From Cohnella sp. AR92 (GTDB taxonomy: Bacteria > Bacillota > Bacilli > Paenibacillales > Paenibacillaceae), in NCBI RefSeq assembly GCF_003990975.1, contig NZ_RZJR01000003.1:124001-188000 (forward strand): 64,000 nucleotides of DNA, read 5' to 3'. Position 1 is the stretch's first letter, and each line of letters starts with the position of its first letter. Made by a program: the position numbers and the translations under genes. The notes under the pieces were generated by a model. The model was not told where the DNA came from and searched no databases. It saw only the letters and a list, made by a program, of their open reading frames with translations. Positions 1-64,000 of this stretch are shown piece by piece.

Positions 1-27
1 TTGCGCAAGCAGGGAGGGTTCGCCTGA
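1..27 (+). CDS. C-terminal end of an upstream gene, probably the partner sugar permease (partial)
   Basis: Only the last eight codons (LRKQGGFA) and a TGA stop are visible in the frame that ends at 25-27. The stop overlaps the ATG of the next gene (TGATG), the usual translational coupling of two ABC permease genes. Because the next gene is a MalG/AglG-type permease, the missing gene is probably the MalF/AglF-type partner, but eight residues cannot prove it. Confidence 0.4.
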   Translation: MRKQGGFA

Positions 28-1142
28 TGCCAAGAAGCGGGAGAAGAGAGGGACGGAGACGCGGCCGCAGAGGTTCCAAGACGGTCGTCAATCTTGTGCT
101 GGGGATCATCTGCTTGCTGTGGCTTATCCCGACGCTAGGCTTGTTCGTATCGTCCTTCCGGCCGGCGACCGAGATTCTGAAGACGGGCTGGTGGACGATC
201 TTCCCGCACCAGGAATACGCGGCGAAGGACCGGATCCAGCTGCCGAAGGACACCGATCTCCGGCAGCCGATCGAAGTGAACGGGAAGGCGTATACGGATG
301 ACCAGCTGCGCTCGGGGGTGAAGGCCCCGGACGGCTCCGAGCTGATCTGGGAGAATCGCCGGGCGCGCACGATCGACGTTCGCGAACTGGGATGGCGGAT
401 GGATACGAATTATACCTTGGATAACTACGCCAGCGTGCTGACCGGCAAGGAATACGAGATCCCGAAGCCGGACGGGACCGTCTCGAAGGAGAGAGGAAGC
501 AACCTGAACCGGGCGTTCCTGAACACGATGACGGTGGCGATCCCGTCGACGATCATTCCGATCCTGATTGCGACGTTCGCCGCCTATGCTTTCGCGTGGA
601 TGCGGTTCCCGCTGCGCAAGACGCTGTTCGTCATCGTCATCATGCTGCTGGTCGTGCCGCTGCAGGTGGCGCTTATCCCGATCCTGAAGGATTACACCTC
701 GCTCGGGCTGAACGGCACGTTCCTCGGCGTCTGGATCGCGCATGCCGGCTTCGGTCTGCCGCTGGCGACTTACTTCATGTACTCCTACATCAGCCAGTTG
801 CCGAAGGATCTGTTCGAATCGGCGTTCATGGACGGAGCGTCGAACTTCACGATCTTCACCAAGCTCATCCTTCCGCTCGCCGTTCCTTCGATTGCGTCGA
901 TCAGTATTTTCCAATTCCTGTGGGTGTGGAACGATTACCTCGTCTCGCTTGTCTTCATCGGAAGCCAGCCGGACGTGCAGGTGCTCTCGATGCGGATCGC
1001 GAATCTGGTCGGCTCGAGGGGGAACGACTGGCATCTGCTGACGGCGGCGGCCTTCGTCTCGATGCTTATGCCGTTGGCCGTGTTCTTCAGCCTGCAGCGC
1101 TATTTCGTCCGCGGGCTGCTGGGCGGGTCGGTGAAGGGGTAA
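27..1142 (+). CDS. Carbohydrate ABC transporter permease, AglG/MalG type with extracytoplasmic insertion
   Basis: This is an inner-membrane subunit of a CUT1-family sugar importer. The EAA loop that docks on the ATPase is visible near residue 264 (ESAFMDGAS, followed by a LILPLAVPS stretch). At 371 residues it is longer than the usual 275-300; the excess is a hydrophilic segment of roughly 95 residues (about residues 55-150) between the first and second membrane helices, as in alpha-glucoside permeases of the AglG/GgtD group. The start overlaps the stop of the preceding gene, so both belong to one operon. No ATPase is visible, which fits the shared MsmX-type ATPase of Bacillota. The substrate cannot be read from the sequence; an alpha-glucoside is a guess. 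Confidence 0.85.
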   Translation: MPRSGRREGRRRGRRGSKTVVNLVLGIICLLWLIPTLGLFVSSFRPATEILKTGWWTIFPHQEYAAKDRIQLPKDTDLRQPIEVNGKAYTDDQLRSGVKAPDGSELIWENRRARTIDVRELGWRMDTNYTLDNYASVLTGKEYEIPKPDGTVSKERGSNLNRAFLNTMTVAIPSTIIPILIATFAAYAFAWMRFPLRKTLFVIVIMLLVVPLQVALIPILKDYTSLGLNGTFLGVWIAHAGFGLPLATYFMYSYISQLPKDLFESAFMDGASNFTIFTKLILPLAVPSIASISIFQFLWVWNDYLVSLVFIGSQPDVQVLSMRIANLVGSRGNDWHLLTAAAFVSMLMPLAVFFSLQRYFVRGLLGGSVKG

Positions 1143-1159
1143 CGCCTTTGGGAAAGCCG

Positions 1160-1198
1160 GAGCATTCCGCGAGACGGAATGCTCTTTGCTGTTTGCGG
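1160..1198 (+). terminator. Intrinsic terminator after the sugar permease
   Basis: A perfect 10-bp stem (GAGCATTCCG at 1160-1169, CGGAATGCTC at 1175-1184) with a 5-nt loop is followed by TTTGCTGTTT. It lies 18 bp after the permease stop. Confidence 0.8.
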
Positions 1199-1428
1199 TT
1201 TCCGCTTTGCGGATTTACTCTAACGGAAACTTGATGATGCATCAAACTGAATGCGTTGGCTATAGGCGAAAAGATGGTACGGTGTGCAACAAATCGGCGG
1301 TAATGGCGGGGCAGGCGCGAGAGTATGGTACAAGGTGCGACCTCCTGAGATAGATTACATCTGATATCCCTCCGGAGGCTGGCGAACAATAAGAAAACCA
1401 GAGGGCAAAAATACTTTTAAATACCCCC
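1199..1428. other. Intergenic stretch without a gene
   Basis: Together with the terminator and the mhqR promoter this belongs to a 372-bp gap. It holds one copy of the TCTAACGGAA core (1219-1228) that recurs four times in the repeat island at 15051-15237. I see no open reading frame with a ribosome binding site and no recognisable RNA motif here. Confidence 0.5.
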
Positions 1429-1457
1429 TTGCGCTTTTCCGGAATCGGGTGTATATT
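1429..1457 (+). promoter_or_regulatory. Sigma-A promoter of mhqR
   Basis: TTGCGC (1429-1434) and TATATT (1452-1457) are separated by exactly 17 bp. The MhqR-type palindrome begins 2 bp after the -10 box, so bound repressor would cover the start of transcription. Confidence 0.75.
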
Positions 1458-1458
1458 T

Positions 1459-1489
1459 ATCTCAGATCCAAGATAATTAAATTTAAGAC
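1459..1489 (+). promoter_or_regulatory. Predicted MhqR operator (autoregulation), two adjacent sites
   Basis: Site one (1459-1474) reads ATCTCAGATCCAAGAT, with ATCT/AGAT ends and 6 of 8 symmetric positions. Site two (1474-1489) contains TTAAATTTAAGA, identical over 12 bases to the core of the perfect palindrome found in front of mhqO at 1972-1987. The shared ATCT-N8-AGAT frame and the position over the transcription start support an autoregulatory operator. Confidence 0.6.
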
Positions 1490-1514
1490 AACGACGAAAG
1501 CGAGGTGACGAAGG

Positions 1515-1949
1515 ATGAATGAACAGGAAGCGTCATTGAAGTTGTTCGTGGTCCTGTCCAAAGCGTACAAATCGATTATGGACAGCGCGGTGAAGGATAT
1601 GAAGAAACACGGTCTGTCGGCGACGGAATTCACGGTGATGGAGCTATTGTTCCACAAAGGCCGATTCCCACTCCAGCAGATCGGGGATAAAATACTGGTG
1701 ACCAGCGGAAGCATCACGTACAACATCGACAAGCTGGAGAACAGAGGGCTGCTGCGAAGAGTGCCAAGCCCGGAGGATCGTCGAGTCACCTACGCGGAGA
1801 TCACGGAAGAAGGGACGCGGTTGTTCGAGCAAGTGTTCCCGAGTCACGCGGAAGCCATCGACCAGTTGATGAGCGGCATCTCGCTGGAAGAGAAGAAACA
1901 GGCCATCGACCTGCTTAAGAAGCTCGGCCTGAAGGCGCAGATGGGATAG
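1515..1949 (+). CDS. mhqR: MarR-family transcriptional repressor, MhqR-like
   Basis: A 144-residue winged-helix regulator of the MarR family: a helical dimerisation segment, then the DNA-binding wing around residues 35-100 (LSATEFTVMELLFHKG, ITYNIDKLENRGLLRR, SPEDRRVTYAEIT). In Bacillus, MhqR represses genes that detoxify quinones and other electrophiles; here the following two genes are exactly the MhqO- and MhqD-type members of that regulon. An operator-like palindrome sits at its own promoter and another in front of mhqO. The ATG at 1515 follows a GAGGTG ribosome binding site by 7 bp. The assignment to MhqR rests on context and family, not on a diagnostic residue. Confidence 0.85.
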   Translation: MNEQEASLKLFVVLSKAYKSIMDSAVKDMKKHGLSATEFTVMELLFHKGRFPLQQIGDKILVTSGSITYNIDKLENRGLLRRVPSPEDRRVTYAEITEEGTRLFEQVFPSHAEAIDQLMSGISLEEKKQAIDLLKKLGLKAQMG

Positions 1950-1971
1950 CGTCGCGCTTTTCAGCCCTAAA

Positions 1972-1987
1972 ATCTTAAATTTAAGAT
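1972..1987 (+). promoter_or_regulatory. Predicted MhqR operator in front of mhqO
   Basis: ATCTTAAATTTAAGAT is a perfect 16-bp palindrome. A possible -10 box TAAAAT (1968-1973) overlaps its left end. It shares the ATCT/AGAT ends and the TTAAATTTAAGA core with the sites upstream of mhqR. No good -35 box is visible, so the exact start of transcription is uncertain. Confidence 0.65.
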
Positions 1988-2041
1988 AAAATTCCTAAAC
2001 AAACCAAAAAAACCAAAATAAATTAACGGAGGCGTTCCAAA

Positions 2042-2992
2042 ATGAACAAGCAAACCGCAGGTATCCACCACATTACTTCTTTCGTAAGAGACCCGCAGGA
2101 AAACGTCGATTTCTACTCCGGCATCCTTGGCCTGAGAATGGTTAAGAAGACGATCAACTTCGACGCGCCGGAAGTGTACCACCTGTACTTCGGCAATGAG
2201 ATGGGCAGCCCGGGCACCGCGATGACGTTCTTCCCTTCGCCGGGATCCCGCGTCGGCCATGTCGGCGGCGGGCAAGTCGGCTACACCTCGTTCGCGATTC
2301 CGGTCGGCACGTTCTCCTTCTGGGAAGAACGCCTCGCCAAGTTCGGCGTAGAGACGACCAAGAACGAACGCTTCGGCGAGACGTTCCTGCAATTCAAGGA
2401 CCGCGACGGCTTGCAGCTTGAAATCGTTGAACGCGCGGAAGGCAAGGCGAGCGAGTGGTCGTTCGGCGGCGTGCCGGCCGAGAAGGCCATCAAGGGCTTC
2501 GCGGGAGCTCAGCTCTACAGCGTGAATTCCGAGAAGACCATGCACACGCTGGAGAGCGTGCTCGGCCTTGAGAAGGTCGGCGAAGAGAACGGCCTGGTTC
2601 GCTTCCGGTCTTCGGGAGACATCGGCAACGTGATCGACGTGAACGCCGTCTCGATGGGCTGGGGCGCCGGCGGCGCCGGAACGGTGCACCATATCGCCTG
2701 GAGAGCGAAGAACGACGAAGACCACAAGAACTGGAGAGTTCATGTCGAAGGGAGCGGCTTCCACCCGACTCCGATCGTCGATCGCCAATACTTCAACGCG
2801 CTGTACTTCCGCGAGCAAGGCGGCATCCTGTTCGAAATCGCGACCGATACTCCCGGATTCGATAACGACGAGCCGTTCGAGCATCTGGGCGAGAAGCTCC
2901 AGCTTCCGGCTTGGTACGAGAAGCATCGCCAATTGATCGAAGACAACCTGATTCCGATCGAGGTTCGCGTCCTGAAGGAGGATCTCCAATGA
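2042..2992 (+). CDS. mhqO: Ring-cleaving dioxygenase of the glyoxalase (VOC) superfamily, MhqO-like
   Basis: A 316-residue protein with two vicinal-oxygen-chelate modules. The first starts at GIHHITSFVRDPQENVDFY, the second contains VHHIAWRAKN near residue 220 and the late FEIATD, which supply the His/Glu metal ligands of the fold. MhqO of Bacillus is an extradiol-type hydroquinone dioxygenase induced by 2-methylhydroquinone and repressed by MhqR. The ATG at 2042 follows GGAGG (2028-2032) by 9 bp. It overlaps mhqD by 4 bp, so the two are translated together. Substrate specificity cannot be read from the sequence. Confidence 0.87.
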   Translation: MNKQTAGIHHITSFVRDPQENVDFYSGILGLRMVKKTINFDAPEVYHLYFGNEMGSPGTAMTFFPSPGSRVGHVGGGQVGYTSFAIPVGTFSFWEERLAKFGVETTKNERFGETFLQFKDRDGLQLEIVERAEGKASEWSFGGVPAEKAIKGFAGAQLYSVNSEKTMHTLESVLGLEKVGEENGLVRFRSSGDIGNVIDVNAVSMGWGAGGAGTVHHIAWRAKNDEDHKNWRVHVEGSGFHPTPIVDRQYFNALYFREQGGILFEIATDTPGFDNDEPFEHLGEKLQLPAWYEKHRQLIEDNLIPIEVRVLKEDLQ

Positions 2993-3606
2993 GCATGAAG
3001 CATATTTTCCAACCGGGAGCGACTCCCGATTCCCCAACGCTAGTGCTCTTCCACGGAACCGGAGGAACGGAGAGGGATCTCCTTCCTCTGGCCGGGAGGA
3101 TCGATCCGTCCGCGGCTATCCTGTCGGTGCGCGGCAACGTTCTGGAGAACGGCATGCCAAGGTTCTTCCGCCGCTTGGCGGAAGGGGTATTCGATGAAGA
3201 GGATCTGGTCTTCCGCACGAAGGAGACTTACGATTTCCTGACGGCGGCTGCCGAAGAATATAAGCTGGACCGCAGCAAGTTCGTGGCGATCGGCTATTCG
3301 AACGGAGCTAACATCGCGGGAAGCTTGTTGTTCCACTATAAGGATGCGTTCGACAAGGCGATCCTTCATCATCCGATGGTGCCGATGCGAGGGTTGAAGC
3401 TGCCCGATCTAGCCGGAACGGCGATCTTCATCGGAGCCGGGACGAACGATCCGATCTGCGCGCCGCAAGAGACGGAAGAACTGAGCGGCCTTCTGGCGGA
3501 AGCGGGGGCAAGCGTCAAGGTCCATTGGGAACATTACGGCCATCAGTTGACAAGCTCGGAGGTCCTGGCAGCGGCAAACTGGTATCAAACGGAGGGCAAA
3601 GCCTAA
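2989..3606 (+). CDS. mhqD: Alpha/beta hydrolase (carboxylesterase/phospholipase family), MhqD-like
   Basis: A 205-residue serine hydrolase: oxyanion motif HGTGG near residue 22, nucleophile elbow GYSNG with Ser about residue 104, acid loop GTNDPICAP and late catalytic His in YGHQLT. Length and motifs match the MhqD/YodD-type carboxylesterases of the MhqR regulon. I chose the ATG at 2989, not an in-frame ATG at 2911 deep inside mhqO, because AAGGAGG lies at 2975-2981 and the ATGA overlap with the mhqO stop is a classical coupling site. It probably hydrolyses ester products formed during quinone breakdown; the exact reaction is unknown. Confidence 0.87.
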   Translation: MSMKHIFQPGATPDSPTLVLFHGTGGTERDLLPLAGRIDPSAAILSVRGNVLENGMPRFFRRLAEGVFDEEDLVFRTKETYDFLTAAAEEYKLDRSKFVAIGYSNGANIAGSLLFHYKDAFDKAILHHPMVPMRGLKLPDLAGTAIFIGAGTNDPICAPQETEELSGLLAEAGASVKVHWEHYGHQLTSSEVLAAANWYQTEGKA

Positions 3607-3623
3607 CCCGTCATAAACCTATC

Positions 3624-3670
3624 AAGGCTGGTTGGAAGGTCGCTCGGCGGCCCTCCGATCAGCCTTTGTT
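3624..3670 (+). terminator. Hairpin between convergent mhqD and uracil permease
   Basis: AAGGCTG (3624-3630) pairs with CAGCCTT (3660-3666), with further partial pairing inside (GGA/TCC, GG/CC), followed by TGTT. It overlaps the end of the convergent permease gene. The T-tract is weak, so efficiency is doubtful. Confidence 0.5.
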
Positions 3671-4957
3671 CCGTTCCGGTTCCATTTCGTTCGACCAGCG
3701 CAGCACTTCGAACAACTTGAAGAGAAGGCTCATGACGATGGCGACCACGGTGGCCAGCGCCATGCCGGATAACGAGAAATCCCCCGCGGTAATCCTCGTT
3801 CCGCTAAGGCCTGCCGCAAGCACGATGGTCGTCAGATAGAGATTCATCGGCCTGCTGTAATCCACCCGAGATTCCACGAGCATCCGGAATCCCGAAGCGG
3901 CAATGACTCCGAACAACAGCAAGGACACTCCCCCCATGACCGGTACGGGAATATTCGCAATCAAGGCCGAGAACTTGCCGAGGAACGAGAGCAGGATGGC
4001 AATCACGGCAGCACCTCCGATAACGAAGGTGGAGTACACTCGCGTAATGGCGAGCACGCCGATATTCTCCCCATAAGTCGTATTGGGCGTCGAACCCACG
4101 AATCCCGAGATCAGGGTGGAAAGCCCATTGCCGAGCATAGATCGATGAAGGCCGGGATCCTTGGACAGGTCTTTGCCGACGATGTTGCCGGTGACGATCA
4201 GATGCCCGATATGCTCGACGATGACCACAAGCGCCGCAGGGACGATGGTCAGAATGGCGGTCCAATCCAGAATCGGGAAGGTGAAGTCGGGGGAGGAGAA
4301 CCAAGGGCTGTCCGAAACGACATCAAACTTGGCGATGCCCATGATAGCGGCCAGCGCGTAGCCGGAGATAATTCCGATCAGAATGGGAATGATGCCGAGG
4401 AAGCCGCGCAGGAGAACGGAGCCGAGAATGGTGACCAGCAGCGTCACGATCGACAGAACAATCGTCTCCGCGTCGGGCTTCCAATCGGCCGCTCCACCGG
4501 AGGTCCATCCGGCCATGCCGGCGGCGGTAGGGATGAGTTCAAGCCCTATAATGGACACAATCGCGCCCATCGCCGCCGGGGGGAAGACGACATAGATCCA
4601 ACGGGTACCGGCAGCCTGGATGATCAGGGCGATAACGGTAAAAATAACGCCGGCCGCGATGAAGCCCCCGAGAGCCGCGGCGTATCCGTCGCCGGTAGCG
4701 GAATGGGCGCCTATAACCGCACCGGCCGGCGCGATAAAGGCGAAGCTGGAGCCGAGATACGCGGGGATGCCTCCTCGGCAGATCAGAATATACAGAAGCG
4801 TTCCGATTCCGTTCATCAGAAGGCAAACCGAAGGGTCGACTCCCAGATAGTTGGGAACGAGCACCGTGGAACCGAACATCGCGAACAGATGCTGCAGGCT
4901 GAGCATAAAGCTTTGTCCAAGCGGCGGAACTTCGCGAATTCCGATTGCTTTTTTCAT
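3659..4957 (-). CDS. uraA: Uracil/xanthine permease, NCS2 family
   Basis: A 432-residue membrane protein with the 14-segment NCS2 fold. The diagnostic parts are the substrate-site Glu in VVIVEHIGHL (about residue 240) and the family signature around GSTPNTTYGENIGVLAITRVYS in the following helix. It is closest in pattern to UraA/PyrP proton-uracil symporters rather than purine permeases, but the split within NCS2 is not certain from motifs alone. It is convergent to mhqD and divergent from the nitroreductase. No PyrR-type leader, terminator/antiterminator pair or purine riboswitch was recognised in the short upstream region. Confidence 0.85.
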   Translation of the reverse strand: MKKAIGIREVPPLGQSFMLSLQHLFAMFGSTVLVPNYLGVDPSVCLLMNGIGTLLYILICRGGIPAYLGSSFAFIAPAGAVIGAHSATGDGYAAALGGFIAAGVIFTVIALIIQAAGTRWIYVVFPPAAMGAIVSIIGLELIPTAAGMAGWTSGGAADWKPDAETIVLSIVTLLVTILGSVLLRGFLGIIPILIGIISGYALAAIMGIAKFDVVSDSPWFSSPDFTFPILDWTAILTIVPAALVVIVEHIGHLIVTGNIVGKDLSKDPGLHRSMLGNGLSTLISGFVGSTPNTTYGENIGVLAITRVYSTFVIGGAAVIAILLSFLGKFSALIANIPVPVMGGVSLLLFGVIAASGFRMLVESRVDYSRPMNLYLTTIVLAAGLSGTRITAGDFSLSGMALATVVAIVMSLLFKLFEVLRWSNEMEPERNKG

Positions 4958-5002
4958 TCGATGAGCAAGCCTCCGTCAATGACAGTTCTTGGATAAGAAG
5001 TC

Positions 5003-5031
5003 TTGACAAAGATAGGGGGCGCGTATACAAT
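5003..5031 (+). promoter_or_regulatory. Strong sigma-A promoter of the nitroreductase gene
   Basis: TTGACA (5003-5008) and TACAAT (5026-5031) are spaced by 17 bp, one mismatch from the full consensus. The start of transcription would fall near 5038, about 67 nt before the chosen start codon. No MhqR-like palindrome is present here, so this gene is probably not under the same repressor. Confidence 0.8.
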
Positions 5032-5104
5032 GCAACCTGAATCAAAGGCTACATACGATAGAACGTTACGAGCAAGGCCGAATAGATAGATGAGGGAGAA
5101 ATGC

Positions 5105-5596
5105 ATGACGATGAATACGATCGAAGCCATCAAGACGCGCCGCAACATCAAGCAATTCAAGGCGGACCCAATCGATAAGAGCAAGGTCATCTCCTGGCTG
5201 GAGGCGGCGACGTTCTCTCCGAATCACCGGATGACCGAACCGTGGAGAATCACGTTCGTCGGCCCCGAGACGCGAGCCAAGCTGAACCACAAGACCGACT
5301 TCGGCGGAGCTCCGCTCGTCCTTCTGCTAACCTCCCAAGGTTCGGCCATGCCGATCGAGCAGGAGGAGAACGCCTACGCGACCGCTTGCTTCGCGCAGAG
5401 CTTCATGCTTGCCGCCCACAGCGAAGGAGCCGGCACGTTCTGGTCCTCCATGGCGGCGGCGCCGCGCATGAGAGAGATTCTGGGGGTTCCGGAAGCCGAG
5501 GTCGTCATCGGGATTTTCGGAGTCGGCTATCCGCAGGAAGTGCCGCCGGCGAAGGATCGGATCTCCATCGAGTCCAAGCTTACCGAGCTGCCGTAA
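5105..5596 (+). CDS. Nitroreductase-family FMN oxidoreductase
   Basis: A 163-residue protein of the nitroreductase fold, beginning with IEAIKTRRNIKQFKADPI, the phosphate-binding RR(N/S)I segment of the FMN site, and ending with an IGIFGVGYPQE strand typical of the family. Such enzymes reduce nitroaromatics, quinones or related electrophiles with NAD(P)H. I prefer the ATG at 5105 over that at 5090 because GGGAG (5094-5098) lies 6 bp before 5105 and inside the longer version. MhqN of the Bacillus MhqR regulon belongs to this family, so the neighbourhood fits, although this gene has its own promoter and is separated from mhqD by the permease. Confidence 0.85.
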   Translation: MTMNTIEAIKTRRNIKQFKADPIDKSKVISWLEAATFSPNHRMTEPWRITFVGPETRAKLNHKTDFGGAPLVLLLTSQGSAMPIEQEENAYATACFAQSFMLAAHSEGAGTFWSSMAAAPRMREILGVPEAEVVIGIFGVGYPQEVPPAKDRISIESKLTELP

Positions 5597-5742
5597 CTTC
5601 CTAAGTCATTGCAAGCCATTGGATCGGAAGAGCCCTCTACCGCCCCTTTCCTCATAAGGATCGCTTAAACGCCGTCCTTATGCTAGGATTGGGGTTGGTG
5701 TCTATTCGCCGCCATCCTTACGAGAGACGAGGTTTCCCCGGC

Positions 5743-7203
5743 ATGTCATTGTCGTCCATTACGCAGAATATTTATACGATTATTACGCTCATCAACCTGG
5801 TTCTCGCGATAAGCGTTATCTTCATCGAACGCCGCAATGTCGGAGTGACTTGGGCGTGGCTGATGGTCTTCCTGTTTTTCCCTGTAGGCGGCTTTATTAT
5901 TTACCTGATCTTCGGGCAGAACCTGAGCCGATTGAAGATCTATAAGGATAAGAAGTGGGCCCGCGAGCTGCATCGGGAGCTGACGAACCACCAGATGCAG
6001 GAATTCCGCAGTCATAACATCGAGTACAACGATCCTTCCATGGCCCGGTACGAGGATCTGATCTTCATGAATCTGGCGAGCGCGAAGGCGCTGTATACCC
6101 AGGACAATTCGGTGAGGGTGTTCAAGGACGGAACGGAGAAGTTCGATGCCCTGTTCGAGGACATTCGGAGCGCGAAGACGCACATCCATCTGATGTATTA
6201 CATCGTCAACGACGACGAGATCGGCCGAAGCCTGCTGGAGCTGCTGAAGTCGAAGGCGGAGCAGGGGCTTGAGGTTCGATTCCTTTACGATCCGATCGGC
6301 AGCCACCGGCTGTCCGGCCGCTTCTTCCAGCCGTTACTGGAAGCGGGAGGACAGGTGGCGGCATTCTTCCCGTCGAAGGTGCCTTACTTGAACTTCCGGG
6401 TGAACTACCGCAACCATCGCAAGCTTGCGATCATCGACGGACAGATCGGCTACATCGGCGGCATCAACGTCGGAGACGAGTATCTGGGGCGGGTACGAAA
6501 ATTCGGCTATTGGCGGGATACGCATCTAAGGATGACGGGGACGTCGGTTCGGCTGATGCAGAGGAATTTTATCCGGGACTGGAATACGGCCTCCAAACGG
6601 CAGATGATCGAGACCGAGTTCTTCCTTCCGGTCGTCCGCGACGAAGACAAGGGACGGGTCGGCGTGCAGATCGTTGCCAGCGGTCCCGATCAGAGATATG
6701 AGCACATTCGGAACGCGTATATCAAGATGATTCATCGGGCCCGGGAGAGCGTGTGGATTCAGACGCCCTATTTCGTGCCCGACGAGAGCTTGCTGAATGC
6801 GATTCAGACCGCGGCTTTGTCCGGAGTCAACGTCAAGATGATCATTCCCGCCATTCCGGATCACCAGATGGTCTACTGGGCGACTCATTCCTATGTGGGC
6901 GATCTGCTTCCGCTCGGAGTGGAGTGCTACATGTACGAGAACGGCTTCCTGCATGCGAAGACGCTCATCATCGACGGCAAGGTCGCTTCGGTCGGCACCG
7001 CCAACTTCGATATCCGCAGCTTCAAACTGAACTTCGAGATCAATGCGTTCCTCTACGACCAGGAGATTGTCCGCGAGCTGCAGCAGAACTTCCTGAACGA
7101 TATCGAGCGCTCCAAGCTCTGGACGTACGAAGCGTACTTGAAGCGGCCTCGCATGCACAAGCTTCGCGAGTCGGTCACCCGACTGCTGTCTCCGATTCTA
7201 TAA
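5743..7203 (+). CDS. cls: Cardiolipin synthase, phospholipase D superfamily
   Basis: This enzyme condenses two phosphatidylglycerols into cardiolipin at the membrane. It has two N-terminal membrane helices (ITLINLVLAISVIFI and WAWLMVFLFFPVGGFIIYLIFG) and two HKD catalytic motifs: HRKLAIID at about residue 225 and HAKTLIID at about residue 404. From the ATG at 5743 it is 486 residues, the normal family length; an in-frame ATG at 5680 would add 21 residues in unlikely composition. A weak GAGG lies 10 bp upstream. Its stop overlaps the end of the convergent aldo/keto reductase by 6 bp, with no terminator between them. Confidence 0.9.
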   Translation: MSLSSITQNIYTIITLINLVLAISVIFIERRNVGVTWAWLMVFLFFPVGGFIIYLIFGQNLSRLKIYKDKKWARELHRELTNHQMQEFRSHNIEYNDPSMARYEDLIFMNLASAKALYTQDNSVRVFKDGTEKFDALFEDIRSAKTHIHLMYYIVNDDEIGRSLLELLKSKAEQGLEVRFLYDPIGSHRLSGRFFQPLLEAGGQVAAFFPSKVPYLNFRVNYRNHRKLAIIDGQIGYIGGINVGDEYLGRVRKFGYWRDTHLRMTGTSVRLMQRNFIRDWNTASKRQMIETEFFLPVVRDEDKGRVGVQIVASGPDQRYEHIRNAYIKMIHRARESVWIQTPYFVPDESLLNAIQTAALSGVNVKMIIPAIPDHQMVYWATHSYVGDLLPLGVECYMYENGFLHAKTLIIDGKVASVGTANFDIRSFKLNFEINAFLYDQEIVRELQQNFLNDIERSKLWTYEAYLKRPRMHKLRESVTRLLSPIL

Positions 7204-8166
7204 GCGATAGCTGGCGAATGGCTCGCCGTGCCGGTATGCACGGGTGGCTTCATTCAACTGCTCGAGCACGGCCGGATCCAGAGAAATCTCGGCGCTACGA
7301 GCATTCTCCTTCAGCTGCTCGGCCGAAGTGGCTCCGACGATGACCGTGGCGACGGCCGGCTGCTCGATCAGCCAACGAATGGAGAGAACGCCGGGGGCGA
7401 TTCCGGCTTGCGCGGCGCTCTCTTCTACCCTGCGTCCGAGAGCAAGCCGATCTTCGCTGAAGAAGCGGTTGAAGCTCGGATCGGAGACCGCTCGGGAGCC
7501 GGCCGGAGCGCGGTCCGAATTGTACTTGCCGGTCAGAATGCCGCCAGCGAGCGGGAAGTAGGGGATGATTCCGATTCCTTGATCGAGCGACATCGGCACC
7601 AGCTCCTGCTCGGGCGTTCGGTCCGCCAGCGAATAGCTGACCTGAGTGGAGACGAACCGGTTCAGCCCCAGCCGATCGCTGATTCCGAGCGCCTTCATCA
7701 GCTCCCACGCGGCATAATTGGAAGCTCCTATGTAGCGAACCTTGCCGGCTCGGACCATATCGTCCAGAGCTCTTAGAGTCTCCTCCAGAGGCGTGTGCGG
7801 ATCGAACGTATGGATCTGATAGAGATCGACGTGGTCGGTCTTCAGCCTCTTTAAACTGTCTTCCAGCTGCCGCTGCAGATGATAGCGGGACGATCCCCGA
7901 TCGTTCGGACCGGAGCCGAAGACAAGCCCCGCTTTGGTGGCCAGCACGACCTCGTGCCGGATCCCTTCCAGCGCTTCCCCGATGATCGTCTCGGAGGCCG
8001 TGCCTGCATAGATATTGGCCGTATCGATAAAGTTGATTCCCCGTTCGACGGCCTCGCGAACGATCCGGACGGATTCGTTCCGGTCGGCTCGCTTGCCGAA
8101 CGAGTTCGTTCCGAGTCCGAGCTCCGATACTTTGAGTCCGCTTCGTCCAAGATTCCGGTATCGCAT
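7198..8166 (-). CDS. Aldo/keto reductase (potassium-channel beta-subunit-like family)
   Basis: A 322-residue NADPH-dependent carbonyl reductase of the TIM-barrel AKR superfamily. The catalytic tetrad is visible as Asp and Tyr in FIDTANIYA, Lys in LATKAG and His in YQIHTFD. The C-terminal part (STQVSYSLADRTPEQELVP, then VIVGATSAEQLKENA) is the NADP-binding region of the AKR5/AKR11-like bacterial enzymes. The ATG at 8166 follows GGGGAGAT. The natural substrate is unknown; general aldehyde or methylglyoxal detoxification is plausible given the electrophile-response genes nearby. Confidence 0.88.
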   Translation of the reverse strand: MRYRNLGRSGLKVSELGLGTNSFGKRADRNESVRIVREAVERGINFIDTANIYAGTASETIIGEALEGIRHEVVLATKAGLVFGSGPNDRGSSRYHLQRQLEDSLKRLKTDHVDLYQIHTFDPHTPLEETLRALDDMVRAGKVRYIGASNYAAWELMKALGISDRLGLNRFVSTQVSYSLADRTPEQELVPMSLDQGIGIIPYFPLAGGILTGKYNSDRAPAGSRAVSDPSFNRFFSEDRLALGRRVEESAAQAGIAPGVLSIRWLIEQPAVATVIVGATSAEQLKENARSAEISLDPAVLEQLNEATRAYRHGEPFASYRL

Positions 8167-8204
8167 GTTTGATCTCCCCTTCTATCCTGTCTGGTCATAT
8201 CCCC

Positions 8205-8213
8205 ACTATAGCA
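8205..8213 (-). promoter_or_regulatory. Possible extended -10 promoter of the aldo/keto reductase
   Basis: Read on the minus strand, TGCTATAGT directly after the terminator hairpin is an extended -10 element (TGnTATAGT). The -35 position falls inside the hairpin and does not match the consensus, so the promoter would depend on the extended -10. Confidence 0.4.
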
Positions 8214-8218
8214 TAACA

Positions 8219-8258
8219 AGAAGGCGGATCAGGAGCTGACTCTCCCGATCCGCCTTCT
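8219..8258 (-). terminator. Intrinsic terminator after the LytTR gene
   Basis: A perfect 12-bp stem (8219-8230 with 8247-8258, arms AGAAGGCGGATC and GATCCGCCTTCT) lies 18 bp after the stop of the minus-strand LytTR gene. The following minus-strand bases are TGTTATG, a weak U-tract. Confidence 0.7.
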
Positions 8259-8276
8259 GTCTTAAGCGTTCATTCG

Positions 8277-8612
8277 TTAATTCGGCTTGCCCGAACGCTC
8301 GGTCAGCAGGTGCTTGATCATCTGCTGCTTGCGCTTCGATACCGGCAGCTTCTTGGAACCGGCCGAACTGTCTCCGAAGATGAGGTAATCCTCGGAGATA
8401 TCCGAGATCTTGTCGACATTGACGTAACAATCCGACGATACCCGGAAGAACGATTCATCCCGCAGAAGTCCGACTTTCTGTTCCGTGGACATTCTCTTCT
8501 TTATGTTGTAGTTGCGTCCGTGGAAGCTGATCAGGCCGTGCGTTCCGACTCTGAAGAAAAGCGAATCCTTGTGCGGCTCGAAAGTGTCGTAAAGATTCGA
8601 GGCTACGTCCAT
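8277..8612 (-). CDS. Stand-alone LytTR-type DNA-binding protein
   Basis: A 111-residue protein consisting of one LytTR DNA-binding domain: LFFRVGTHGLISFHGRNY at the start, then FFRVSSDCYVNVDKISDI and LPVSKRKQQMIKHLL, matching the beta-fold of AgrA/LytR regulators. There is no receiver domain, so it is not a classical response regulator; stand-alone LytTR proteins often control competence, bacteriocin or membrane-stress genes. Its neighbours across a divergent region are a MacAB-like export module. Its promoter carries an extended -10 and a cre-like box, suggesting catabolite control. Confidence 0.8.
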   Translation of the reverse strand: MDVASNLYDTFEPHKDSLFFRVGTHGLISFHGRNYNIKKRMSTEQKVGLLRDESFFRVSSDCYVNVDKISDISEDYLIFGDSSAGSKKLPVSKRKQQMIKHLLTERSGKPN

Positions 8613-8642
8613 CTTTCCAAATCCCCCTTTAGAAAGGTTGCT

Positions 8643-8664
8643 TGGTAGCGCTTACAGTATATCA
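8643..8664 (-). promoter_or_regulatory. LytTR gene promoter with a cre-like CcpA site
   Basis: On the minus strand TGATATACT (8656-8664) is an extended -10 element. Overlapping its downstream edge, TGTAAGCGCTACCA (8643-8656) matches the cre consensus TGWAANCGNTNWCA at 13 of 14 positions and would cover the transcription start near 8649, a position at which CcpA represses. Confidence 0.5.
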
Positions 8665-8769
8665 CAATATCCGCCGCCGGTAATCCCCTTTTGTAAGAAA
8701 AATTTAACGGAATTTTAACAATGGAAACAGCGATGATATTTAAGAACAATTTAGGATAACAGGATCAAA

Positions 8770-8799
8770 TTGACAACAATTACGAGTTGAAGGTAAGGT
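8770..8799 (+). promoter_or_regulatory. Possible sigma-A promoter of the export module
   Basis: TTGACA (8770-8775) is a perfect -35 box; the best -10 partner is TAAGGT (8794-8799) at an 18-bp spacing, only 3 of 6 matches. The rest of the 8613-8903 gap is AT-rich with no further element recognised. Confidence 0.45.
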
Positions 8800-8903
8800 T
8801 ATTTTGGGCATAGGAAGCAAGAGGAGCGGAGCTGATCATGCCTTTACTAAAGTCGTGTTTAGAATGCGTTTACAATACAGCGCCTAAGGAGGATTCGCAC
8901 GGA

Positions 8904-9596
8904 ATGGAGCTCCACGAAGCGAATATCATTCGCACGCAAGGATTGGCGCGTACTTTCGGCCGGGGCACCGGAGCGGTCAGGGTGCTGAGCGGCGTCGATC
9001 TCGACATCGCGGCGGGCAAGCTGATTGCGCTCAAAGGGCGTTCCGGTTCCGGCAAGACGACGCTGATCAACCTGCTCGGAGCGCTGGATCGGCCGACGGA
9101 AGGCAAGCTCTTGTTCGACGGCGCCGATCTGACGAGCATGACCGACCGGGAGAGGGATCAAGTGCGCCGAACGAAGATGGGCCTTATTTTCCAATCGTTT
9201 GCGTTATTCCCTCTAATGTCGGCCTACGAGAACGTGGAATTCGTCCTTCGCATCAGCGATTATCCGGCCAAAGAGAGGAAGGAAGCCGCGATCGGGGCGT
9301 TGGAGCAAGTCGGCCTGAAGTCGCGAATGCACCATCGGCCGTTCGAGCTTTCGGGCGGCGAACAGCAGCGAACGGCCATCGCGCGGGCGATCGCCCATAA
9401 GCCGAAGCTGCTGCTGGCGGACGAGCCTACCGCGGAGCTGGACAGCAAGACCGGCCTGCATATCATCAAGCTGTTCCGGGATCTGGTGTCGATCCACGGG
9501 ATCTCGATCGTGCTTACCACGCACGATCCCGCCATCATGGAGATCGTCGATCAAGTCTACGAATTGGAGGATGGACGAATTGTCGCTTCGAGATAG
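8904..9596 (+). CDS. ABC transporter ATPase, MacB/LolD type
   Basis: A 230-residue ATPase with Walker A GRSGSGKTT, Q-loop FQSFALFPLMSAYENVE, signature [15 protein letters not shown] and Walker [13 protein letters not shown], followed by the switch His in TTHDP. The sequence pattern is that of ATPases that drive FtsX-type permeases (MacB, LolD, BceA groups). I prefer the ATG at 8904, 11 bp after AAGGAGG (8886-8892), because it gives the normal family length; an in-frame ATG at 8838 with GGAG would add 22 AT-rich-coded residues. It overlaps the adaptor gene that follows. Confidence 0.88.
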   Translation: MELHEANIIRTQGLARTFGRGTGAVRVLSGVDLDIAAGKLIALKGRSGSGKTTLINLLGALDRPTEGKLLFDGADLTSMTDRERDQVRRTKMGLIFQSFALFPLMSAYENVEFVLRISDYPAKERKEAAIGALEQVGLKSRMHHRPFELSGGEQQRTAIARAIAHKPKLLLADEPTAELDSKTGLHIIKLFRDLVSIHGISIVLTTHDPAIMEIVDQVYELEDGRIVASR

Positions 9597-10632
9597 AAGA
9601 GAGCTAAGGATCGCTTTGACGGCAATTACGCTGGCCCTGGCCTTGGCGCTTTCCGGCTGCTCCTTGCTGCCCAAGGAGGAGGAAGCCCTTGCGCCGCCGT
9701 TGGTGAAGCCGGCGAAGGAGAGCTATCAAACGGTCAACGCGGAGAAAGGCGATATCGCGGTAACGATCAACGGAACCGCCTACTTCGAATCGGTGCACAC
9801 GGAGGTCGCGCAGTTCACCGGGACGGGCGGACGAATCAAAGACATCCTCGTCAGCTCGGGAGACGAAGTGAAGAAGGGGGACGTTCTCGTCCAGCTGGTG
9901 ATGGACGATCTGGACCTTCAGATGAAGGAGCAGGAACTCGCCCTGGAGAAAGCCAAGTACAACCTTAAGCAGACGAGGGCCAATCAGGACAGCGAGCCTG
10001 AAGTCGTCCGGATGGCGGCGCTTCAGACACAGATCGAACAGCTGAAGTACGACCGGCTTAAGGAGAAATACGACAACAAGCAGCTGGTGTCCGCTATCGA
10101 CGGGGTCGTTACCTTCGTCGAAGATCTCAAGCCGGGAGACTACGTGGATACGTACCAGACGCTCGTCATCGTAGCGGATCCGACGAAGCTTCGGCTGACG
10201 CTCGGGTTGGATTCCAGCGATAATCTCAATGGGGTAAGCGTCGGCTTCCCGGCGGAGGTCAACGTGAACAGCGACGGTCAAAAGGCGAAGCTCGCGGGCA
10301 AGGTGGTGCAGACGCCGGAATCCGCTCCGCAGACGCTTAACAAGGATTTGGCGGAGAAGTACGCGAGGACGCTCTATATCGGCGTAGATAAGCTTCCCGC
10401 AGGCGTGAGGATCGGAATGATGGCCAACGTGACGATCACGACGAAGAAGAAGGAAGGCATCGTCAAGATTCCGAGAAGCGGCCTGCGCAATTCGCTCGGA
10501 AGGACGTTCGTGCGGACGCTTGTAGACGGGTCGAAGCTGCGTGAGGTAGATGTCGAAGCCGGATTGTCCTCCGCAACCGAAGTCGAGATCGTGAACGGCC
10601 TGAAGGAAGGCGACGTGGTCGTCCTGCAGTAA
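9580..10632 (+). CDS. Lipoprotein membrane-fusion (MacA/HlyD-like) adaptor
   Basis: A periplasmic-adaptor-type protein anchored as a lipoprotein: hydrophobic signal then lipobox LALSGC, with the modified Cys at residue 27. It continues with a biotinyl-lipoyl-like half (GRIKDILVSSGDEVKKGDVLVQL), a coiled coil (about residues 105-145), the second lipoyl half (SAIDGVVTFVEDLKPGDYV) and beta-barrel segments. I prefer the TTG at 9580, 9 bp after GGAGG (9566-9570); the in-frame ATG at 9571 touches that site and would have no spacer. It overlaps the ATPase gene by 17 bp. In Gram-positives these adaptors work with an FtsX-type permease, here the next gene. Confidence 0.85.
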   Translation: MSLRDRRELRIALTAITLALALALSGCSLLPKEEEALAPPLVKPAKESYQTVNAEKGDIAVTINGTAYFESVHTEVAQFTGTGGRIKDILVSSGDEVKKGDVLVQLVMDDLDLQMKEQELALEKAKYNLKQTRANQDSEPEVVRMAALQTQIEQLKYDRLKEKYDNKQLVSAIDGVVTFVEDLKPGDYVDTYQTLVIVADPTKLRLTLGLDSSDNLNGVSVGFPAEVNVNSDGQKAKLAGKVVQTPESAPQTLNKDLAEKYARTLYIGVDKLPAGVRIGMMANVTITTKKKEGIVKIPRSGLRNSLGRTFVRTLVDGSKLREVDVEAGLSSATEVEIVNGLKEGDVVVLQ

Positions 10633-10666
10633 AGCTCCGACATCCTATAATCGGGGGGCTAAGTTT

Positions 10667-13570
10667 GTGGCCTTGTTCGTCATGATTCTGCGTAAAATGG
10701 TCAAAAACAAGTGGCTCGTCCTCAGCCTATTCTTGGGGATGGCCATCAGCGTGGCGCTCGTCAGCACGATGCCGATCTACTCCGAAGCGATTCTCTCGCG
10801 CATGCTGGTCAAGGAACTGGAGACGATGCAGCGCGATACCAACATCTACCCGGCTTCCTTATACGCCAAGGCTACCTTCTCTTCCGAAGAGCCCGAGAAG
10901 CGCCGGCAGATCTTGGAGAGCCTGGATGCTTATATGGCGGGCCAAGGAGCGGCCGCTTCTACCCTGCCCGTCATGGAGAAGGTCGTTCATCGGAACACGA
11001 GCACCTTCGATTCCTTGCCGCAAGACGCCGGCGATTCGGATCGGACGAAAGTTCGCTCCGTCCGTTTCTCGTCCATGTCCGGCTTGAAGAATCATATCAA
11101 ACTATTGGACGGAAGAATGCCGTCGCCGGAGCCGGTGGACGGCGTGTACGAGGTGCTTGTCACGGAAGAAGGTCTGAACAATCTGAAGACCGTGCTGGAC
11201 TCCGAGTTCGTTAGCGTCAACGATAAGGCGGCGGCCGGCACGCTTCGGTTCAAGCCGGTAGGCGTCTTCGAGAAGCTTCGCGACGACGACGTATACTTCT
11301 ACGTGCCCGGCATGTCGAATCTCAGCAATTCTTTAATGGTGGACGAAGGGCTGTTCACGCGCGATTTTGTAATCGGCAATAAGGTTAACGTCGCTAACAG
11401 CGTCTGGTATACGGTGCTGGACTATTCGAGAATGGAGCTTGGGCAAGTCGACAGCTTCGTGCAGGCAAGCAAGGATATGGAGAAGCAAGTCAAGCAGCGC
11501 GTCGGAGCCTTCCAGACCGATTTCAAGGCACCGGCACTGAAGACGATCGAGAGCTATCACCAGCGCGCCGCGAAGCTTCGAACTCTCATGTGGTCCTTGT
11601 TCGTTCCCGTGCTCATCATGCTGGGCTTCTATATGTTCATGGTGGCGAACCTGATCGCGAGCCGACAGAAGAACGAGATCGCGGTGCTGCGCAGCCGGGG
11701 AGCGGCTCGGTGGCAGATCGTCGCTTCTTTCGCAACGGAAGGAATACTGCTAAGCGCGGCCGCGCTCGCGGTCGGTCCGCCGATCGCCCTTCTCTTTACC
11801 AAGCTGCTCGGCGCCTCGAACGGCTTCCTGTCCTTCGTGTCGCGGGCTTCGCTGCTTGCCGGAATCACGCGGTCCGCCTATCTGTATGGAGCGATCGCGG
11901 CGGCGGCTTCGTTCCTCCTGCTGCTGATCCCCGTCCTGCTCGCGACCCGCGTCAGCATCGTCGGCCACAAGCAGCAGCTGGCCCGCCAGTCGAAGACGCC
12001 GCTCTGGCATAAGCTGTTCCTGGACGTCATCGCCGTAGCGATCGCCATATATGGCCTTTACGGCTTCCGAGAGCGATTGGATAACCTTAGAAGTCTAGGT
12101 CTGAATTCGACGGACCTGAATCTGGATCCGCTGCAATTCGTCGTGCCGGCGCTCTTCATCGTGGGATCGGGCCTGATCCTGCTGCGTCTGTATCCGTATA
12201 TGCTCCGCTTGATCTATTGGCTGGGACGGCGTTGGTGGAAGCCTTCGATGTACGCGACGCTTATTCAAGTGAGCCGGTCCAGCTCCCAATATCAATTCCT
12301 TATGGTATTCCTCATTCTGACGATCGCGACGGGCGTCTTCAGTGCCAGCGCCGCAAGAACCATCAACAGCAATACCGAGGACCGGATTCGGTACGCCAAC
12401 GGCGCGGATATCGTCCTGACCTCGTTCTGGCCGAACGACGCTCCGGCGCCCGGGGGTAGTTCCAATCCAATGGGAGGAGCGCCATCTGCCGCCGCTTCGG
12501 CTCCGGCTTTCGGCAATAAGAAGATCAACTATCTAGAACCGGCCTTCGACCCTTACGCGACTCTACCCGGAGTCGAGCATTCCGCCAAGGTGTTCACGAA
12601 GAAGGACGCGTACTTCTCCATGGGCGATGAATCGGCTAGCGTCACCTTGATGGGAATCGACACGGACGAATTCGGAATGACGACCTGGTTCCGGGACAGT
12701 CTGTTAAGCTATCCTCTTAACGATTATTTGAACCTGATCGCAATGGACTCGAAAGCGGTTCTAATCTCCAAGTCGCTGGCCGAGCAGAAGAATGTCAAGG
12801 TGGGGGACACGATCTGGATCGGCTGGACGGATACCGGCACGGCTTCCTTTGTCGTCTACGGGATCCTCGATTATTTTCCAACGTTCAATCCGAATCCTCC
12901 GGTCGGCTCCGTGGATGCCAGCGACGAGCAGACGAAGGCGAACGCCCCGATGCTGATCGTGGGCCACCTTCCGAGGATCCAGTTCCAGCTTGCTCTGGAG
13001 CCCTACGAAGTGTGGCTGAAGCTGAAGCCAGGCGCATCTTCGGAGAAGCTTTACGAAGCGATAGAGGAGAGGAAGCTCCCCGTCACCTCCGTGAAGAATA
13101 CGAGGCTGGATTGGAACCGCGCGAAGAACGACCCATTCCTTATGGCGATCAACGGAATTCTGACGCTGGGCTTCCTGATCTCGATCGCGGTCAGCTTTAC
13201 GGGATTCCTGCTCTACTGGATTCTATCGCTAAGAGGGAGGACGCTTCAGAACGGAATCATGAGGGCGATCGGGCTGTCCGTCAGGCAGATGGTCGGCATG
13301 CTCATCGTCGAGCAGCTCCTCACCTCCGGCCTTGCGGTGGCGATCGGCATTCTGGTCGGCAATCTGGCGAGCCTGCTGTACGTGCCCAACTTCCAGATCG
13401 CGTTCGACCCGAGCACGATGGTACCCCCGTTCAAGGTCATCTTCGATGCGATGGACTTCGCCCGATTGTATACGGTCGTTGCCGTCATGCTGCTTGCCGG
13501 GCTTGTCATCTTAGGAATGATGGTTTCCCGGACAAGAATTCATCAGGCGCTCAAGCTGGGGGAGGACTGA
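10667..13570 (+). CDS. FtsX-like ABC permease, large two-module form
   Basis: A 967-residue membrane protein with two FtsX permease modules. A first helix (about residues 13-33) and a long extracellular domain precede three helices around residues 305-425; a further extracellular domain (about residues 520-800) precedes the C-terminal three-helix FtsX domain with the LRGRTLQNGIMRAIGLSVRQM loop that contacts the ATPase. The duplicated layout resembles large MacB/BceB-like or LolCE-like permeases of Bacillota. GTG start at 10667 with GGGGGG 8 bp upstream. Substrate unknown; antimicrobial peptide or lipoprotein/peptide extrusion are both possible. Confidence 0.85.
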   Translation: MALFVMILRKMVKNKWLVLSLFLGMAISVALVSTMPIYSEAILSRMLVKELETMQRDTNIYPASLYAKATFSSEEPEKRRQILESLDAYMAGQGAAASTLPVMEKVVHRNTSTFDSLPQDAGDSDRTKVRSVRFSSMSGLKNHIKLLDGRMPSPEPVDGVYEVLVTEEGLNNLKTVLDSEFVSVNDKAAAGTLRFKPVGVFEKLRDDDVYFYVPGMSNLSNSLMVDEGLFTRDFVIGNKVNVANSVWYTVLDYSRMELGQVDSFVQASKDMEKQVKQRVGAFQTDFKAPALKTIESYHQRAAKLRTLMWSLFVPVLIMLGFYMFMVANLIASRQKNEIAVLRSRGAARWQIVASFATEGILLSAAALAVGPPIALLFTKLLGASNGFLSFVSRASLLAGITRSAYLYGAIAAAASFLLLLIPVLLATRVSIVGHKQQLARQSKTPLWHKLFLDVIAVAIAIYGLYGFRERLDNLRSLGLNSTDLNLDPLQFVVPALFIVGSGLILLRLYPYMLRLIYWLGRRWWKPSMYATLIQVSRSSSQYQFLMVFLILTIATGVFSASAARTINSNTEDRIRYANGADIVLTSFWPNDAPAPGGSSNPMGGAPSAAASAPAFGNKKINYLEPAFDPYATLPGVEHSAKVFTKKDAYFSMGDESASVTLMGIDTDEFGMTTWFRDSLLSYPLNDYLNLIAMDSKAVLISKSLAEQKNVKVGDTIWIGWTDTGTASFVVYGILDYFPTFNPNPPVGSVDASDEQTKANAPMLIVGHLPRIQFQLALEPYEVWLKLKPGASSEKLYEAIEERKLPVTSVKNTRLDWNRAKNDPFLMAINGILTLGFLISIAVSFTGFLLYWILSLRGRTLQNGIMRAIGLSVRQMVGMLIVEQLLTSGLAVAIGILVGNLASLLYVPNFQIAFDPSTMVPPFKVIFDAMDFARLYTVVAVMLLAGLVILGMMVSRTRIHQALKLGED

Positions 13571-13573
13571 CCG

Positions 13574-14458
13574 ATGATTCATTGCGACGGACTGGTGAAA
13601 ATCTACAAGGCGAACGATCTCGAGGTATTCGCGCTTCAGGGGCTGGATCTTCAGGTGGAGAGCGGCGAGCTGATGGCGATCATCGGGAACAGCGGGAGCG
13701 GCAAGTCCACCCTGCTCAACATGCTCGGAGGTTTGGACCGGCCGACGGCCGGCGTGCTTACCGTAGACGGCAAGGACATGCTGAAGATGACCGAGAGGGA
13801 GCTGGTGCGCTACAAGCGCCGCAGCGTCGGGTTCGTCTGGCAGAATAACGCGCGCAACTTGATTCCTTATCTGACCGCGCTCGAGAACGTGGAGCTCCCT
13901 ATCCTGTTATCCGGCCGGCGCAAGCGAATGCGCGCGCTGGAGCTTCTGGAAGCGGTCGGATTGCTGCACCGGGCGAACAACAAGCTGCATCAGCTGTCCG
14001 GCGGCGAGCAGCAGCGGGTGGCCATCGCGATCGCGTTAGCCAACCAGCCGAAGCTGCTTCTGGCGGATGAGCCGACGGGCTCCGTCGATTCGAAGATGGC
14101 GGATCAGATATTGGACCTATTCCGCGAGCTGAATCGAACGCTCGGCATCACCATTGTCATCGTCACGCACGATCCGCTGCTGGCGAAGAAAGTGGATCGG
14201 GTAGTGGCCATCCGCGACGGCAAGATCTCCTCGGAGATGCTCCGCCGCAAGTCTTACGCGGAAGAGCTGGCGGAGATCGAGCAAGGCATAAAGCAAGAAG
14301 AAGACTCCCACGTCGAATATGCTATACTGGATAAAGCAGGCAGACTGCAGGTTCCTTCCGGCTATCTCGAGTCGATCGGAATCGCGAACAGCAACAAAGT
14401 AAAGGTGGAGCTGGCGGACGGGAAGATCGTGCTGACTCCTCCCGACGAAGCTTCCTAA
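13574..14458 (+). CDS. ABC transporter ATPase with a C-terminal AbrB-like domain
   Basis: The first 230 residues are a MacB/LolD-type ATPase: Walker [10 protein letters not shown], signature [15 protein letters not shown], Walker [13 protein letters not shown], His in VTHDP. Residues 247-294 add a short domain, [19 protein letters not shown] followed by [17 protein letters not shown], which has the pattern of the swapped-hairpin AbrB/SpoVT fold (D-K-x-G-R-x-x-P, then G(I)-x-x-x-x-K-V-x-V-x-L-x-D-G-x-I-V-L). ATPases of this family normally stop near residue 230. It is the second ATPase of a four-gene operon and starts 3 bp after the permease stop. The AbrB assignment is from pattern, not from a search. 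Confidence 0.88.
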
Positions 14459-14476
14459 GAACAGGGGCGATGATGC

Positions 14477-15001
14477 GTGGAATCATTAAAGTATCCTATC
14501 GGCAAGTTCCAGCAGGAAGGCGCGATTTCGACGGAGCAGAGAGAGCGCTGGATCGGTGACATCGAACGTCTTCCGGCGGAACTGAGAGCGGCGGTGGCCG
14601 GATTAACGGAAGAGCAGCTGGATACGCCTTATCGCGAAGGAGGCTGGACGCTTCGCCAGGTCGTGCATCATGTCGCCGACTCGCATTCGAACAGCTTTAC
14701 TCGCTTTAAGCTGGCTTTGACCGAGGAGAATCCGACAATCAAGCCTTACGAAGAGGGGGATTGGGCGAAGCTTGCCGACAGCAAGCTCCCGGTCGAGGTG
14801 TCGCTCGTCTGGTTAGAGGCTATGCATACCCGGTGGGTAACGCTGCTTCGCTCCATGACGGGAGCCGAGTACGCACGCACGTTCTTCCATCCGGGAAGCG
14901 GGGAGACGGTCCCGTTGGATCGGGCAACCGGCATGTATTCTTGGCATGGACGGCATCACACGGCACATATTGCTAGCCTTCGCGAGCGCATGGGCTGGTA
15001 A
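14477..15001 (+). CDS. DinB/YfiT-family metal-dependent transferase (putative bacillithiol transferase)
   Basis: A 174-residue four-helix DinB-fold protein. The His ligands are visible in [12 protein letters not shown] (about residues 60-71) and in the C-terminal [13 protein letters not shown]. This HH...HxxxH pattern and the length match YfiT/BstA enzymes, which transfer bacillithiol to electrophiles in Bacillota. GTG start at 14477, with AGGGG 9 bp upstream. It lies 18 bp after the AbrB-fused ATPase and may share its transcript. Substrate is unproven; electrophile detoxification would fit the neighbourhood. Confidence 0.85.
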
Positions 15002-15050
15002 GCCATATGCTTTGCGCTGCTATACGAGGCAATAAGCTGCCATGCGCCGC

Positions 15051-15237
15051 TCTAACGGAACTCACAGCCCTTATCTGCCCGATATATAGGCTTTCGAATA
15101 TCTAACGGAACTCAGCGACCTTATTCAAGAGAGAACGTCCCGTTTTGGTCCGTTTTACCGAAAATAACGTCTCTCGCTTCCGTTAGAATTTTAAATCAAG
15201 GTTTTGAGGCAGAATAACGTCTCTACGTTCCGTTAGA
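15051..15237. repeat. Palindromic island of four 25-bp repeats with 50-bp period
   Basis: Two direct copies (15051-15075, 15101-15125) begin TCTAACGGAACTCA. Two inverted copies (15163-15187, 15213-15237) end TTCCGTTAGA and begin AATAACGTCTCT. Each pair has a period of exactly 50 bp and the whole array is symmetric about 15144, so it can fold into nested hairpins. A lone core copy (TCTAACGGAA) also occurs at 1219-1228. This fills most of the gap between the two convergent genes; no gene is seen in it. Confidence 0.75.
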
Positions 15238-15253
15238 GCGCAAGGCAATCCCC

Positions 15254-15300
15254 AAAAACGTAAACCAGCGGCGCAGGGAAGTCCCCTGCGCCGCTGGTTT
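15254..15300 (-). terminator. Strong intrinsic terminator after adenosine deaminase
   Basis: A perfect 17-bp stem (15262-15278 with 15284-15300) and 5-nt loop; on the minus strand it is followed by ACGTTTTTGG. It begins 7 bp after the add stop and could act in both directions. Confidence 0.88.
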
Positions 15301-15306
15301 GCATGT

Positions 15307-16335
15307 TTAGATAGTAATCCCAAGCGCGGACAGCCTGCGGTCGAATTCCGCTCTCAGCTCGGCTTTCTCCGGCTCGGGAAGGAAAGCGGAGTCGATCCCG
15401 TTCCGCATCAAGCCTGCCAGCTCCTCGAGCGTAAAGCGGAAGCGGCTCGCCAGGGCTTCGCACTCCTGGGTCATCGAGGTGCCGGATACGGTCGGGTTAT
15501 CGGTGTTGACCGTAAGCAACAGCCCGCGTTCGAGGTAGTCCCGGATCGGATAGTCCTCCCAGCCGGATACCGCTTTGGTCTGGATATTGCTTGTCGGACA
15601 AAGCTCCAACGGGATTCGGCGCTCGCGCACGACTTCCAGCAGCTCGGGATCTTCCCGCAGCCGGACGCCGTGACCGATCCGAACGGCGCCGAGTCCGTCG
15701 ATCGCCTCCTTGACGTTGGCGGCGCCGCCGGCTTCCCCGGCGTGGATCGTCACCGGCAGGCCGAATTGCTTCGCCAGCGCGAACACTTCGCGGAAACGTT
15801 CGGGAGGGAAATTCGCTTCGTCTCCCGCCAGATCGACGGCGACCAATCCTTTTCCCAAGTATGAAGCGGCGGCCCGGATGACCTCCAGGTTCTCTTGAAC
15901 GGATTGATGCCTCATGCAGATGGCGATGACCCTCGCTTTGATTCCGCTGAGCCTTTCGCCTTCCCGCAGTCCTTCGATCACGCTCTCGATCGCTTCCGCC
16001 GCGGCTAAGCCGTTGCGCCCGTGAAGCAGAGGGGCGAAGCGCACCTCGATGTAGAAGCAGTTGTCGGCAGCGGCGTTCTGGACGATCTCCCGGGCGGCTC
16101 TCCTGAGCGATTCCCGATCCTGCAGGAACGGAAGGACAAAGTTGAACTTCTCCAGATATTCGATCAGACTCTTGCAGTCGGGTTCGACCTGCATGTACGG
16201 AAGGAGGCTTTCCCTGCTGGAAGCAGGCAAGGATACTCCTGTCGAGCCCGCCAGCTCCAATAAGGTCTGCGGGAGTATTCCGCCGTCCAGGTGCAAGTGC
16301 AAGTCGACCTTGGGCAAATCCTTGAATGGATGCAT
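15307..16335 (-). CDS. add: Adenosine deaminase
   Basis: A 342-residue zinc amidohydrolase that converts adenosine to inosine in the cytosol. All key motifs are present: KVDLHLHLDGG (two zinc His, residues 13 and 15), VTIHAGE (His and catalytic Glu), RIGHG (active-site His), LELCPTSN and VNTDNP (zinc Asp). The ATG at 16335 follows GGAGGGC. It sits back to back with the nucleoside hydrolase and nucleoside importer genes at 17-23 kb, so it probably serves purine nucleoside salvage. Confidence 0.93.
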   Translation of the reverse strand: MHPFKDLPKVDLHLHLDGGILPQTLLELAGSTGVSLPASSRESLLPYMQVEPDCKSLIEYLEKFNFVLPFLQDRESLRRAAREIVQNAAADNCFYIEVRFAPLLHGRNGLAAAEAIESVIEGLREGERLSGIKARVIAICMRHQSVQENLEVIRAAASYLGKGLVAVDLAGDEANFPPERFREVFALAKQFGLPVTIHAGEAGGAANVKEAIDGLGAVRIGHGVRLREDPELLEVVRERRIPLELCPTSNIQTKAVSGWEDYPIRDYLERGLLLTVNTDNPTVSGTSMTQECEALASRFRFTLEELAGLMRNGIDSAFLPEPEKAELRAEFDRRLSALGITI

Positions 16336-16386
16336 CCGTGATGCCCTCCTTTATGATCGCCGACGCCAATTGGCATCGATCAACCT

Positions 16387-16761
16387 TCATTTGGTTAATT
16401 TATCTTCCAATTGTCCACGATATAGATCGAAGGCATCGAGGCCCGACCAACCGCGGTCCTTCATGAGATTCTGGTATTGCAGCTTGATCGGCGTCAAGCG
16501 GGCGCGATATTTCGCTTTCTCGCCCTCGTCGTCGCAGGCGCGGATCAATTGCTCCAAGGAGACCATCTCTTTGCGAAGCTCGAGCTCGGGAGGAAGGGCG
16601 CCGGCGTTCTTCAGGATGCGGTAGCCGATTCTCAGCTCATCCGGGACGCCTTCCAGTTCATCCTTCGGCAGCGGCTTGCCCTTGCCCGGCAGGTCGGAGA
16701 AGCTTCCGTTCTCGATGGCTTCCCGAATGCGCTGCTCGGCGATCGAAGCGGTCCAATCCAA
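16387..16761 (-). CDS. DUF1992 (DnaJ-C28-like) protein
   Basis: A 124-residue soluble protein of the DUF1992 family, also seen in the eukaryotic DNAJC28 protein. It shows the family features AEQRIREAIENGSFSDLPGKGKPL and a Lys/Arg-rich helical C-terminus. I chose a TTG start at 16761 because AAAGGAGG lies 8 bp before it and the family begins about here (LDWTASIAEQRI); an in-frame ATG 31 codons upstream has no ribosome binding site. Molecular function is unknown. It lies 51 bp upstream of add on the same strand and may be co-transcribed with it. Confidence 0.8.
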   Translation of the reverse strand: MDWTASIAEQRIREAIENGSFSDLPGKGKPLPKDELEGVPDELRIGYRILKNAGALPPELELRKEMVSLEQLIRACDDEGEKAKYRARLTPIKLQYQNLMKDRGWSGLDAFDLYRGQLEDKLTK

Positions 16762-16902
16762 GCGTTCGTCCTCCTTTAGGGGATATAGGGATTCGGCGTG
16801 AGCTTTTATTGGATTGTAGCATGAGCGAAAGCATGAAGAAAGCGCAAATCGCATAGGCGTTCACATTCGCGTCACATTTTCTAACATAACTAAAAATTCA
16901 AT

Positions 16903-16931
16903 TGATTTTTTTTCACAATGAATAGATAATA
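16903..16931 (+). promoter_or_regulatory. Sigma-A promoter of the nucleoside utilisation operon
   Basis: TTGATT (16903-16908) and GATAAT (16926-16931) are spaced by 17 bp. A 7-bp inverted repeat (TTTCACA at 16912-16918, TGTGAAA at 16954-16960) brackets the -10 box and start site and could be a regulator site. The leader before the nucleoside hydrolase is about 95 nt; no purine riboswitch was recognised in it. Confidence 0.65.
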
Positions 16932-17031
16932 GACTCAATGTTATTTAACAAATGTGAAATTCCGATTTGAAATTATGTAACCGAAATGGCAAAATCTGCA
17001 ATACAAATGTCAGGTATTAGTGGAGGTCCGC

Positions 17032-17961
17032 GTGAACGTTTATTTCAACCATGACGGCGGCGGCGACGATTTTGTCGCATTGCTGCTCCTACTTCAGATG
17101 CAGGACGTCCAATTGACGGGCGTATCGGTTATCGCGGCAGACGGTTATCTTGAGCCTTCGTTCGATGCGAGCCGCAAGATTATCGATCGTTTCGGCAAGA
17201 CGGCCGTAGAGGTCGCCAAGTCCGACTCGAGAGGCAAGAACCCGTTCCCGAAGGAATGGAGATTGCACAGCTTCTATGTAGATGCTTTCCCGATTCTGAA
17301 CGAATCCGGCAAGATGGACGCTCCGGTATCCGAGCTTCCTGCCCATCATCACCTTATCGAGAAGGTTCGCGCGACGGCGGGCAAGACGACGATGCTGCTG
17401 ACCGGACCGCTTACGGATCTGGCTCGGGCGCTTGACGAGGCTCCGGATATCGAAGAGAAGATCGACCGCGTCGTCTGGATGGGGGGAACCTTCCTTCCGC
17501 AGGGCAATGTGATGGAGCCGGAGCATGACGGAACCGCGGAATGGAACGCCTTCTGGGATCCGGAAGCGGTGGCGCGCGTATGGAAGAGCTCGCTGCGCAT
17601 CGACATGGTTGCGCTCGAGAGCACGAATCAGGTTCCGCTCACCCTCGATGTCCGCAACGCTTGGGCCAAGCAGCGCAAGTATGATGCGATCGATTTCGTG
17701 GGACAATGTTATGCGCTGGTCCCGCCGCTCATTTTCTTCGAGACGAACTCCACCTATTATCTGTGGGACGTTCTGACCGCCGCATACATAGGCAAGCCGG
17801 ACCTGGTCAAGGTCAAGACGGTCAACAGCGTGGTGTACACCGACGGCGTCCGCCAGGGCCGTACGCAGGAATCGCCGGAAGGCCGCCCGGTTAATCTGAT
17901 TTATGACGTTGACCGCGACGCTTTCTTCGATTATATTACGGAATTGATGAAACAAGCCTAA
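17032..17961 (+). CDS. Nucleoside hydrolase (IunH family)
   Basis: A 309-residue enzyme that splits ribonucleosides into base and ribose. The N-terminal calcium site reads NHDGGGDD instead of the common DTDPGIDD; this variant still keeps the closing Asp pair. Further family motifs are MLLTGPLTDLARAL, VVWMGGTF and EWNAFWDPEA; the late Asp site is in the IYDVDRDAF region. GTG at 17032 follows GGAGG (17022-17026) by 5 bp; the in-frame GTG at 17020 would include the ribosome binding site. It is the first gene of an apparent operon with a nucleoside importer, so the imported nucleosides are likely its substrates. Confidence 0.88.
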   Translation: MNVYFNHDGGGDDFVALLLLLQMQDVQLTGVSVIAADGYLEPSFDASRKIIDRFGKTAVEVAKSDSRGKNPFPKEWRLHSFYVDAFPILNESGKMDAPVSELPAHHHLIEKVRATAGKTTMLLTGPLTDLARALDEAPDIEEKIDRVVWMGGTFLPQGNVMEPEHDGTAEWNAFWDPEAVARVWKSSLRIDMVALESTNQVPLTLDVRNAWAKQRKYDAIDFVGQCYALVPPLIFFETNSTYYLWDVLTAAYIGKPDLVKVKTVNSVVYTDGVRQGRTQESPEGRPVNLIYDVDRDAFFDYITELMKQA

Positions 17962-17981
17962 TGACCTAGGTATTACGCGAA

Positions 17982-18012
17982 CGAGCGAACCTCCTTCGAC
18001 GAGTTTCGCTCG
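17982..18012 (+). other. Hairpin between nucleoside hydrolase and the binding-protein gene
   Basis: CGAGCGAA (17982-17989) pairs with TTCGCTCG (18005-18012) across a 15-nt loop. There is no T-tract, so a processing or stability role is more likely than termination. Confidence 0.45.
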
Positions 18013-18054
18013 GCGCACTAAATACATGACATGAAGTGGGGAGAGGATTGTAGA

Positions 18055-19158
18055 ATGAAAAAGAAAAGTCTGAAGTCTGCAGGTATGCTTCTAGCGGTTG
18101 TGACGTCCCTGACCATGGTGCTGTCCGGTTGCGGCAGCAAGAACAACAACAACAATGGGGCGGCTAGCCCGTCCGCAAGCGCGCCGGCCAGCGAATCCGC
18201 CAGCCCGAGCGCTTCGCCAAGCGATTCCGGCACCGGCACGACGATCGACGCCAAGGGCATGAAGATCGGCATGGCGACGGATACCGGCGGCGTCAACGAC
18301 AAGTCCTTCAACCAACAAGCATGGGAAGCACTGCAGAAGGTCGCTAACGACACGGGCGCAGAAGCGAAGTACCTGGAATCCAAGAAGGATTCCGACTACC
18401 AGCCGAACCTGAACTCCTTCGTAAAGAACGGTTATACGCTGACTTGGGGCATCGGGTTCCTGTTCGCGGACGCGATGAAGACGATCGCCGAGCAGAATCC
18501 GGACGCTAAGCTTGCCCTGATCGACTCCTCCGTGGACGCGCCGAACGTGGAATCCGTTCTGTTCAAGGAGAACGAAGGTTCCTACCTCGTCGGTATCGTT
18601 GCGGGCCTGACGACGAAGACGAACAAGATCGGCTTCGTCGGCGGCATGGAGCTTCCGGTCATCAAGAAGTTCGAAGTCGGCTTCAAGGCTGGCGTCGCGG
18701 CGGTTAACCCGAATGCGACCGTTACGAGCAACTACGTAGGCGATTTCAGCAAGCCTGACCTTGGCAAGCTGGCAGCGGCAACGCTGTATGACGGCGGCGC
18801 CGACATCATCTTCCACGCTGCGGGCGGCAGCGGCAACGGCGTCTTCACCGAAGCCAAGGATCGCTTGAAGTCCGGCAACAAGGTATGGGTTATCGGCGTC
18901 GACAAGGACCAATCCCTTGAGTTCGGCAACGAAATCACCCTGACTTCCATGATGAAGAAGGTTGACGAAGCCGTAACGAAGGTAACTCTCGACACGCTGT
19001 CCGGCAACTTCAAGGGCGGCACGGTCGAACTCGGCCTTAAGGAAGGCGGCGTAGGCCTGCCGGTTGAGAACCCGAACGTTCCGAAGGACGTTCTGGACAA
19101 GGTCGAAGAGTACAAACAAAAAATCATCAGCGGTGAAATCACTGTTCCTACAGAATAA
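18055..19158 (+). CDS. nupN: BmpA/PnrA-type nucleoside-binding lipoprotein
   Basis: A 367-residue extracellular solute-binding lipoprotein of the basic membrane protein family. The signal ends in the lipobox VLSGC with Cys at residue 26, followed by a Ser/Pro/Ala linker. The mature part begins KIGMATDTGGVNDKSFNQQAWEAL, the hallmark of nucleoside-binding Bmp proteins (the DKSFN segment contacts the nucleoside). I use the ATG at 18055 with AGAGG 8 bp upstream; an ATG at 18031 would precede the signal with acidic residues. It is the binding protein of the importer encoded next, homologous to guanosine importer NupNOPQ of Bacillus. Confidence 0.9.
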   Translation: MKKKSLKSAGMLLAVVTSLTMVLSGCGSKNNNNNGAASPSASAPASESASPSASPSDSGTGTTIDAKGMKIGMATDTGGVNDKSFNQQAWEALQKVANDTGAEAKYLESKKDSDYQPNLNSFVKNGYTLTWGIGFLFADAMKTIAEQNPDAKLALIDSSVDAPNVESVLFKENEGSYLVGIVAGLTTKTNKIGFVGGMELPVIKKFEVGFKAGVAAVNPNATVTSNYVGDFSKPDLGKLAAATLYDGGADIIFHAAGGSGNGVFTEAKDRLKSGNKVWVIGVDKDQSLEFGNEITLTSMMKKVDEAVTKVTLDTLSGNFKGGTVELGLKEGGVGLPVENPNVPKDVLDKVEEYKQKIISGEITVPTE

Positions 19159-19177
19159 TTCGCAGCCGATCAGCCGC

Positions 19178-19270
19178 AAGGACAAGGCAGCAGTTCGCCT
19201 TGTCCTTGTTCCATTTAATCATTCAGGAGCGGATAAATAGCTGCAGGCGGTTTATCCATTCCTGAATGAT
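19178..19270 (+). other. Two consecutive RNA hairpins between nupN and nupO
   Basis: Hairpin one is an 11-bp perfect stem (19178-19188 with 19197-19207, loop 8 nt). Hairpin two has an 11-bp outer stem (19218-19228 with 19260-19270), a symmetric 2x2 internal loop and a 7-bp inner stem (19231-19237 with 19251-19257). Neither is followed by a good T-run. Such structures after a binding-protein gene usually stabilise the upstream mRNA or partly terminate, giving more binding protein than ATPase. Confidence 0.6.
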
Positions 19271-19319
19271 CGAATTCCATCGATGATTTGCCTTCATATT
19301 GGAGAGGAGTTGACACGCC

Positions 19320-20864
19320 GTGGGCCAAGCGGTACCGGTTGTCGAATTGAAAGGGATTACGAAGCGCTTCCCGGGCATTGTGGCGAATGACGGCATCAGC
19401 CTTCAATTGCGCAAAGGGGAGATTCACGCGCTCCTTGGGGAGAACGGAGCGGGCAAGTCGACGCTCATGAGCATCTTGTTCGGCTTGTACCAGCCGGATG
19501 AAGGCGAAATACATATCAACGGGGCCAAAGAGACGATCGACGGGCCGGGCAAGGCGATCAAGCTCGGCATCGGGATGGTCCATCAGCACTTTAAGCTCGT
19601 GCAGAACTTTACGGTTGCCGAGAACATCGTCCTGGGCATCGAGCCTCGCAGAGGAATGTCCATCAACTACCGCAAAGCGAACGACAGGGTGCGCGAGCTG
19701 TCCGAGCAATACGGCCTTAAGGTAGATCCTACGGTGCAAGTGCAGGAGATTACCGTCGGCATGCAGCAACGGGTCGAGATCCTGAAGACGCTGTATCGCG
19801 GCGCGGAGATTCTGATCTTCGACGAACCGACAGCGGTTCTGACCGTTCAGGAGATTCAGGAGCTGATGCAGATTCTGCGCAATCTGGCGGCGGAAGGCAA
19901 GTCGATCATCCTGATTACCCATAAGCTCAAGGAGATCATGGAAGTGTCCGACCGGGTCACCGTTATCCGCCGGGGCAAAGTGATCGATACGCTGGTCACC
20001 GCGGAGACGAACGAGAGCGAGTTGGCCGAGAAGATGGTCGGCCGCCGGGTTTCGTTCGAGCTGGAACAGGAACGCTGCGAGCCGGGAGAAGTTCTCGTCA
20101 AGATCAATAATTTGACGGTGCACGGCAGCGACAAGAGCAAAAATATTCTCGAGGATATCACTTTTAACATTCGCGCCGGCGAGATCTACGGTTTGGCCGG
20201 GGTTGACGGCAACGGGCAGCGGGAGCTGGTCGAGGCTATTACCGGTATTCGCCAGATCCATGCGGGCGGCGTGACGCTGGGCAACGTGGATCTTACCCAA
20301 GCGGGCGTACGCGAGCGGATGGTCGCGGGAATCGCCCAGATTCCGGAAGACCGGCAGAAGCACGGGCTCGTGCTGGACTTCAAGGTGAGCGAGAACATGG
20401 TTCTGACTACCTACAAGGATTCGCGTTTCGGCAAGAACGGCTTCCTTAACGAGAAGGAGATCGAGCGGCACGCGGCGAAGCTCACGAGCGAATTCGACGT
20501 TCGCAGCGCCGGCATTCACGTCTCGATGCGCTCTTTGTCCGGGGGCAACCAGCAGAAGGCGATCATCGCCCGCGAGCTGACGCGAGATCCGCAGCTGCTC
20601 ATCGCGGTGCAGCCGACTCGCGGCCTGGATATCGGCGCGATCCAATTCGTGCATGAGCGTCTCATGCAGGCGAAGAACGAAGGCAAGGCGATTCTTCTCA
20701 TCTCTTACGAACTGGACGAGCTCTACAAGATGTCGGACCGAATTGCGGTAATCAACGAAGGACGCATCATGGGCGAGCTGGAACGCGACGAAGTCGACGA
20801 CGAGAAGCTCGGCCTCATGATGGCGGGCAACATCTTGGGCTCTAAAGACGGGGGTGCAGCATGA
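19320..20864 (+). CDS. nupO: Nucleoside ABC transporter ATPase (double ATPase domain)
   Basis: A 514-residue protein with two fused ATPase domains, as in RbsA/BmpA-type importers. Domain one has Walker A GENGAGKST, signature ITVGMQQRVEILKTL and Walker B ILIFDEPTAVL. Domain two has a divergent Walker A (AGVDGNGQRE) and a signature LSGGNQQKAIIARELTRDPQLLIAVQPTRGLD, where the Walker B catalytic Glu is replaced by Gln (AVQPT), as is common in this subfamily. GTG start at 19320 with GGAGAGGAG upstream. It overlaps nupP by 4 bp. Confidence 0.9.
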   Translation: MGQAVPVVELKGITKRFPGIVANDGISLQLRKGEIHALLGENGAGKSTLMSILFGLYQPDEGEIHINGAKETIDGPGKAIKLGIGMVHQHFKLVQNFTVAENIVLGIEPRRGMSINYRKANDRVRELSEQYGLKVDPTVQVQEITVGMQQRVEILKTLYRGAEILIFDEPTAVLTVQEIQELMQILRNLAAEGKSIILITHKLKEIMEVSDRVTVIRRGKVIDTLVTAETNESELAEKMVGRRVSFELEQERCEPGEVLVKINNLTVHGSDKSKNILEDITFNIRAGEIYGLAGVDGNGQRELVEAITGIRQIHAGGVTLGNVDLTQAGVRERMVAGIAQIPEDRQKHGLVLDFKVSENMVLTTYKDSRFGKNGFLNEKEIERHAAKLTSEFDVRSAGIHVSMRSLSGGNQQKAIIARELTRDPQLLIAVQPTRGLDIGAIQFVHERLMQAKNEGKAILLISYELDELYKMSDRIAVINEGRIMGELERDEVDDEKLGLMMAGNILGSKDGGAA

Positions 20865-21964
20865 GCGAGAATCAAAGCGTTAGAAAATGGAGCCGGATCT
20901 TCGTCGCATCCAGCATATGGGTGCCGATCATCGCCATCATCCTGGGGTTGATCTGCGGCGCGATCGTCATGTGGATCGGCGGATTCAACGCGTGGGATGC
21001 CTACTCCGCGTTGTTCAAGAAAGTGTTCGGCTCGAAGTACGATATCGGCGAGACGATTCGGACGATAACCCCGCTATTGTTCACCGGATTATCGGTCGGC
21101 TTCGCGTTCCGTGCGGGATTGTTCAACATCGGCGCGGACGGCCAATTCATCATGGGGATGACCGGAGCGACGATCCTGGGCATTAAGATCGACTTCCTGC
21201 CTTGGATTCTCCACGCTCCGATCGCCGTACTCGGCGGTATGATCGTGGGCGGCCTCTGGGGCGCGCTGGCCGGTTATTTGAAGTCGAGCCGCGGCGTCAA
21301 CGAAGTTATCTCCTGCATCATGTTGAATTGGATCGCCCTTTATTTATCCAACTACTTAATTCGCACGCTTGTCCTTAAGCAAGGATCTCAGCGCTCGGAG
21401 GAGATCCAAAGCAGCGCGTCGATGTCGATCGACTGGCTGTCGAAGGCGATGGACAACGCCCGCATGGACTGGGGCATCGTGTTCGGCTTGATCTGCACTA
21501 GCCTCTTCTACATCATCCTGTGGCGAACGAAGCAAGGCTACGAGCTCCGCGCGGTAGGCTTCAATCCGGAAGCCGCCCGTTTCTCCGGCATCAACGTCTC
21601 GAAGAACATGCTGAAGTCGATGATGATCTCCGGAATGATCGCCGGTCTTGGCGGAGTGTTCGAAGTGCTGGGCGTCTTCCACTATCAGGTCATCAGCGCG
21701 GCATCCTCCGGCTACGGCTTCGACGGCATCGCGGTCGCGCTGCTCGGCGGCAACCATCCGGTCGGCATTCTGCTCAGCTCGATTCTGTTCGGCGTACTGA
21801 CCTACGGCTCCGCGGGCATGAACTTCACGGCCGGCGTTCCGACCGAGATCGTCCGCATCGTGATCGGCTGCGTGATTTTCTTCGTGGCTTCGCAGGGCTT
21901 GATCCAGATGCTCTATAAGCCGTTTACGGCTCGCCGAGACGCGAAGCGGAAGGAGGCTGCGTAA
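20861..21964 (+). CDS. nupP: Nucleoside ABC transporter permease
   Basis: A 367-residue integral membrane protein of the branched-chain amino acid/BmpA permease family, with an N-terminal helix, a segment GLSVGFAFRAGLFNIGADGQF characteristic of nucleoside permeases, and the cytoplasmic GLGGVFEVLGVF coupling region. It overlaps nupO by 4 bp (ATGA) and is followed 2 bp later by nupQ, so the three importer genes form one translational unit. The related Bacillus NupP works in guanosine/purine nucleoside uptake; here the substrate is inferred from homology and from the hydrolase and deaminase genes nearby. Confidence 0.9.
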   Translation: MSENQSVRKWSRIFVASSIWVPIIAIILGLICGAIVMWIGGFNAWDAYSALFKKVFGSKYDIGETIRTITPLLFTGLSVGFAFRAGLFNIGADGQFIMGMTGATILGIKIDFLPWILHAPIAVLGGMIVGGLWGALAGYLKSSRGVNEVISCIMLNWIALYLSNYLIRTLVLKQGSQRSEEIQSSASMSIDWLSKAMDNARMDWGIVFGLICTSLFYIILWRTKQGYELRAVGFNPEAARFSGINVSKNMLKSMMISGMIAGLGGVFEVLGVFHYQVISAASSGYGFDGIAVALLGGNHPVGILLSSILFGVLTYGSAGMNFTAGVPTEIVRIVIGCVIFFVASQGLIQMLYKPFTARRDAKRKEAA

Positions 21965-21965
21965 G

Positions 21966-22931
21966 ATGGATTGGCTTAATGACATCGCGAATCTCACCAA
22001 CTCGACCTTCGTCTTTACGACAGCTCTTATCTTCGGAGCCATGGGCGGTCTGTTCAGCGAACGCTCCGGGGTGTTCAATATCGGCCTGGAAGGCATGATG
22101 ACCGGCGGCGCGTTCGGCGCGGCGATCGGGGCGTATTACGCCGAGCAGTCGGGGCTGACGAGTTCGGCTCCATGGCTGGGTATCCTGGCCGGCATCGCCT
22201 GCAGCGTCGTGTTCGCTTTGCTGCTTGCCTATACGACGGTTACCTTGAAGGCGAATCAAGCCATCGTCGGAGTCGTCATCAATATCCTTGCCGTCGCGGT
22301 TACGCTCTATTTGGTCAAAGTCATTTTCAACGGAGCCGGCGATACGGATACGTTGAATAACGTCCTGGACAAGTGGGCGATTCCGGTTCTCTCGGATATT
22401 CCGTTCTTCGGCAAGGCATTGTTCAATACGTATCCGACGACATACATGGCTTACCTGCTCGTTCCGATCAGCGCCTACGTGTTGTATAAGACGCCGTTCG
22501 GCCTTCGCCTTCGTTCCGTGGGCGAGCATCCGGGGGCTGCGGATACGGTCGGCATTAACGTCATCAAGTACCGCTATATCGGCGTTATCCTCAGCGGCGT
22601 TCTTGCCGGGATCGGCGGAGCGACCATTACGCTGACGACGACGGCGAACTTCTCCCACACCACCGTATCCGGCCAAGGCTTTATCGCGCTCGCCGCGATG
22701 ATCTTCGGACGCTGGAACCCATGGGGAGTGCTCGGCGCGACGTTCTTCTTCGGGATGGCGCAGGCGCTGCGGAACTTCGTTAAGCTGTACGACTGGTCCA
22801 AGGATATCCCGATGGAATTCCTGTACATGCTTCCATACGTCTTGACGCTGCTCGTGCTCGCCGGAGCCGTGGGCAAGGGCGTGAAGGGGCCGGCTGCCGC
22901 CGGGGAAGCCTACGACCCGTCCAAACGATAG
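21966..22931 (+). CDS. nupQ: Nucleoside ABC transporter permease
   Basis: The 321-residue second permease of the nucleoside importer. It carries GGLFSERSGVFNIGLEGMMTGGAFGAA, the sister motif of that in nupP, and conserved GVLAGIGGATITLT and GQGFIALAAMIFGRWNP segments of the BmpA-associated permease. The start codon at 21966 is immediately behind the nupP stop. A strong terminator 26 bp after its stop closes the operon. Confidence 0.9.
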   Translation: MDWLNDIANLTNSTFVFTTALIFGAMGGLFSERSGVFNIGLEGMMTGGAFGAAIGAYYAEQSGLTSSAPWLGILAGIACSVVFALLLAYTTVTLKANQAIVGVVINILAVAVTLYLVKVIFNGAGDTDTLNNVLDKWAIPVLSDIPFFGKALFNTYPTTYMAYLLVPISAYVLYKTPFGLRLRSVGEHPGAADTVGINVIKYRYIGVILSGVLAGIGGATITLTTTANFSHTTVSGQGFIALAAMIFGRWNPWGVLGATFFFGMAQALRNFVKLYDWSKDIPMEFLYMLPYVLTLLVLAGAVGKGVKGPAAAGEAYDPSKR

Positions 22932-22956
22932 CTTGAAATATTGCAGCAACGAGCAA

Positions 22957-23005
22957 AGCCAATCGTTCCATCCGCCTTGCGGGGCGGGGAACGATTGGCT
23001 TTTTT
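22957..23005 (+). terminator. Intrinsic terminator of the nucleoside operon
   Basis: A perfect 13-bp stem (22957-22969 with 22988-23000) is followed by a run of T (23000-23005). Confidence 0.9.
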
Positions 23006-23133
23006 GGTTTGCGATTACTCAGTATCGCGCTTTATGAATGATGTCTTGCATAGCGGATTTATGGTGCTTAGCTTTGCTCTTAGCTCTATTCACTATGTCT
23101 TTGTGCAATTCGCTTTGCGCTTTGCACTGTGGT

Positions 23134-24384
23134 TTAAGCGCTTTGAGCCGATTGGGCTTGGACTTGGCGGGAAGGTCGGGAAGGTCTGCGATGCAGGAGC
23201 AAATAATACACCAGAGCACCGATCAGGACCGACACGATCCCGCACAGATACATGATTCGATTGTTCGTCGCCGTAGCGATGCCGCCCAGCAGGGCGGACC
23301 CGATGCCGATGCCGCCGTCGAAGAAAATAAAGTACGTGGCGGTGGCGAGCCCTACTTTGGATTTCGGCGCGCTTTGAACGGCGATTGTCTGCAGGCATGG
23401 CGACAGGCTCCCGAAACCGAGCCCGATGACGGCGCCGGACAGCAGGAACAGGAAACCGGAATGGGCGGTGGCCAGCACGGCCAGTCCGATAACGTAAAGC
23501 GCGATCGTCGGGTACACCAAGTAGTTGCGGGGCAAGCGGTCGAACAGCTTGCCCGTGAACGGACGAGCGGCGACGATCATGACGGCGTAGACGATAAAGT
23601 AGTAGCTCGAATACGACTTCAGTCCGATCTCATCGGCGTAGCTCGGAACGAACGATAGAATGCTGGCATAAGCGATCGCGAGGAACATCGCCACCAGGGA
23701 GATGGGGATCGAGCTTGGCTCGATGTAGTTCCTCCAATTAAACCGCTCCTTCGCCGCTCCGGATTTGGATGGCGCCGGCCTATCGGCCGCTGCGGCGGGA
23801 ACGGATTTGGCCTGGCTGCGAACAAGACGTATCGAGAGCAGCATGCCGATCACGCAGAAAGCCGACAATAAGTAGAACAGCGTGTTGAAGTTTACGTTCT
23901 GGATAATAAGCAGTCCGATGAACGGCCCGAGCACCATGGCCAGGTTCATGAACAGCGTATAATAGCCCAAACCTTCGCCTTTGCGGTTGTCCGGAATGAA
24001 TTCCGTAACGATCGTCCCGTTCGCCGTCGTGGCGGCTCCGAAGCTGAAGCCGTGAATGAAACGAAGAAGCAGCAGCACGCCGAAGCCGGATATCATCGGG
24101 TAGAAGAAGCTGCAGACCATAAAGACGGCCGTCGCGACCAGCATAATGGTTAACCGCATGGGTCCATCCATCCAGCGCCCGGCGAACGGCCTCATGATAA
24201 CCGCCGCAATGACGAAGGTCGTCAGCACCAGACCCGCTTGCTGCTGGTTGCCGCCCAGATGGTCCGTAACGAAGGTGGGCAGAGTAGCGGTCATCGAATA
24301 GAACGTGATAAAGAAGAAAAAGCTGCTAAAACAAATAAACAAGAAATTGCGCGTCCATAATCGTTGCTGTGGTTCCAAATTCAT
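23134..24384 (-). CDS. Major facilitator superfamily transporter (probable drug/metabolite exporter)
   Basis: A 416-residue, 12-helix MFS protein. The loop 2-3 motif (AVIMRPFAGRWMDG) and the repeated version in the second half (RPFTGKLFDRLPRN) are typical of the drug:proton antiporter group, and the mid-protein motif GFGSLSPCLQTIAVQSAP lies in the second half. A cytosolic Lys/Pro-rich loop links the halves (about residues 200-220). The gene lies 14 bp downstream of a MarR-type regulator on the same strand, so it is probably the target of that repressor. The exported compound is unknown. Confidence 0.87.
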   Translation of the reverse strand: MNLEPQQRLWTRNFLFICFSSFFFFITFYSMTATLPTFVTDHLGGNQQQAGLVLTTFVIAAVIMRPFAGRWMDGPMRLTIMLVATAVFMVCSFFYPMISGFGVLLLLRFIHGFSFGAATTANGTIVTEFIPDNRKGEGLGYYTLFMNLAMVLGPFIGLLIIQNVNFNTLFYLLSAFCVIGMLLSIRLVRSQAKSVPAAAADRPAPSKSGAAKERFNWRNYIEPSSIPISLVAMFLAIAYASILSFVPSYADEIGLKSYSSYYFIVYAVMIVAARPFTGKLFDRLPRNYLVYPTIALYVIGLAVLATAHSGFLFLLSGAVIGLGFGSLSPCLQTIAVQSAPKSKVGLATATYFIFFDGGIGIGSALLGGIATATNNRIMYLCGIVSVLIGALVYYLLLHRRPSRPSRQVQAQSAQSA

Positions 24385-24398
24385 TCGCCTTCTTTGTG

Positions 24399-24842
24399 TT
24401 AGTCTAGTTTGTCTCCAAGATGCTTGCTTGCGTTGGCGGCAATGCGGTTGAGAAGCTCTTTGAGCGCGGATAACTCGGACGGGGATAAATCTTCGGTGAC
24501 GAGAGAGACGGCTTCCTCTTCCAGAGGAGCGACGGCTTCATAGACGCTTCTGCCCATCTCGGTAACTCTCGGGAGATAAGAACGCCGATCCTCCGGATTG
24601 ACCTGGCGGACGACCAAGCCTTTCCGTTCCAATTGATCCAGGATGCGGGTGACATTCGTTTGATCCTTGCTCACTCGAACGGCCAGGTCTTTCTGGCTGA
24701 TGCCTTCTTCTTCGCACAGGCGGGCAAGAACGGACCATTGCTCGGTCGTTACTTCGGAGGAAGCCAAGCGATTGCTTAGAAGTTGCGTTACTCTGCGACC
24801 GGTGCGGTTGATAAGGAAGCCGATGGAGTCGTCAAGCTTCAT
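24399..24842 (-). CDS. MarR-family transcriptional repressor
   Basis: A 147-residue MarR protein: helical start IGFLINRTGRRVTQLLSNRLA, recognition region GISQKDLAVRVSKDQTNVTRILDQLERKGLVVR and the wing DRRSYLPRVTEMG. The ATG at 24842 follows GAGG by 11 bp; an in-frame ATG at 24929 lies upstream of the promoter elements and is rejected. It is preceded by a full-consensus promoter with a TTGCTATAGCAA palindrome just downstream of the -10 box, so it most likely represses itself and the MFS exporter 14 bp downstream. The inducing ligand is unknown. Confidence 0.88.
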   Translation of the reverse strand: MKLDDSIGFLINRTGRRVTQLLSNRLASSEVTTEQWSVLARLCEEEGISQKDLAVRVSKDQTNVTRILDQLERKGLVVRQVNPEDRRSYLPRVTEMGRSVYEAVAPLEEEAVSLVTEDLSPSELSALKELLNRIAANASKHLGDKLD

Positions 24843-24879
24843 GGCTGCAGCCCTCGCTTTCATGTAGTTTTCAATATAG

Positions 24880-24923
24880 TTGCTATAGCAATTAATTATA
24901 GGTCGGATAGTTTCGGGTGTCAA
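24880..24923 (-). promoter_or_regulatory. Consensus sigma-A promoter with MarR operator
   Basis: On the minus strand TTGACA (24918-24923) and TATAAT (24895-24900) are both perfect and 17 bp apart. The 12-bp palindrome TTGCTATAGCAA (24880-24891) starts 3 bp after the -10 box and covers the transcription start. A promoter this strong normally needs tight repression, which fits an autoregulated MarR gene. Confidence 0.85.
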
Positions 24924-25029
24924 TATCATGCGCGCTCTTATGAGGCGTTAGCCGTCGACTTGAACATTGCGGCGGATGTTGATAATCTGTTGTCAGGTCA
25001 ACCGAAATCGATGGAGAGAGGCAGCAATC

Positions 25030-26001
25030 ATGATTACTCGCAAGATTACCGCTTCGGAGAGCGGCAAGAGGCTGCATCGTTACCTGCGCAACCTGATGCC
25101 GAACATTCCGCTGGGTCAAATTTATAAGATGATCGACCAAGGCAAGGCGAAAGTGAACGGCAAGCGCAAGAACCAGAACTACGAGCTCGCCGCGGGAGAC
25201 GAGCTTACTCTGTACGTCGAAGAATCCCAGTACGAAGAAGCCTCCAAGGGGCAGAAAAAAACGAAGTATATCGGGGTTAATGCGAACATTGACGTGATTT
25301 ACGAGGACGACCAGCTGCTGGTCGTGTTGAAGCCGGCTGGCATGCTCACGCATCCGGACAGCTCGGATCAGAAGGATACGCTCGTCAATCGCGTTCATGC
25401 GTATCTGTACCGGAAGGGAGAGCTCGACAGCCAGCTGTTCATGCCGGCGACGGCCAACCGGCTGGACCGCAACACCAGCGGAATCGTGCTCGTCGGCAAG
25501 ACGGCGGGAATGCTTCATCAGCTGAACCAGTGGATTCAGAAGCATGAGATGGAGAAGTACTACGTAACGATTGTGGAAGGACGCCTTGAAGGAGAAGGGA
25601 CTCTGACCGGCAGCTTGATTCGCGACGAGAAGAGCAACCGGACGCTTGTTGCCGGGTCGAAGGGCAGCAAGGCGATTGGCGCGAATCCCGAGCAAGAGAA
25701 ATCGGCGACGACCCATTATCGGGCTTTGCAGCAAGGCAAAGGCTACACGCTTATCGAAGTCGAGCTGGTGAGCGGCCGAACGCATCAGATCCGTACTCAC
25801 CTTCAGAGCATCGGGCATTCGCTGCTGGGCGATGTCAAATACGGAGGCAAGCCGTTCGCGGGGGTCAATCACCAGCTGCTCCATGCTTGGAGAGTGAAGC
25901 TTCCGGACGGGCGGGAGTTCCGCGCTCCGGTTCCCGCGCTCATGCGGTCGACGATGGAGCGCGCGGGACTGTCGTTGCAGCAGCTCCAGGGCGAAGCGTG
26001 A
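25030..26001 (+). CDS. RluA-family 23S/tRNA pseudouridine synthase
   Basis: A 323-residue enzyme that isomerises uridine to pseudouridine in structured RNA. Residues 1-75 form an S4-like RNA-binding domain (GKRLHRYLRNLMPNIPLGQIYKMIDQGKAKVNGKR); the catalytic domain has the signature NRLDRNTSGIVL, with the nucleophilic Asp, and the later SGRTHQIRTHL segment. ATG at 25030 follows AGAGAGG by 8 bp; an in-frame ATG at 24967 adds 21 unlikely residues. Which uridine it modifies cannot be told; RluC/RluD-type rRNA sites are the usual targets. It stands alone, with its own terminator. Confidence 0.9.
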   Translation: MITRKITASESGKRLHRYLRNLMPNIPLGQIYKMIDQGKAKVNGKRKNQNYELAAGDELTLYVEESQYEEASKGQKKTKYIGVNANIDVIYEDDQLLVVLKPAGMLTHPDSSDQKDTLVNRVHAYLYRKGELDSQLFMPATANRLDRNTSGIVLVGKTAGMLHQLNQWIQKHEMEKYYVTIVEGRLEGEGTLTGSLIRDEKSNRTLVAGSKGSKAIGANPEQEKSATTHYRALQQGKGYTLIEVELVSGRTHQIRTHLQSIGHSLLGDVKYGGKPFAGVNHQLLHAWRVKLPDGREFRAPVPALMRSTMERAGLSLQQLQGEA

Positions 26002-26038
26002 TCGCTCGCTATTCATTAGAACCAACAGCCTATAGGAG

Positions 26039-26069
26039 AAGGTCATCCGAACGATCGGGTGACCTTTTT
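26039..26069 (+). terminator. Intrinsic terminator after the pseudouridine synthase
   Basis: A 12-bp stem (26039-26050 with 26055-26066, one G-T pair) with a 4-nt loop runs into TTTTTG. Confidence 0.85.
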
Positions 26070-26088
26070 GATTTTTGCAAGCCGCCTA

Positions 26089-26126
26089 TTGTACTTAGTG
26101 TATTAGGTGATATAATACACTTAAGT
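26089..26126 (+). promoter_or_regulatory. Promoter and operator of the YtrA-type regulator operon
   Basis: TTGTAC (26089-26094) and TATAAT (26111-26116) form a promoter with a 16-bp spacer. The inverted repeat GTGTATTA (26098-26105) and TAATACAC (26113-26120), extended by ACTT/AAGT, overlaps the spacer and -10 box, the position expected of an autoregulatory GntR operator. Confidence 0.75.
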
Positions 26127-26155
26127 CAGACGAAACGTGCGAAGGGGGTGCCCGC

Positions 26156-26548
26156 TTGAATGAGGCCCAAATCGGCGGGATGCGGTTTGCTCTCGATTTA
26201 AGCCAACCGCTTTACGAGCAAGTATTGGAGCAAGTGAGAAGCTCAATCGCGAAAGGTGAGATTGCGTTGGGAGAGAGGATACCTTCCGTACGGGAGATGG
26301 CTCAAGCCTTGAAGATAAATCCGAACACGGTCATGAGGGCTTATCAAGAGCTGGAGCGGGACCAGCTTACGGAGACGAGGCGGGGACAAGGAACGTTCAT
26401 CACGACCGATGCGGAGAAAGTAAGCCATATCCGCCATCGGCTGGCCGAGGAAGCGGTCGACGAATTTCTCGGACGAATGAGCAGCCTCGGATTTACCGCG
26501 TCGGATATCGCGAGCATCCTTAGAGCGAAGGGAGGGGAAGTCCGATGA
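26156..26548 (+). CDS. GntR-family regulator, YtrA subfamily
   Basis: A 130-residue regulator with a GntR winged helix (LYEQVLEQVRSSIAKGEIALGERIPSVREMAQALKINPNTVMRAYQELERD) and only a short C-terminal tail (EEAVDEFLGRMSSLGFTASDIASIL), the layout of the YtrA subfamily that controls linked ABC transporter genes. TTG start at 26156, 7 bp after GGGGG. It overlaps the first ABC ATPase gene by 4 bp. A matching inverted repeat covers its own promoter, so it should repress the whole ABC cluster until a cell-wall-active or similar signal is present. Confidence 0.88.
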   Translation: MNEAQIGGMRFALDLSQPLYEQVLEQVRSSIAKGEIALGERIPSVREMAQALKINPNTVMRAYQELERDQLTETRRGQGTFITTDAEKVSHIRHRLAEEAVDEFLGRMSSLGFTASDIASILRAKGGEVR

Positions 26549-27237
26549 ACGCGATCAGCGGAGCGGGAATCTGCAAGAAGTACGGCAAGCGGCGGGCGCT
26601 TGACCGATTCGATATCGAAGTGCCGGAGAACGCGATCACGGCTATTCTCGGCCCGAACGGGGCGGGGAAGTCGACCTTTATGAGAATGCTGACGGGGCTG
26701 GTCGTTCCGGACGAGGGAACGTTGACGGTCCTCGGCCGCAAGCCTTCTTGGGAGACGAACCGCTTGATCTCCTATTTGCCGGACCGCGCCCGTTGGTACC
26801 AGGGACATACCGTCGAGACGGCGATCGAATGGGGATCCCGTCTGCTTCCGAGCTTCCGGAAGGATGAGGCGCGGGAGATCGTCGGCTCGCTAGGATTGGA
26901 GGCGGATATGGAGACGGAAGGGATGTCCAAGGGGCAGGAGGCCCGATTGATGCTCGCCTTGTGCCTGGCGCGGGATGTGCCCCTTCTTGTCCTCGACGAG
27001 CCGTTCTCCGGAATCGACTTGCTGTCGAGGGAGAAGATCGTCGCCGCGTTGATCGATTCCTTCTCGGTCAGACGGCAGACCGTGCTCATCTGCACGCACG
27101 AGATTGCGGAGACCGAAAGCCTGTTCGATCATGCCGTATTCGTCCATGAAGGAAGGGTAGCCTTGGCAGGCGAAGTCGAGGAGCTCCGTTCGGAGCGCGG
27201 CTCCATGCAAGACATCTACCGTCGGATTTACGCATAG
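26545..27237 (+). CDS. ABC transporter ATPase, YtrB-like
   Basis: A 230-residue ATPase: Walker A GPNGAGKST, Walker B LLVLDEPFSGID, His in ICTHEIAE. The signature is degenerate, MSKGQEARLMLAL, in place of LSGGQ, which is usual in ATPases of YtrB/EcsA-type ABC-2 exporters. It is translationally coupled to the GntR gene. Its end carries a 14-bp tandem duplication (27224-27251) that repeats the last codons and the stop. Confidence 0.85.
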   Translation: MNAISGAGICKKYGKRRALDRFDIEVPENAITAILGPNGAGKSTFMRMLTGLVVPDEGTLTVLGRKPSWETNRLISYLPDRARWYQGHTVETAIEWGSRLLPSFRKDEAREIVGSLGLEADMETEGMSKGQEARLMLALCLARDVPLLVLDEPFSGIDLLSREKIVAALIDSFSVRRQTVLICTHEIAETESLFDHAVFVHEGRVALAGEVEELRSERGSMQDIYRRIYA

Positions 27238-27251
27238 GGATTTACGCATAG
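27224..27251 (+). repeat. 14-bp perfect tandem duplication over a stop codon
   Basis: GGATTTACGCATAG occurs twice without a gap (27224-27237 and 27238-27251). The first copy holds the end and TAG stop of the ABC ATPase gene; the second lies in the spacer and supplies bases next to the following ribosome binding site (GGAGGAG). Confidence 0.8.
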
Positions 27252-27266
27252 GAGGAGTAGGGATAG

Positions 27267-28007
27267 ATGGATATCGGCCAATTCTCTTTTTTGCTTAGGC
27301 ACGAGCTGCGGCTTGTCACCCGAAGATGGACGTTAAGAAGCTGGTATTGGATGTATCTGGCCGGCTTGACCATTCTGGCGCTGGTCGCGCTGACGATATG
27401 GGGCGGGACGGATCAATTCAAGTCGGATTATCTGCTGTTCGCTTGCTTCGCTTTTCCGTTCTTCTTCTGCATGATCGCATTCCGGGCGTTGAAGCGGGAA
27501 TGGTCGGACGGAACGCTGGGATGGTGGCTCACGCTGCCTTACTCCCGTTCCAAGCTGCTTCTCGCCAAATTCGCGGCCTCGCTCGCGCAATCCCTTGCGA
27601 TTGCCGTTCTTTTCTTCGTCGCGTTAGCGGTATTCGAGGCCTATGACGTCTTGCTGCACGGGTTGAGCATCGACCTCTTACGGCGCTTCGTGACCCAAGA
27701 GAGCGAATACTTCCTGCTCCTCTTGATCTCTTCGCCTTTCATGCTGGCCTTGGGTCTTATGATGGCGGCGATGGGCAAGTCCAAGCTTAAGATGTTAAAG
27801 CCGTTGGTCTGGATCGCATTCGGGCTGCTCGGGAACCTGTTTAATTGGGTCAACGGGGCGGTCGGCAGCCAAACGGACGGTTCGTTGAATTTATTCGACG
27901 GCCATTCGGCGGCTTGGGTATGGCTTTCCCTCCCGGTTGCATGGATCTTCGCCGGTCTGATTTTCGCAGGCGCCGTCGGCATTTGCAAGAAACATTTAGT
28001 CCTGTAA
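27267..28007 (+). CDS. ABC-2-type permease subunit
   Basis: A 246-residue protein with six predicted membrane helices, beginning with the cytosolic LRHELRLVTRRW stretch typical of ABC-2 permeases. Other segments are FRALKREWSDGTLGWWLTLPYSRSKLLLAKF, the conserved region between helices 2 and 3, and an MGKSKLKMLKPLVWIAFG helix. It lies between a YtrB-like ATPase and a second ATPase and so is presumably the membrane partner of the first. No substrate can be assigned. Confidence 0.8.
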   Translation: MDIGQFSFLLRHELRLVTRRWTLRSWYWMYLAGLTILALVALTIWGGTDQFKSDYLLFACFAFPFFFCMIAFRALKREWSDGTLGWWLTLPYSRSKLLLAKFAASLAQSLAIAVLFFVALAVFEAYDVLLHGLSIDLLRRFVTQESEYFLLLLISSPFMLALGLMMAAMGKSKLKMLKPLVWIAFGLLGNLFNWVNGAVGSQTDGSLNLFDGHSAAWVWLSLPVAWIFAGLIFAGAVGICKKHLVL

Positions 28008-28027
28008 CGGACGGAAGGAGTTCGAAC

Positions 28028-28951
28028 ATGAGCTATGCCATCGAGGTTGGCGGACTGTCCAAGTCCTACGGAAGCAAAGCGGCTTTGAAGAACATAACCT
28101 TTGGCGTGCAAGAGGGGAGCTGCTTCGGCCTTCTCGGGCCGAACGGGGCGGGCAAGTCGACGACGATGAAAATCTTGTCCGGCCTGCTGGAGGCAGACCG
28201 CGGCACGGTCCGGATCTTCGGCAAGGATCAACGGTCGAGCGCGGAGGAAACGAAGGTGAAGGTCGGCTACGTTCCCCAATCCATCACGCTGTACGAGAAG
28301 CTGTCCGCTAACGATAACCTGATTTTCTTCGGAGAGATGTACGGTGTTAAGGGCAAAGAGTTAAAGCGCCGAATCGGCGAGGTGCTGGAGCAGGTGGGGC
28401 TCGCCGATCGGGCGAAGGACGCGGTGGAGACGTTCTCCGGCGGGATGAAGCGGCGAGTGAACATCGCGGCCGCGCTGCTGCATCGCCCTAAGCTGCTGAT
28501 TATGGATGAACCGACGGTGGGCATCGATCCTCAATCCCGCAATCATATCTTCGAGATGATCCGAGATTTGCAGAAGAACGGCGTCACGATTCTATACAGC
28601 ACGCACTACATGGAAGAAGTCGAGAGCTTGTGCGATCATCTCGCGATCGTAGACAACGGCCTCGTGATCACGGGAGGCTCCCTCGGAGAGGTGCTCGAGA
28701 AGCACGGCACGCGGGCGGTCTATCTAGAGCTTCAGGGAGAGCAGAGGCCTCCGTCGATCGACCTGTACGGGAAAGCCGCGGCGAAGGACAAAGGCTGGCT
28801 GCTCGAGACGGAGTCCCCGCTGGACGCGCTTGCCGCATGGGCGGAAGCTTGCAAGACGAATTCGCTTAGAGTCAAGCAGCTGGAGATCGTTCGGCCTTCG
28901 CTGGAGGATGTTTTCTTGACTCTTACCGGAACGACTTTAAGAGACAATTGA
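28028..28951 (+). CDS. ABC transporter ATPase (ABC-2 exporter type)
   Basis: A 307-residue ATPase with Walker A GPNGAGKST, signature FSGGMKRRVNIAAALLH, Walker B LLIMDEPTVGID and His in STHYMEE; the last 90 residues form the C-terminal extension usual in CcmA/DrrA-type drug-export ATPases. ATG at 28028 with AAGGAG 9 bp upstream; an in-frame ATG at 27845 lies deep in the preceding gene and is rejected. It pairs with the permease 28 bp downstream. Confidence 0.88.
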   Translation: MSYAIEVGGLSKSYGSKAALKNITFGVQEGSCFGLLGPNGAGKSTTMKILSGLLEADRGTVRIFGKDQRSSAEETKVKVGYVPQSITLYEKLSANDNLIFFGEMYGVKGKELKRRIGEVLEQVGLADRAKDAVETFSGGMKRRVNIAAALLHRPKLLIMDEPTVGIDPQSRNHIFEMIRDLQKNGVTILYSTHYMEEVESLCDHLAIVDNGLVITGGSLGEVLEKHGTRAVYLELQGEQRPPSIDLYGKAAAKDKGWLLETESPLDALAAWAEACKTNSLRVKQLEIVRPSLEDVFLTLTGTTLRDN

Positions 28952-28979
28952 GGATCGATAGGGAAGGGGAAAAATAGCC

Positions 28980-30131
28980 ATGGTGCTAAGTATCGCGGTG
29001 AAAGAATGGAAGCTGCTGCTCAAAGAGAAAGGGACGTTCTTCTGGCTGCTGCTCATGCCCGTCCTGTTTATCGTGCTGTTCGGCTCGGTCATCGGCCAGC
29101 TTGGCAACTCGCAGCAGACGATTACCTATATCGACAGGGATCATACGGCCGCTTCCGCATCGTTCCTTGCCTCCTTAAGCGAGAAGGGCGGCTACAAGCT
29201 GGAGGAGAAGGACGCCGGAACGCTGGATGATCAACTGTCCCGCATTCGCGACGGCAAGCTGAGCGCCCTGCTCGTGATTCCGCAAGGGTTCGACGGTGCC
29301 CTGGCTTCTTCCGGGGACGGCAAGGCGTCGATCGAGCTGTACAGCGACGGCGCTTCGGATTCGGCGGCCGGCCTGCGGTCTTCGCTCGAGAACGTCGCCG
29401 GGGATTATCGCGAACAGCGGATCGATGCCGCGTTGAAGGCGGCGGGCGCAAGCGACAAGGCGCGCGCGCAAGCGATGGAGTCTCCGCTGCGGATCGAAGA
29501 TAAGCCGCAGAATGCGACGGGGGGCAACACGGTTACCCAAGTCGTTCCGGGGTACACCGTCATGTTCGTCTTCTATGTCATGATCTCGATGATCCGAAGG
29601 TTCGTCAACGACAAGACGTCCGGCATGACCGCCCGTCTCCGCACGACCCGAATGAGCCCGATTACTTACCTTCTGGGCATGTGGCTTGCTTACGTAGGCG
29701 TATCGATCGTACAGTGCGCGGTGCTGCTGACGTTCGGCCACTACGCCTACGATGTGCAGCTTGGCGATCCGGAAGCCGTCATCGCGCTGGTGGTCATGCT
29801 TGCTCTATGCGGAACGGGGATCGGGCTGGCGCTGGCCATGGTCGTGCGCAGCGAGAACCAAGGCATGGCGTTCGTGCAGCTTATCTCGATGGGCGGCGCG
29901 GTCATCGGCGGCCTGTGGTTCCCGGTGGAATACATGTCCAAGACGATGCAGACGGTCAGCCATTTTACCCCGCAGTATTGGGCGCAGACGGCGTTCCAGG
30001 ACATTATGGTGCGCGGCGACCACATCGCCGGCATCCTCCCGTCGCTGGCGGTGCTCGCGGCTTTCGCCGTCGGCTGCGTGCTGATTGCGGTAACGAGATT
30101 CCGCGGATTCATGAAGTCGGCCCTCGGGTAA
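28980..30131 (+). CDS. ABC-2-type permease with large extracytoplasmic domain
   Basis: A 383-residue permease of the DrrB/YhgE-type ABC-2 family: one N-terminal helix (WLLLMPVLFIVLFGSVIG), a roughly 150-residue extracellular domain, and five C-terminal helices with the conserved RLRTTRMSPITYLLGMWLAY and VEYMSKTMQTVSHFTPQYWA segments. With the preceding ATPase it would form an exporter for a drug-like or lipid substrate. It ends the YtrA-type operon; a terminator follows. Confidence 0.87.
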   Translation: MVLSIAVKEWKLLLKEKGTFFWLLLMPVLFIVLFGSVIGQLGNSQQTITYIDRDHTAASASFLASLSEKGGYKLEEKDAGTLDDQLSRIRDGKLSALLVIPQGFDGALASSGDGKASIELYSDGASDSAAGLRSSLENVAGDYREQRIDAALKAAGASDKARAQAMESPLRIEDKPQNATGGNTVTQVVPGYTVMFVFYVMISMIRRFVNDKTSGMTARLRTTRMSPITYLLGMWLAYVGVSIVQCAVLLTFGHYAYDVQLGDPEAVIALVVMLALCGTGIGLALAMVVRSENQGMAFVQLISMGGAVIGGLWFPVEYMSKTMQTVSHFTPQYWAQTAFQDIMVRGDHIAGILPSLAVLAAFAVGCVLIAVTRFRGFMKSALG

Positions 30132-30151
30132 GACAGAGAAAGGGTAAGACC

Positions 30152-30204
30152 AAGAAAGGGGATGTCCTCACCGTCGTCGCGACGGAGGGACATCCCCTTT
30201 TCTT
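30152..30204 (+). terminator. Intrinsic terminator of the YtrA-type operon
   Basis: A 13-bp stem (30155-30167 with 30188-30200) with an inner CCGTC/GACGG stem; the downstream strand continues TTTTCTTGTT. Confidence 0.85.
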
Positions 30205-30212
30205 GTTGCCGG

Positions 30213-31040
30213 TTAGAACAGAACCTTATCCGGGTCCGAGCCGAAGCGCCGGTCTTCGTTCAAGCCGTCGATCTTCGCCATATCCTCGGCCGACAGCTCG
30301 AAGTCGAACAGGTTGCCGTTCTCGGCGATGCGGGAAGGCGTGACGGACTTCGGGATGGTGACGACGCCGCTCTGGATGTCCCAGCGCAGGATGACCTGAG
30401 CGACGGTCTTGCCGTACTTCCGGGCGATGTCCTGCAGCGCGGGCTGATCGAGGTTGCCCTGCATGAGCGGGCTCCACGCTTCCAACTGGATGCCCTTCTT
30501 CTTCGCGTAGTCGAGAAGCTCCTTCTGCGTCAGCAGCGGATGGTATTCCACCTGGTTAACCGCAGGCACGATGTCGCTCGATTGGGCCAGCTTCTCCAAG
30601 TGGTGAATCTTGAAGTTGCTGACTCCGATCGCCCGGACGTAGCCGTCCTTGTGCAGCTTCTCGAGCGCTCTCCAGGTGTCGACGAACTTATCGACGCCCG
30701 GCCAGTGGATGAGGAGCAGGTCGATGACGTCCAGTCCCAGACGCTTGCGGCTCTCTTCGAACGCGGCCAGCGCCCTCTCGTAGCCTTGATCTTCGTTCCA
30801 GATCTTCGTCGTGACGAACAGCTCGTCGCGGGAGATGCCGGCGGTCCGGATCGCTTCGCCGACGTCGGCTTCGTTCTTGTAGATCTTGGCGGTATCGATG
30901 CTGCGATAGCCGGCTTCGATGGCGGCATGAATCGCGCGGCGCGCTTCGCCCTCCGCCGTTACTTTCCAGACACCAAGGCCCAGCCAAGGCATTTGCACGC
31001 CGTTATTCAGCGTTGTCGTGCTTCCGATGGTCAGACTCAT
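30213..31040 (-). CDS. Aldo/keto reductase (YvgN/2,5-diketogluconate reductase type)
   Basis: A 275-residue NADPH-dependent aldehyde/ketone reductase with the AKR tetrad: Asp and Tyr in YRSIDTAKIYKNE, Lys in VTTKIWN and His in LLLIHWPG. Motifs VRAIGVSNFKIHHLEKL, AVNQVEYHPLLTQKEL and VILRWDIQSGVVTIPKS place it in the AKR5G/YvgN methylglyoxal-reductase group. It differs from the AKR at 7.2-8.2 kb, which is of the channel-beta-subunit type. It is 33 bp upstream-proximal to lplJ on the same strand, so the two may share a transcript. Confidence 0.9.
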   Translation of the reverse strand: MSLTIGSTTTLNNGVQMPWLGLGVWKVTAEGEARRAIHAAIEAGYRSIDTAKIYKNEADVGEAIRTAGISRDELFVTTKIWNEDQGYERALAAFEESRKRLGLDVIDLLLIHWPGVDKFVDTWRALEKLHKDGYVRAIGVSNFKIHHLEKLAQSSDIVPAVNQVEYHPLLTQKELLDYAKKKGIQLEAWSPLMQGNLDQPALQDIARKYGKTVAQVILRWDIQSGVVTIPKSVTPSRIAENGNLFDFELSAEDMAKIDGLNEDRRFGSDPDKVLF

Positions 31041-31073
31041 TCGAATCTCCTCCTCATATGTAAATCAATTTGG

Positions 31074-32060
31074 TTAGATAAGCAGAGAGAACCATTCATC
31101 CTTCTCGACGGGACCGAAGTAGAAAGGAAGATCGACGCCTTCGAGCGCCCGTTCGATGGATTCCCGGTCGTAGCGGACTCCGATCAGCTTGTCCGTCACT
31201 TCCGACACTTCTCCGCGCCCGAAGAAGTCCCCGAAGACGGCGGCTCCGCGGATCTCGCCTTTGACGACTTCCAGCCGGACGTCGAATAGGCCGGCAGCCA
31301 GCTTCTTCACGTTCTGGACGTTGAAAGCAGGGGATTGGCCGTAATTCCAGTTCCAGCTGCGATATCGCTCGTCCGCGAGCTGGCGGACCGCGTCCCAATC
31401 CGCTTCCGTCAGCTCATAACGCTGAATCGGCTGGCCTTCGAAGATCGATTCGAGCACGAACTGCTTGAACGCGTCGATCGTCATCGGTTCCTTCAGGAAT
31501 TCGGAGATGTTCGCGACGCGGCTTCGTACGGACTTCGTCGCCTTCGATTCGAACTTGATCGGATTGACCTTGAGCGCGGCGGCGACATTCTCCATGCGGG
31601 AATCGAAGAGCAGCGTGCCGTGGCTGAACATGCGGCCGCGAGTGGAGAACTGCGCATTGCCGGAGATCTTGCGCTCGCCGACCTGCAGGTCGTTGCGCCC
31701 GCTCAGCTCCGCATCGACGCCGAGCCTGTTGAGAGCTTTGACGACCGGCTCGGTGAACTTCCGGAAATTATGGAACGACTGGCCGTCGTCCCGGGTAATG
31801 AAGCTGAAGTTCAGGTTGCCGAGATCGTGATAGACCGCGCCGCCGCCGCTCAGCCGGCGAACGACATGGATTCCGTTCTCCTGCAAATATTCGGAGTTGA
31901 CTTCCTCGGCCGTATTCTGATTCTTGCCGATGATGATGGAAGGCTCGTTAATGTAGAAAAGAAGGTAATCGTTCTCGGCAGGAAGCTTTCGTAAAATATA
32001 TTCTTCCAGCGCCAGATTGAGAGAGGGGTCGTGCCCATTGCCATTATCGACATATAACAA
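31074..32060 (-). CDS. lplJ: Lipoate-protein ligase, LplJ-like
   Basis: A 328-residue ligase that attaches free lipoate to E2 and GcvH proteins through lipoyl-AMP. The N-terminal domain carries the lipoate-binding RRLSGGGAVYHDLGNLNFSFI (residues 68-88) and the catalytic Lys in VGERKISGNAQFS; the C-terminal accessory domain is present, so it is the full bidomain form. AAGGAGG lies just upstream of its ATG at 32060. The neighbouring reductase has no obvious link to lipoate. Confidence 0.93.
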   Translation of the reverse strand: MLYVDNGNGHDPSLNLALEEYILRKLPAENDYLLFYINEPSIIIGKNQNTAEEVNSEYLQENGIHVVRRLSGGGAVYHDLGNLNFSFITRDDGQSFHNFRKFTEPVVKALNRLGVDAELSGRNDLQVGERKISGNAQFSTRGRMFSHGTLLFDSRMENVAAALKVNPIKFESKATKSVRSRVANISEFLKEPMTIDAFKQFVLESIFEGQPIQRYELTEADWDAVRQLADERYRSWNWNYGQSPAFNVQNVKKLAAGLFDVRLEVVKGEIRGAAVFGDFFGRGEVSEVTDKLIGVRYDRESIERALEGVDLPFYFGPVEKDEWFSLLI

Positions 32061-32160
32061 CGCGTAGGTTCCTCCTTCTGTAGACAGGATAGATCAACGC
32101 TTCTATTTTACGTCAGGATCGCAGGAAGAACAAATGGGCGGGAGACGTTCGCGATGCCCC

Positions 32161-32214
32161 TTGACTTTCGATCTACATCGCAATAAAATGAGTTTACGTA
32201 AAAATTAATTTTTA
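32161..32214 (+). promoter_or_regulatory. Promoter and palindromic operator of the ArsR-clpP operon
   Basis: TTGACT (32161-32166) and TAAAAT (32184-32189) are 17 bp apart. Between the predicted start of transcription and the coding region lies the perfect 16-bp palindrome TAAAAATTAATTTTTA (32199-32214), whose last base is the A of the first ATG. It replaces a ribosome binding site and is the obvious candidate operator for the ArsR-like product. Confidence 0.75.
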
Positions 32215-32834
32215 TGGTGATGAGCAAGATGAATCCATTAGACCCGATCGCAGACGTTTATCGGCTGGAGAATCCGGAGCAGGCGCTTGCGCTGCTCAAT
32301 CCGATGCGCGCGGAGATTCTTCAACTGCTTGCCGAGCCGGCTTCCGCTTCCGAGCTGGGCAGGCAGATGAACGAGAAGGCGCAGAAGCTGAATTACCATC
32401 TGAAGAGCTTGGAGAAGGTGGGACTCATTCGGCGCTGCGGCTCCCGTCAGGTGAAGAACCTGATCGAAGTGCTCTACCGGGCGGTCGCCCGTTCCTACGT
32501 CATTCCGGATTCCTTCGGATGGTCGGAGGATCTGACGCAGCGGATGAAGGACCAAGGTGCCCTCCGGCAGCTGGTGAACGTATCCGAGCGAATCCGCACG
32601 GACGCGCTCCGGCTGATGGAGGTGTCCGACGAGGAAGGAGAAGTTCCCAGCGCGGTGCTGGAGACGGATCTTCATCTGCCGGACGAGCGGACGAGGGAGA
32701 GATTCCTCGCCGATTATGCGGACGCGGTCCGAACCGTCGTGCGGAAGTACCAAGCGCAAGGCTCGGCGGAAGGCGGATTCAAGGCCATTCTCGCCGTGTA
32801 TCCCCAATTGGAGCAAGGAGGCGGCAAGAGATGA
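32214..32834 (+). CDS. ArsR-like winged-helix transcriptional regulator
   Basis: A 206-residue regulator. Residues 15-85 form an ArsR-type winged helix (ALALLNPMRAEILQLLAEPASASELGRQMNEKAQKLNYHLKSLEKVGLIRR); the remainder is a helical domain without recognisable metal-binding cysteines, so it is not a classical metal sensor. There is no ribosome binding site before the ATG at 32214; the in-frame ATG at 32229 has a weak GGTGA 8 bp upstream and may be the real start. It overlaps the small gene that follows and is two genes upstream of a ClpP paralogue. Signal unknown. Confidence 0.8.
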   Translation: MVMSKMNPLDPIADVYRLENPEQALALLNPMRAEILQLLAEPASASELGRQMNEKAQKLNYHLKSLEKVGLIRRCGSRQVKNLIEVLYRAVARSYVIPDSFGWSEDLTQRMKDQGALRQLVNVSERIRTDALRLMEVSDEEGEVPSAVLETDLHLPDERTRERFLADYADAVRTVVRKYQAQGSAEGGFKAILAVYPQLEQGGGKR

Positions 32835-33115
32835 ACGAGCTCGCGATAGAGAACAAAGACGAACAAGACAAGAAGGCTCCAAGCAAAGCGGCGGAGTCGC
32901 CTGCCAAGGAGAACATCGTGATCTGGGAGTCGAAGACTCGAACGAACCCTTTCTCCCGTCAAGGAGAATCGACGTTCACCGTGATTCCGCTTGGCGAGCA
33001 AGATGGCGCCGAAGCGCCGCTCCTTCGCGTCTACACATCCGGCTTCGGGCAAGCCGCGCCGGTAAGGAGCAAGCTTGGCAACGGGCCGACCGCGGCGCTT
33101 CGCTGCGCGGCGTAA
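32831..33115 (+). CDS. Small hydrophilic protein of unknown function
   Basis: I do not recognise this 94-residue protein. It starts with an ATGA overlap with the regulator stop, which supports real translation. The first 35 residues are rich in Glu, Lys, Asp and Ala and are probably disordered; the second half contains NPFSRQGESTFTVIPLGE and LLRVYTSGFGQAAPVR. No signal peptide, membrane helix or cysteine motif apart from one Cys near the end. Being held between an ArsR-like regulator and a ClpP paralogue, it could be an adaptor or a substrate of the protease; that is inference only. Confidence 0.65.
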   Translation: MNELAIENKDEQDKKAPSKAAESPAKENIVIWESKTRTNPFSRQGESTFTVIPLGEQDGAEAPLLRVYTSGFGQAAPVRSKLGNGPTAALRCAA

Positions 33116-33147
33116 TTCATCCGAACATGAAGTGGAGGGGCTGAACC

Positions 33148-33729
33148 ATGAGTTTCGTGCCTTACGTAGTCGAACAATCGAATCGCGGGGAGAGATCCTA
33201 CGACATCTACTCCCGCCTGCTCAAAGACCGCATTATTTTCCTGGGGACCGCCATCGACGACACCGTCGCCAACGCCGTCATCGCCCAGCTGCTCTTCCTG
33301 GCAGCGGACGATCCGGAGAAGGACATCAGCCTCTATATTCAATCGCCGGGAGGCTCGGTATCGTCCGCCTTCGCGATCTACGACACGATGCAGTTCATCA
33401 AGCCGGAGGTGTCCACGATCTGCGTCGGGCTGGCGGCTTCGGCGGCTTCCTTCCTCCTGATGGCGGGGGCGAAGGGCAAGCGGTACGCGCTGCCGAACAG
33501 CGAGGTCATGATCCATCAGCCGCTAGGCGGCGCCCAAGGGCAAGCCAGCGACATCGCCATCCGAGCCAAGCATATTCTCAGGACGCGCGACAAGCTCAAC
33601 AAGATCTACTCCGAACGGACCGGCCAGCCGCTCGAGAAGCTTGAGAAAGACATGGACCGCGATAACTACATGACGGCGGAAGAGGCGCTCGAATACGGCT
33701 TGATCGATAAGGTGCTGGAGCATCTGTAA
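33148..33729 (+). CDS. clpP: ClpP-type serine protease, accessory paralogue
   Basis: A 193-residue ClpP with the catalytic triad in standard positions: Ser98 (GLAASAAS), His123 (MIHQP) and Asp172 (DRDNYMT). The strand after the catalytic Ser reads AASAASFLL, where housekeeping ClpP has AASMGAFLL, and the segment [13 protein letters not shown] differs from the usual GGSITAGMAIYDT. This and its place behind a dedicated regulator suggest a second, regulated ClpP, not the housekeeping copy. The N-terminus ([24 protein letters not shown]) keeps the residues that gate the barrel and dock Clp ATPases. No Clp ATPase is encoded in the window. Confidence 0.9.
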
Positions 33730-33744
33730 AGCGGGAGAAGATAG

Positions 33745-33783
33745 GCCGAACTTTGCTGAATAGGGCAGGGTTCGGCTTTTTTC
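33745..33783 (+). terminator. Intrinsic terminator after clpP
   Basis: A 7-bp stem (GCCGAAC 33745-33751, GTTCGGC 33770-33776) and a following TTTTTTCTTTT tract. Confidence 0.82.
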
Positions 33784-33907
33784 TTTTGCGCAGGATTGCA
33801 GTACAATCAAGGAGAAGTAAGCATGGCCAGTTCATATTGAGTTCATATTTACGGGTTATTTTAGTTTTTTGAGAACTAGAGGATCGACAAGATGGAGAGT
33901 GATCGGG

Positions 33908-35659
33908 TTGCTAAAGCTGTTTCGTTTCTTAAAGCCTTACCGCTGGGGCGTCGCTCTGGTCATGGTGCTGGTTCTGCTGCAGTCCTTATCGGAACTGTAC
34001 CTGCCGACCTTGATGGCCGACATCGTGAACAAGGGCGTCGTTACGGGCGATCACGGCTACATTTGGAAAATCGGCGGATTCATGCTGATCGTGACGCTGG
34101 GAGGCACGGCCTTCTCGATCCTGGCAAGCTACTATTCGTCGCGAATCTCGGCCGGCTACGGCAGGATTCTGCGCGGCAAGGTGTTCGGCCATGTGGAGAA
34201 CTTCTCGCTTCAGGAGTTCGACAAGCTCAGCACGGCTTCGCTCATTACGAGAACGACCAATGACATCACCCAGGTGCAGCAGGTTCTGATCATGATGATG
34301 CGCCTGATGATCATGGCTCCGATGATGTGCATCGGCGGCTTGATCATGGCCTTCTCCAAGGATGCCAAGCTGACGCTCGTGCTGGCGGTCGCGATCCCGG
34401 TCCTGGCGTTGACGATCTTCTTGATCGCGCGCCAAGGGCTTCCGCTCTTCCGGACGATCCAAGCCCGGCTGGACAAGTTGAACCTGGTGCTGCGCGAAGG
34501 CTTGACCGGGATTCGGGTCATTCGCTCGTTCAACCGGCTGGAGCACGAGAAGAAAAGGTTCGAGGCGGCGAACGAGGAACTGACCGGGACGTCGATCAAG
34601 GTGAATCAGATCATGGCGTTCCTCATGCCGATGATGATGCTCATCATGAACTTCGCGTCTCTTGCTATCATCTGGTTCGGCGGGATCCGCGTCAGCCACG
34701 GCCATATGCAGGTCGGCGATCTGATGGCCTTCCTCCAATACGGCATGCAGATCATGTTCTCGATGCTCATGCTGTCCATGATGTTCGTAATGGTGCCGCG
34801 AGCTTCCGCTTCCGCGGTGCGCATCAACGCCGTGCTGCTTCAGGAAGCGGCGATTCGCGATAGGGAAGAGCCGTCGGGAGAGGCTTCGGGGGACACTGGC
34901 AGTGCCCAAGGCGAGCGCGGCGTCATCGAGTTCGACGACGTGACGTTCAGCTACCCGGGAGCCGAGCAGCCGGCGCTCAGCGGCCTCTCGTTCAAGGCGC
35001 TTCCGGGAGAAGTGACCGCGATCATCGGGGGCACGGGCTCCGGCAAGTCGTCGATCATCAACTTGATTCCCCGGTTCTACGACGTGGATTCGGGAAGCGT
35101 GCGGATCGACGGGATCGACGTGAGGGCTTATACGCAGGAGCAGCTCCGCGCCAAGATCGGACTGGTTCCCCAGAAGGCGGTACTGTTCACGGGAACGATC
35201 GCCGACAATATCCGCTTCGGCCGGGAGGACGCCACCGACGAGGAGGTCCGCCATGCGGCCCAGATCGCGCAAGCGACGAGCTTCATCGACGAGATGCAGG
35301 AAGGCTTCGGATCGCCGATCGCCCAAGGCGGCCTCAACGTGTCCGGCGGCCAGAAGCAGCGGATCTCGATCGCGCGGGCGCTCGTACGCAAGCCGGATAT
35401 CTACCTGTTCGACGACAGCTTCTCGGCGCTGGACTACAAGACCGACGCCAAGCTGCGCGCCGCGCTTCGGGGAGAGACGACGGAGGCCGCCGTGGTCATC
35501 GTCGCCCAGCGGGTCAGCACCATCATGGACGCGGACCGGATTGTCGTTCTGGACGAAGGCCGAATCGTCGGCATCGGCAAGCATAAGGAGTTACTGAATA
35601 CTTGCGAGGTTTATCGGGAGATCGTCGCTTCGCAGCTGTCCGAGGAGGAGATCGCATGA
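33908..35659 (+). CDS. Heterodimeric ABC exporter subunit with degenerate Walker B (BmrC/YheI-like)
   Basis: A 583-residue half-transporter: six membrane helices in residues 1-310, then an ATPase with Walker A GGTGSGKSS, signature NVSGGQKQRISIARAL and Walker B IYLFDDSFSALD. The catalytic Glu after Walker B is Asp (FDD), which marks this as the non-catalytic partner of a heterodimeric exporter. I chose TTG at 33908, 10 bp after GGAG, because related proteins begin with LKLFRFLKPY; an upstream in-frame TTG at 33869 has no ribosome binding site. It overlaps the next subunit by 4 bp. Substrates of such pumps are drugs, lipids or peptides. Confidence 0.9.
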   Translation: MLKLFRFLKPYRWGVALVMVLVLLQSLSELYLPTLMADIVNKGVVTGDHGYIWKIGGFMLIVTLGGTAFSILASYYSSRISAGYGRILRGKVFGHVENFSLQEFDKLSTASLITRTTNDITQVQQVLIMMMRLMIMAPMMCIGGLIMAFSKDAKLTLVLAVAIPVLALTIFLIARQGLPLFRTIQARLDKLNLVLREGLTGIRVIRSFNRLEHEKKRFEAANEELTGTSIKVNQIMAFLMPMMMLIMNFASLAIIWFGGIRVSHGHMQVGDLMAFLQYGMQIMFSMLMLSMMFVMVPRASASAVRINAVLLQEAAIRDREEPSGEASGDTGSAQGERGVIEFDDVTFSYPGAEQPALSGLSFKALPGEVTAIIGGTGSGKSSIINLIPRFYDVDSGSVRIDGIDVRAYTQEQLRAKIGLVPQKAVLFTGTIADNIRFGREDATDEEVRHAAQIAQATSFIDEMQEGFGSPIAQGGLNVSGGQKQRISIARALVRKPDIYLFDDSFSALDYKTDAKLRAALRGETTEAAVVIVAQRVSTIMDADRIVVLDEGRIVGIGKHKELLNTCEVYREIVASQLSEEEIA

Positions 35660-37563
35660 GCAACCATGACAGGCAGCCTCCGGGCGGCGGGCGCGGCAGA
35701 GGTCCGGGGGGTCCAGGTAGAGGGCCAGGAGGACCTGGGTTCGGCGGCGGTCCGCACGGAATGATGATGCCCGGACAGAAGGCGAAGAACTTCAAGGGCT
35801 CGTTCCGCCGCTTGCTGGGCTATCTCCGTCCGTACCGTCTTAAGCTTCTGGCCGTTCTTTTCACAGCGATTTTGAGCACGGTTTTCTCGATTCTCAGCCC
35901 GAAAATCCTAGGCCAAGCCACCGATAAGCTCTTCGATGGAATCTTCCATCACAAGAGCATCGACTTCGCCGGAATCTGGCAGATCGTCGTTCTGCTGGCG
36001 GGATTATACGTGATCAGCTCGGCGTTCAGCTACCTTCAGCAATTCCTGATGGCCGGCGTCGCCCAACGAACCGTCTATCACTTGAGGAACGAAGTGAACG
36101 CGAAGCTCTCCAGGCTGCCGCTGAAGTACTTCGATACGAAGACGCACGGGGAGATCCTGAGCCGTGTCGTGAACGACGTCGACAACATCGCGAACACGCT
36201 GCAGCAGAGCTTGACCCAGATGATCACGTCGGTCGTCATGCTGATCGGGATCATCGTTATGATGCTGACGATCAGCCCGCTGCTCACGTTGATTCTCGTC
36301 CTGACGCTGCCGCTCAGCTTCCTGGTGATCAAATCCATCGCGTCCAAGTCCCAGGGCTACTTCAAGAATCAGCAAGCCGAGCTTGGTCAATTGAACGGTC
36401 ACGTCGAAGAGATGTATACCGGACACGCGATCGTGAAGGCGTTCGGGCAAGAAGAGAATTCGAAGGCGAAGTTCGAAGCGATCAACGAGAGACTGTATCA
36501 TGCCGGCTGGAGAGCCCAGTTCGTCTCGGGCATCATCATGCCGCTCATGAGCTTCATCGGCAATATCGGCTACGTCGCGATCAGCGTAGTCGGCGGGATT
36601 CTCGTCACGCGCCAATCGATCTCCGTCGGCGACATTCAAGCCTTCATTCAGTACGCGAGACAATTCACGATGCCGATCACCCAGACGGCGAACATCGCGA
36701 ACATCATCCAGTCGACGATCGCTTCCGCGGAGCGGGTGTTCGAGCTTCTGGACGAGACGGAGGAAGTGCCGGAGAAGCAAGGCCGGCTCAAGTCTTCCGA
36801 CGTTCACGGGGATGTCCGCTTGTCTGGCGTTCGCTTCAGCTACAAGAATGACGAGCCGCTGATCGAGAATCTGAACATCGACGTCCGGAGCGGGCAGACG
36901 GTTGCGATCGTCGGTCCGACCGGCGCCGGCAAGACGACGCTCGTCAATCTGCTCATGAGGTTCTACGAAGTGAACGGCGGTTCGATCGCGATCGACGGCA
37001 AGGACATCACCGAACTGAAGAGAGGCGATCTGCGCAGCTTGTTCGGCATGGTGCTTCAGGACACTTGGCTGTTCAACGGCACGATCAAGGACAACATCGC
37101 GTACGGGCGCGAAGGAGCGACGGAAGAGGAAGTCGTGCAAGCGGCCCGCGCCGCATACGCCGACCACTTCATCCGGACGCTGCCGGACGGGTACGAGACG
37201 GTGCTTAACGAAGAGGCGTCGAACATCTCCCAAGGGCAGAAGCAGCTGCTGACGATCGCCCGGGCGATTCTGGCCGACCCGGCCATCCTGATCCTGGACG
37301 AGGCGACGAGCAGCGTCGATACGCGCACCGAGATCCACATCCAGCAGGCGATGAACCGGTTGATGGAAGGCCGCACGAGCTTCGTTATCGCCCACCGGCT
37401 GTCGACGATCCGCGATGCCGACCTGATCCTGGTCATGGACAAAGGCGCGGTCATCGAGCAGGGTACGCATGAAGAGCTGCTGGCGCAAGGCGGCTTCTAC
37501 TCCGATCTGTACAACAGCCAGTTCGCGGGCGGCGTTCATCCGAGCGTGCCAAGCGCGATTTAA
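35656..37563 (+). CDS. Heterodimeric ABC exporter subunit with canonical ATPase (BmrD/YheH-like)
   Basis: A 635-residue half-transporter. It opens with a Gly/Pro/Arg-rich disordered tail (about residues 5-37, repeats of GRGPGGPG type), followed by six helices and an ATPase with Walker A GPTGAGKTT, signature ISQGQKQLLTIARAI (Gln for the second Ser/Gly position) and Walker B ILILDEATSSVD with the catalytic Glu. It therefore supplies the Walker B Glu that its partner lacks, while the partner supplies a canonical signature. ATG at 35656 overlaps the partner's stop and follows GAGGAGGAG. A terminator follows the gene. Confidence 0.92.
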   Translation: MSNHDRQPPGGGRGRGPGGPGRGPGGPGFGGGPHGMMMPGQKAKNFKGSFRRLLGYLRPYRLKLLAVLFTAILSTVFSILSPKILGQATDKLFDGIFHHKSIDFAGIWQIVVLLAGLYVISSAFSYLQQFLMAGVAQRTVYHLRNEVNAKLSRLPLKYFDTKTHGEILSRVVNDVDNIANTLQQSLTQMITSVVMLIGIIVMMLTISPLLTLILVLTLPLSFLVIKSIASKSQGYFKNQQAELGQLNGHVEEMYTGHAIVKAFGQEENSKAKFEAINERLYHAGWRAQFVSGIIMPLMSFIGNIGYVAISVVGGILVTRQSISVGDIQAFIQYARQFTMPITQTANIANIIQSTIASAERVFELLDETEEVPEKQGRLKSSDVHGDVRLSGVRFSYKNDEPLIENLNIDVRSGQTVAIVGPTGAGKTTLVNLLMRFYEVNGGSIAIDGKDITELKRGDLRSLFGMVLQDTWLFNGTIKDNIAYGREGATEEEVVQAARAAYADHFIRTLPDGYETVLNEEASNISQGQKQLLTIARAILADPAILILDEATSSVDTRTEIHIQQAMNRLMEGRTSFVIAHRLSTIRDADLILVMDKGAVIEQGTHEELLAQGGFYSDLYNSQFAGGVHPSVPSAI

Positions 37564-37578
37564 CGAATAGAAGCAGAG

Positions 37579-37610
37579 CGGCGTCGGGAGCGATCCCGGC
37601 GCCGTTTTTT
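37579..37610 (+). terminator. Intrinsic terminator of the heterodimeric exporter genes
   Basis: An 11-bp stem (37579-37589 with 37594-37604, one G-T pair), GCGA tetraloop and six T. Confidence 0.9.
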
Positions 37611-37770
37611 ACATGTCCGTGGTCGTTTGCCGCCTAGGCTTCCCCAACCCCGATTCCATCTCTGTCACCGATCCAGCTTTTAATCTTAGATTGATGATGA
37701 AGATCGTCAGCATTTAATTGCATATAGAACTTGTAAATCTTGCAATAGCAATTTTCGATAATGGGAAAGA

Positions 37771-37800
37771 TTGACGCCGGGAGAGAACCGGTGCTAGGAT
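37771..37800 (+). promoter_or_regulatory. Promoter of the lyase/importer operon
   Basis: TTGACG (37771-37776) and TAGGAT (37795-37800) with an 18-bp spacer. It lies just before the leader described next. Upstream to 37611 I see no gene; only AT-rich spacer after the exporter terminator. Confidence 0.55.
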
Positions 37801-37806
37801 GTGATA

Positions 37807-37899
37807 AAAGAAACCTAACATGTAGGAATTATCGGAATAACGCTGGCATCTACCAGATAACTGGAGACCAAATCCTTTACCGGAGAATGGTCTCTTTTT
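37807..37899 (+). promoter_or_regulatory. Leader RNA with attenuator terminator, class unknown
   Basis: The leader contains CCTA-ACATG-TAGG (37814-37826), then CTGG (37843-37846), CCAG (37853-37856) and CTGG (37861-37864), so that CCAG can pair with either flanking CTGG. An intrinsic terminator follows: GAGACCA (37864-37870) with TGGTCTC (37888-37894), then five T. The downstream CTGG shares a base with the terminator stem, so the alternative pairings could control termination. It ends about 57 nt before the start codon. I tested it by eye against purine, SAM, glycine, lysine, guanidine, TPP, cobalamin and T-box motifs and found no match. Confidence 0.55.
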
Positions 37900-37955
37900 G
37901 TTTCGCGCTTATCTATTGGGGTCAGCAAGATGATGCAGGATTGGAGCGAAGAACG

Positions 37956-39494
37956 ATGGGGAATGCGCGAAATCGACGGCGGGAGGAGGGAGACGTCTTC
38001 CCCGGCAGAACTTACGCGGAGGTCGTACTCGAACCGGCGTACGAACAGGCTCGGAAAGAGTTGCTTGGTCCAATGATCGCTATTAGCAAGGCGCACCTTA
38101 TCATGCTCGAAGAACAGCGGCTCGTAAGCGCCCAAGATGCTGCGATCGTTGCGAAGGCGCTTCAAGGTCTCGATCTGAAGAAACTGGAGAACGGCCAATA
38201 TACGGGGGAGTTTGAGGATCTATTCTTCGAGGTGGAGCATGAACTAGCCCTGCTAGGAGGTGAGGCGACAGGCCATCTGCATCTTGCGCGCAGCCGCAAC
38301 GACATGGGGATCGCCATCTACCGCTTCGTCCTGCGGGACAAAGTGTTGGCTCTCATCGATTCTGCGCTAGAACTGCAGGCGCGACTGATTGACTTCGCGG
38401 AAGATCATGCCGAGACGCTGATGATCGGCTACACGCATACGCAGCAGGCTCAGCCGACGACCGTCGGACATTATATGGCAGCGGTATCGGATTCGCTATC
38501 CCGGGACGTTCGGCGTCTGCGGGCTGCCTTCGCCAACTGCAACCGCAGCAGCTTGGGCGCTGCCGCGCTTACCACGACAGGCTTCGCGATCAGCCGGGAG
38601 CGAACGGCTGCGCTTCTTGGATTCGACGAGACGATAGCGAATGCGTATGACGCGGTCAGCGGGGCGGATTACATTCTTGAGATTGCCTCGTCCGCCTCGC
38701 TCGCCGCCGTCAATCTCGGCCGCTTCGTCCAGGAGCTGCTGCTCTGGGGCACGCAGGAATTCGCCGCCGTCACGGTAGCCGCTCCTTATGTGCAGATCAG
38801 CTCGATTATGCCGCAGAAGCGAAATCCGGTGTCGGTGGAGCACGTGCGCTCGCTGCTGTCGAGCTGCGTCGGTGACGCCAACACGGCGCTGACGATGGTT
38901 CACAACACGCCGTTCGGGGATATCGTCGATACGGAGGACGATCTTCAGCCCTACGTCTGGCGAAGTCTGCGCACGCTTGAATCGACGTATAGGCTTCTAA
39001 CCCGAATCATCGAAACGCTCGAGGTCGACAAGGACGTCTTGCGGCGAAGGGCTGAGGCGAGCTTCGCGACCGTCACCGAGCTAGCCGATACGCTGGTGCG
39101 CAAAGAAGGACTCGGGTTCCGCACGGCGCATTCTATCGTAGCTGAATTCGTTCGTGCGGCGGTTGCCTCAGGACGCTCGGTGAGGGAGCTGACGGTAGAA
39201 GGACTTGATGAAGCCGCGAAGAGCATAATCGGCAGGGAGTTGTCGCTGACTGCCGAAGAGCTGAGGCTGGCTCTTGATCCGGAACACTTCGTCCGGATTC
39301 GTTCCGTCCCCGGAGGGCCTAGCCCGGAAGAGCTGAGAAGGGCGCTCGCCGTGCAAGCTTCCTCCCGCAAGCTAGCGGAAGAATGGGCCGAACGAACGAG
39401 AGATTCGTTGGATTCCAGGCTCAAGATGCTGGATCGAATTCTAATCGAGCGGCTTCGCCGCTCGGATCATCCCGCAGGGGAAGCCGCGGATTAA
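37956..39494 (+). CDS. Argininosuccinate-lyase-like C-N lyase of unknown substrate
   Basis: A 512-residue member of the fumarase/aspartase superfamily. It keeps LHLARSRND (RSRND at residues 112-116), GYTHTQQAQPTTVGH with the active-site His, and the mobile catalytic loop SSIMPQKRNPVSVEH (from residue 282). These are argininosuccinate-lyase hallmarks, but the loop continues RNPVSVEH instead of KNPDSLE, and the protein is about 45 residues longer than ArgH. No argG is nearby; instead it leads an operon with a metal hydrolase, a sugar-type importer and an amine oxidase, so a catabolic lyase releasing fumarate or a related acid from an imported N-substituted amino acid is more likely. ATG at 37956 with GGAG 9 bp upstream. 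Confidence 0.82.
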   Translation: MGNARNRRREEGDVFPGRTYAEVVLEPAYEQARKELLGPMIAISKAHLIMLEEQRLVSAQDAAIVAKALQGLDLKKLENGQYTGEFEDLFFEVEHELALLGGEATGHLHLARSRNDMGIAIYRFVLRDKVLALIDSALELQARLIDFAEDHAETLMIGYTHTQQAQPTTVGHYMAAVSDSLSRDVRRLRAAFANCNRSSLGAAALTTTGFAISRERTAALLGFDETIANAYDAVSGADYILEIASSASLAAVNLGRFVQELLLWGTQEFAAVTVAAPYVQISSIMPQKRNPVSVEHVRSLLSSCVGDANTALTMVHNTPFGDIVDTEDDLQPYVWRSLRTLESTYRLLTRIIETLEVDKDVLRRRAEASFATVTELADTLVRKEGLGFRTAHSIVAEFVRAAVASGRSVRELTVEGLDEAAKSIIGRELSLTAEELRLALDPEHFVRIRSVPGGPSPEELRRALAVQASSRKLAEEWAERTRDSLDSRLKMLDRILIERLRRSDHPAGEAAD

Positions 39495-39516
39495 CGATTT
39501 AAAGGAGGAAGGAACG

Positions 39517-40467
39517 GTGTTTAGAGCTGGCTTCAAGGTGTTCGACATTCACGGACATTTGCCATACAACTATCCGAAATCATTCGAGAAGCACGACCGA
39601 ATTACCCAATACGGCGGCGAACGCTCGGAACGAATGCGCCTGACCTGGGATCTAAGGACAGAGGAGCCCGATCCCGAACAAGCAGGAAGGCCGCTCGTCG
39701 AACGGTGGAAGGACGAACTCGACCGGTATGGGATCGGGGGACTTAACTTCCTGACAGGCTGGACGAACGACGAACTTGCGAAGCAGATTGAGGCTTATCC
39801 GGATCGATTTACCGGATTCGCTTCCCATCCGATCGAACGGCCCGACGCCGCGGCAGAACTGAAGCGCGCCGTTGAAGATCTCGGTCTTCGAGGCTACAAG
39901 CTGTTCGGTCCGTTCACGCCTGTCTCGTTCGACGACGAATCGCTCACGCCGGTGTGGGAACTGCTCTCCGAACGAGGCTTGCCTCTCCTCATCCACTTCG
40001 GCCTGCTGGGACACGCGGGGGGAATCGTCTCGCATCCGAACATCAGCCCGCTGGCGATCTTCAACGTAGCGCGCCGATATCCCGATATCCCGATCATCAT
40101 TCCGCATTTCGGCTGCGGCTACTTCCAGGAGCTGCTCCATCTGTGCTGGAGCTGTCCGAACGTCTACGTCGACACCTCAGGCTCTAATCAATGGATCCGC
40201 TGGATGCCATACGAGTTGACGCTCGAAACGTTGTTTAGGAAGACATACGAGCTGATCGGACCGGAGCGAATTATCTTCGGCACCGATTCGATCAGCTTTC
40301 CTAGAGGTTATAACTATCGCTACTTACAGGATCAAATCCGCGTCGTCCGCGACCTTCGCTTCTCCGATCATGAGATCGAATCGATCTTCGGCAACAATGC
40401 AAGAAAGCTGCTTCGGCTGGAGCCATCCAGCCCGCTAATCGAATCCAAGGAGCTGACTCGTACATGA
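39517..40467 (+). CDS. Amidohydrolase-2-type TIM-barrel metal hydrolase or decarboxylase
   Basis: A 316-residue protein with the metal-site pattern of the amidohydrolase superfamily: HxH at residues 12 and 14 (FDIHGH), a His in LLIHFGLLGHAGG, a His in IIIPHFGCGYFQELLH and Asp in IIFGTDSISFPRGYN. This is the Amidohydro_2 group that includes ACMSD and resorcylate decarboxylases as well as true hydrolases, so the reaction cannot be fixed. GTG at 39517 follows AAAGGAGG by 8 bp. It starts 22 bp after the lyase gene and overlaps the binding-protein gene by 4 bp. Confidence 0.82.
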   Translation: MFRAGFKVFDIHGHLPYNYPKSFEKHDRITQYGGERSERMRLTWDLRTEEPDPEQAGRPLVERWKDELDRYGIGGLNFLTGWTNDELAKQIEAYPDRFTGFASHPIERPDAAAELKRAVEDLGLRGYKLFGPFTPVSFDDESLTPVWELLSERGLPLLIHFGLLGHAGGIVSHPNISPLAIFNVARRYPDIPIIIPHFGCGYFQELLHLCWSCPNVYVDTSGSNQWIRWMPYELTLETLFRKTYELIGPERIIFGTDSISFPRGYNYRYLQDQIRVVRDLRFSDHEIESIFGNNARKLLRLEPSSPLIESKELTRT

Positions 40468-41837
40468 ACCCGATCATTAAAATTGCCAAGCCATTGTCTC
40501 TGCTCGCAGCCGCATCTTTGCTGCTAACCGCCTGCGGAGGGAACAACACGAACAATTCCGCGGCCGCACCGTCGTCCGCTCCCCCAAGCGGTGCCTCAGC
40601 CTCGCCGTCCGCTTCCGCCGCGGCCGGCGGCGACTCTCAGGAGAAAGTGACAATCGAATACTGGCAGTACGAGTACCCGTCCAAGGTCGCGCTCATCGAC
40701 GAACTGATCGAGCAATTCGAGGCGCAGAACCCGAACATCAAGGTTAAGCAGACGAACTTCCCGTACGATCAATATAACGAGAAGGTCGCGACGCTCGTTC
40801 CGGCCGGCAAGGGGCCTGACGTCATCAATCTGTATTATGGCTGGCTGCCGAAGTATGTCTCCTCCGGTTTCCTGCAGCCGCTTCCCGAATCCGCCTTCCC
40901 GGCGAACGAGATCGAGAGCAAGTATTATCCGCTTGTGGATGCGGCCAAGATCGACGGTACCTATTGGGCGATTCCGACCGCCGTGCGCACGCTTGCTTTG
41001 TTCTACAATAAGGATCTGTTCGCGAAGGCGAAAATCGCAGAGCCTCCAACGACGTGGGAGGAACTGGTCGAGGATAGCCTGAAGCTGACGGAGAAGGATT
41101 CTAACGATCAATTCGTCGTCGAGGGCCTAGCATGGGAGCCGGGAGCGCAGCTTCACCACTGGTACCGCGACGGGCTGCTGCCTCAGGCAGGCGGCCAAGA
41201 CCTCAGCGATGACCGCCGCAAGATTCTGTGGGCGGACACGCCGGCAGGCCTGGAGGCGTTCCAATACCTGATCGACTTCGCGGTCAAACATAAGGTCGGG
41301 ACTACGGGCGTCTTCACGGACGACGTCACCGCCTTTAAAACGGGGCACGCGGCTATCAACATCGACGGTTCGTTCCGTCTCGGATCCTTGAAGGCGGACG
41401 CTCCCGACTTGAATTACGGCGTCGCTCAGCTGCCGTCCTATAAGAGCAAATCGGCGCCGTCCTCGTTCTGGGCGAACGCGATTCCGGCAGGCGTAACCGG
41501 GGCTAAGCTGGACGCCTCGATCAAGTTCCTGCAATTCCTGACAAGCAAAGAAGTTCAGGAGCAGTGGGTGGATAAGGTCGGCGAGCTTCCTGCTCAGAAA
41601 GAGGTCGCGACTCAAGATAAATACCTGAACGATGAGAAGCTCGGGCCATTCATCCGTCAGCTCGACAACAGCAAGGCTCACTTCTTCATCGACGAGACCG
41701 GCGAGCGGACGCTGTTCGTCGACGCGACGAATGAGGTCCTTCTCAACAAGGTACCTGTCGAGACGGCGTTTAAGGACCTCGTGGCCAAGACTCAGAAGCT
41801 GTACGACGACTACTGGGCTAAAGCAGATAAGAAGTAA
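40464..41837 (+). CDS. Extracellular solute-binding lipoprotein, sugar (family 1) type
   Basis: A 457-residue binding protein. Its signal ends in lipobox LLTAC with the modified Cys at residue 24, followed by an Asn/Ser/Ala/Pro linker. The mature part, VTIEYWQYEYPSKVALIDELIEQFEAQNPNIKVKQTNFPYDQYNEKVATLVPAGKGPDVINLYYGWLP, is typical of CUT1 importers for sugars and sugar conjugates. Its start overlaps the hydrolase stop (ATGA). Because the neighbouring enzymes act on amine or amino-acid bonds, the ligand may be a glycoconjugate or another polyol-like amine, not a plain sugar. Confidence 0.9.
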   Translation: MNPIIKIAKPLSLLAAASLLLTACGGNNTNNSAAAPSSAPPSGASASPSASAAAGGDSQEKVTIEYWQYEYPSKVALIDELIEQFEAQNPNIKVKQTNFPYDQYNEKVATLVPAGKGPDVINLYYGWLPKYVSSGFLQPLPESAFPANEIESKYYPLVDAAKIDGTYWAIPTAVRTLALFYNKDLFAKAKIAEPPTTWEELVEDSLKLTEKDSNDQFVVEGLAWEPGAQLHHWYRDGLLPQAGGQDLSDDRRKILWADTPAGLEAFQYLIDFAVKHKVGTTGVFTDDVTAFKTGHAAINIDGSFRLGSLKADAPDLNYGVAQLPSYKSKSAPSSFWANAIPAGVTGAKLDASIKFLQFLTSKEVQEQWVDKVGELPAQKEVATQDKYLNDEKLGPFIRQLDNSKAHFFIDETGERTLFVDATNEVLLNKVPVETAFKDLVAKTQKLYDDYWAKADKK

Positions 41838-41903
41838 CGGGGTAGAGGGGGCGCCGGGCGTGATCCGGCGCCCGCTTGCCTATGAATAAGGAGGGGTGAC
41901 CGA

Positions 41904-42839
41904 ATGATCTCGAACGAGACCCGGCGCCGGGCGGAAGCAGGGCGCAAGCCGCTGTCGTTTCGCTTGAACTACCGTTCGCAACGATATCTTTTTATCTATC
42001 TGATGCTAGGCATACCGCTGCTGTATTTTCTTCTTACCCGGCTCGTTCCGATTCTGTACTCCTTCAATATAAGCTTCCGAGAATGGGATGTGCTCTCTCC
42101 GGAGAAGCCCTTCGTCGGTTGGGCCAACTTCTCCGGCCTGTTCAAGGACGAGGCGTTCCGCAAGTCGCTGACGAATACGTTCCTATACGTCGCAGTGGGC
42201 ATTCCCGGCCAACTGGCCGCCGGTCTCGCCGTCGCCCTGATGCTGCAGAACGTGAAGCGGCTGCGAGGCTTCTTCCGAACGGTCTACTTTATCCCGTATA
42301 TCACGAGCATCGTCGCGGTGAGCTGGGTGTTCCGCTGGCTGCTCATGCCTAACGGATGGATCAACGGCCAGCTTCTCAGCTTAGGCTTACCCGCGCAGCC
42401 ATTTCTGCAGTCTCCCGATCAAGCCCCGTTTGTCGTTGCCCTTTCGATGATCTGGCAGAGCGTCGGTTTCCAGATGCTGATTTTCTTGACGGGGCTGGAG
42501 GGGATTCCGAAGATGTACCACGAAGCCGCCCATATTGACGGAGCGAATGCCTGGCGACGATTCCGACACATCACGGTGCCTCTTCTCAATCCCATCATTC
42601 TGTTCTCGGCCGTCATCGCCGGCATCTCGTATCTTCAGTCCTTCGCGCATATCGTCAGCATGACCCAGGACGGAGGCCCGCTTAACTCGACTCGAACGCT
42701 CGTCTATCATATCTACAAGCTAGCGTTCAAGAGCTTCGACATGGGAAGCGCTTCGGCAGCCACCGTCGTCCTGTTCGTTCTCATTCTGGCGTTCACGCTG
42801 CTCCAGCTCAAAATTCTTAATCGCAAAATCGACTACTGA
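41904..42839 (+). CDS. ABC importer permease, MalF/UgpA type
   Basis: A 311-residue membrane subunit with six predicted helices. The EAA motif lies near residue 210 (YHEAAHIDGANAWRRFRHITVPLL). It begins 67 bp after the binding-protein gene with AAGGAGG 12 bp upstream. It pairs with the next permease. There is no ATPase gene, so a shared MsmX-type ATPase elsewhere in the genome is expected. Confidence 0.9.
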   Translation: MISNETRRRAEAGRKPLSFRLNYRSQRYLFIYLMLGIPLLYFLLTRLVPILYSFNISFREWDVLSPEKPFVGWANFSGLFKDEAFRKSLTNTFLYVAVGIPGQLAAGLAVALMLQNVKRLRGFFRTVYFIPYITSIVAVSWVFRWLLMPNGWINGQLLSLGLPAQPFLQSPDQAPFVVALSMIWQSVGFQMLIFLTGLEGIPKMYHEAAHIDGANAWRRFRHITVPLLNPIILFSAVIAGISYLQSFAHIVSMTQDGGPLNSTRTLVYHIYKLAFKSFDMGSASAATVVLFVLILAFTLLQLKILNRKIDY

Positions 42840-42852
42840 CAGGAGGAACCGT

Positions 42853-43752
42853 ATGAACCCGAACCCGAACCCGAATTCGAACCCGAACCCGGGCCAATCC
42901 CGAAATCTCTCTGGCTGGATGAGCGGGAAATCCTTGGTTAACGGGTCCAGGTCGTTTCTTCTTTATCTGCTATTGTTCGCGGGGGTCGCCGTGACTCTGT
43001 TCCCATTCCTGTGGATGGCGGCCTCCTCGTTCAAGGAGCCCAAGGATCTGTTCGATCTGAGCCTGATTCCATCGCCCGCGACCTGGAGCAATTACGGAGA
43101 TTTGTTCGTCAAGGCTCCATTCGGGCGATGGATTGCAAACACGGCGGTCGTGGCTGTCTCCACGACGGTGTCGGTGTTGGTATTCGATACGATCGTGGGC
43201 TATGTGCTTGCTAAATTCGTTTTTCCCGGGAGAACGGTCATCTTCGTCGTTATTATAAGCACGCTGATGGTCCCCACCGAGATGCTTATCATTCCCTGGT
43301 ACTTGCTGGCCTCGAAGCTAGGGCTGTCGGATACGTACGCCGGCCTGCTGCTGCCGGGTCTGATCTCCGCGTTCGGGATATTCCTCATGCGGCAGTTCAT
43401 GGAGTCGCTCCCTTCGGAGCTTCTGGACGCGGCGCGCATCGATGGGTTAAACGAGTGGAGAGTGTTCTCTTCCATCGCCGTTCCTCTCATGAAGCCAGCC
43501 TTGGCGACACTCGCTATCCTAAGCTTCATCTCAAGCTGGAATCAGTTCATCTGGCCCTTCATCGTGCTGCAGACTGAGAACAAATACACGCTTCCAGTCG
43601 GCATGGTTTATTTCTCCAGCGAGCTGAAGGACAATAGCGGATGGATCCTGATCATGACGGCCGCCACGGTCTCCGTCCTTCCGCTGATCGTTGTCTTCTT
43701 GATTTTCCAGAAACGAATTATTCAAGGGATTGCTTTAAGCGGGATGAAGTAA
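42853..43752 (+). CDS. ABC importer permease, MalG/UgpE type
   Basis: A 299-residue partner permease with the EAA motif SELLDAARIDGLNEWRVFSSIAVPLM. Its N-terminus is odd: residues 2-13 are alternating Asn-Pro (NPNPNPNSNPNP), encoded by tandem AACCCG hexamers at 42856-42891, a segment that could vary in length by slippage. AGGAGG lies 7 bp before the ATG. The cytosolic tail should not disturb transport, since the first helix starts near residue 35. Confidence 0.9.
   Translation: MNPNPNPNSNPNPGQSRNLSGWMSGKSLVNGSRSFLLYLLLFAGVAVTLFPFLWMAASSFKEPKDLFDLSLIPSPATWSNYGDLFVKAPFGRWIANTAVVAVSTTVSVLVFDTIVGYVLAKFVFPGRTVIFVVIISTLMVPTEMLIIPWYLLASKLGLSDTYAGLLLPGLISAFGIFLMRQFMESLPSELLDAARIDGLNEWRVFSSIAVPLMKPALATLAILSFISSWNQFIWPFIVLQTENKYTLPVGMVYFSSELKDNSGWILIMTAATVSVLPLIVVFLIFQKRIIQGIALSGMK
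42856..42891 (+). repeat. AACCCG hexanucleotide repeat inside a permease gene
   Basis: Six 6-bp units, five AACCCG and one AATTCG, directly behind the ATG of the second permease. Changes in unit number keep the frame and alter the Asn-Pro tail. Confidence 0.8.
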
Positions 43753-43769
43753 AGGAGCGGGAATACGAG

Positions 43770-44915
43770 ATGAGTCCATTAACGAAAAAATACGATGTCA
43801 TCGTGGTTGGCGCCGGTTCGATGGGGATGAGCGCGGGTTACGAATTGGCCCGAAGAGGCGCGGAGACGCTGCTGATCGACGCATTCGACCCGCCGCATGG
43901 AGAAGGGAGCCATCATGGCGAGCCGAGGCTGATTCGCCATGCCTATAGCGGCGGTCCCGCTTATGTCAGCCTGGTCCTTAGAGCGGATGAGAAGTGGCGA
44001 CAATTGGAGGAAGCCACGGGGCTGAGACTTCTGGATAGAGCTGGCGTTCTCAACATGGCGGATATCGACGCTTACAACTTTCGCGAACGTCAATTCGATG
44101 CGCAGAGGCAAGGAGTTGCGGTGGAATGGTTGACAGGGGAACAGATCCGCAAGCGTTGGCCGGGCGTGCGCGTTCCGGACAGCTTCCATGGAATGTACGA
44201 ACCGAATGCCGGATATTTATACAGCGAGAGATGCGTTGCCGCCTACAAGCAGGAGGCGTTGCGATCCGGCGCGAAGCTTGCGGCGAACACCTTCGTCACG
44301 GGCCTTAAGGTGGAGAAAGACAGCAGCGTGACCGTACAAACGAAGGATGGAAGCTATTATGCCGAGCGAGTCGTCTTGAGCGCGGGCGCCTGGTTCAATT
44401 CTCTGCGGCCTTTCGTCAACCTGCCGATTCGCCCGTTGCGCAAAGTCGTCGGGTGGTTCGAGACGTCCGAATCGTCGTTTAATAGCGATGTGTTTCCCGG
44501 CTTTACGATCGGCACCAAGAACGGCAGCTTCTATGGGTTTCCGAGCATCGACGGCGCCGGCGTCAAGATCGGCCGCCATGACGGCGGCGTTCCATGGGAG
44601 CCGGGCAAGCCGATGGCTCCGTTCGGAGCTTACCCGGAAGATGAAGAAGACTTGCGGCGGGCGCTGGAGACCTATTTGCCCGGAGCGGCGGGCAAGCTGC
44701 TTCGCGGCGCGGCGTGCAAATACGAGATGTCGCCGGATGAGCACTTTATCATCGACAGACATCCGCATTACAAGAACGTAATCGTGGCTGGGGGATTCTC
44801 CGGTCACGGATTTAAATTCGCAAGCGCGGCAGGCGAAGTGTTGGCGGACTTGGCTTTGAACGGAAGCACCTCCTGGGATCTATCGCCGTTTCGCTTGGGC
44901 CGATTCTCTCTCTAA
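43770..44915 (+). CDS. Covalent-FAD amine oxidase, monomeric sarcosine oxidase/SolA family
   Basis: A 381-residue flavoprotein that oxidises secondary amines such as N-methyl amino acids with oxygen. It has the FAD dinucleotide fold YDVIVVGAGSMGMSAGYELARRG, the family segment GSHHGEPRLIRHAY, and Cys316 within GAACKYEMSPDEHFIIDRHP, the position at which monomeric sarcosine oxidases bind FAD covalently. Lys in GAGVKIGRHDGG matches the oxygen-activating Lys. The same family includes N-methyltryptophan oxidase and fructosyl-amino-acid oxidases, so glycated amines are possible substrates. ATG at 43770 with AAAGGAG upstream. The stop codon lies in an 8-bp CT/AG hairpin (44906-44924). Confidence 0.87.
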   Translation: MSPLTKKYDVIVVGAGSMGMSAGYELARRGAETLLIDAFDPPHGEGSHHGEPRLIRHAYSGGPAYVSLVLRADEKWRQLEEATGLRLLDRAGVLNMADIDAYNFRERQFDAQRQGVAVEWLTGEQIRKRWPGVRVPDSFHGMYEPNAGYLYSERCVAAYKQEALRSGAKLAANTFVTGLKVEKDSSVTVQTKDGSYYAERVVLSAGAWFNSLRPFVNLPIRPLRKVVGWFETSESSFNSDVFPGFTIGTKNGSFYGFPSIDGAGVKIGRHDGGVPWEPGKPMAPFGAYPEDEEDLRRALETYLPGAAGKLLRGAACKYEMSPDEHFIIDRHPHYKNVIVAGGFSGHGFKFASAAGEVLADLALNGSTSWDLSPFRLGRFSL

Positions 44916-44995
44916 AAGAGAGAGGCCGGCAGCCCTTCATCGTTCGAAGCCATCAACCCAAGCCCGTTCATCCCTTATCCGCTGGCACGAGTCTA

Positions 44996-45031
44996 CCCAT
45001 CTGCGCGATCGGCGCAGGCGGGTTTTCTTGT
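44996..45031 (+). terminator. Intrinsic terminator after the amine oxidase operon
   Basis: CTGCGC (45001-45006) pairs with GCGCAG (45012-45017), extended by CCC/GGG across a small internal loop, and is followed by TTTTCTTGTTT. The 270-bp gap on either side shows no gene. Confidence 0.75.
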
Positions 45032-45185
45032 TTCTGCCGGCCCTCTTCGCCGTTCAAACGGAACGTGAAGCAGCCTTTTTTTCTATTGAGAAACTTTTAG
45101 CCTCCGCTAAGGTGCCATTCATCGTCCGTTCACACAAGCATGATACCTTCCGTATTAGCCAAGAAAATAGGAGGAAGATTCATCT

Positions 45186-45944
45186 ATGTCGATCAAGAAG
45201 TGGAATCTCGCGCTTACGGGAGCGCTCGCGATCGCCTTGCTGTCCGGCTGCGGATCGAAATCGGATCATGCTTCGGCGGGCGGCGCGCAGACTCAGACGG
45301 ACAACGGCAGCGCTCAAGGCGGACAGGGACAAGGCGGCAATCGCGGCGGCTTTGGCGGAGGCATGGTCGATGCTAACGGGAATACGGCGGACATGCTGGG
45401 CAAGATCAAAAGCATCAACGGCAACACGATTACGGTGTACAAGTCGAGCTTCGACCCCGGCCAGATGCGCGGCGGCATGAGAAGCGGACAGGGAGGACAA
45501 GGCGGTCAAAGCGGGCAAAACGGAGATGGCGTTCAACCGCCGAGCGGAGCGCCGGATTCCTCGAACGGAGGACAACCTCCCGCGGACGGACAAATGCCGA
45601 GCGGAGCACCCGATGGCGCCAACAAAGGCAATGGCGGCGGTCGTCCAGGCGGCGGGATGGCCAACATGTTCACCGACGAGACCGTCGATATCACGGTGAC
45701 CGACGCGACCGTCATTCAGAAGACTTCGTTCGAGAACAACGAGATGACGACGACGGACGTCGCGCTCTCCGACCTGAAGGCGGACGATGTGCTGACGATC
45801 TGGCTGACCGAAGGAACGCAAGAAGCGGCAACGATCAAGATCGGCGGCTTCGGCGGAGGCATGGGACGAGGCGGTCAAGGTGGAGAGCAAGGCCAAGCCC
45901 AAGACGGTCAAGCACCTGCCGCAAGCGATTCGGCCTCGCAATAG
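45186..45944 (+). CDS. Gly/Gln-rich lipoprotein of unknown function
   Basis: A 252-residue putative lipoprotein: signal followed by lipobox ALLSGC (Cys at residue 22). Two low-complexity Gly/Gln/Pro/Ser regions (about residues 30-60 and 95-160) and a Gly-rich tail flank two short ordered pieces: ADMLGKIKSINGNTITVYKSS and VDITVTDATVIQKTSFENN with LSDLKADDVLTIWLTEGT. These ordered pieces resemble the OB-like DUF5666 pattern of small secreted proteins, but I am not certain. AGGAGGA lies upstream of the ATG. Surface exposure is clear, function is not. Confidence 0.78.
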   Translation: MSIKKWNLALTGALAIALLSGCGSKSDHASAGGAQTQTDNGSAQGGQGQGGNRGGFGGGMVDANGNTADMLGKIKSINGNTITVYKSSFDPGQMRGGMRSGQGGQGGQSGQNGDGVQPPSGAPDSSNGGQPPADGQMPSGAPDGANKGNGGGRPGGGMANMFTDETVDITVTDATVIQKTSFENNEMTTTDVALSDLKADDVLTIWLTEGTQEAATIKIGGFGGGMGRGGQGGEQGQAQDGQAPAASDSASQ

Positions 45945-46713
45945 TCAAGCAGGAAGGCGAGATTGTTAATTAGATAGTTTCAGCTCACTTTTAGAACAGC
46001 ACGAGCAGCGGCGGCGTACGGGAGGCGATCTCGGCGTCGCCCTTGTTCGTTTACCGTCGATTGACGCTTTGTTGAGCAAATAGCGGGCAGCAGAAGCCAC
46101 CCGATCTCCAAGCTCCCCTTCGGCCGGCGGCGAAGAGACAGCCTGTGACAAATGCCCGATTTTATTCGATTTTTCGAATATAAATATTTAGAGGTTCCGA
46201 TATTCGTATGATGTATACGATTTTTCATATATAAAATAAGGTTTGAATTCAATGGAGCAACAATTGGCATGATATTTCGAATACAATCGCCGGAAATGCC
46301 GGTTGTGAGGATAATAAGCTCGAAAAATCATATAGATTCAACAAATCTTTGGAGACGACCTTTGGTAGGCGGTGTAACAAATGGGCTTCAGCGCCCGTAT
46401 GGCGGGAATGTGCGGCGAGATCTTCTCCGAGCCATGTTAGTAGAACAGGACGAATATATTAAAATACAGTACTTTTTCGTCAAATCGAGCTATTTAGTCT
46501 TCTGTCTCTACGGAATAAAATAAGAGAATGAGGGTTCGAAATCCTAGCATATTAGCGGGAAATTGATGGTTGAGATCGGTTTATTTTCTTTTCATCCGTT
46601 TGGCGGTAGTGGTACACTGATGTTCGAAAGGCTTTGGCAGCGAGAGGAATATCGTAAAAAAATAGCGAGGGTCGAGCGATAGCAAGGCTTGGCCGGAAGG
46701 AGCACCTTATCCC
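45945..46713. other. 769-bp AT-rich stretch without a convincing gene
   Basis: Much lower GC than the neighbours. Two similar segments start CGATTTTTC (46167-46187 and 46218-46237) and a reverse copy, CGAAAAATCATATAG, lies at 46321-46335. An 84-codon frame (46269-46523) has a GGAG 11 bp upstream but no recognisable product. A weak promoter for the aldolase may be TTTCAT (46590-46595) with TACACT (46613-46618), 17 bp apart. Confidence 0.5.
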
Positions 46714-47352
46714 ATGTCTAAGAACTTAATGCAAGCTCTGTCCGAAGAGAAAATCGTCGCGATCATTCGCGGGATCTCCGCCGAATCCGGAGATGCAACG
46801 GCTGAAGCGCTGTATCAAGGCGGAATTGTTTTCCTGGAAGTTACGCTCAATACGGACGGCGCGCTCGGCATGATCTCCCGTTTCAAAGAGAAGTACGAGG
46901 GACGCATGAGAATCGGCGCGGGCACGGTGCTCGATATCGGCCAGGCCAAGGAAGCGGTAGCCGCGGGAGCGGAATATCTCATCTCTCCTAACCTGGATGA
47001 GGAAGTCGTCTATTACGGCGTGGAGCAGGGCGTGGAAGTATGGCCGGGCACGATGACGCCGACCGAGATCGTACGCGCATACAAGGCGGGGGCATCCGCC
47101 GTTAAGGTGTTTCCGCTCGGCTCGTTGGGAGTGAACTACCTGAAGGAGATTCGCGGTCCTCTCAATCATATCCCGATGGTAGCGACAGGCGGAGTCAACC
47201 TGAACAATATCCGCACCGTGCTCGATGCGGGCGCGATTGCCGTCGGACTCGGCGGCAACCTCGTGGACAAGCAGCTGGTCAAGGAAGGCAAGTTCGACGA
47301 GCTGACCAAGCTGGCGCAAGCGTTCGTGGCGGAGGTTAAGGGGACAAAATGA
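46714..47352 (+). CDS. eda: 2-dehydro-3-deoxy-phosphogluconate/4-hydroxy-2-oxoglutarate aldolase
   Basis: A 212-residue class I aldolase that cleaves KDPG to pyruvate and glyceraldehyde 3-phosphate. The Schiff-base Lys is residue 131 in AGASAVKVFPLG; the catalytic Glu region is in IVAIIRG and FLEVTLNTDG, and RIGAGTVLD is the conserved phosphate-near motif. It overlaps the kinase gene by 4 bp, so the two provide the last steps of uronate or gluconate breakdown (KDG to KDPG to triose plus pyruvate). Pectin-type sugars are the likely source, in keeping with the glycosidase genes downstream. Confidence 0.92.
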   Translation: MSKNLMQALSEEKIVAIIRGISAESGDATAEALYQGGIVFLEVTLNTDGALGMISRFKEKYEGRMRIGAGTVLDIGQAKEAVAAGAEYLISPNLDEEVVYYGVEQGVEVWPGTMTPTEIVRAYKAGASAVKVFPLGSLGVNYLKEIRGPLNHIPMVATGGVNLNNIRTVLDAGAIAVGLGGNLVDKQLVKEGKFDELTKLAQAFVAEVKGTK

Positions 47353-48341
47353 CAAAGGGCAACGGACGAGGGATAGACGTAGTCACGATAGGGGAGAGCA
47401 TGGTTCTCCTTCAGCCGATGAATGAGGGTCCTCTCGCCTATGCGCCGCTCTTTACCCGTTCGATCGCGGGGGCGGAGTCCAACGTGGCGATCGGCCTTTC
47501 CCGGCTTGGGCTGAAGGTTCGCTGGATCAGCCGGCTCGGCACGGATCCGTTCGGAGACTTGATTCTATCGACGCTTGCGGGCGAAGGAGTAGACGTCAGT
47601 CTGGCGGAGCGGGACTCCGCTTATCCGACCGCGGTCTACTTCAAGGAATTCAAGGGCTATGGCGATCCGAACGTCTACTATTACCGGAAGGGCTCGGCGG
47701 TCAGCAAGCTGACGGCGGAGAACGTCGACGCCGGCTGGTTCGAAGGCGCAAGCCACCTTCACGTGACGGGAATTACGCCCGCTCTCGGTGAAGGCACGGC
47801 CGACGCGGTGCGGGCGGCGATGATCGAAGCCCGCAAGCAAGGGCTGACGATCTCCTTCGACCCGAACCTCCGCCGCAAGCTTTGGAGCGAGGAGAAGGCC
47901 AGAGAGACGCTGTTGTCCCTGATCCCGCTGTGCGATGTGTTTATGCCGGGCTTGGAGGAAGCGGAGTTTCTCGTCGGCGAGATGACGGAGGAAAGCTACG
48001 GCGCTCACTTCCTCTCCATGGGAGCGAAGGCTGTCGTCCTTAAACTCGGGGAAGCGGGCTCGATCGGCTTCACGCCGCTCGCCGCTTACCGGGCTAAGCC
48101 GCATACCGTCAAGCATGTGGTGGATACGGTCGGCGCAGGCGATGCGTTCGCCGCGGGCTTCCTGTCGTCTTGGCTGACGTACGATCCGAACGGGGAAGAC
48201 GCCGAACGCCTCGAGCACGCCTTGGGCCGCGCCAACCTGATGGGGGCGCTTGCCACCCAGTACAAGGGCGACTGGGAAGGGCTGCCGAAGCTCGCCGAAG
48301 TCGAGCGGCTGCTGTCCGGCGGACGCGAGACGACGCGGTAA
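47349..48341 (+). CDS. kdgK: 2-dehydro-3-deoxygluconokinase, PfkB family
   Basis: A 330-residue ribokinase-fold sugar kinase: N-terminal GESMVLLQPMNEGPL, first PfkB signature GAESNVAIGLSRLG, and second signature DTVGAGDAFAAGFLSSWL with the catalytic Asp at residue 265. The pairing with a KDPG aldolase by a 4-bp overlap identifies KDG as the substrate. A terminator follows immediately and overlaps the end of the convergent DinB gene. Confidence 0.92.
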   Translation: MTKGNGRGIDVVTIGESMVLLQPMNEGPLAYAPLFTRSIAGAESNVAIGLSRLGLKVRWISRLGTDPFGDLILSTLAGEGVDVSLAERDSAYPTAVYFKEFKGYGDPNVYYYRKGSAVSKLTAENVDAGWFEGASHLHVTGITPALGEGTADAVRAAMIEARKQGLTISFDPNLRRKLWSEEKARETLLSLIPLCDVFMPGLEEAEFLVGEMTEESYGAHFLSMGAKAVVLKLGEAGSIGFTPLAAYRAKPHTVKHVVDTVGAGDAFAAGFLSSWLTYDPNGEDAERLEHALGRANLMGALATQYKGDWEGLPKLAEVERLLSGGRETTR

Positions 48342-48359
48342 GATAAGAAGAAAGAATAG

Positions 48360-48413
48360 AAGGTCAGTCCGGGTCGGGTATCCCTATAGGGCATTCCCCG
48401 GATTGGCCTTTTT
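48360..48413 (+). terminator. Intrinsic terminator after kdgK
   Basis: A 14-bp stem (48360-48373 with 48397-48410, two G-T pairs) followed by TTTTTG. Its 3' half lies inside the end of the convergent DinB gene. Confidence 0.82.
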
Positions 48414-48929
48414 GTCGCGGAACCGCTTCCGAAGCAGATTGATATGGGCTTGATGATAACGGCTGTGATCGGCGATGTGCCATAATCCCCAGCGAACGGT
48501 CGCCCGCTTCTCGTTCTCATGACCGTAAGCGACGACGGTGTCGAGGTCTTCGTCGGTAAGATCGACGCATGTCTCTCGAAGCAGATGAAGCACGGCCTCA
48601 TAGTCGGAGATCAGCGAATGCAAGGACTGACCGATGACCATCGGAAGCTTGCCGTCCGGTTCGATCATGGGGCCGTATTGCCCTGCTAACGATTGCGGAA
48701 GCGGCTGTCCCTTGATTCGATAAACCCAGTTCAGATCGACACGTGACAGATGCCGGATTAATTGCGCCGTACTATTCGAAGCTTGATCGGGCCCCCTGTA
48801 ATCGACTTCTTCCTGCGACATGCCATCGGTGATGGCTCTCAACCGAAGGTTATTCTCCCTCACGGCGGAGTAGAGCATCCCGACGATCGGGGTCATGTCC
48901 GCTGCGCCTTGCAGATCGTTAATCTTCAT
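48384..48929 (-). CDS. DinB-family protein
   Basis: A 181-residue DinB/DfsB-fold helical protein with the metal His pattern LIRHLSRVDLNWVYR, then VAYGHENE and WHIADHSRYHQAHINLLRKRF. Such proteins are often thiol transferases or damage-response proteins; the function of this one is unknown. I prefer the ATG at 48929, which follows GGAGGG and GGGAG, over that at 48959. It lies 34 bp downstream of the AraC-type gene on the same strand. Confidence 0.8.
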   Translation of the reverse strand: MKINDLQGAADMTPIVGMLYSAVRENNLRLRAITDGMSQEEVDYRGPDQASNSTAQLIRHLSRVDLNWVYRIKGQPLPQSLAGQYGPMIEPDGKLPMVIGQSLHSLISDYEAVLHLLRETCVDLTDEDLDTVVAYGHENEKRATVRWGLWHIADHSRYHQAHINLLRKRFRDKKANPGNAL

Positions 48930-48963
48930 TTTCTCCCGATCCCTCCAGAAGTTCCTCATTCTC

Positions 48964-49785
48964 TTATCCGTACAGCCTTCGATATTGCTCAGGCGGCAGC
49001 CCGGTTTTGCGCCGGAAGGTGGCGATGAAGTGGCTGGAATCGCGGAAGCCGACGCGCTCGGCGATCTCCTTCACGGTACTGGCAGGCTGGCCGATCAAGA
49101 GCTCCTTCGCTTTGCGCAAGCGGAGCTGAATCAGATACACGTAAGGGGAAACGCCGAACGTGCTGCGGAACAGGACGTTAAGCGAGCTGGCGGGCATGTT
49201 CAGCACCTCCGTCATCTCCGCGAGACCGATGTCGGCGTTGGCATAGCCCTGCTCCATCCAATCCAGCAGAGGACGGAGCTTCTCGGAGCTGCGCACCATG
49301 GCGGAGCGGCTGTCGAAGGAGCCGTACTGGCGCAAGGTGATGAGGAAGCGGTAGGCTTCCGCAGAAGCGGTGAGGCCGAACAGATCGTTGTTCTCCTCGA
49401 GGCGGTCGAGAATGCCTTCCAGCAGGACGCGGATCGGCGAGTCCTCTTCCCAGTGCATGGGCGCGGGCTCCATCAGCTCAAGCGACTGAAGCAGCTCTTG
49501 GGCGACCGGCCCTCCGAACGTGAGGTAAGCGGTATCCCATAAGCCTCCGCGGGATTCATAGGCATGGGCGACCCCCGGCTTCACGAGAATGCCGCTGTTC
49601 ACGGGAAGAGCGTACATTCGCCCGCCGACGCTGAATAAACCTTCGCCGTTTACCGTCTGAAGCCAGTGATAATAGGGGTAGCCGTCGCTTCGGACCATCT
49701 TGTTCTCTTCTCTTGCCGTTCCTACCGTCTCGACGAACAAAGGGAGAGAACTCTCTTGTCCGTTCGTGAGCACGAACCGTCTCAT
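48964..49785 (-). CDS. AraC-family transcriptional regulator
   Basis: A 273-residue regulator with an N-terminal cupin-like sensor (YHWLQTVNGEGLFSVGGRMYALPVNSGILVKPGVAHAYESRG) and a C-terminal double HTH ending STVKEIAERVGFRDSSHFIATFRRKTGLPPEQYRRLY. This is the form that senses sugars and activates glycoside hydrolase genes. It is divergent from the GH42-GH95-GH2 genes and is their most probable activator. The ATG at 49785 is preferred, with AGG 12 bp upstream; an ATG at 49806 has no ribosome binding site. Confidence 0.88.
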   Translation of the reverse strand: MRRFVLTNGQESSLPLFVETVGTAREENKMVRSDGYPYYHWLQTVNGEGLFSVGGRMYALPVNSGILVKPGVAHAYESRGGLWDTAYLTFGGPVAQELLQSLELMEPAPMHWEEDSPIRVLLEGILDRLEENNDLFGLTASAEAYRFLITLRQYGSFDSRSAMVRSSEKLRPLLDWMEQGYANADIGLAEMTEVLNMPASSLNVLFRSTFGVSPYVYLIQLRLRKAKELLIGQPASTVKEIAERVGFRDSSHFIATFRRKTGLPPEQYRRLYG

Positions 49786-49830
49786 TGTCGCTAACCTCGC
49801 TGTCATATTCTTATGCCCGCTTGCAAGATG

Positions 49831-49836
49831 ATTATA
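49831..49836 (-). promoter_or_regulatory. Probable -10 box of the AraC-type gene
   Basis: Minus-strand TATAAT is perfect; the -35 region (TTCATG at 16 bp) is poor, so activation or an unusual promoter is possible. Next to it, AGATAT (49868-49873) and ATATCT (49878-49883) form a short inverted repeat in the divergent region. Confidence 0.4.
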
Positions 49837-49911
49837 TTTTACCGCACTCAGACATGAATTAATATAGAGATATCCTTATATCTATCTTAAAGAATCGAAG
49901 GAGTGTCCACA

Positions 49912-51954
49912 TTGATCAACAACAAATTGCCGAAGATCTGGTACGGCGGGGATTACAACCCGGAACAATGGGAAGCGGATACATGGGCGGAAGACGATCG
50001 CCTGTTCAAGCTCGCGGGCATCGACGTCGCTACGATAAACGTATTCTCCTGGGCGCTTAGCCAGCCTAGCGAGGACGAATATAATTTCGAATGGCTGGAC
50101 GAGACGATCGATCGTCTGCACAAGAACGGCGTCGGCGTCTGCCTGGCGACCAGCACCGGCGCTCATCCGGCGTGGATGGCGAAGAAATACCCGGAGGTCA
50201 CCCGCGTCGATTACAACGGCCGCAAGCGCAAGTTCGGCGGACGGCACAATTCTTGCCCGAACAGCCCGGTGTTCCGCAAGTACTCCGAGCGGATCGCCGA
50301 TAAGCTGGCGGAGCGCTACAAGGATCATCCCGCGCTGCTCGTCTGGCACATCTCGAACGAATACGGCGGCTACTGCTACTGCGACAACTGCGCCGAAGCG
50401 TTCCGCGTCTGGCTGCAGAAGCGCTACGGCACGATCGACAGCCTGAACAAGGCGTGGAATACCCGTTTCTGGGGCCACACGTTCTACGATTGGGACGAGA
50501 TCGTTCCTCCTAACGCGCTGAGCGAAGAGTGGGACGGCAACCGCACGAACTTCCAGGGCATCTCGATCGACTATCGCCGCTTCCAGTCGCAGAGCCTCCT
50601 GGACTGCTACCGTCTTGAATACGACGCGGTCAAGAAGCACACGCCGGACGTGCTGGTGACGACAAACCTGATGGGCTTCTATCCGGAGCTCGATTACTTC
50701 GAATGGGCGAAGCACATGGACGTCGTCTCCTGGGACAACTACCCGTCGCTCGATACGCCGGTCAGCCTGACGGCGATGACGCACGACCTTATGCGCGGCC
50801 TGAAGCAAGGGCAGCCGTTCATGCTGATGGAGCAGACGCCGAGCCAGCAGAACTGGCAGGCATACAACTCCTTGAAGCGCCCGGGGGTCATGCGCTTATG
50901 GAGCTATCAGGCCGTCGCCCGCGGAGCCGATACGGTCATGTTCTTCCAGCTTCGCCGTTCGATCGGCGCTTGCGAGAAGTACCATGGCGCGGTCATCGAG
51001 CACGTCGGCCATGAGCATACGCGGGTATTCCGCGAGAGCGCGGAGCTTGGCCGCGAGCTGCAGCTGCTCGGAGACCGCCTGCTCGATTCCCGTCCGAACG
51101 CCCGCGTCGCGCTCGTCTACGATTGGGAGAACCGCTGGGCGACGGACCTGACGAGCGGTCCGACGGTCGCGCTGAAGTACCAGGACGAAGTTCACAAATA
51201 CTACGACGCGCTGTTCAAGCTCGGCATCCAGGCGGACATGATCGGCGTCGAGACCGACCTCTCCGGCTACGACATCGTCATTGCCCCGGTCTTGTATATG
51301 GTTAAGCAAGGCTACGCGAAGAAGGTGGAGAGCTTCGTCGAAGCGGGCGGCACGTTCGTCACGACGTTCTTCAGCGGCATCGTGAACGAGAACGATCTGG
51401 TGACGGTCGGCGGTTACCCGGGCGAGCTGCGCAAGGTGCTCGGCATCTGGGCGGAGGAGATCGACGCTCTGTTCCCGGGCGTCACTAATCAGGTCGTGAT
51501 GAAGGGAGAGCATGGTTCGCTTAACGGCACCTATGATTGCGGCCTGCTGTGCGATCTCATCCACTCGGAAGGCGCGGAGGTGCTCGCGACCTACGGCTCC
51601 GACTTCTACAAGGGCATGCCGGTTCTAACCGTGAATTCGTTCGGCAAGGGCCAAGCCTGGTACGTGGCGACCAGTCCGGACGAGCGCTTCATGCTCGACT
51701 TCATGAAGAACCTGTGCGAAGCCAAAGGCATCAAGCCGCTGGCGAACGTTCCGGCCGGCGTAGAGGCCGCCGAGCGCGTGAAGGGCGACAAATCGTTCCT
51801 GTTCCTGCTCAACCACAATGCGGATGACTCCGCCGTGGAGCTGGAAGCGGGAGCCGGCGGCATCGACCTGCTGACCGGCCAAGCAGCCTCGGGCAAGGTA
51901 GTCGTTCCGGGACGAGGCGTCCTGATCATCGAGAGAGAGGGAGCGGTCCGATAA
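49912..51954 (+). CDS. Beta-galactosidase, glycoside hydrolase family 42
   Basis: A 680-residue GH42 enzyme that removes terminal beta-galactose from short oligosaccharides. Acid/base Glu is residue 150 ([15 protein letters not shown]), nucleophile Glu is residue 307 ([11 protein letters not shown]). The Cys cluster after the acid/base Glu (CYCDNC) is the zinc site of GH42. The domain order is TIM barrel, trimerisation domain (from about residue 390) and small C-terminal beta domain. TTG at 49912 follows AAGGAG by 8 bp. There is no signal peptide, so it is intracellular. The gene is followed 4 bp later by a fucosidase. Confidence 0.92.
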
Positions 51955-51958
51955 GCCG

Positions 51959-57552
<5,594 letters not shown>

Positions 57553-57608
57553 GCGCTGCATGATTTTTCCTGCCCGAGGGATACTAGCCTCAGACAGGAG
57601 GTGCAGCC

Positions 57609-57842
57609 ATGGACTCGAATCTGGAACAGGTCGTCGCCGTACGCAAGAACGGGGATGGGGATATCGTCGAGCTTCAACTCTCGTCCGGCACTGTCGTCGG
57701 TTACAAGGAAGCCCAGGCGATGGCCAAGCAAGGACAGATCGCCAACGTGAATGTGTTCCGAGGCCGGGACGGGGACGAACATCTTCGCTCCAACGCCGAC
57801 GGCATCAAGGAGAACAACCTGGATAATCTCCCCTCGTTCTAA
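57609..57842 (+). CDS. DUF3892 small protein
   Basis: A 77-residue soluble protein with the DUF3892 pattern: VVAVRKNGDGDIVELQLSSGTVVGYKEAQAMAKQGQIANVNVFRGRDGDEHLRSNADG. GGAGG lies 7 bp upstream of the ATG. The family is common in Bacillota and has no known function. It sits between the GH2 gene and the araA operators; no functional link is evident. Confidence 0.85.
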   Translation: MDSNLEQVVAVRKNGDGDIVELQLSSGTVVGYKEAQAMAKQGQIANVNVFRGRDGDEHLRSNADGIKENNLDNLPSF

Positions 57843-57857
57843 AGCTCTTCGGAAGAA

Positions 57858-57900
57858 GAACGCCTTCCTCTCCGCCGATATGGCGAAGGGGAAGGCGTTC
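57858..57900 (+). terminator. Hairpin after the DUF3892 gene
   Basis: An 11-bp perfect stem (57858-57868 with 57890-57900) with further GCC/GGC pairing inside. It is followed by CTGCTTCT, not a clean T-run, so it may be a weak terminator. Confidence 0.6.
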
Positions 57901-57935
57901 CTGCTTCTGGGAGGAAGACTTCAGGCTTGGGTATG

Positions 57936-58057
57936 TTGTAAGTACAAGTTGAATCCGATGTTGCAAGAATTTGAAGGGATTCAACAAAAACATAAGAGAA
58001 AACCTTGATCATTCAAGCATTAGGGAGTAAACTGAGAGTGCAATTATGTACGTACAA
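57936..58057 (+). promoter_or_regulatory. araA promoter with two AraR-type operators
   Basis: Operator one, TTGTAAGTACAA (57936-57947), and operator two, ATGTACGTACAA (58046-58057), each differ by one base from TTGTACGTACAA, the core of the Bacillus AraR box. The promoter between them is TTGATC (58005-58010) and TAAACT (58028-58033), 17 bp apart; operator two lies just after the start of transcription. The operators are 110 bp apart centre to centre, allowing looping as known for AraR. araR itself is not in the window. An 8-bp inverted repeat TTGAATCC/GGATTCAA (57949-57984) lies between. Confidence 0.8.
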
Positions 58058-58084
58058 GTTAATCTATTCTCAGGAGGCAACCCG

Positions 58085-59575
58085 ATGATTCAATTGAAAC
58101 CATATGAGTTCTGGTTCATTACCGGAAGCCAGCATCTGTACGGTCCCGAGACGCTAGATGAAGTGAATGCGCATTCAAGCGAGATCGCAAGCAGCTTGTC
58201 CGGCGATTCCGCCATCTCTTATCCGATCGTCTTCAAGCCTGTCGTGACGACTCCGGCCGAGATCCGGGCCATCCTGAACGCGGCGAACGCCGACGAGAAC
58301 TGCGCAGGGGTCATTACCTGGATGCACACGTTCTCCCCGGCCAAGATGTGGATCACGGGCTTGACCGAGCTTCGCAAGCCGCTGCTTCACCTGCATACGC
58401 AATACAATCGCGACATTCCATGGGATTCGATCGACATGGACTTCATGAATACGAACCAAGCCGCCCACGGCGACCGCGAGTACGGCTTTATCGGCGCCCG
58501 TCTCGGCATCTCCCGCAAGATCGTCGTCGGCCACTGGGAAGACGCATCGGTACGCGCGCGCATCGCCGAGTGGGAGCGCACGGCGGTCGCTTATAACGAG
58601 AGCCGCACGCTGAAGGTGTGCCGCTTCGGCGACAACATGCGCCAGGTTGCCGTAACCGAAGGCGACAAGGTAGAAGCGGAGATCAAGTTCGGCTGGTCCG
58701 TGAACACGTACGGCGTCGGCGACCTCGTGCAGTACGTGAACGCCGTAACCGAAGCGGAAGTCGAGAAGCTCTTGGGCGAGTATGCCGAGCAATACGAGAT
58801 CGTTGAAGCGGGACGTACGGCAGGACCGGTCCGCAGCGCGATCGCCTACCAAGCCCGCCTGGAGATCGCGATCAAGCGCTTCCTGGACGAAGGCGGCTTC
58901 ACGGCGTTCACGACGACGTTCGAAGACCTGCACGGCTTGGAACAGCTGCCGGGCCTGGCTTGCCAGCGCCTCATGGAACAAGGCTACGGCTTCGCGGGCG
59001 AAGGCGACTGGAAGACGGCCGCCCTGACTCGCCTGCTTAAGATCGTGGCCGGCGGCGTGCAAACTTCCTTCATGGAAGATTACACCTACCACTTCGAGCC
59101 GGGCAATGAGCTGGTGCTCGGGGCCCACATGCTGGAGATCTGCCCGACGATCGCGGAGACGAAGCCGCGCATCGAGGTTCATCCGCTCGGCATCGGCGGA
59201 AAGGCCGATCCTGCGCGTCTGGTGTTCAATGGCAAGGCGGGTTCCGCGATCAACGTGTCGGTCATCGACCTCGGCAATCGCTTCCGTCTCATCGTGAACG
59301 AAGTCCAAGGCGTCAAGGTGGAGAAGGACATGCCGAAGCTTCCGGTTGCCCGCGTGCTCTGGAAGCCGGAGCCTTCGCTTCATGAGGGAGCCGAAGCGTG
59401 GATTCTCGCCGGAGGAGCCCACCACACCGTTTATTCCCTGACGATCAAGACCGAGCAAATGCTCGACTTCGCCGAGCTGTTCAATATCGAAGCCGTCGTC
59501 ATCGACAAGGACACGAACATCCGTCAGCTCAAGAACGAGCTGCGCTTCGGCCAAGTCGCTTGGGCGCATCGGTAA
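58085..59575 (+). CDS. araA: L-arabinose isomerase
   Basis: A 496-residue enzyme converting L-arabinose to L-ribulose, first step of arabinose catabolism. It begins with the diagnostic YEFWFITGSQHLYGPETL and has GVITWMHTFSPAKMWITGL, the metal-site Glu and His regions (FTTTFEDLHGLEQLPG and GGAHHTVYS). The ATG at 58085 follows AGGAGG (58072-58077) by 7 bp; an in-frame ATG at 58046 would start inside the operator. No araB or araD follows before the terminator, so it is monocistronic here. Confidence 0.95.
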   Translation: MIQLKPYEFWFITGSQHLYGPETLDEVNAHSSEIASSLSGDSAISYPIVFKPVVTTPAEIRAILNAANADENCAGVITWMHTFSPAKMWITGLTELRKPLLHLHTQYNRDIPWDSIDMDFMNTNQAAHGDREYGFIGARLGISRKIVVGHWEDASVRARIAEWERTAVAYNESRTLKVCRFGDNMRQVAVTEGDKVEAEIKFGWSVNTYGVGDLVQYVNAVTEAEVEKLLGEYAEQYEIVEAGRTAGPVRSAIAYQARLEIAIKRFLDEGGFTAFTTTFEDLHGLEQLPGLACQRLMEQGYGFAGEGDWKTAALTRLLKIVAGGVQTSFMEDYTYHFEPGNELVLGAHMLEICPTIAETKPRIEVHPLGIGGKADPARLVFNGKAGSAINVSVIDLGNRFRLIVNEVQGVKVEKDMPKLPVARVLWKPEPSLHEGAEAWILAGGAHHTVYSLTIKTEQMLDFAELFNIEAVVIDKDTNIRQLKNELRFGQVAWAHR

Positions 59576-59587
59576 TCAACAACGCAA

Positions 59588-59640
59588 GCCCGCGTACAGG
59601 CCCGTTTCGACGATTCGAAACGGCCTCTCGCGGGTTTTTT
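59588..59640 (+). terminator. Intrinsic terminator after araA
   Basis: CCCGCG (59589-59594) pairs with CGCGGG (59629-59634), with an inner GTTTC/GAAAC stem, and is followed by TTTTTT. Confidence 0.88.
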
Positions 59641-59926
59641 ATTGCTAGCTAAAGAATTGCTAAATGACGAATCGTGTCGATTGAATCCGCGACGTCCTAG
59701 ATGACGACCGGGACAGCCTTCCGGCCTCCGGGTCAAGCTTCGAGACGCTGCGGAATTCCGTCATGCGACCGAAAGCGACAAACCATAGGTCCAATGTTGT
59801 GCGGCTCAAGTCTCCGATTCAATTTTATGACTGGTAGTCAGGACACTTTCGAATCGGATACTCCTTGTTATGATAGTTAACATAGCCCTTTAAGGGTCAT
59901 CTTTTCTATCAAAAGGAGGAGCACTA
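59641..59926. other. Intergenic stretch before the metalloprotease gene
   Basis: No gene is seen. Near its end are a short palindrome CCCTTTAAGGG (59886-59896) and the ribosome binding site AAAGGAGG (59913-59920). No confident promoter box was identified. Confidence 0.4.
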
Positions 59927-61993
59927 ATGGGTAAACGCAAGCTTTCTAGTTTGATTTTGTCGTTCGGCATGATCGCCGGCTTGCTGGCGCCGGCCGCGGC
60001 GAATGCGGCTCCGGCCAGCAAGGTCGTCAGTCCTGACGTTCTGGACGTCGGAGCGAAGCTAAGGGCCGATTCGCTGGACAGCGTAATCGAGGAAGGGCGC
60101 CTTGACCTGTCCGGCCTCAAGGCTTCGGCTTCCGCGCGTTCCCTGCGGAGCGCGGCGAGCTTGTCCCAAGCGGACGTCGGCACCGTCAAGCCGTGGCTGA
60201 CGAATAACGATGTTACCGGCCAGTACGCGCTGACCAACTTTACTCTTCGAGCCGTGGGCCAGAACGGGGAAGTGTGGGTGGCGAACAACCTCAGCTTCCC
60301 GAGCGGGGATCCTCGGAACAGCTCCGTTCAGATTACGGATGAGCAGGTAAAGTACTTGCTCAACGAATTCGAGACCCGCATTTACCCGAAGGAAATCGAG
60401 TATTTCGCGCCTCCTGCCGAACGCAAAGGGGAAGAGGGCTACAATGGCCTGTATAAGGACGACAGCGGGCGCGTCGTCATCCTGATCGACAACATCAAGG
60501 ATGCAAGCTTCTACGACTCGTCCTATCCAAGCTATATCGCGGGCTACTTCTCCCCGACGATCAGCGATTTCGCCGACCGCAACGTCATGACCATCGACGC
60601 TTACGATTGGCTGAACCGGACAGGGCCAAGCTCGAAGAAGCCCTATCTCTATGAAGGGGTGTTCGCTCACGAGTTCCAGCATCTGCTTCATCGGGATTCA
60701 GATCCGGCCGAAGAGAACTTCATCAACGAAGGCTTGTCCGACTTCGCTCAGTATATGGTCGGATATGGCCATTCCATCGACCACGTGAACTACTTCCTGT
60801 CGCATCTGAGGAACTCGCTCACCCTATGGGGCGACCAATCGGACCTGCAGATTCTCGCCGATTACGGCAATGCTTATCTGTTCGAGCTGTACCTGTACGA
60901 CCACTACGGGGAATCGTTCATCCAATCGTTGTTCCACAATCCCGCGACGGGCATCGCCGGAGTGGAGGACACGTTGGCGCAAGCCGGCATTCAGAAGACG
61001 TTCGCGCAGCTGTATGCCGATTACATGACGGCAATCGTTCTGGACGGAGGATACAAAGGCGATTCCTCTACTTATAAATTCAACTCGATCGACATCGCTC
61101 CCGACTATGCTTCCTCGATCCTGGCCGACAACTCGACTCCCGCATGGGGGACGGACTTCAAGATCATTACTCCGGACAAGAAGATCGACCATCTGTACTT
61201 CCAAGGGCTTGATTTCCTGCGGACCAAGTGGACGACGGCGAAGGATCCGGAGCGCGGAACGGTTCTCTGGGGCAACGAAGGCAACCTGGCGGACAACTTC
61301 CTGATCAAGGAGCTGGATCTGACCGGCCTGACGGCGCCCGAGATCAGCTTCGACACCAGCTACAACATCGAAGAGCAGTGGGACTATGGCGTCGTGCAGG
61401 TATCCGAAGATAACGGGCAGACGTGGACTTCCCTGGCCAACGAGGATACGAGAAGCGATCTGGACGCTAACGGCCATCCGAAGATCGCCGCGAATCTTCC
61501 GGGGTTCACGGGAAGCTCCGACGGATGGACCACGGAGACGTTCGATCTGTCCGCCTATGCCGGCAAGAAGGTGCTGCTCGGGTTCCGCTATTTGACGGAC
61601 TGGGGCTACAACGAGTCGGGCTGGTATTTGTCTAACCTGCGTCTTAACGGAAGCCTGATCGATCCGATGACCGACACCTCCGGCTTCAAGAGCCTGGAGC
61701 AGATTAGCGGTCAATACGTAGACTATCAGGTTCAGTTCGTCGGCTTCATGAAGAATTACGACAAGCAGAAGGGCAAAGGCAACGAGAATAAAGTCAAAGT
61801 CATCAAGCTTCCAAGCCTCATCAACATGTCCGAAGCGGATCGCATCGAGCTCGCCGATCTGCTCCACAGCTCGAATTACGAGCGCATCGTCATGATGACG
61901 ACCTACGCCGCGCCGGAAGGAACCAACGGCAGCGTTCCTTACGATTACGAAGTGGTGATGAAGGATACCGGCAAGAAAAACAAGAAAGACTAA
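59927..61993 (+). CDS. Secreted zinc metalloprotease, immune inhibitor A (M6)-like
   Basis: A 688-residue exported protease. A Sec signal (KRKLSSLILSFGMIAGLLAPAAANA) is followed by a propeptide and a catalytic domain with HEFQHLLH at residues 248-255 (HExxH), and the downstream NEGLSDFAQYM with a likely third metal ligand. C-terminal to it, NGQTWTSLANEDTR and an immune-inhibitor-type beta-sandwich (DLSAYAGKKVLLGFRYLTDWGYNESGWYLSNLRLNGSLI) are typical of M6 peptidases. The tail is basic. It probably degrades extracellular proteins. AAAGGAGG precedes the ATG. Distinction between M6 and the related M30 family is not certain. Confidence 0.85.
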   Translation: MGKRKLSSLILSFGMIAGLLAPAAANAAPASKVVSPDVLDVGAKLRADSLDSVIEEGRLDLSGLKASASARSLRSAASLSQADVGTVKPWLTNNDVTGQYALTNFTLRAVGQNGEVWVANNLSFPSGDPRNSSVQITDEQVKYLLNEFETRIYPKEIEYFAPPAERKGEEGYNGLYKDDSGRVVILIDNIKDASFYDSSYPSYIAGYFSPTISDFADRNVMTIDAYDWLNRTGPSSKKPYLYEGVFAHEFQHLLHRDSDPAEENFINEGLSDFAQYMVGYGHSIDHVNYFLSHLRNSLTLWGDQSDLQILADYGNAYLFELYLYDHYGESFIQSLFHNPATGIAGVEDTLAQAGIQKTFAQLYADYMTAIVLDGGYKGDSSTYKFNSIDIAPDYASSILADNSTPAWGTDFKIITPDKKIDHLYFQGLDFLRTKWTTAKDPERGTVLWGNEGNLADNFLIKELDLTGLTAPEISFDTSYNIEEQWDYGVVQVSEDNGQTWTSLANEDTRSDLDANGHPKIAANLPGFTGSSDGWTTETFDLSAYAGKKVLLGFRYLTDWGYNESGWYLSNLRLNGSLIDPMTDTSGFKSLEQISGQYVDYQVQFVGFMKNYDKQKGKGNENKVKVIKLPSLINMSEADRIELADLLHSSNYERIVMMTTYAAPEGTNGSVPYDYEVVMKDTGKKNKKD

Positions 61994-62056
61994 GCCGATA
62001 ACGGCAAAAAGAACGAACGCTAAGTCTCCATCCATCGTGCCGGATCCGAATCACGG

Positions 62057-62093
62057 GAGAAGCCGCTTAACCGCGGCTTCTCTTTTTTTTTTT
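62057..62093 (+). terminator. Strong intrinsic terminator after the metalloprotease
   Basis: A perfect 10-bp stem (62057-62066 with 62073-62082), 6-nt loop and a run of eleven T. Confidence 0.93.
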
Positions 62094-62214
62094 GGCGTGT
62101 CGCAGGGCAGGGTTCCTAAACTCATCCTTCCTCGTCTGCGCAGGCCGCCGCAAGCCCATACTGGGAAAAAGGACGATCGAGTCCTATTCCTATCTTAGGA
62201 GGGGCGCATAGCTT

Positions 62215-63162
62215 ATGAGCTTCAGCGACATGGCCGAGATCGAATGCGCGATCATCGGCGGCGGTCCGGCGGGACTTAGCGCGGCTCTCGTGCTGGGACG
62301 AGCGCGGAGACAGACGATTCTGTTCGACGGAGGCAGGCCTCGCAACCGGGTGACGAAGCATTCGCACGGTTACTTGACGCGGGACGGAATAACTCCGTCG
62401 GAGTTTCGCGCCATAGCCCATGCGGAGCTGCGCCATTACCCCTCCTTGACGCTCCGGCAGGATCTCGTCTCGTCAATCCGCCGAGAGAGCGATCGCTTCT
62501 TGCTCGCAACAAGCTCGGGCTTCGAATGCATCTCCCGCAAGGTCGTTCTCGCGACGGGGTTGCGAGAGTCGCTTCCGGCCGTCCCCGATGCCGCTTCCTT
62601 CTATGGTACGAGTCTGTTCAGCTGTCCGTATTGCGACGGGTACGAGATGAGGGATCGCCCTCTGGCCATCCTCTCGGACGATCCGTACAAAGCCGCCCAT
62701 ATGGCGCAAACGCTGTGCCAGTGGAGCCGGGACTTGCTCGTCTGCACGAACGGGCAATCCTTGGGCGATGATCTAAGGCGGTTCCTCGAACTTAATCGCA
62801 TCGCTTATGCGGAGAGCCGAATCGCCAAGCTTATCGGCTCGCAAGGGCGGCTGCGGGCGATCCGCTTCGAAGACGGCAGGGAATCCATCCGCACGGGAGG
62901 AATCGTCATCACGGAGTGGGAGCAAGCGGGTTCCTTGCATCTGGAGCTCGGCTGCAAGCTGACCGAATCGGGCGGGATCGAGACGGACGGAGCCCGGCGG
63001 ACGAGCGTCGAAGGGGTATTCGCCGCGGGAGATGCCGCCGTGATCGCTCCCGCCCAGCTGATCATCGCAGCCGCGGATGGAAGCCGCGCCGCGATCGGGG
63101 TGAATTCGGATCTGACCCACGAGAGCTTCCATCCTCCGATCCCGCATTTGACCAATCCGTGA
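62215..63162 (+). CDS. Thioredoxin-reductase-like FAD/NAD(P)-dependent oxidoreductase
   Basis: A 315-residue two-domain flavoprotein. The FAD-binding motif is ECAIIGGGPAGLSAALVLGRARR, the redox-active pair is C-P-Y-C at residues 137-140 (FSCPYCDGYEMRD), and the C-terminal FAD motif is VEGVFAAGDAA. It looks like the family of small thioredoxin/thiol reductases (YpdA/TrxB-like) but the NADPH-binding GxGxxA segment between is degenerate (LAILSDDPYKAAHMAQTL), so its reductant and partner are uncertain. RBS AGGAGGGG lies upstream of the ATG. Confidence 0.83.
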   Translation: MSFSDMAEIECAIIGGGPAGLSAALVLGRARRQTILFDGGRPRNRVTKHSHGYLTRDGITPSEFRAIAHAELRHYPSLTLRQDLVSSIRRESDRFLLATSSGFECISRKVVLATGLRESLPAVPDAASFYGTSLFSCPYCDGYEMRDRPLAILSDDPYKAAHMAQTLCQWSRDLLVCTNGQSLGDDLRRFLELNRIAYAESRIAKLIGSQGRLRAIRFEDGRESIRTGGIVITEWEQAGSLHLELGCKLTESGGIETDGARRTSVEGVFAAGDAAVIAPAQLIIAAADGSRAAIGVNSDLTHESFHPPIPHLTNP

Positions 63163-63164
63163 CC

Positions 63165-63207
63165 TGTGATCCAGATCACACCGCCGCCCTCGGCAGATCG
63201 TTATGAT
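63165..63207 (+). promoter_or_regulatory. Fnr/Crp-type activator box with -10 element
   Basis: TGTGATCCAGATCACA (63165-63180) is a perfect TGTGA-N6-TCACA palindrome. TATGAT (63202-63207) is a -10 box with no -35 box in front. With transcription starting near 63214 the palindrome centre lies at -41.5, the class II activator position used by Fnr and Crp proteins. Confidence 0.75.
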
Positions 63208-63300
63208 GGGAATAGCTGGAGCGGCCTTCCCGGCAATCTCCGGCATCGGCAACGGCAAAATCGCCATACCATCATACTATCGAGGCTTGGAGGCTGCGGC

Positions 63301-64000
63301 ATGGCTATCAGATTCGGCATCGTCAAGAAGCTCGTGCTTGGCATTACTATCGTTTCCATCATTACGTACGGGACAAGCGCATTCTGTTTATTGGTATTGC
63401 AGCAACGATTCAACGAGATCTCCCAACATTCGTTCGTCATGGTCACCTTGGCTCTCGGGATCCTTTGGACGTCCCTCTTCGGCTATCTTTTCGCCAAGTG
63501 GCTGTTAAAGCCGCTCCTGTCGCTGACGGCCGCCACGGAGCTTGCGGCAGAAGGAAAGCTGGGGGAGAAGGTCATGATTCGCAAGACGAACGACGAGCTG
63601 ACTCGGCTTAGCCTGTCTTTCGAACAGATGCAGACAAAGCTGGCGGAGATTATCCATGGCATACGCGAGCACTCCCAGATGACGAACGTTCACGTAGCGG
63701 AGCTTCAGAGCGCCATCGGAGAAGCGGCGGCGCAGATCGAACAGATCTCGCATCGGGCGGAGAAAATATCGGATGGAAGCGTCCGCCAATTCGCTTCGGC
63801 GGAAGCCATGCAGCATTCCGTGCGCGGGCTGTCGCAAGCTTCCCGCGAGTTGGACGAGCAAGCGATTAACGCGCGGACCAGGACGAGCCGAATGGTGGAA
63901 TCGATCCAAGAAAGCGAAGCGGTCTTCCAAACGATGGTCGTGCGGATGAACCATCTATCGGAGATGAATCAGGACGCGCTTGGAGCGGCCGGACGCCTGA
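63301..64000 (+). CDS. Methyl-accepting chemotaxis protein, 5' part (runs off the window)
   Basis: 233 codons are visible, open at the right edge. Two membrane helices (KLVLGITIVSIITYGTSAFCLLVL and FVMVTLALGILWTSLFGYLFA) are separated by only about 15 residues, so there is practically no extracellular sensor domain. A HAMP domain follows (KWLLKPLLSLTAATELAAEGKLGEKVMIRKTNDELTRLSLSFEQMQTKL), then the start of the coiled-coil signalling domain (EAAAQIEQISHRAEKISDGSVRQFASAEAMQHSV). This layout suggests sensing of an intracellular or membrane-borne signal. GGAGG lies 8 bp before the ATG. The Fnr-type promoter upstream suggests oxygen- or redox-dependent expression. Confidence 0.85.
   Translation, partial: MAIRFGIVKKLVLGITIVSIITYGTSAFCLLVLQQRFNEISQHSFVMVTLALGILWTSLFGYLFAKWLLKPLLSLTAATELAAEGKLGEKVMIRKTNDELTRLSLSFEQMQTKLAEIIHGIREHSQMTNVHVAELQSAIGEAAAQIEQISHRAEKISDGSVRQFASAEAMQHSVRGLSQASRELDEQAINARTRTSRMVESIQESEAVFQTMVVRMNHLSEMNQDALGAAGRL

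Follow-up and report, generated by a model that had tools for sequence, protein, structure and literature searches.

A conserved operon of Cohnella sp. AR92 with an argininosuccinate lyase-like enzyme and a possible role in bacillithiol breakdown

We analysed a stretch of 64,000 nucleotides from the genome of Cohnella sp. AR92 (the window), in which reading of the sequence and profile searches revealed six tightly spaced genes on the plus strand between positions 37956 and 44915. The first one (37956..39494) encodes a protein similar to argininosuccinate lyase (ASL), with PF00206 and PF14698 domains, which we predict to be a glucosaminyl-malate fumarate-lyase. It is followed by a metal-dependent hydrolase of the Amidohydro_2 family (39517..40467), assigned from PF04909, its HxH/H/H/D pattern and its fold, and by a sugar-type lipoprotein solute-binding protein (SBP; 40464..41837). 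The SBP gene overlaps the hydrolase gene by 4 bases, and the lipobox of its product (LTAC) could be read directly in the sequence. Two ABC permeases, A (41904..42839) and B (42853..43752), were identified, like the SBP, by profile matches, and the last gene (43770..44915) encodes an accessory flavoenzyme of the monomeric sarcosine oxidase (MSOX)/N-methyltryptophan oxidase type (NF008425, 1el5). No ABC ATPase gene was found within the operon. These coordinates confirm the six co-directional genes with overlaps or short gaps described in an earlier, sequence-only reading, except for the start of the lyase, which had been placed at 37771. This position corresponds to the -35 element of a promoter-like site, and the alignment with related lyases begins near the in-frame ATG at 37956.

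The promoter-like site (37771..37800, plus strand), found in a motif scan, comprises TTGACG, 18 nt and TAGGAT, with TG before the TAGGAT element. As 7 such sites were found in the region versus 4.1 expected, it is weak alone; a TTGAC and a CTA..AT stretch were also present upstream of related lyases. As judged from the sequence, the operon is preceded by a conserved leader with a terminator: comparison with relatives indicated an element, TCTACCAG-N4-CTGGAGACC (37849..37899, plus strand), which overlaps a terminator formed by a GAGACC/GGTCTC hairpin followed by T5. Rfam gave no match at the gathering score for the whole window and the leader; two weak matches (37575-37603 and 37540-37611) fell at the hairpin that follows the preceding gene. 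RNAalifold predicted 4 pairs in the leader, without covariation or compensatory change.

The order lyase, Amidohydro_2, SBP, permease A, permease B recurred in many genomes, beyond chance, which bears out the proposal of a conserved, undescribed and probably catabolic operon. The conserved unit is made of these five genes, the flavin oxidase being accessory; of the six-gene set previously put forward, five genes are thus conserved in order and the MSOX gene lies outside the core. The genes downstream of the operon (a lipoprotein, KDPG aldolase and KDG kinase) were not found again close to the lyase in the 36 loci, out of 42 of the Amidohydro_2 type or similar, in which this was judged, the other 6 having no picked lyase frame. 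The MSOX-type protein scored 433 bits against NF008425/PRK11259 (cut-off 257) and 405 bits, with full-length similarity, against 1el5. The alignment also confirmed that it keeps the Cys through which monomeric sarcosine oxidase binds its flavin covalently. Of the 129 distinct loci, 7 had its gene near the lyase, and three more genomes had it within 20 kb, in more than one arrangement overall, while 23 of the 33 lyase genomes with an MSOX homologue had it farther than 20 kb from the lyase. MSOX was therefore rejected as a core part on these linkage counts, and the weight initially placed on the amine oxidase was not sustained.

The lyase scored 341.5 bits against TIGR00838 (argH), over the cut-off of 279.5, it retained the SRND, THxQ and SSIMPQK motifs, and the names displayed among the 120 homologues listed were argininosuccinate lyase. 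That it is an argininosuccinate lyase, as these labels have it, is nevertheless very improbable. A true argG-argH pair is present elsewhere in the host genome (C20:36044-38667), with an argH that reached 663 bits. The arginine-side loop PL(A/T)Y(N/S)KDMQEDK, which 14 ArgH rows of the alignment keep, is replaced by HNTPFGDIVDTED in the lyase. In the tree, one branch (support 83/100) divided the 24 rows of the family from the 15 rows of ArgH; the family's own branch had a support of 80/91. Because of the separate argG-argH pair, the replaced loop and the tree, sequence comparison indicates that the lyase is not ArgH, and arginine synthesis was rejected as its role. A further, higher-scoring ArgH was present in 13 of the 16 lyase genomes checked, and the lyase was not linked to argG. 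The earlier statement that argG is missing was true for the window but not for the genome. Its corollary, that the lyase stands outside arginine biosynthesis, held, since argG has its own adjacent argH and the phylogeny that had been suggested places the lyase family outside the ArgH group. The lyase is accordingly neither a member of an ArgH clade in a genome devoid of another argH nor part of a set that relatives do not conserve.

Bacillithiol is composed of cysteine, glucosamine (GlcN) and malate. The host genome encodes BshC (505 bits), BshB1 (268 bits) and BshB2 (283 bits), all over cut-off in a genome profile search, and no bsh gene was found beside the lyase in the window's own locus. 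The lyase family is linked to bacillithiol genes in other genomes. In an acidobacterial MAG (L058), bshB1 (in two pieces), bshA (500 bits, cut-off 274), a long PIG-L deacylase and the lyase follow each other on one strand, with a converging bshC (431.5 bits, cut-off 266). A bshB2 over cut-off was found 0.4-1.5 kb after the lyase in three genomes (G047, G196 and G205) of three genera, all of which carry a further bshB2 elsewhere. At L168, the lyase is followed by BadF, DUF1806 and bshB2, in this order. Few lyase genomes (3 of 62) show linkage to bshB2, and a full bsh cluster beside the lyase was observed once. Because the lyase cluster sits among bacillithiol-making genes in a few bacteria, we consider it probable that the operon (37956-44915) serves to import and dismantle bacillithiol, one of its conjugates or the glucosaminyl-malate portion; the lyase would remove the O-linked malate as fumarate, which would free the amino sugar.

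The other recurrent neighbours of the lyase family were PIG-L deacylases, sugar kinases and NagC-like regulators, with the kinase, regulator and short PIG-L assignments scoring below the NCBIfam cut-offs. PIG-L deacylases were present at 61 of the 129 distinct lyase loci, compared with about 1% by chance (derived from 59 PIG-L genes in about 115 Mb). Long PIG-L proteins were found at 57 of these 129 loci and Amidohydro_2 at 35 (type B), and the two never shared a locus (15.5 overlaps expected). Because of this mutual exclusion, Amidohydro_2 may be the amide hydrolase in the window operon. The protein scored 135.8 bits against PF04909 (cut-off 26.4), and H12, H14, H160, H197 and D257, which we take to be its metal ligands, were invariant in 37 relatives. 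Since its closest matches by fold were decarboxylases, lactonase-like and uncharacterised amidohydrolases, no function could be deduced from structure. The idea that it replaces every PIG-L was weakened, because it stands beside a bshB2 at L168 and L030; genomes with Amidohydro_2 also contain other PIG-L genes elsewhere, for instance 1, 2 and 5 in those of L041, L043 and L048. It is internally deleted in L128. Long PIG-L proteins had N termini resembling those of secreted proteins in 32 of 33 rows where the importer was PhnS-like, but lacked them in 21 of 23 rows with a window-type importer; L047 is an exception to this rule. Neither hydrolase was near the lyase at 35 of the 129 loci, 29 of the 129 neighbourhood stretches being cut short. 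An Ensifer draft genome (L087) and a MAG (L073) have the lyase with a window-type importer and no Amidohydro_2 in the lyase locus, and no PIG-L was detected genome-wide (E <= 1e-5).

BadF or PfkB sugar kinases were present at 45 of the 129 distinct loci and at only 1 of the 35 Amidohydro_2 loci; none was found in the window operon. This near-absence of the kinase from type B and the unrelated folds of the two hydrolases would be explained if there were two substrates, the PIG-L loci handling bacillithiol and the Amidohydro_2 type of the window another malate- or aspartate-linked compound, through the same lyase chemistry. All 5 relatives that have two lyases possess a locus of either type, as if these were not redundant, which points in the same direction. 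However, the importer family, including that of the SBP, is common to type-B and alphaproteobacterial PIG-L loci, and at L168, L169 and L030 a type-B importer and the lyase occur together with a bshB2, which leaves this possibility a minor one.

The sequence-only reading had proposed as substrate a glycated amino acid, an opine-like or an N-succinyl compound. In this scheme, C-N elimination of an imported secondary-amine conjugate would yield fumarate and an amine, the latter to be oxidised by the MSOX-type enzyme. Known ASL and EDDS lyases do cleave C-N bonds, the closest relative of known structure is EDDS lyase, and an MSOX-type gene does accompany the lyase at the few loci mentioned above. 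We find this unlikely: it leaves the PIG-L, amino-sugar kinase and bshA/bshB/bshC linkage unexplained, the neighbourhood of the lyase does not support the proposed substrate class, the core lacks MSOX, and Asp 290 of EDDS lyase, a residue next to the SSIMPQK loop that is varied in 6rx8, is a Val in 25 of 25 aligned family members. Only slightly less improbable, by analogy with the S-(2-succino) lyase 2SL, which belongs to the same superfamily and frees fumarate from a thiol adduct (PMC9706529), is a repair function, in which the lyase would remove fumarate from succinated bacillithiol or cysteine, i.e. from S-(2-succino) adducts. Genes for thioredoxin, rhodanese and an FMN monooxygenase are indeed found upstream of some type-B lyases, and GNAT genes upstream of others, but the presence of importers, of secreted PIG-L and of sugar kinases agrees with the uptake of a sugar compound.

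In the bacillithiol pathway that we favour, the glycoside would be imported by the lipoprotein and both permeases, together with an ATPase encoded elsewhere. A cytoplasmic hydrolase would then cut the amide on GlcN, which is the weakest core step; this enzyme would be PIG-L in alphaproteobacteria and possibly Amidohydro_2 in the window. The lyase would release the sugar from L-malate by an elimination comparable to the loss of water from malate in the fumarase reaction, and a sugar kinase, found in most PIG-L-type loci and absent from the window operon, would pass the amino sugar on. More speculatively, the MSOX-type enzyme may demethylate N-methylcysteine derived from N-methyl-bacillithiol. 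Observations that count against the bacillithiol pathway are L087 and L073 without PIG-L, the decarboxylase-like fold of the hydrolase, the 35 of 129 loci without either hydrolase, the missing kinase in the window operon and the rarity of bshB2 linkage.

Among the thiols of bacteria, derivatives of bacillithiol may be the most widespread (PMC6282198). We found no account of bacillithiol breakdown in the open-licence literature, among the matches listed. Recognising that the lyase family is mislabelled as argininosuccinate lyase allows the question of breakdown to be tested directly with a single enzyme and a single substrate. If the proposed pathway is true, the release of fumarate from a sugar-linked malate would be a new reaction, the labels of many genes would be corrected across Bacilli, Acidobacteriota, Chloroflexota and Alphaproteobacteria, and bacillithiol would appear to be a nutrient passed between bacteria. 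The most complete version is doubtful as a whole: a first bacillithiol breakdown pathway, in which C-O cleavage by a fumarase-superfamily member would split glucosaminyl-malate into fumarate and glucosamine, Amidohydro_2 would be a new type of bacillithiol amidase, MSOX would demethylate the cysteine of N-methyl-bacillithiol, the leader would be a candidate, unproven riboswitch sensing a piece of bacillithiol, and alphaproteobacteria unable to make bacillithiol would eat that of others.

Compared with known systems, the lyase shares with ArgH (TIGR00838) its fold, length and fumarate-side motifs, and scores over the ArgH cut-off, but differs by the replaced loop, its separate group and the lack of argG linkage. 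The EDDS lyase of Chelativorans (6g3d) was its best solved relative both by sequence (236-234 bits) and by fold (TM 0.82-0.84), with 28-29% identity; we know of no amino-sugar or thiol genes around it, and a literature search on this enzyme listed one paper, on its engineering. The window's MSOX homologue resembles monomeric sarcosine oxidase/N-methyltryptophan oxidase in its PRK11259 score and its flavin Cys, but is accessory to the operon. 2SL, as described in PMC9706529, has in common with the lyase its superfamily, the release of fumarate (predicted for the lyase) and an importer-linked cluster. The partner genes of 2SL are yxeL and yxeP, and its substrate differs (N-acetyl-S-(2-succino)cysteine). 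Finally, BshA, BshB, BshC and the conjugate amidase Bca act on GlcNAc-malate, GlcN-malate and bacillithiol conjugates (PMC4360819). They make or trim bacillithiol and none takes off malate, but bsh genes adjoin the lyase in some genomes.

The operon family is real and widespread, and it had been mislabelled. The six genes described by the sequence-only reading were all present on the + strand, up to position 44915, with gaps of 22, -4, 66, 13 and 17 bases between successive genes. They encode the lyase (Pfam domains Lyase_1 and ASL_C2), a metal-dependent hydrolase (Amidohydro_2), a binding protein (SBP_bac_8), two permeases (BPD_transp_1 each) and an oxidase (DAO). The lyase start had been placed at 37771; alignments of relatives begin at about 37956, giving a protein of 512 residues, so 37771 falls within the promoter region. 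No ATPase gene was found in the six-gene operon, and the importer would rely on a shared ATPase encoded elsewhere in the host genome (6.02 Mb, 36 contigs). Further along lie genes for a predicted Gly/Gln-rich lipoprotein without Pfam match (45186-45944), for KDPG aldolase and then a KDG-kinase-like PfkB kinase (46714-48341), whose recurrence near the lyase elsewhere was not seen, and, 3.5 kb beyond the operon on the opposite strand (48384-48959, -), for a DinB-type protein with a match of 63.7 bits to Pfam MST (mycothiol-S-transferase), whose members include thiol S-transferases.

The lyase was found at 67 places in 62 of 247 genomes, the host's included (E <= 1e-130), and a contig scan gave at least 80 named lyase loci, in Bacillota, Acidobacteriota, Chloroflexota, Pseudomonadota and others. 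Of the 66 places in relatives, 60 were examined, each within a stretch of at most 20 kb. Removal of 12 loci whose lyase was at least 97% identical to a retained one reduced 141 loci, window included, to 129 distinct ones, 29 of which are truncated. Genes were annotated with profiles from recurrent clusters, named by comparing representatives with Pfam and NCBIfam. For several of the names the score falls short of the NCBIfam cut-off: the BadF kinase is closest to NagK_SO3507 (91-98 bits, cut-off 370), the short PIG-L deacylase to BshB2 (112-120 bits, cut-off 195), the ROK regulators to NagC/Mlc, and the PhnS-like binding protein and permease to PhnS/PhnU.

Two layouts were observed. Type A has the order ROK regulator, PhnS-like binding protein, ATPase, PhnU/V-like permease, long PIG-L, lyase, BadF kinase, short PIG-L. 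Type B, that of the window, has lyase, Amidohydro_2, binding protein and two permeases, or these rearranged; this set recurs in relatives as a conserved unit. At most alphaproteobacterial loci the type-B importer stands together with a divergent long PIG-L, the lyase and an ATPase, and often with a PfkB kinase. Long PIG-L occurred at 57 and Amidohydro_2 at 35 of the 129 loci, and both together at none, with 15.5 expected under independence, an exclusion that related genomes inflate. The 63 loci with a type-B binding protein carried Amidohydro_2 (35), long PIG-L (22) or neither (6), while the 29 with a PhnU/V-like permease carried long PIG-L (26), BadF kinase (26), short PIG-L (19) and never Amidohydro_2. 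All five relatives with two lyases had one type A and one type B locus. A creatininase-family gene lies between long PIG-L and lyase in L019 (9217-9996), with the same cluster in L017, and GNAT acetyltransferase and/or EamA-type exporter genes precede the lyase at Lysinibacillus-type loci (L024, L026-L029), with no GNAT gene found there in L026.

Gene order in relatives links the lyase family to bacillithiol (Cys-GlcN-malate), and we infer the reaction of the lyase and the roles of the Amidohydro_2 protein and of the oxidase. In three of the 62 lyase genomes (G047, G196 and G205; three genera, two families), the lyase is followed at 0.4-1.5 kb by a bshB2 above cut-off (281-288 bits versus 195), each genome having another bshB2 elsewhere. 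Locus L168 has the order lyase, BadF, DUF1806, bshB2, the last two resembling the B. subtilis pair yojF-yojG. In an acidobacterial MAG (L058), a single strand carries bshB1, bshA (500 bits), long PIG-L and lyase in series, with bshC (431.5 bits) in convergent orientation to them; bshB1 is there two ORFs (93.9 and 143.5 bits, both under cut-off), and this is the one case observed of a full bsh cluster with the lyase. The BshA product is GlcNAc-malate according to passages of PMC4360819. PIG-L genes occurred at 61 of 129 loci, against a chance level of about 1% calculated from 20 lyase genomes (about 115 Mb) that contain 59 such genes, and amino-sugar-type kinases at 45. The PIG-L, the kinase and the NagC-like regulator match parts of Cys-GlcN-malate. 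Genes for an NtaA/DmoA-type FMN monooxygenase, a rhodanese and a thioredoxin-like protein precede the lyase at L143 and at three near-identical loci, L154 (4052-6958, just before it), L155 and L157, and may represent a sulfur branch; at L140 a thioredoxin-like gene precedes it.

Of the bacillithiol genes, bshC (505 bits), bshB1 and bshB2 are present in the host. Among 47 genomes of named lyase loci, drawn from at least 80 loci and including many MAGs, bshC exceeded the cut-off in 22: 15 of 15 Bacilli and 7 of 8 Acidobacteriota (the eighth has a fragment), with none in 16 Alphaproteobacteria or the 8 others. Lyase genomes without bacillithiol synthesis would be scavengers. The earlier idea of a catabolic operon is retained, while the proposed substrate class, a secondary-amine conjugate, is not. 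We found no report of malate removal from bacillithiol or of its breakdown pathway in the mostly open-access literature.

Several observations count against bacillithiol. Neither PIG-L nor Amidohydro_2 was present within the stretch at 35 of 129 loci. The L087 and L073 genomes have the lyase and a type-B importer, and no PIG-L was detected in either (E <= 1e-5). A BadF or PfkB kinase accompanies Amidohydro_2 at only 1 of its 35 loci, and the best structural matches of Amidohydro_2 comprise decarboxylases as well as amidohydrolases that are uncharacterised or lactonase-like. The Amidohydro_2 gene of L128 (about 10620-10980, -) lacks its middle, lyase, importer and oxidase being still present.

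The N termini of the long PIG-L proteins, judged by a crude hydrophobicity measure with a threshold of 1.7 set by us, fit external cleavage in type A versus import of the intact molecule by the type-B importer. They were secretion-like in 32 of 33 rows adjoining a PhnU/V-like permease and 7 of 7 adjoining SSF or TonB genes, but not in 21 of 23 adjoining a type-B importer (near-duplicates included, two motif-less fragments excluded). The exceptions beside the type-B importer were L047, and L063 only via residues preceding the likely start. Type A systems would cleave outside the cell and import the product; type-B importers would take up the intact molecule and, by the same logic, Amidohydro_2 would be the cutting enzyme of type B loci.

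The oxidase scored 433 bits with the N-methyl-L-tryptophan oxidase profile (cut-off 257), and its flavin-binding Cys is conserved, as previously noted. An oxidase of this monomeric sarcosine oxidase (MSOX) type lay within 9.5 kb of the lyase at 7 of 129 loci, downstream in the window, L126 and L128, divergent and upstream in L162, L164 and L165, and also in L169; copies from different arrangements share 53-58% identity. Homologues were found in 33 of 38 lyase genomes searched (E <= 1e-70); in seven genomes one sits no more than 10 kb from the lyase, and in another three no more than 20 kb. Because some Paenibacillus carry nmbA, for N-methyl-bacillithiol (passages of PMC6282198 and PMC12719100), N-methylcysteine is a possible substrate.

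A conserved leader and terminator (37849-37899) precede the lyase in the window, the leader motif (TCKACCRGnnnnCTGGAGACC) overlapping the terminator. The exact motif occurs once in the host genome and, with 1-2 mismatches, at five other places versus four for the reversed control; it was found at 10 distinct lyase loci, window included. The leader model R1, almost sequence only, matched 12 of 52 stretches, all of type-B layout, nine being its own building sequences and the additional three L133, L134 and L171. A search of Rfam gave no match to the leader, which could be an attenuator or riboswitch.

Identity of the lyase with ArgH is ruled out by argG and argH adjoining each other on another host contig (C20), by replacement of the arginine-side loop and by a separate group in the tree; the same separate pair, loop and split uphold its earlier placement outside arginine biosynthesis. 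With TIGR00838, the C20 argH scored 663 bits versus 342 for the window lyase. A further ArgH (579-683 bits) was found in 13 of 16 lyase genomes by argH family search, the other three (L043, L047, L077) giving family-type scores only. In a 42-row tree, one branch (support 83/100) parted 24 family rows from 15 ArgH rows, and 100% of the 200 bootstrap trees showed this split. Neither group took in EDDS lyase, L206 or a Lyase_1 row from the host genome, and the placement of these three is unsure. L206, from the Rhizobium sp. CF080 genome, is an additional ASL-like paralogue outside ArgH and this family (SSIMPQKKNMLALEYFR, VKGSNYSIGLDSVREG). The family preserves SRND, THxQ and SSIMPQKRNP, which make up the fumarate site in relatives. 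Where ArgH rows carry PL(A/T)Y(N/S/D)KDMQEDK or a near variant, family lyases carry HNTPxGDIVDTEDD, constant at all but one position in 25 aligned members; alphaproteobacterial and Chloroflexota members have looser forms (HNTPFTDMNDSE; HNxPxGDTQDIED), and the loops of L050 and L077 are more divergent still. The closest structural match to the predicted lyase (mean pLDDT 86.6) is EDDS lyase, with a TM to query of 0.82-0.84.
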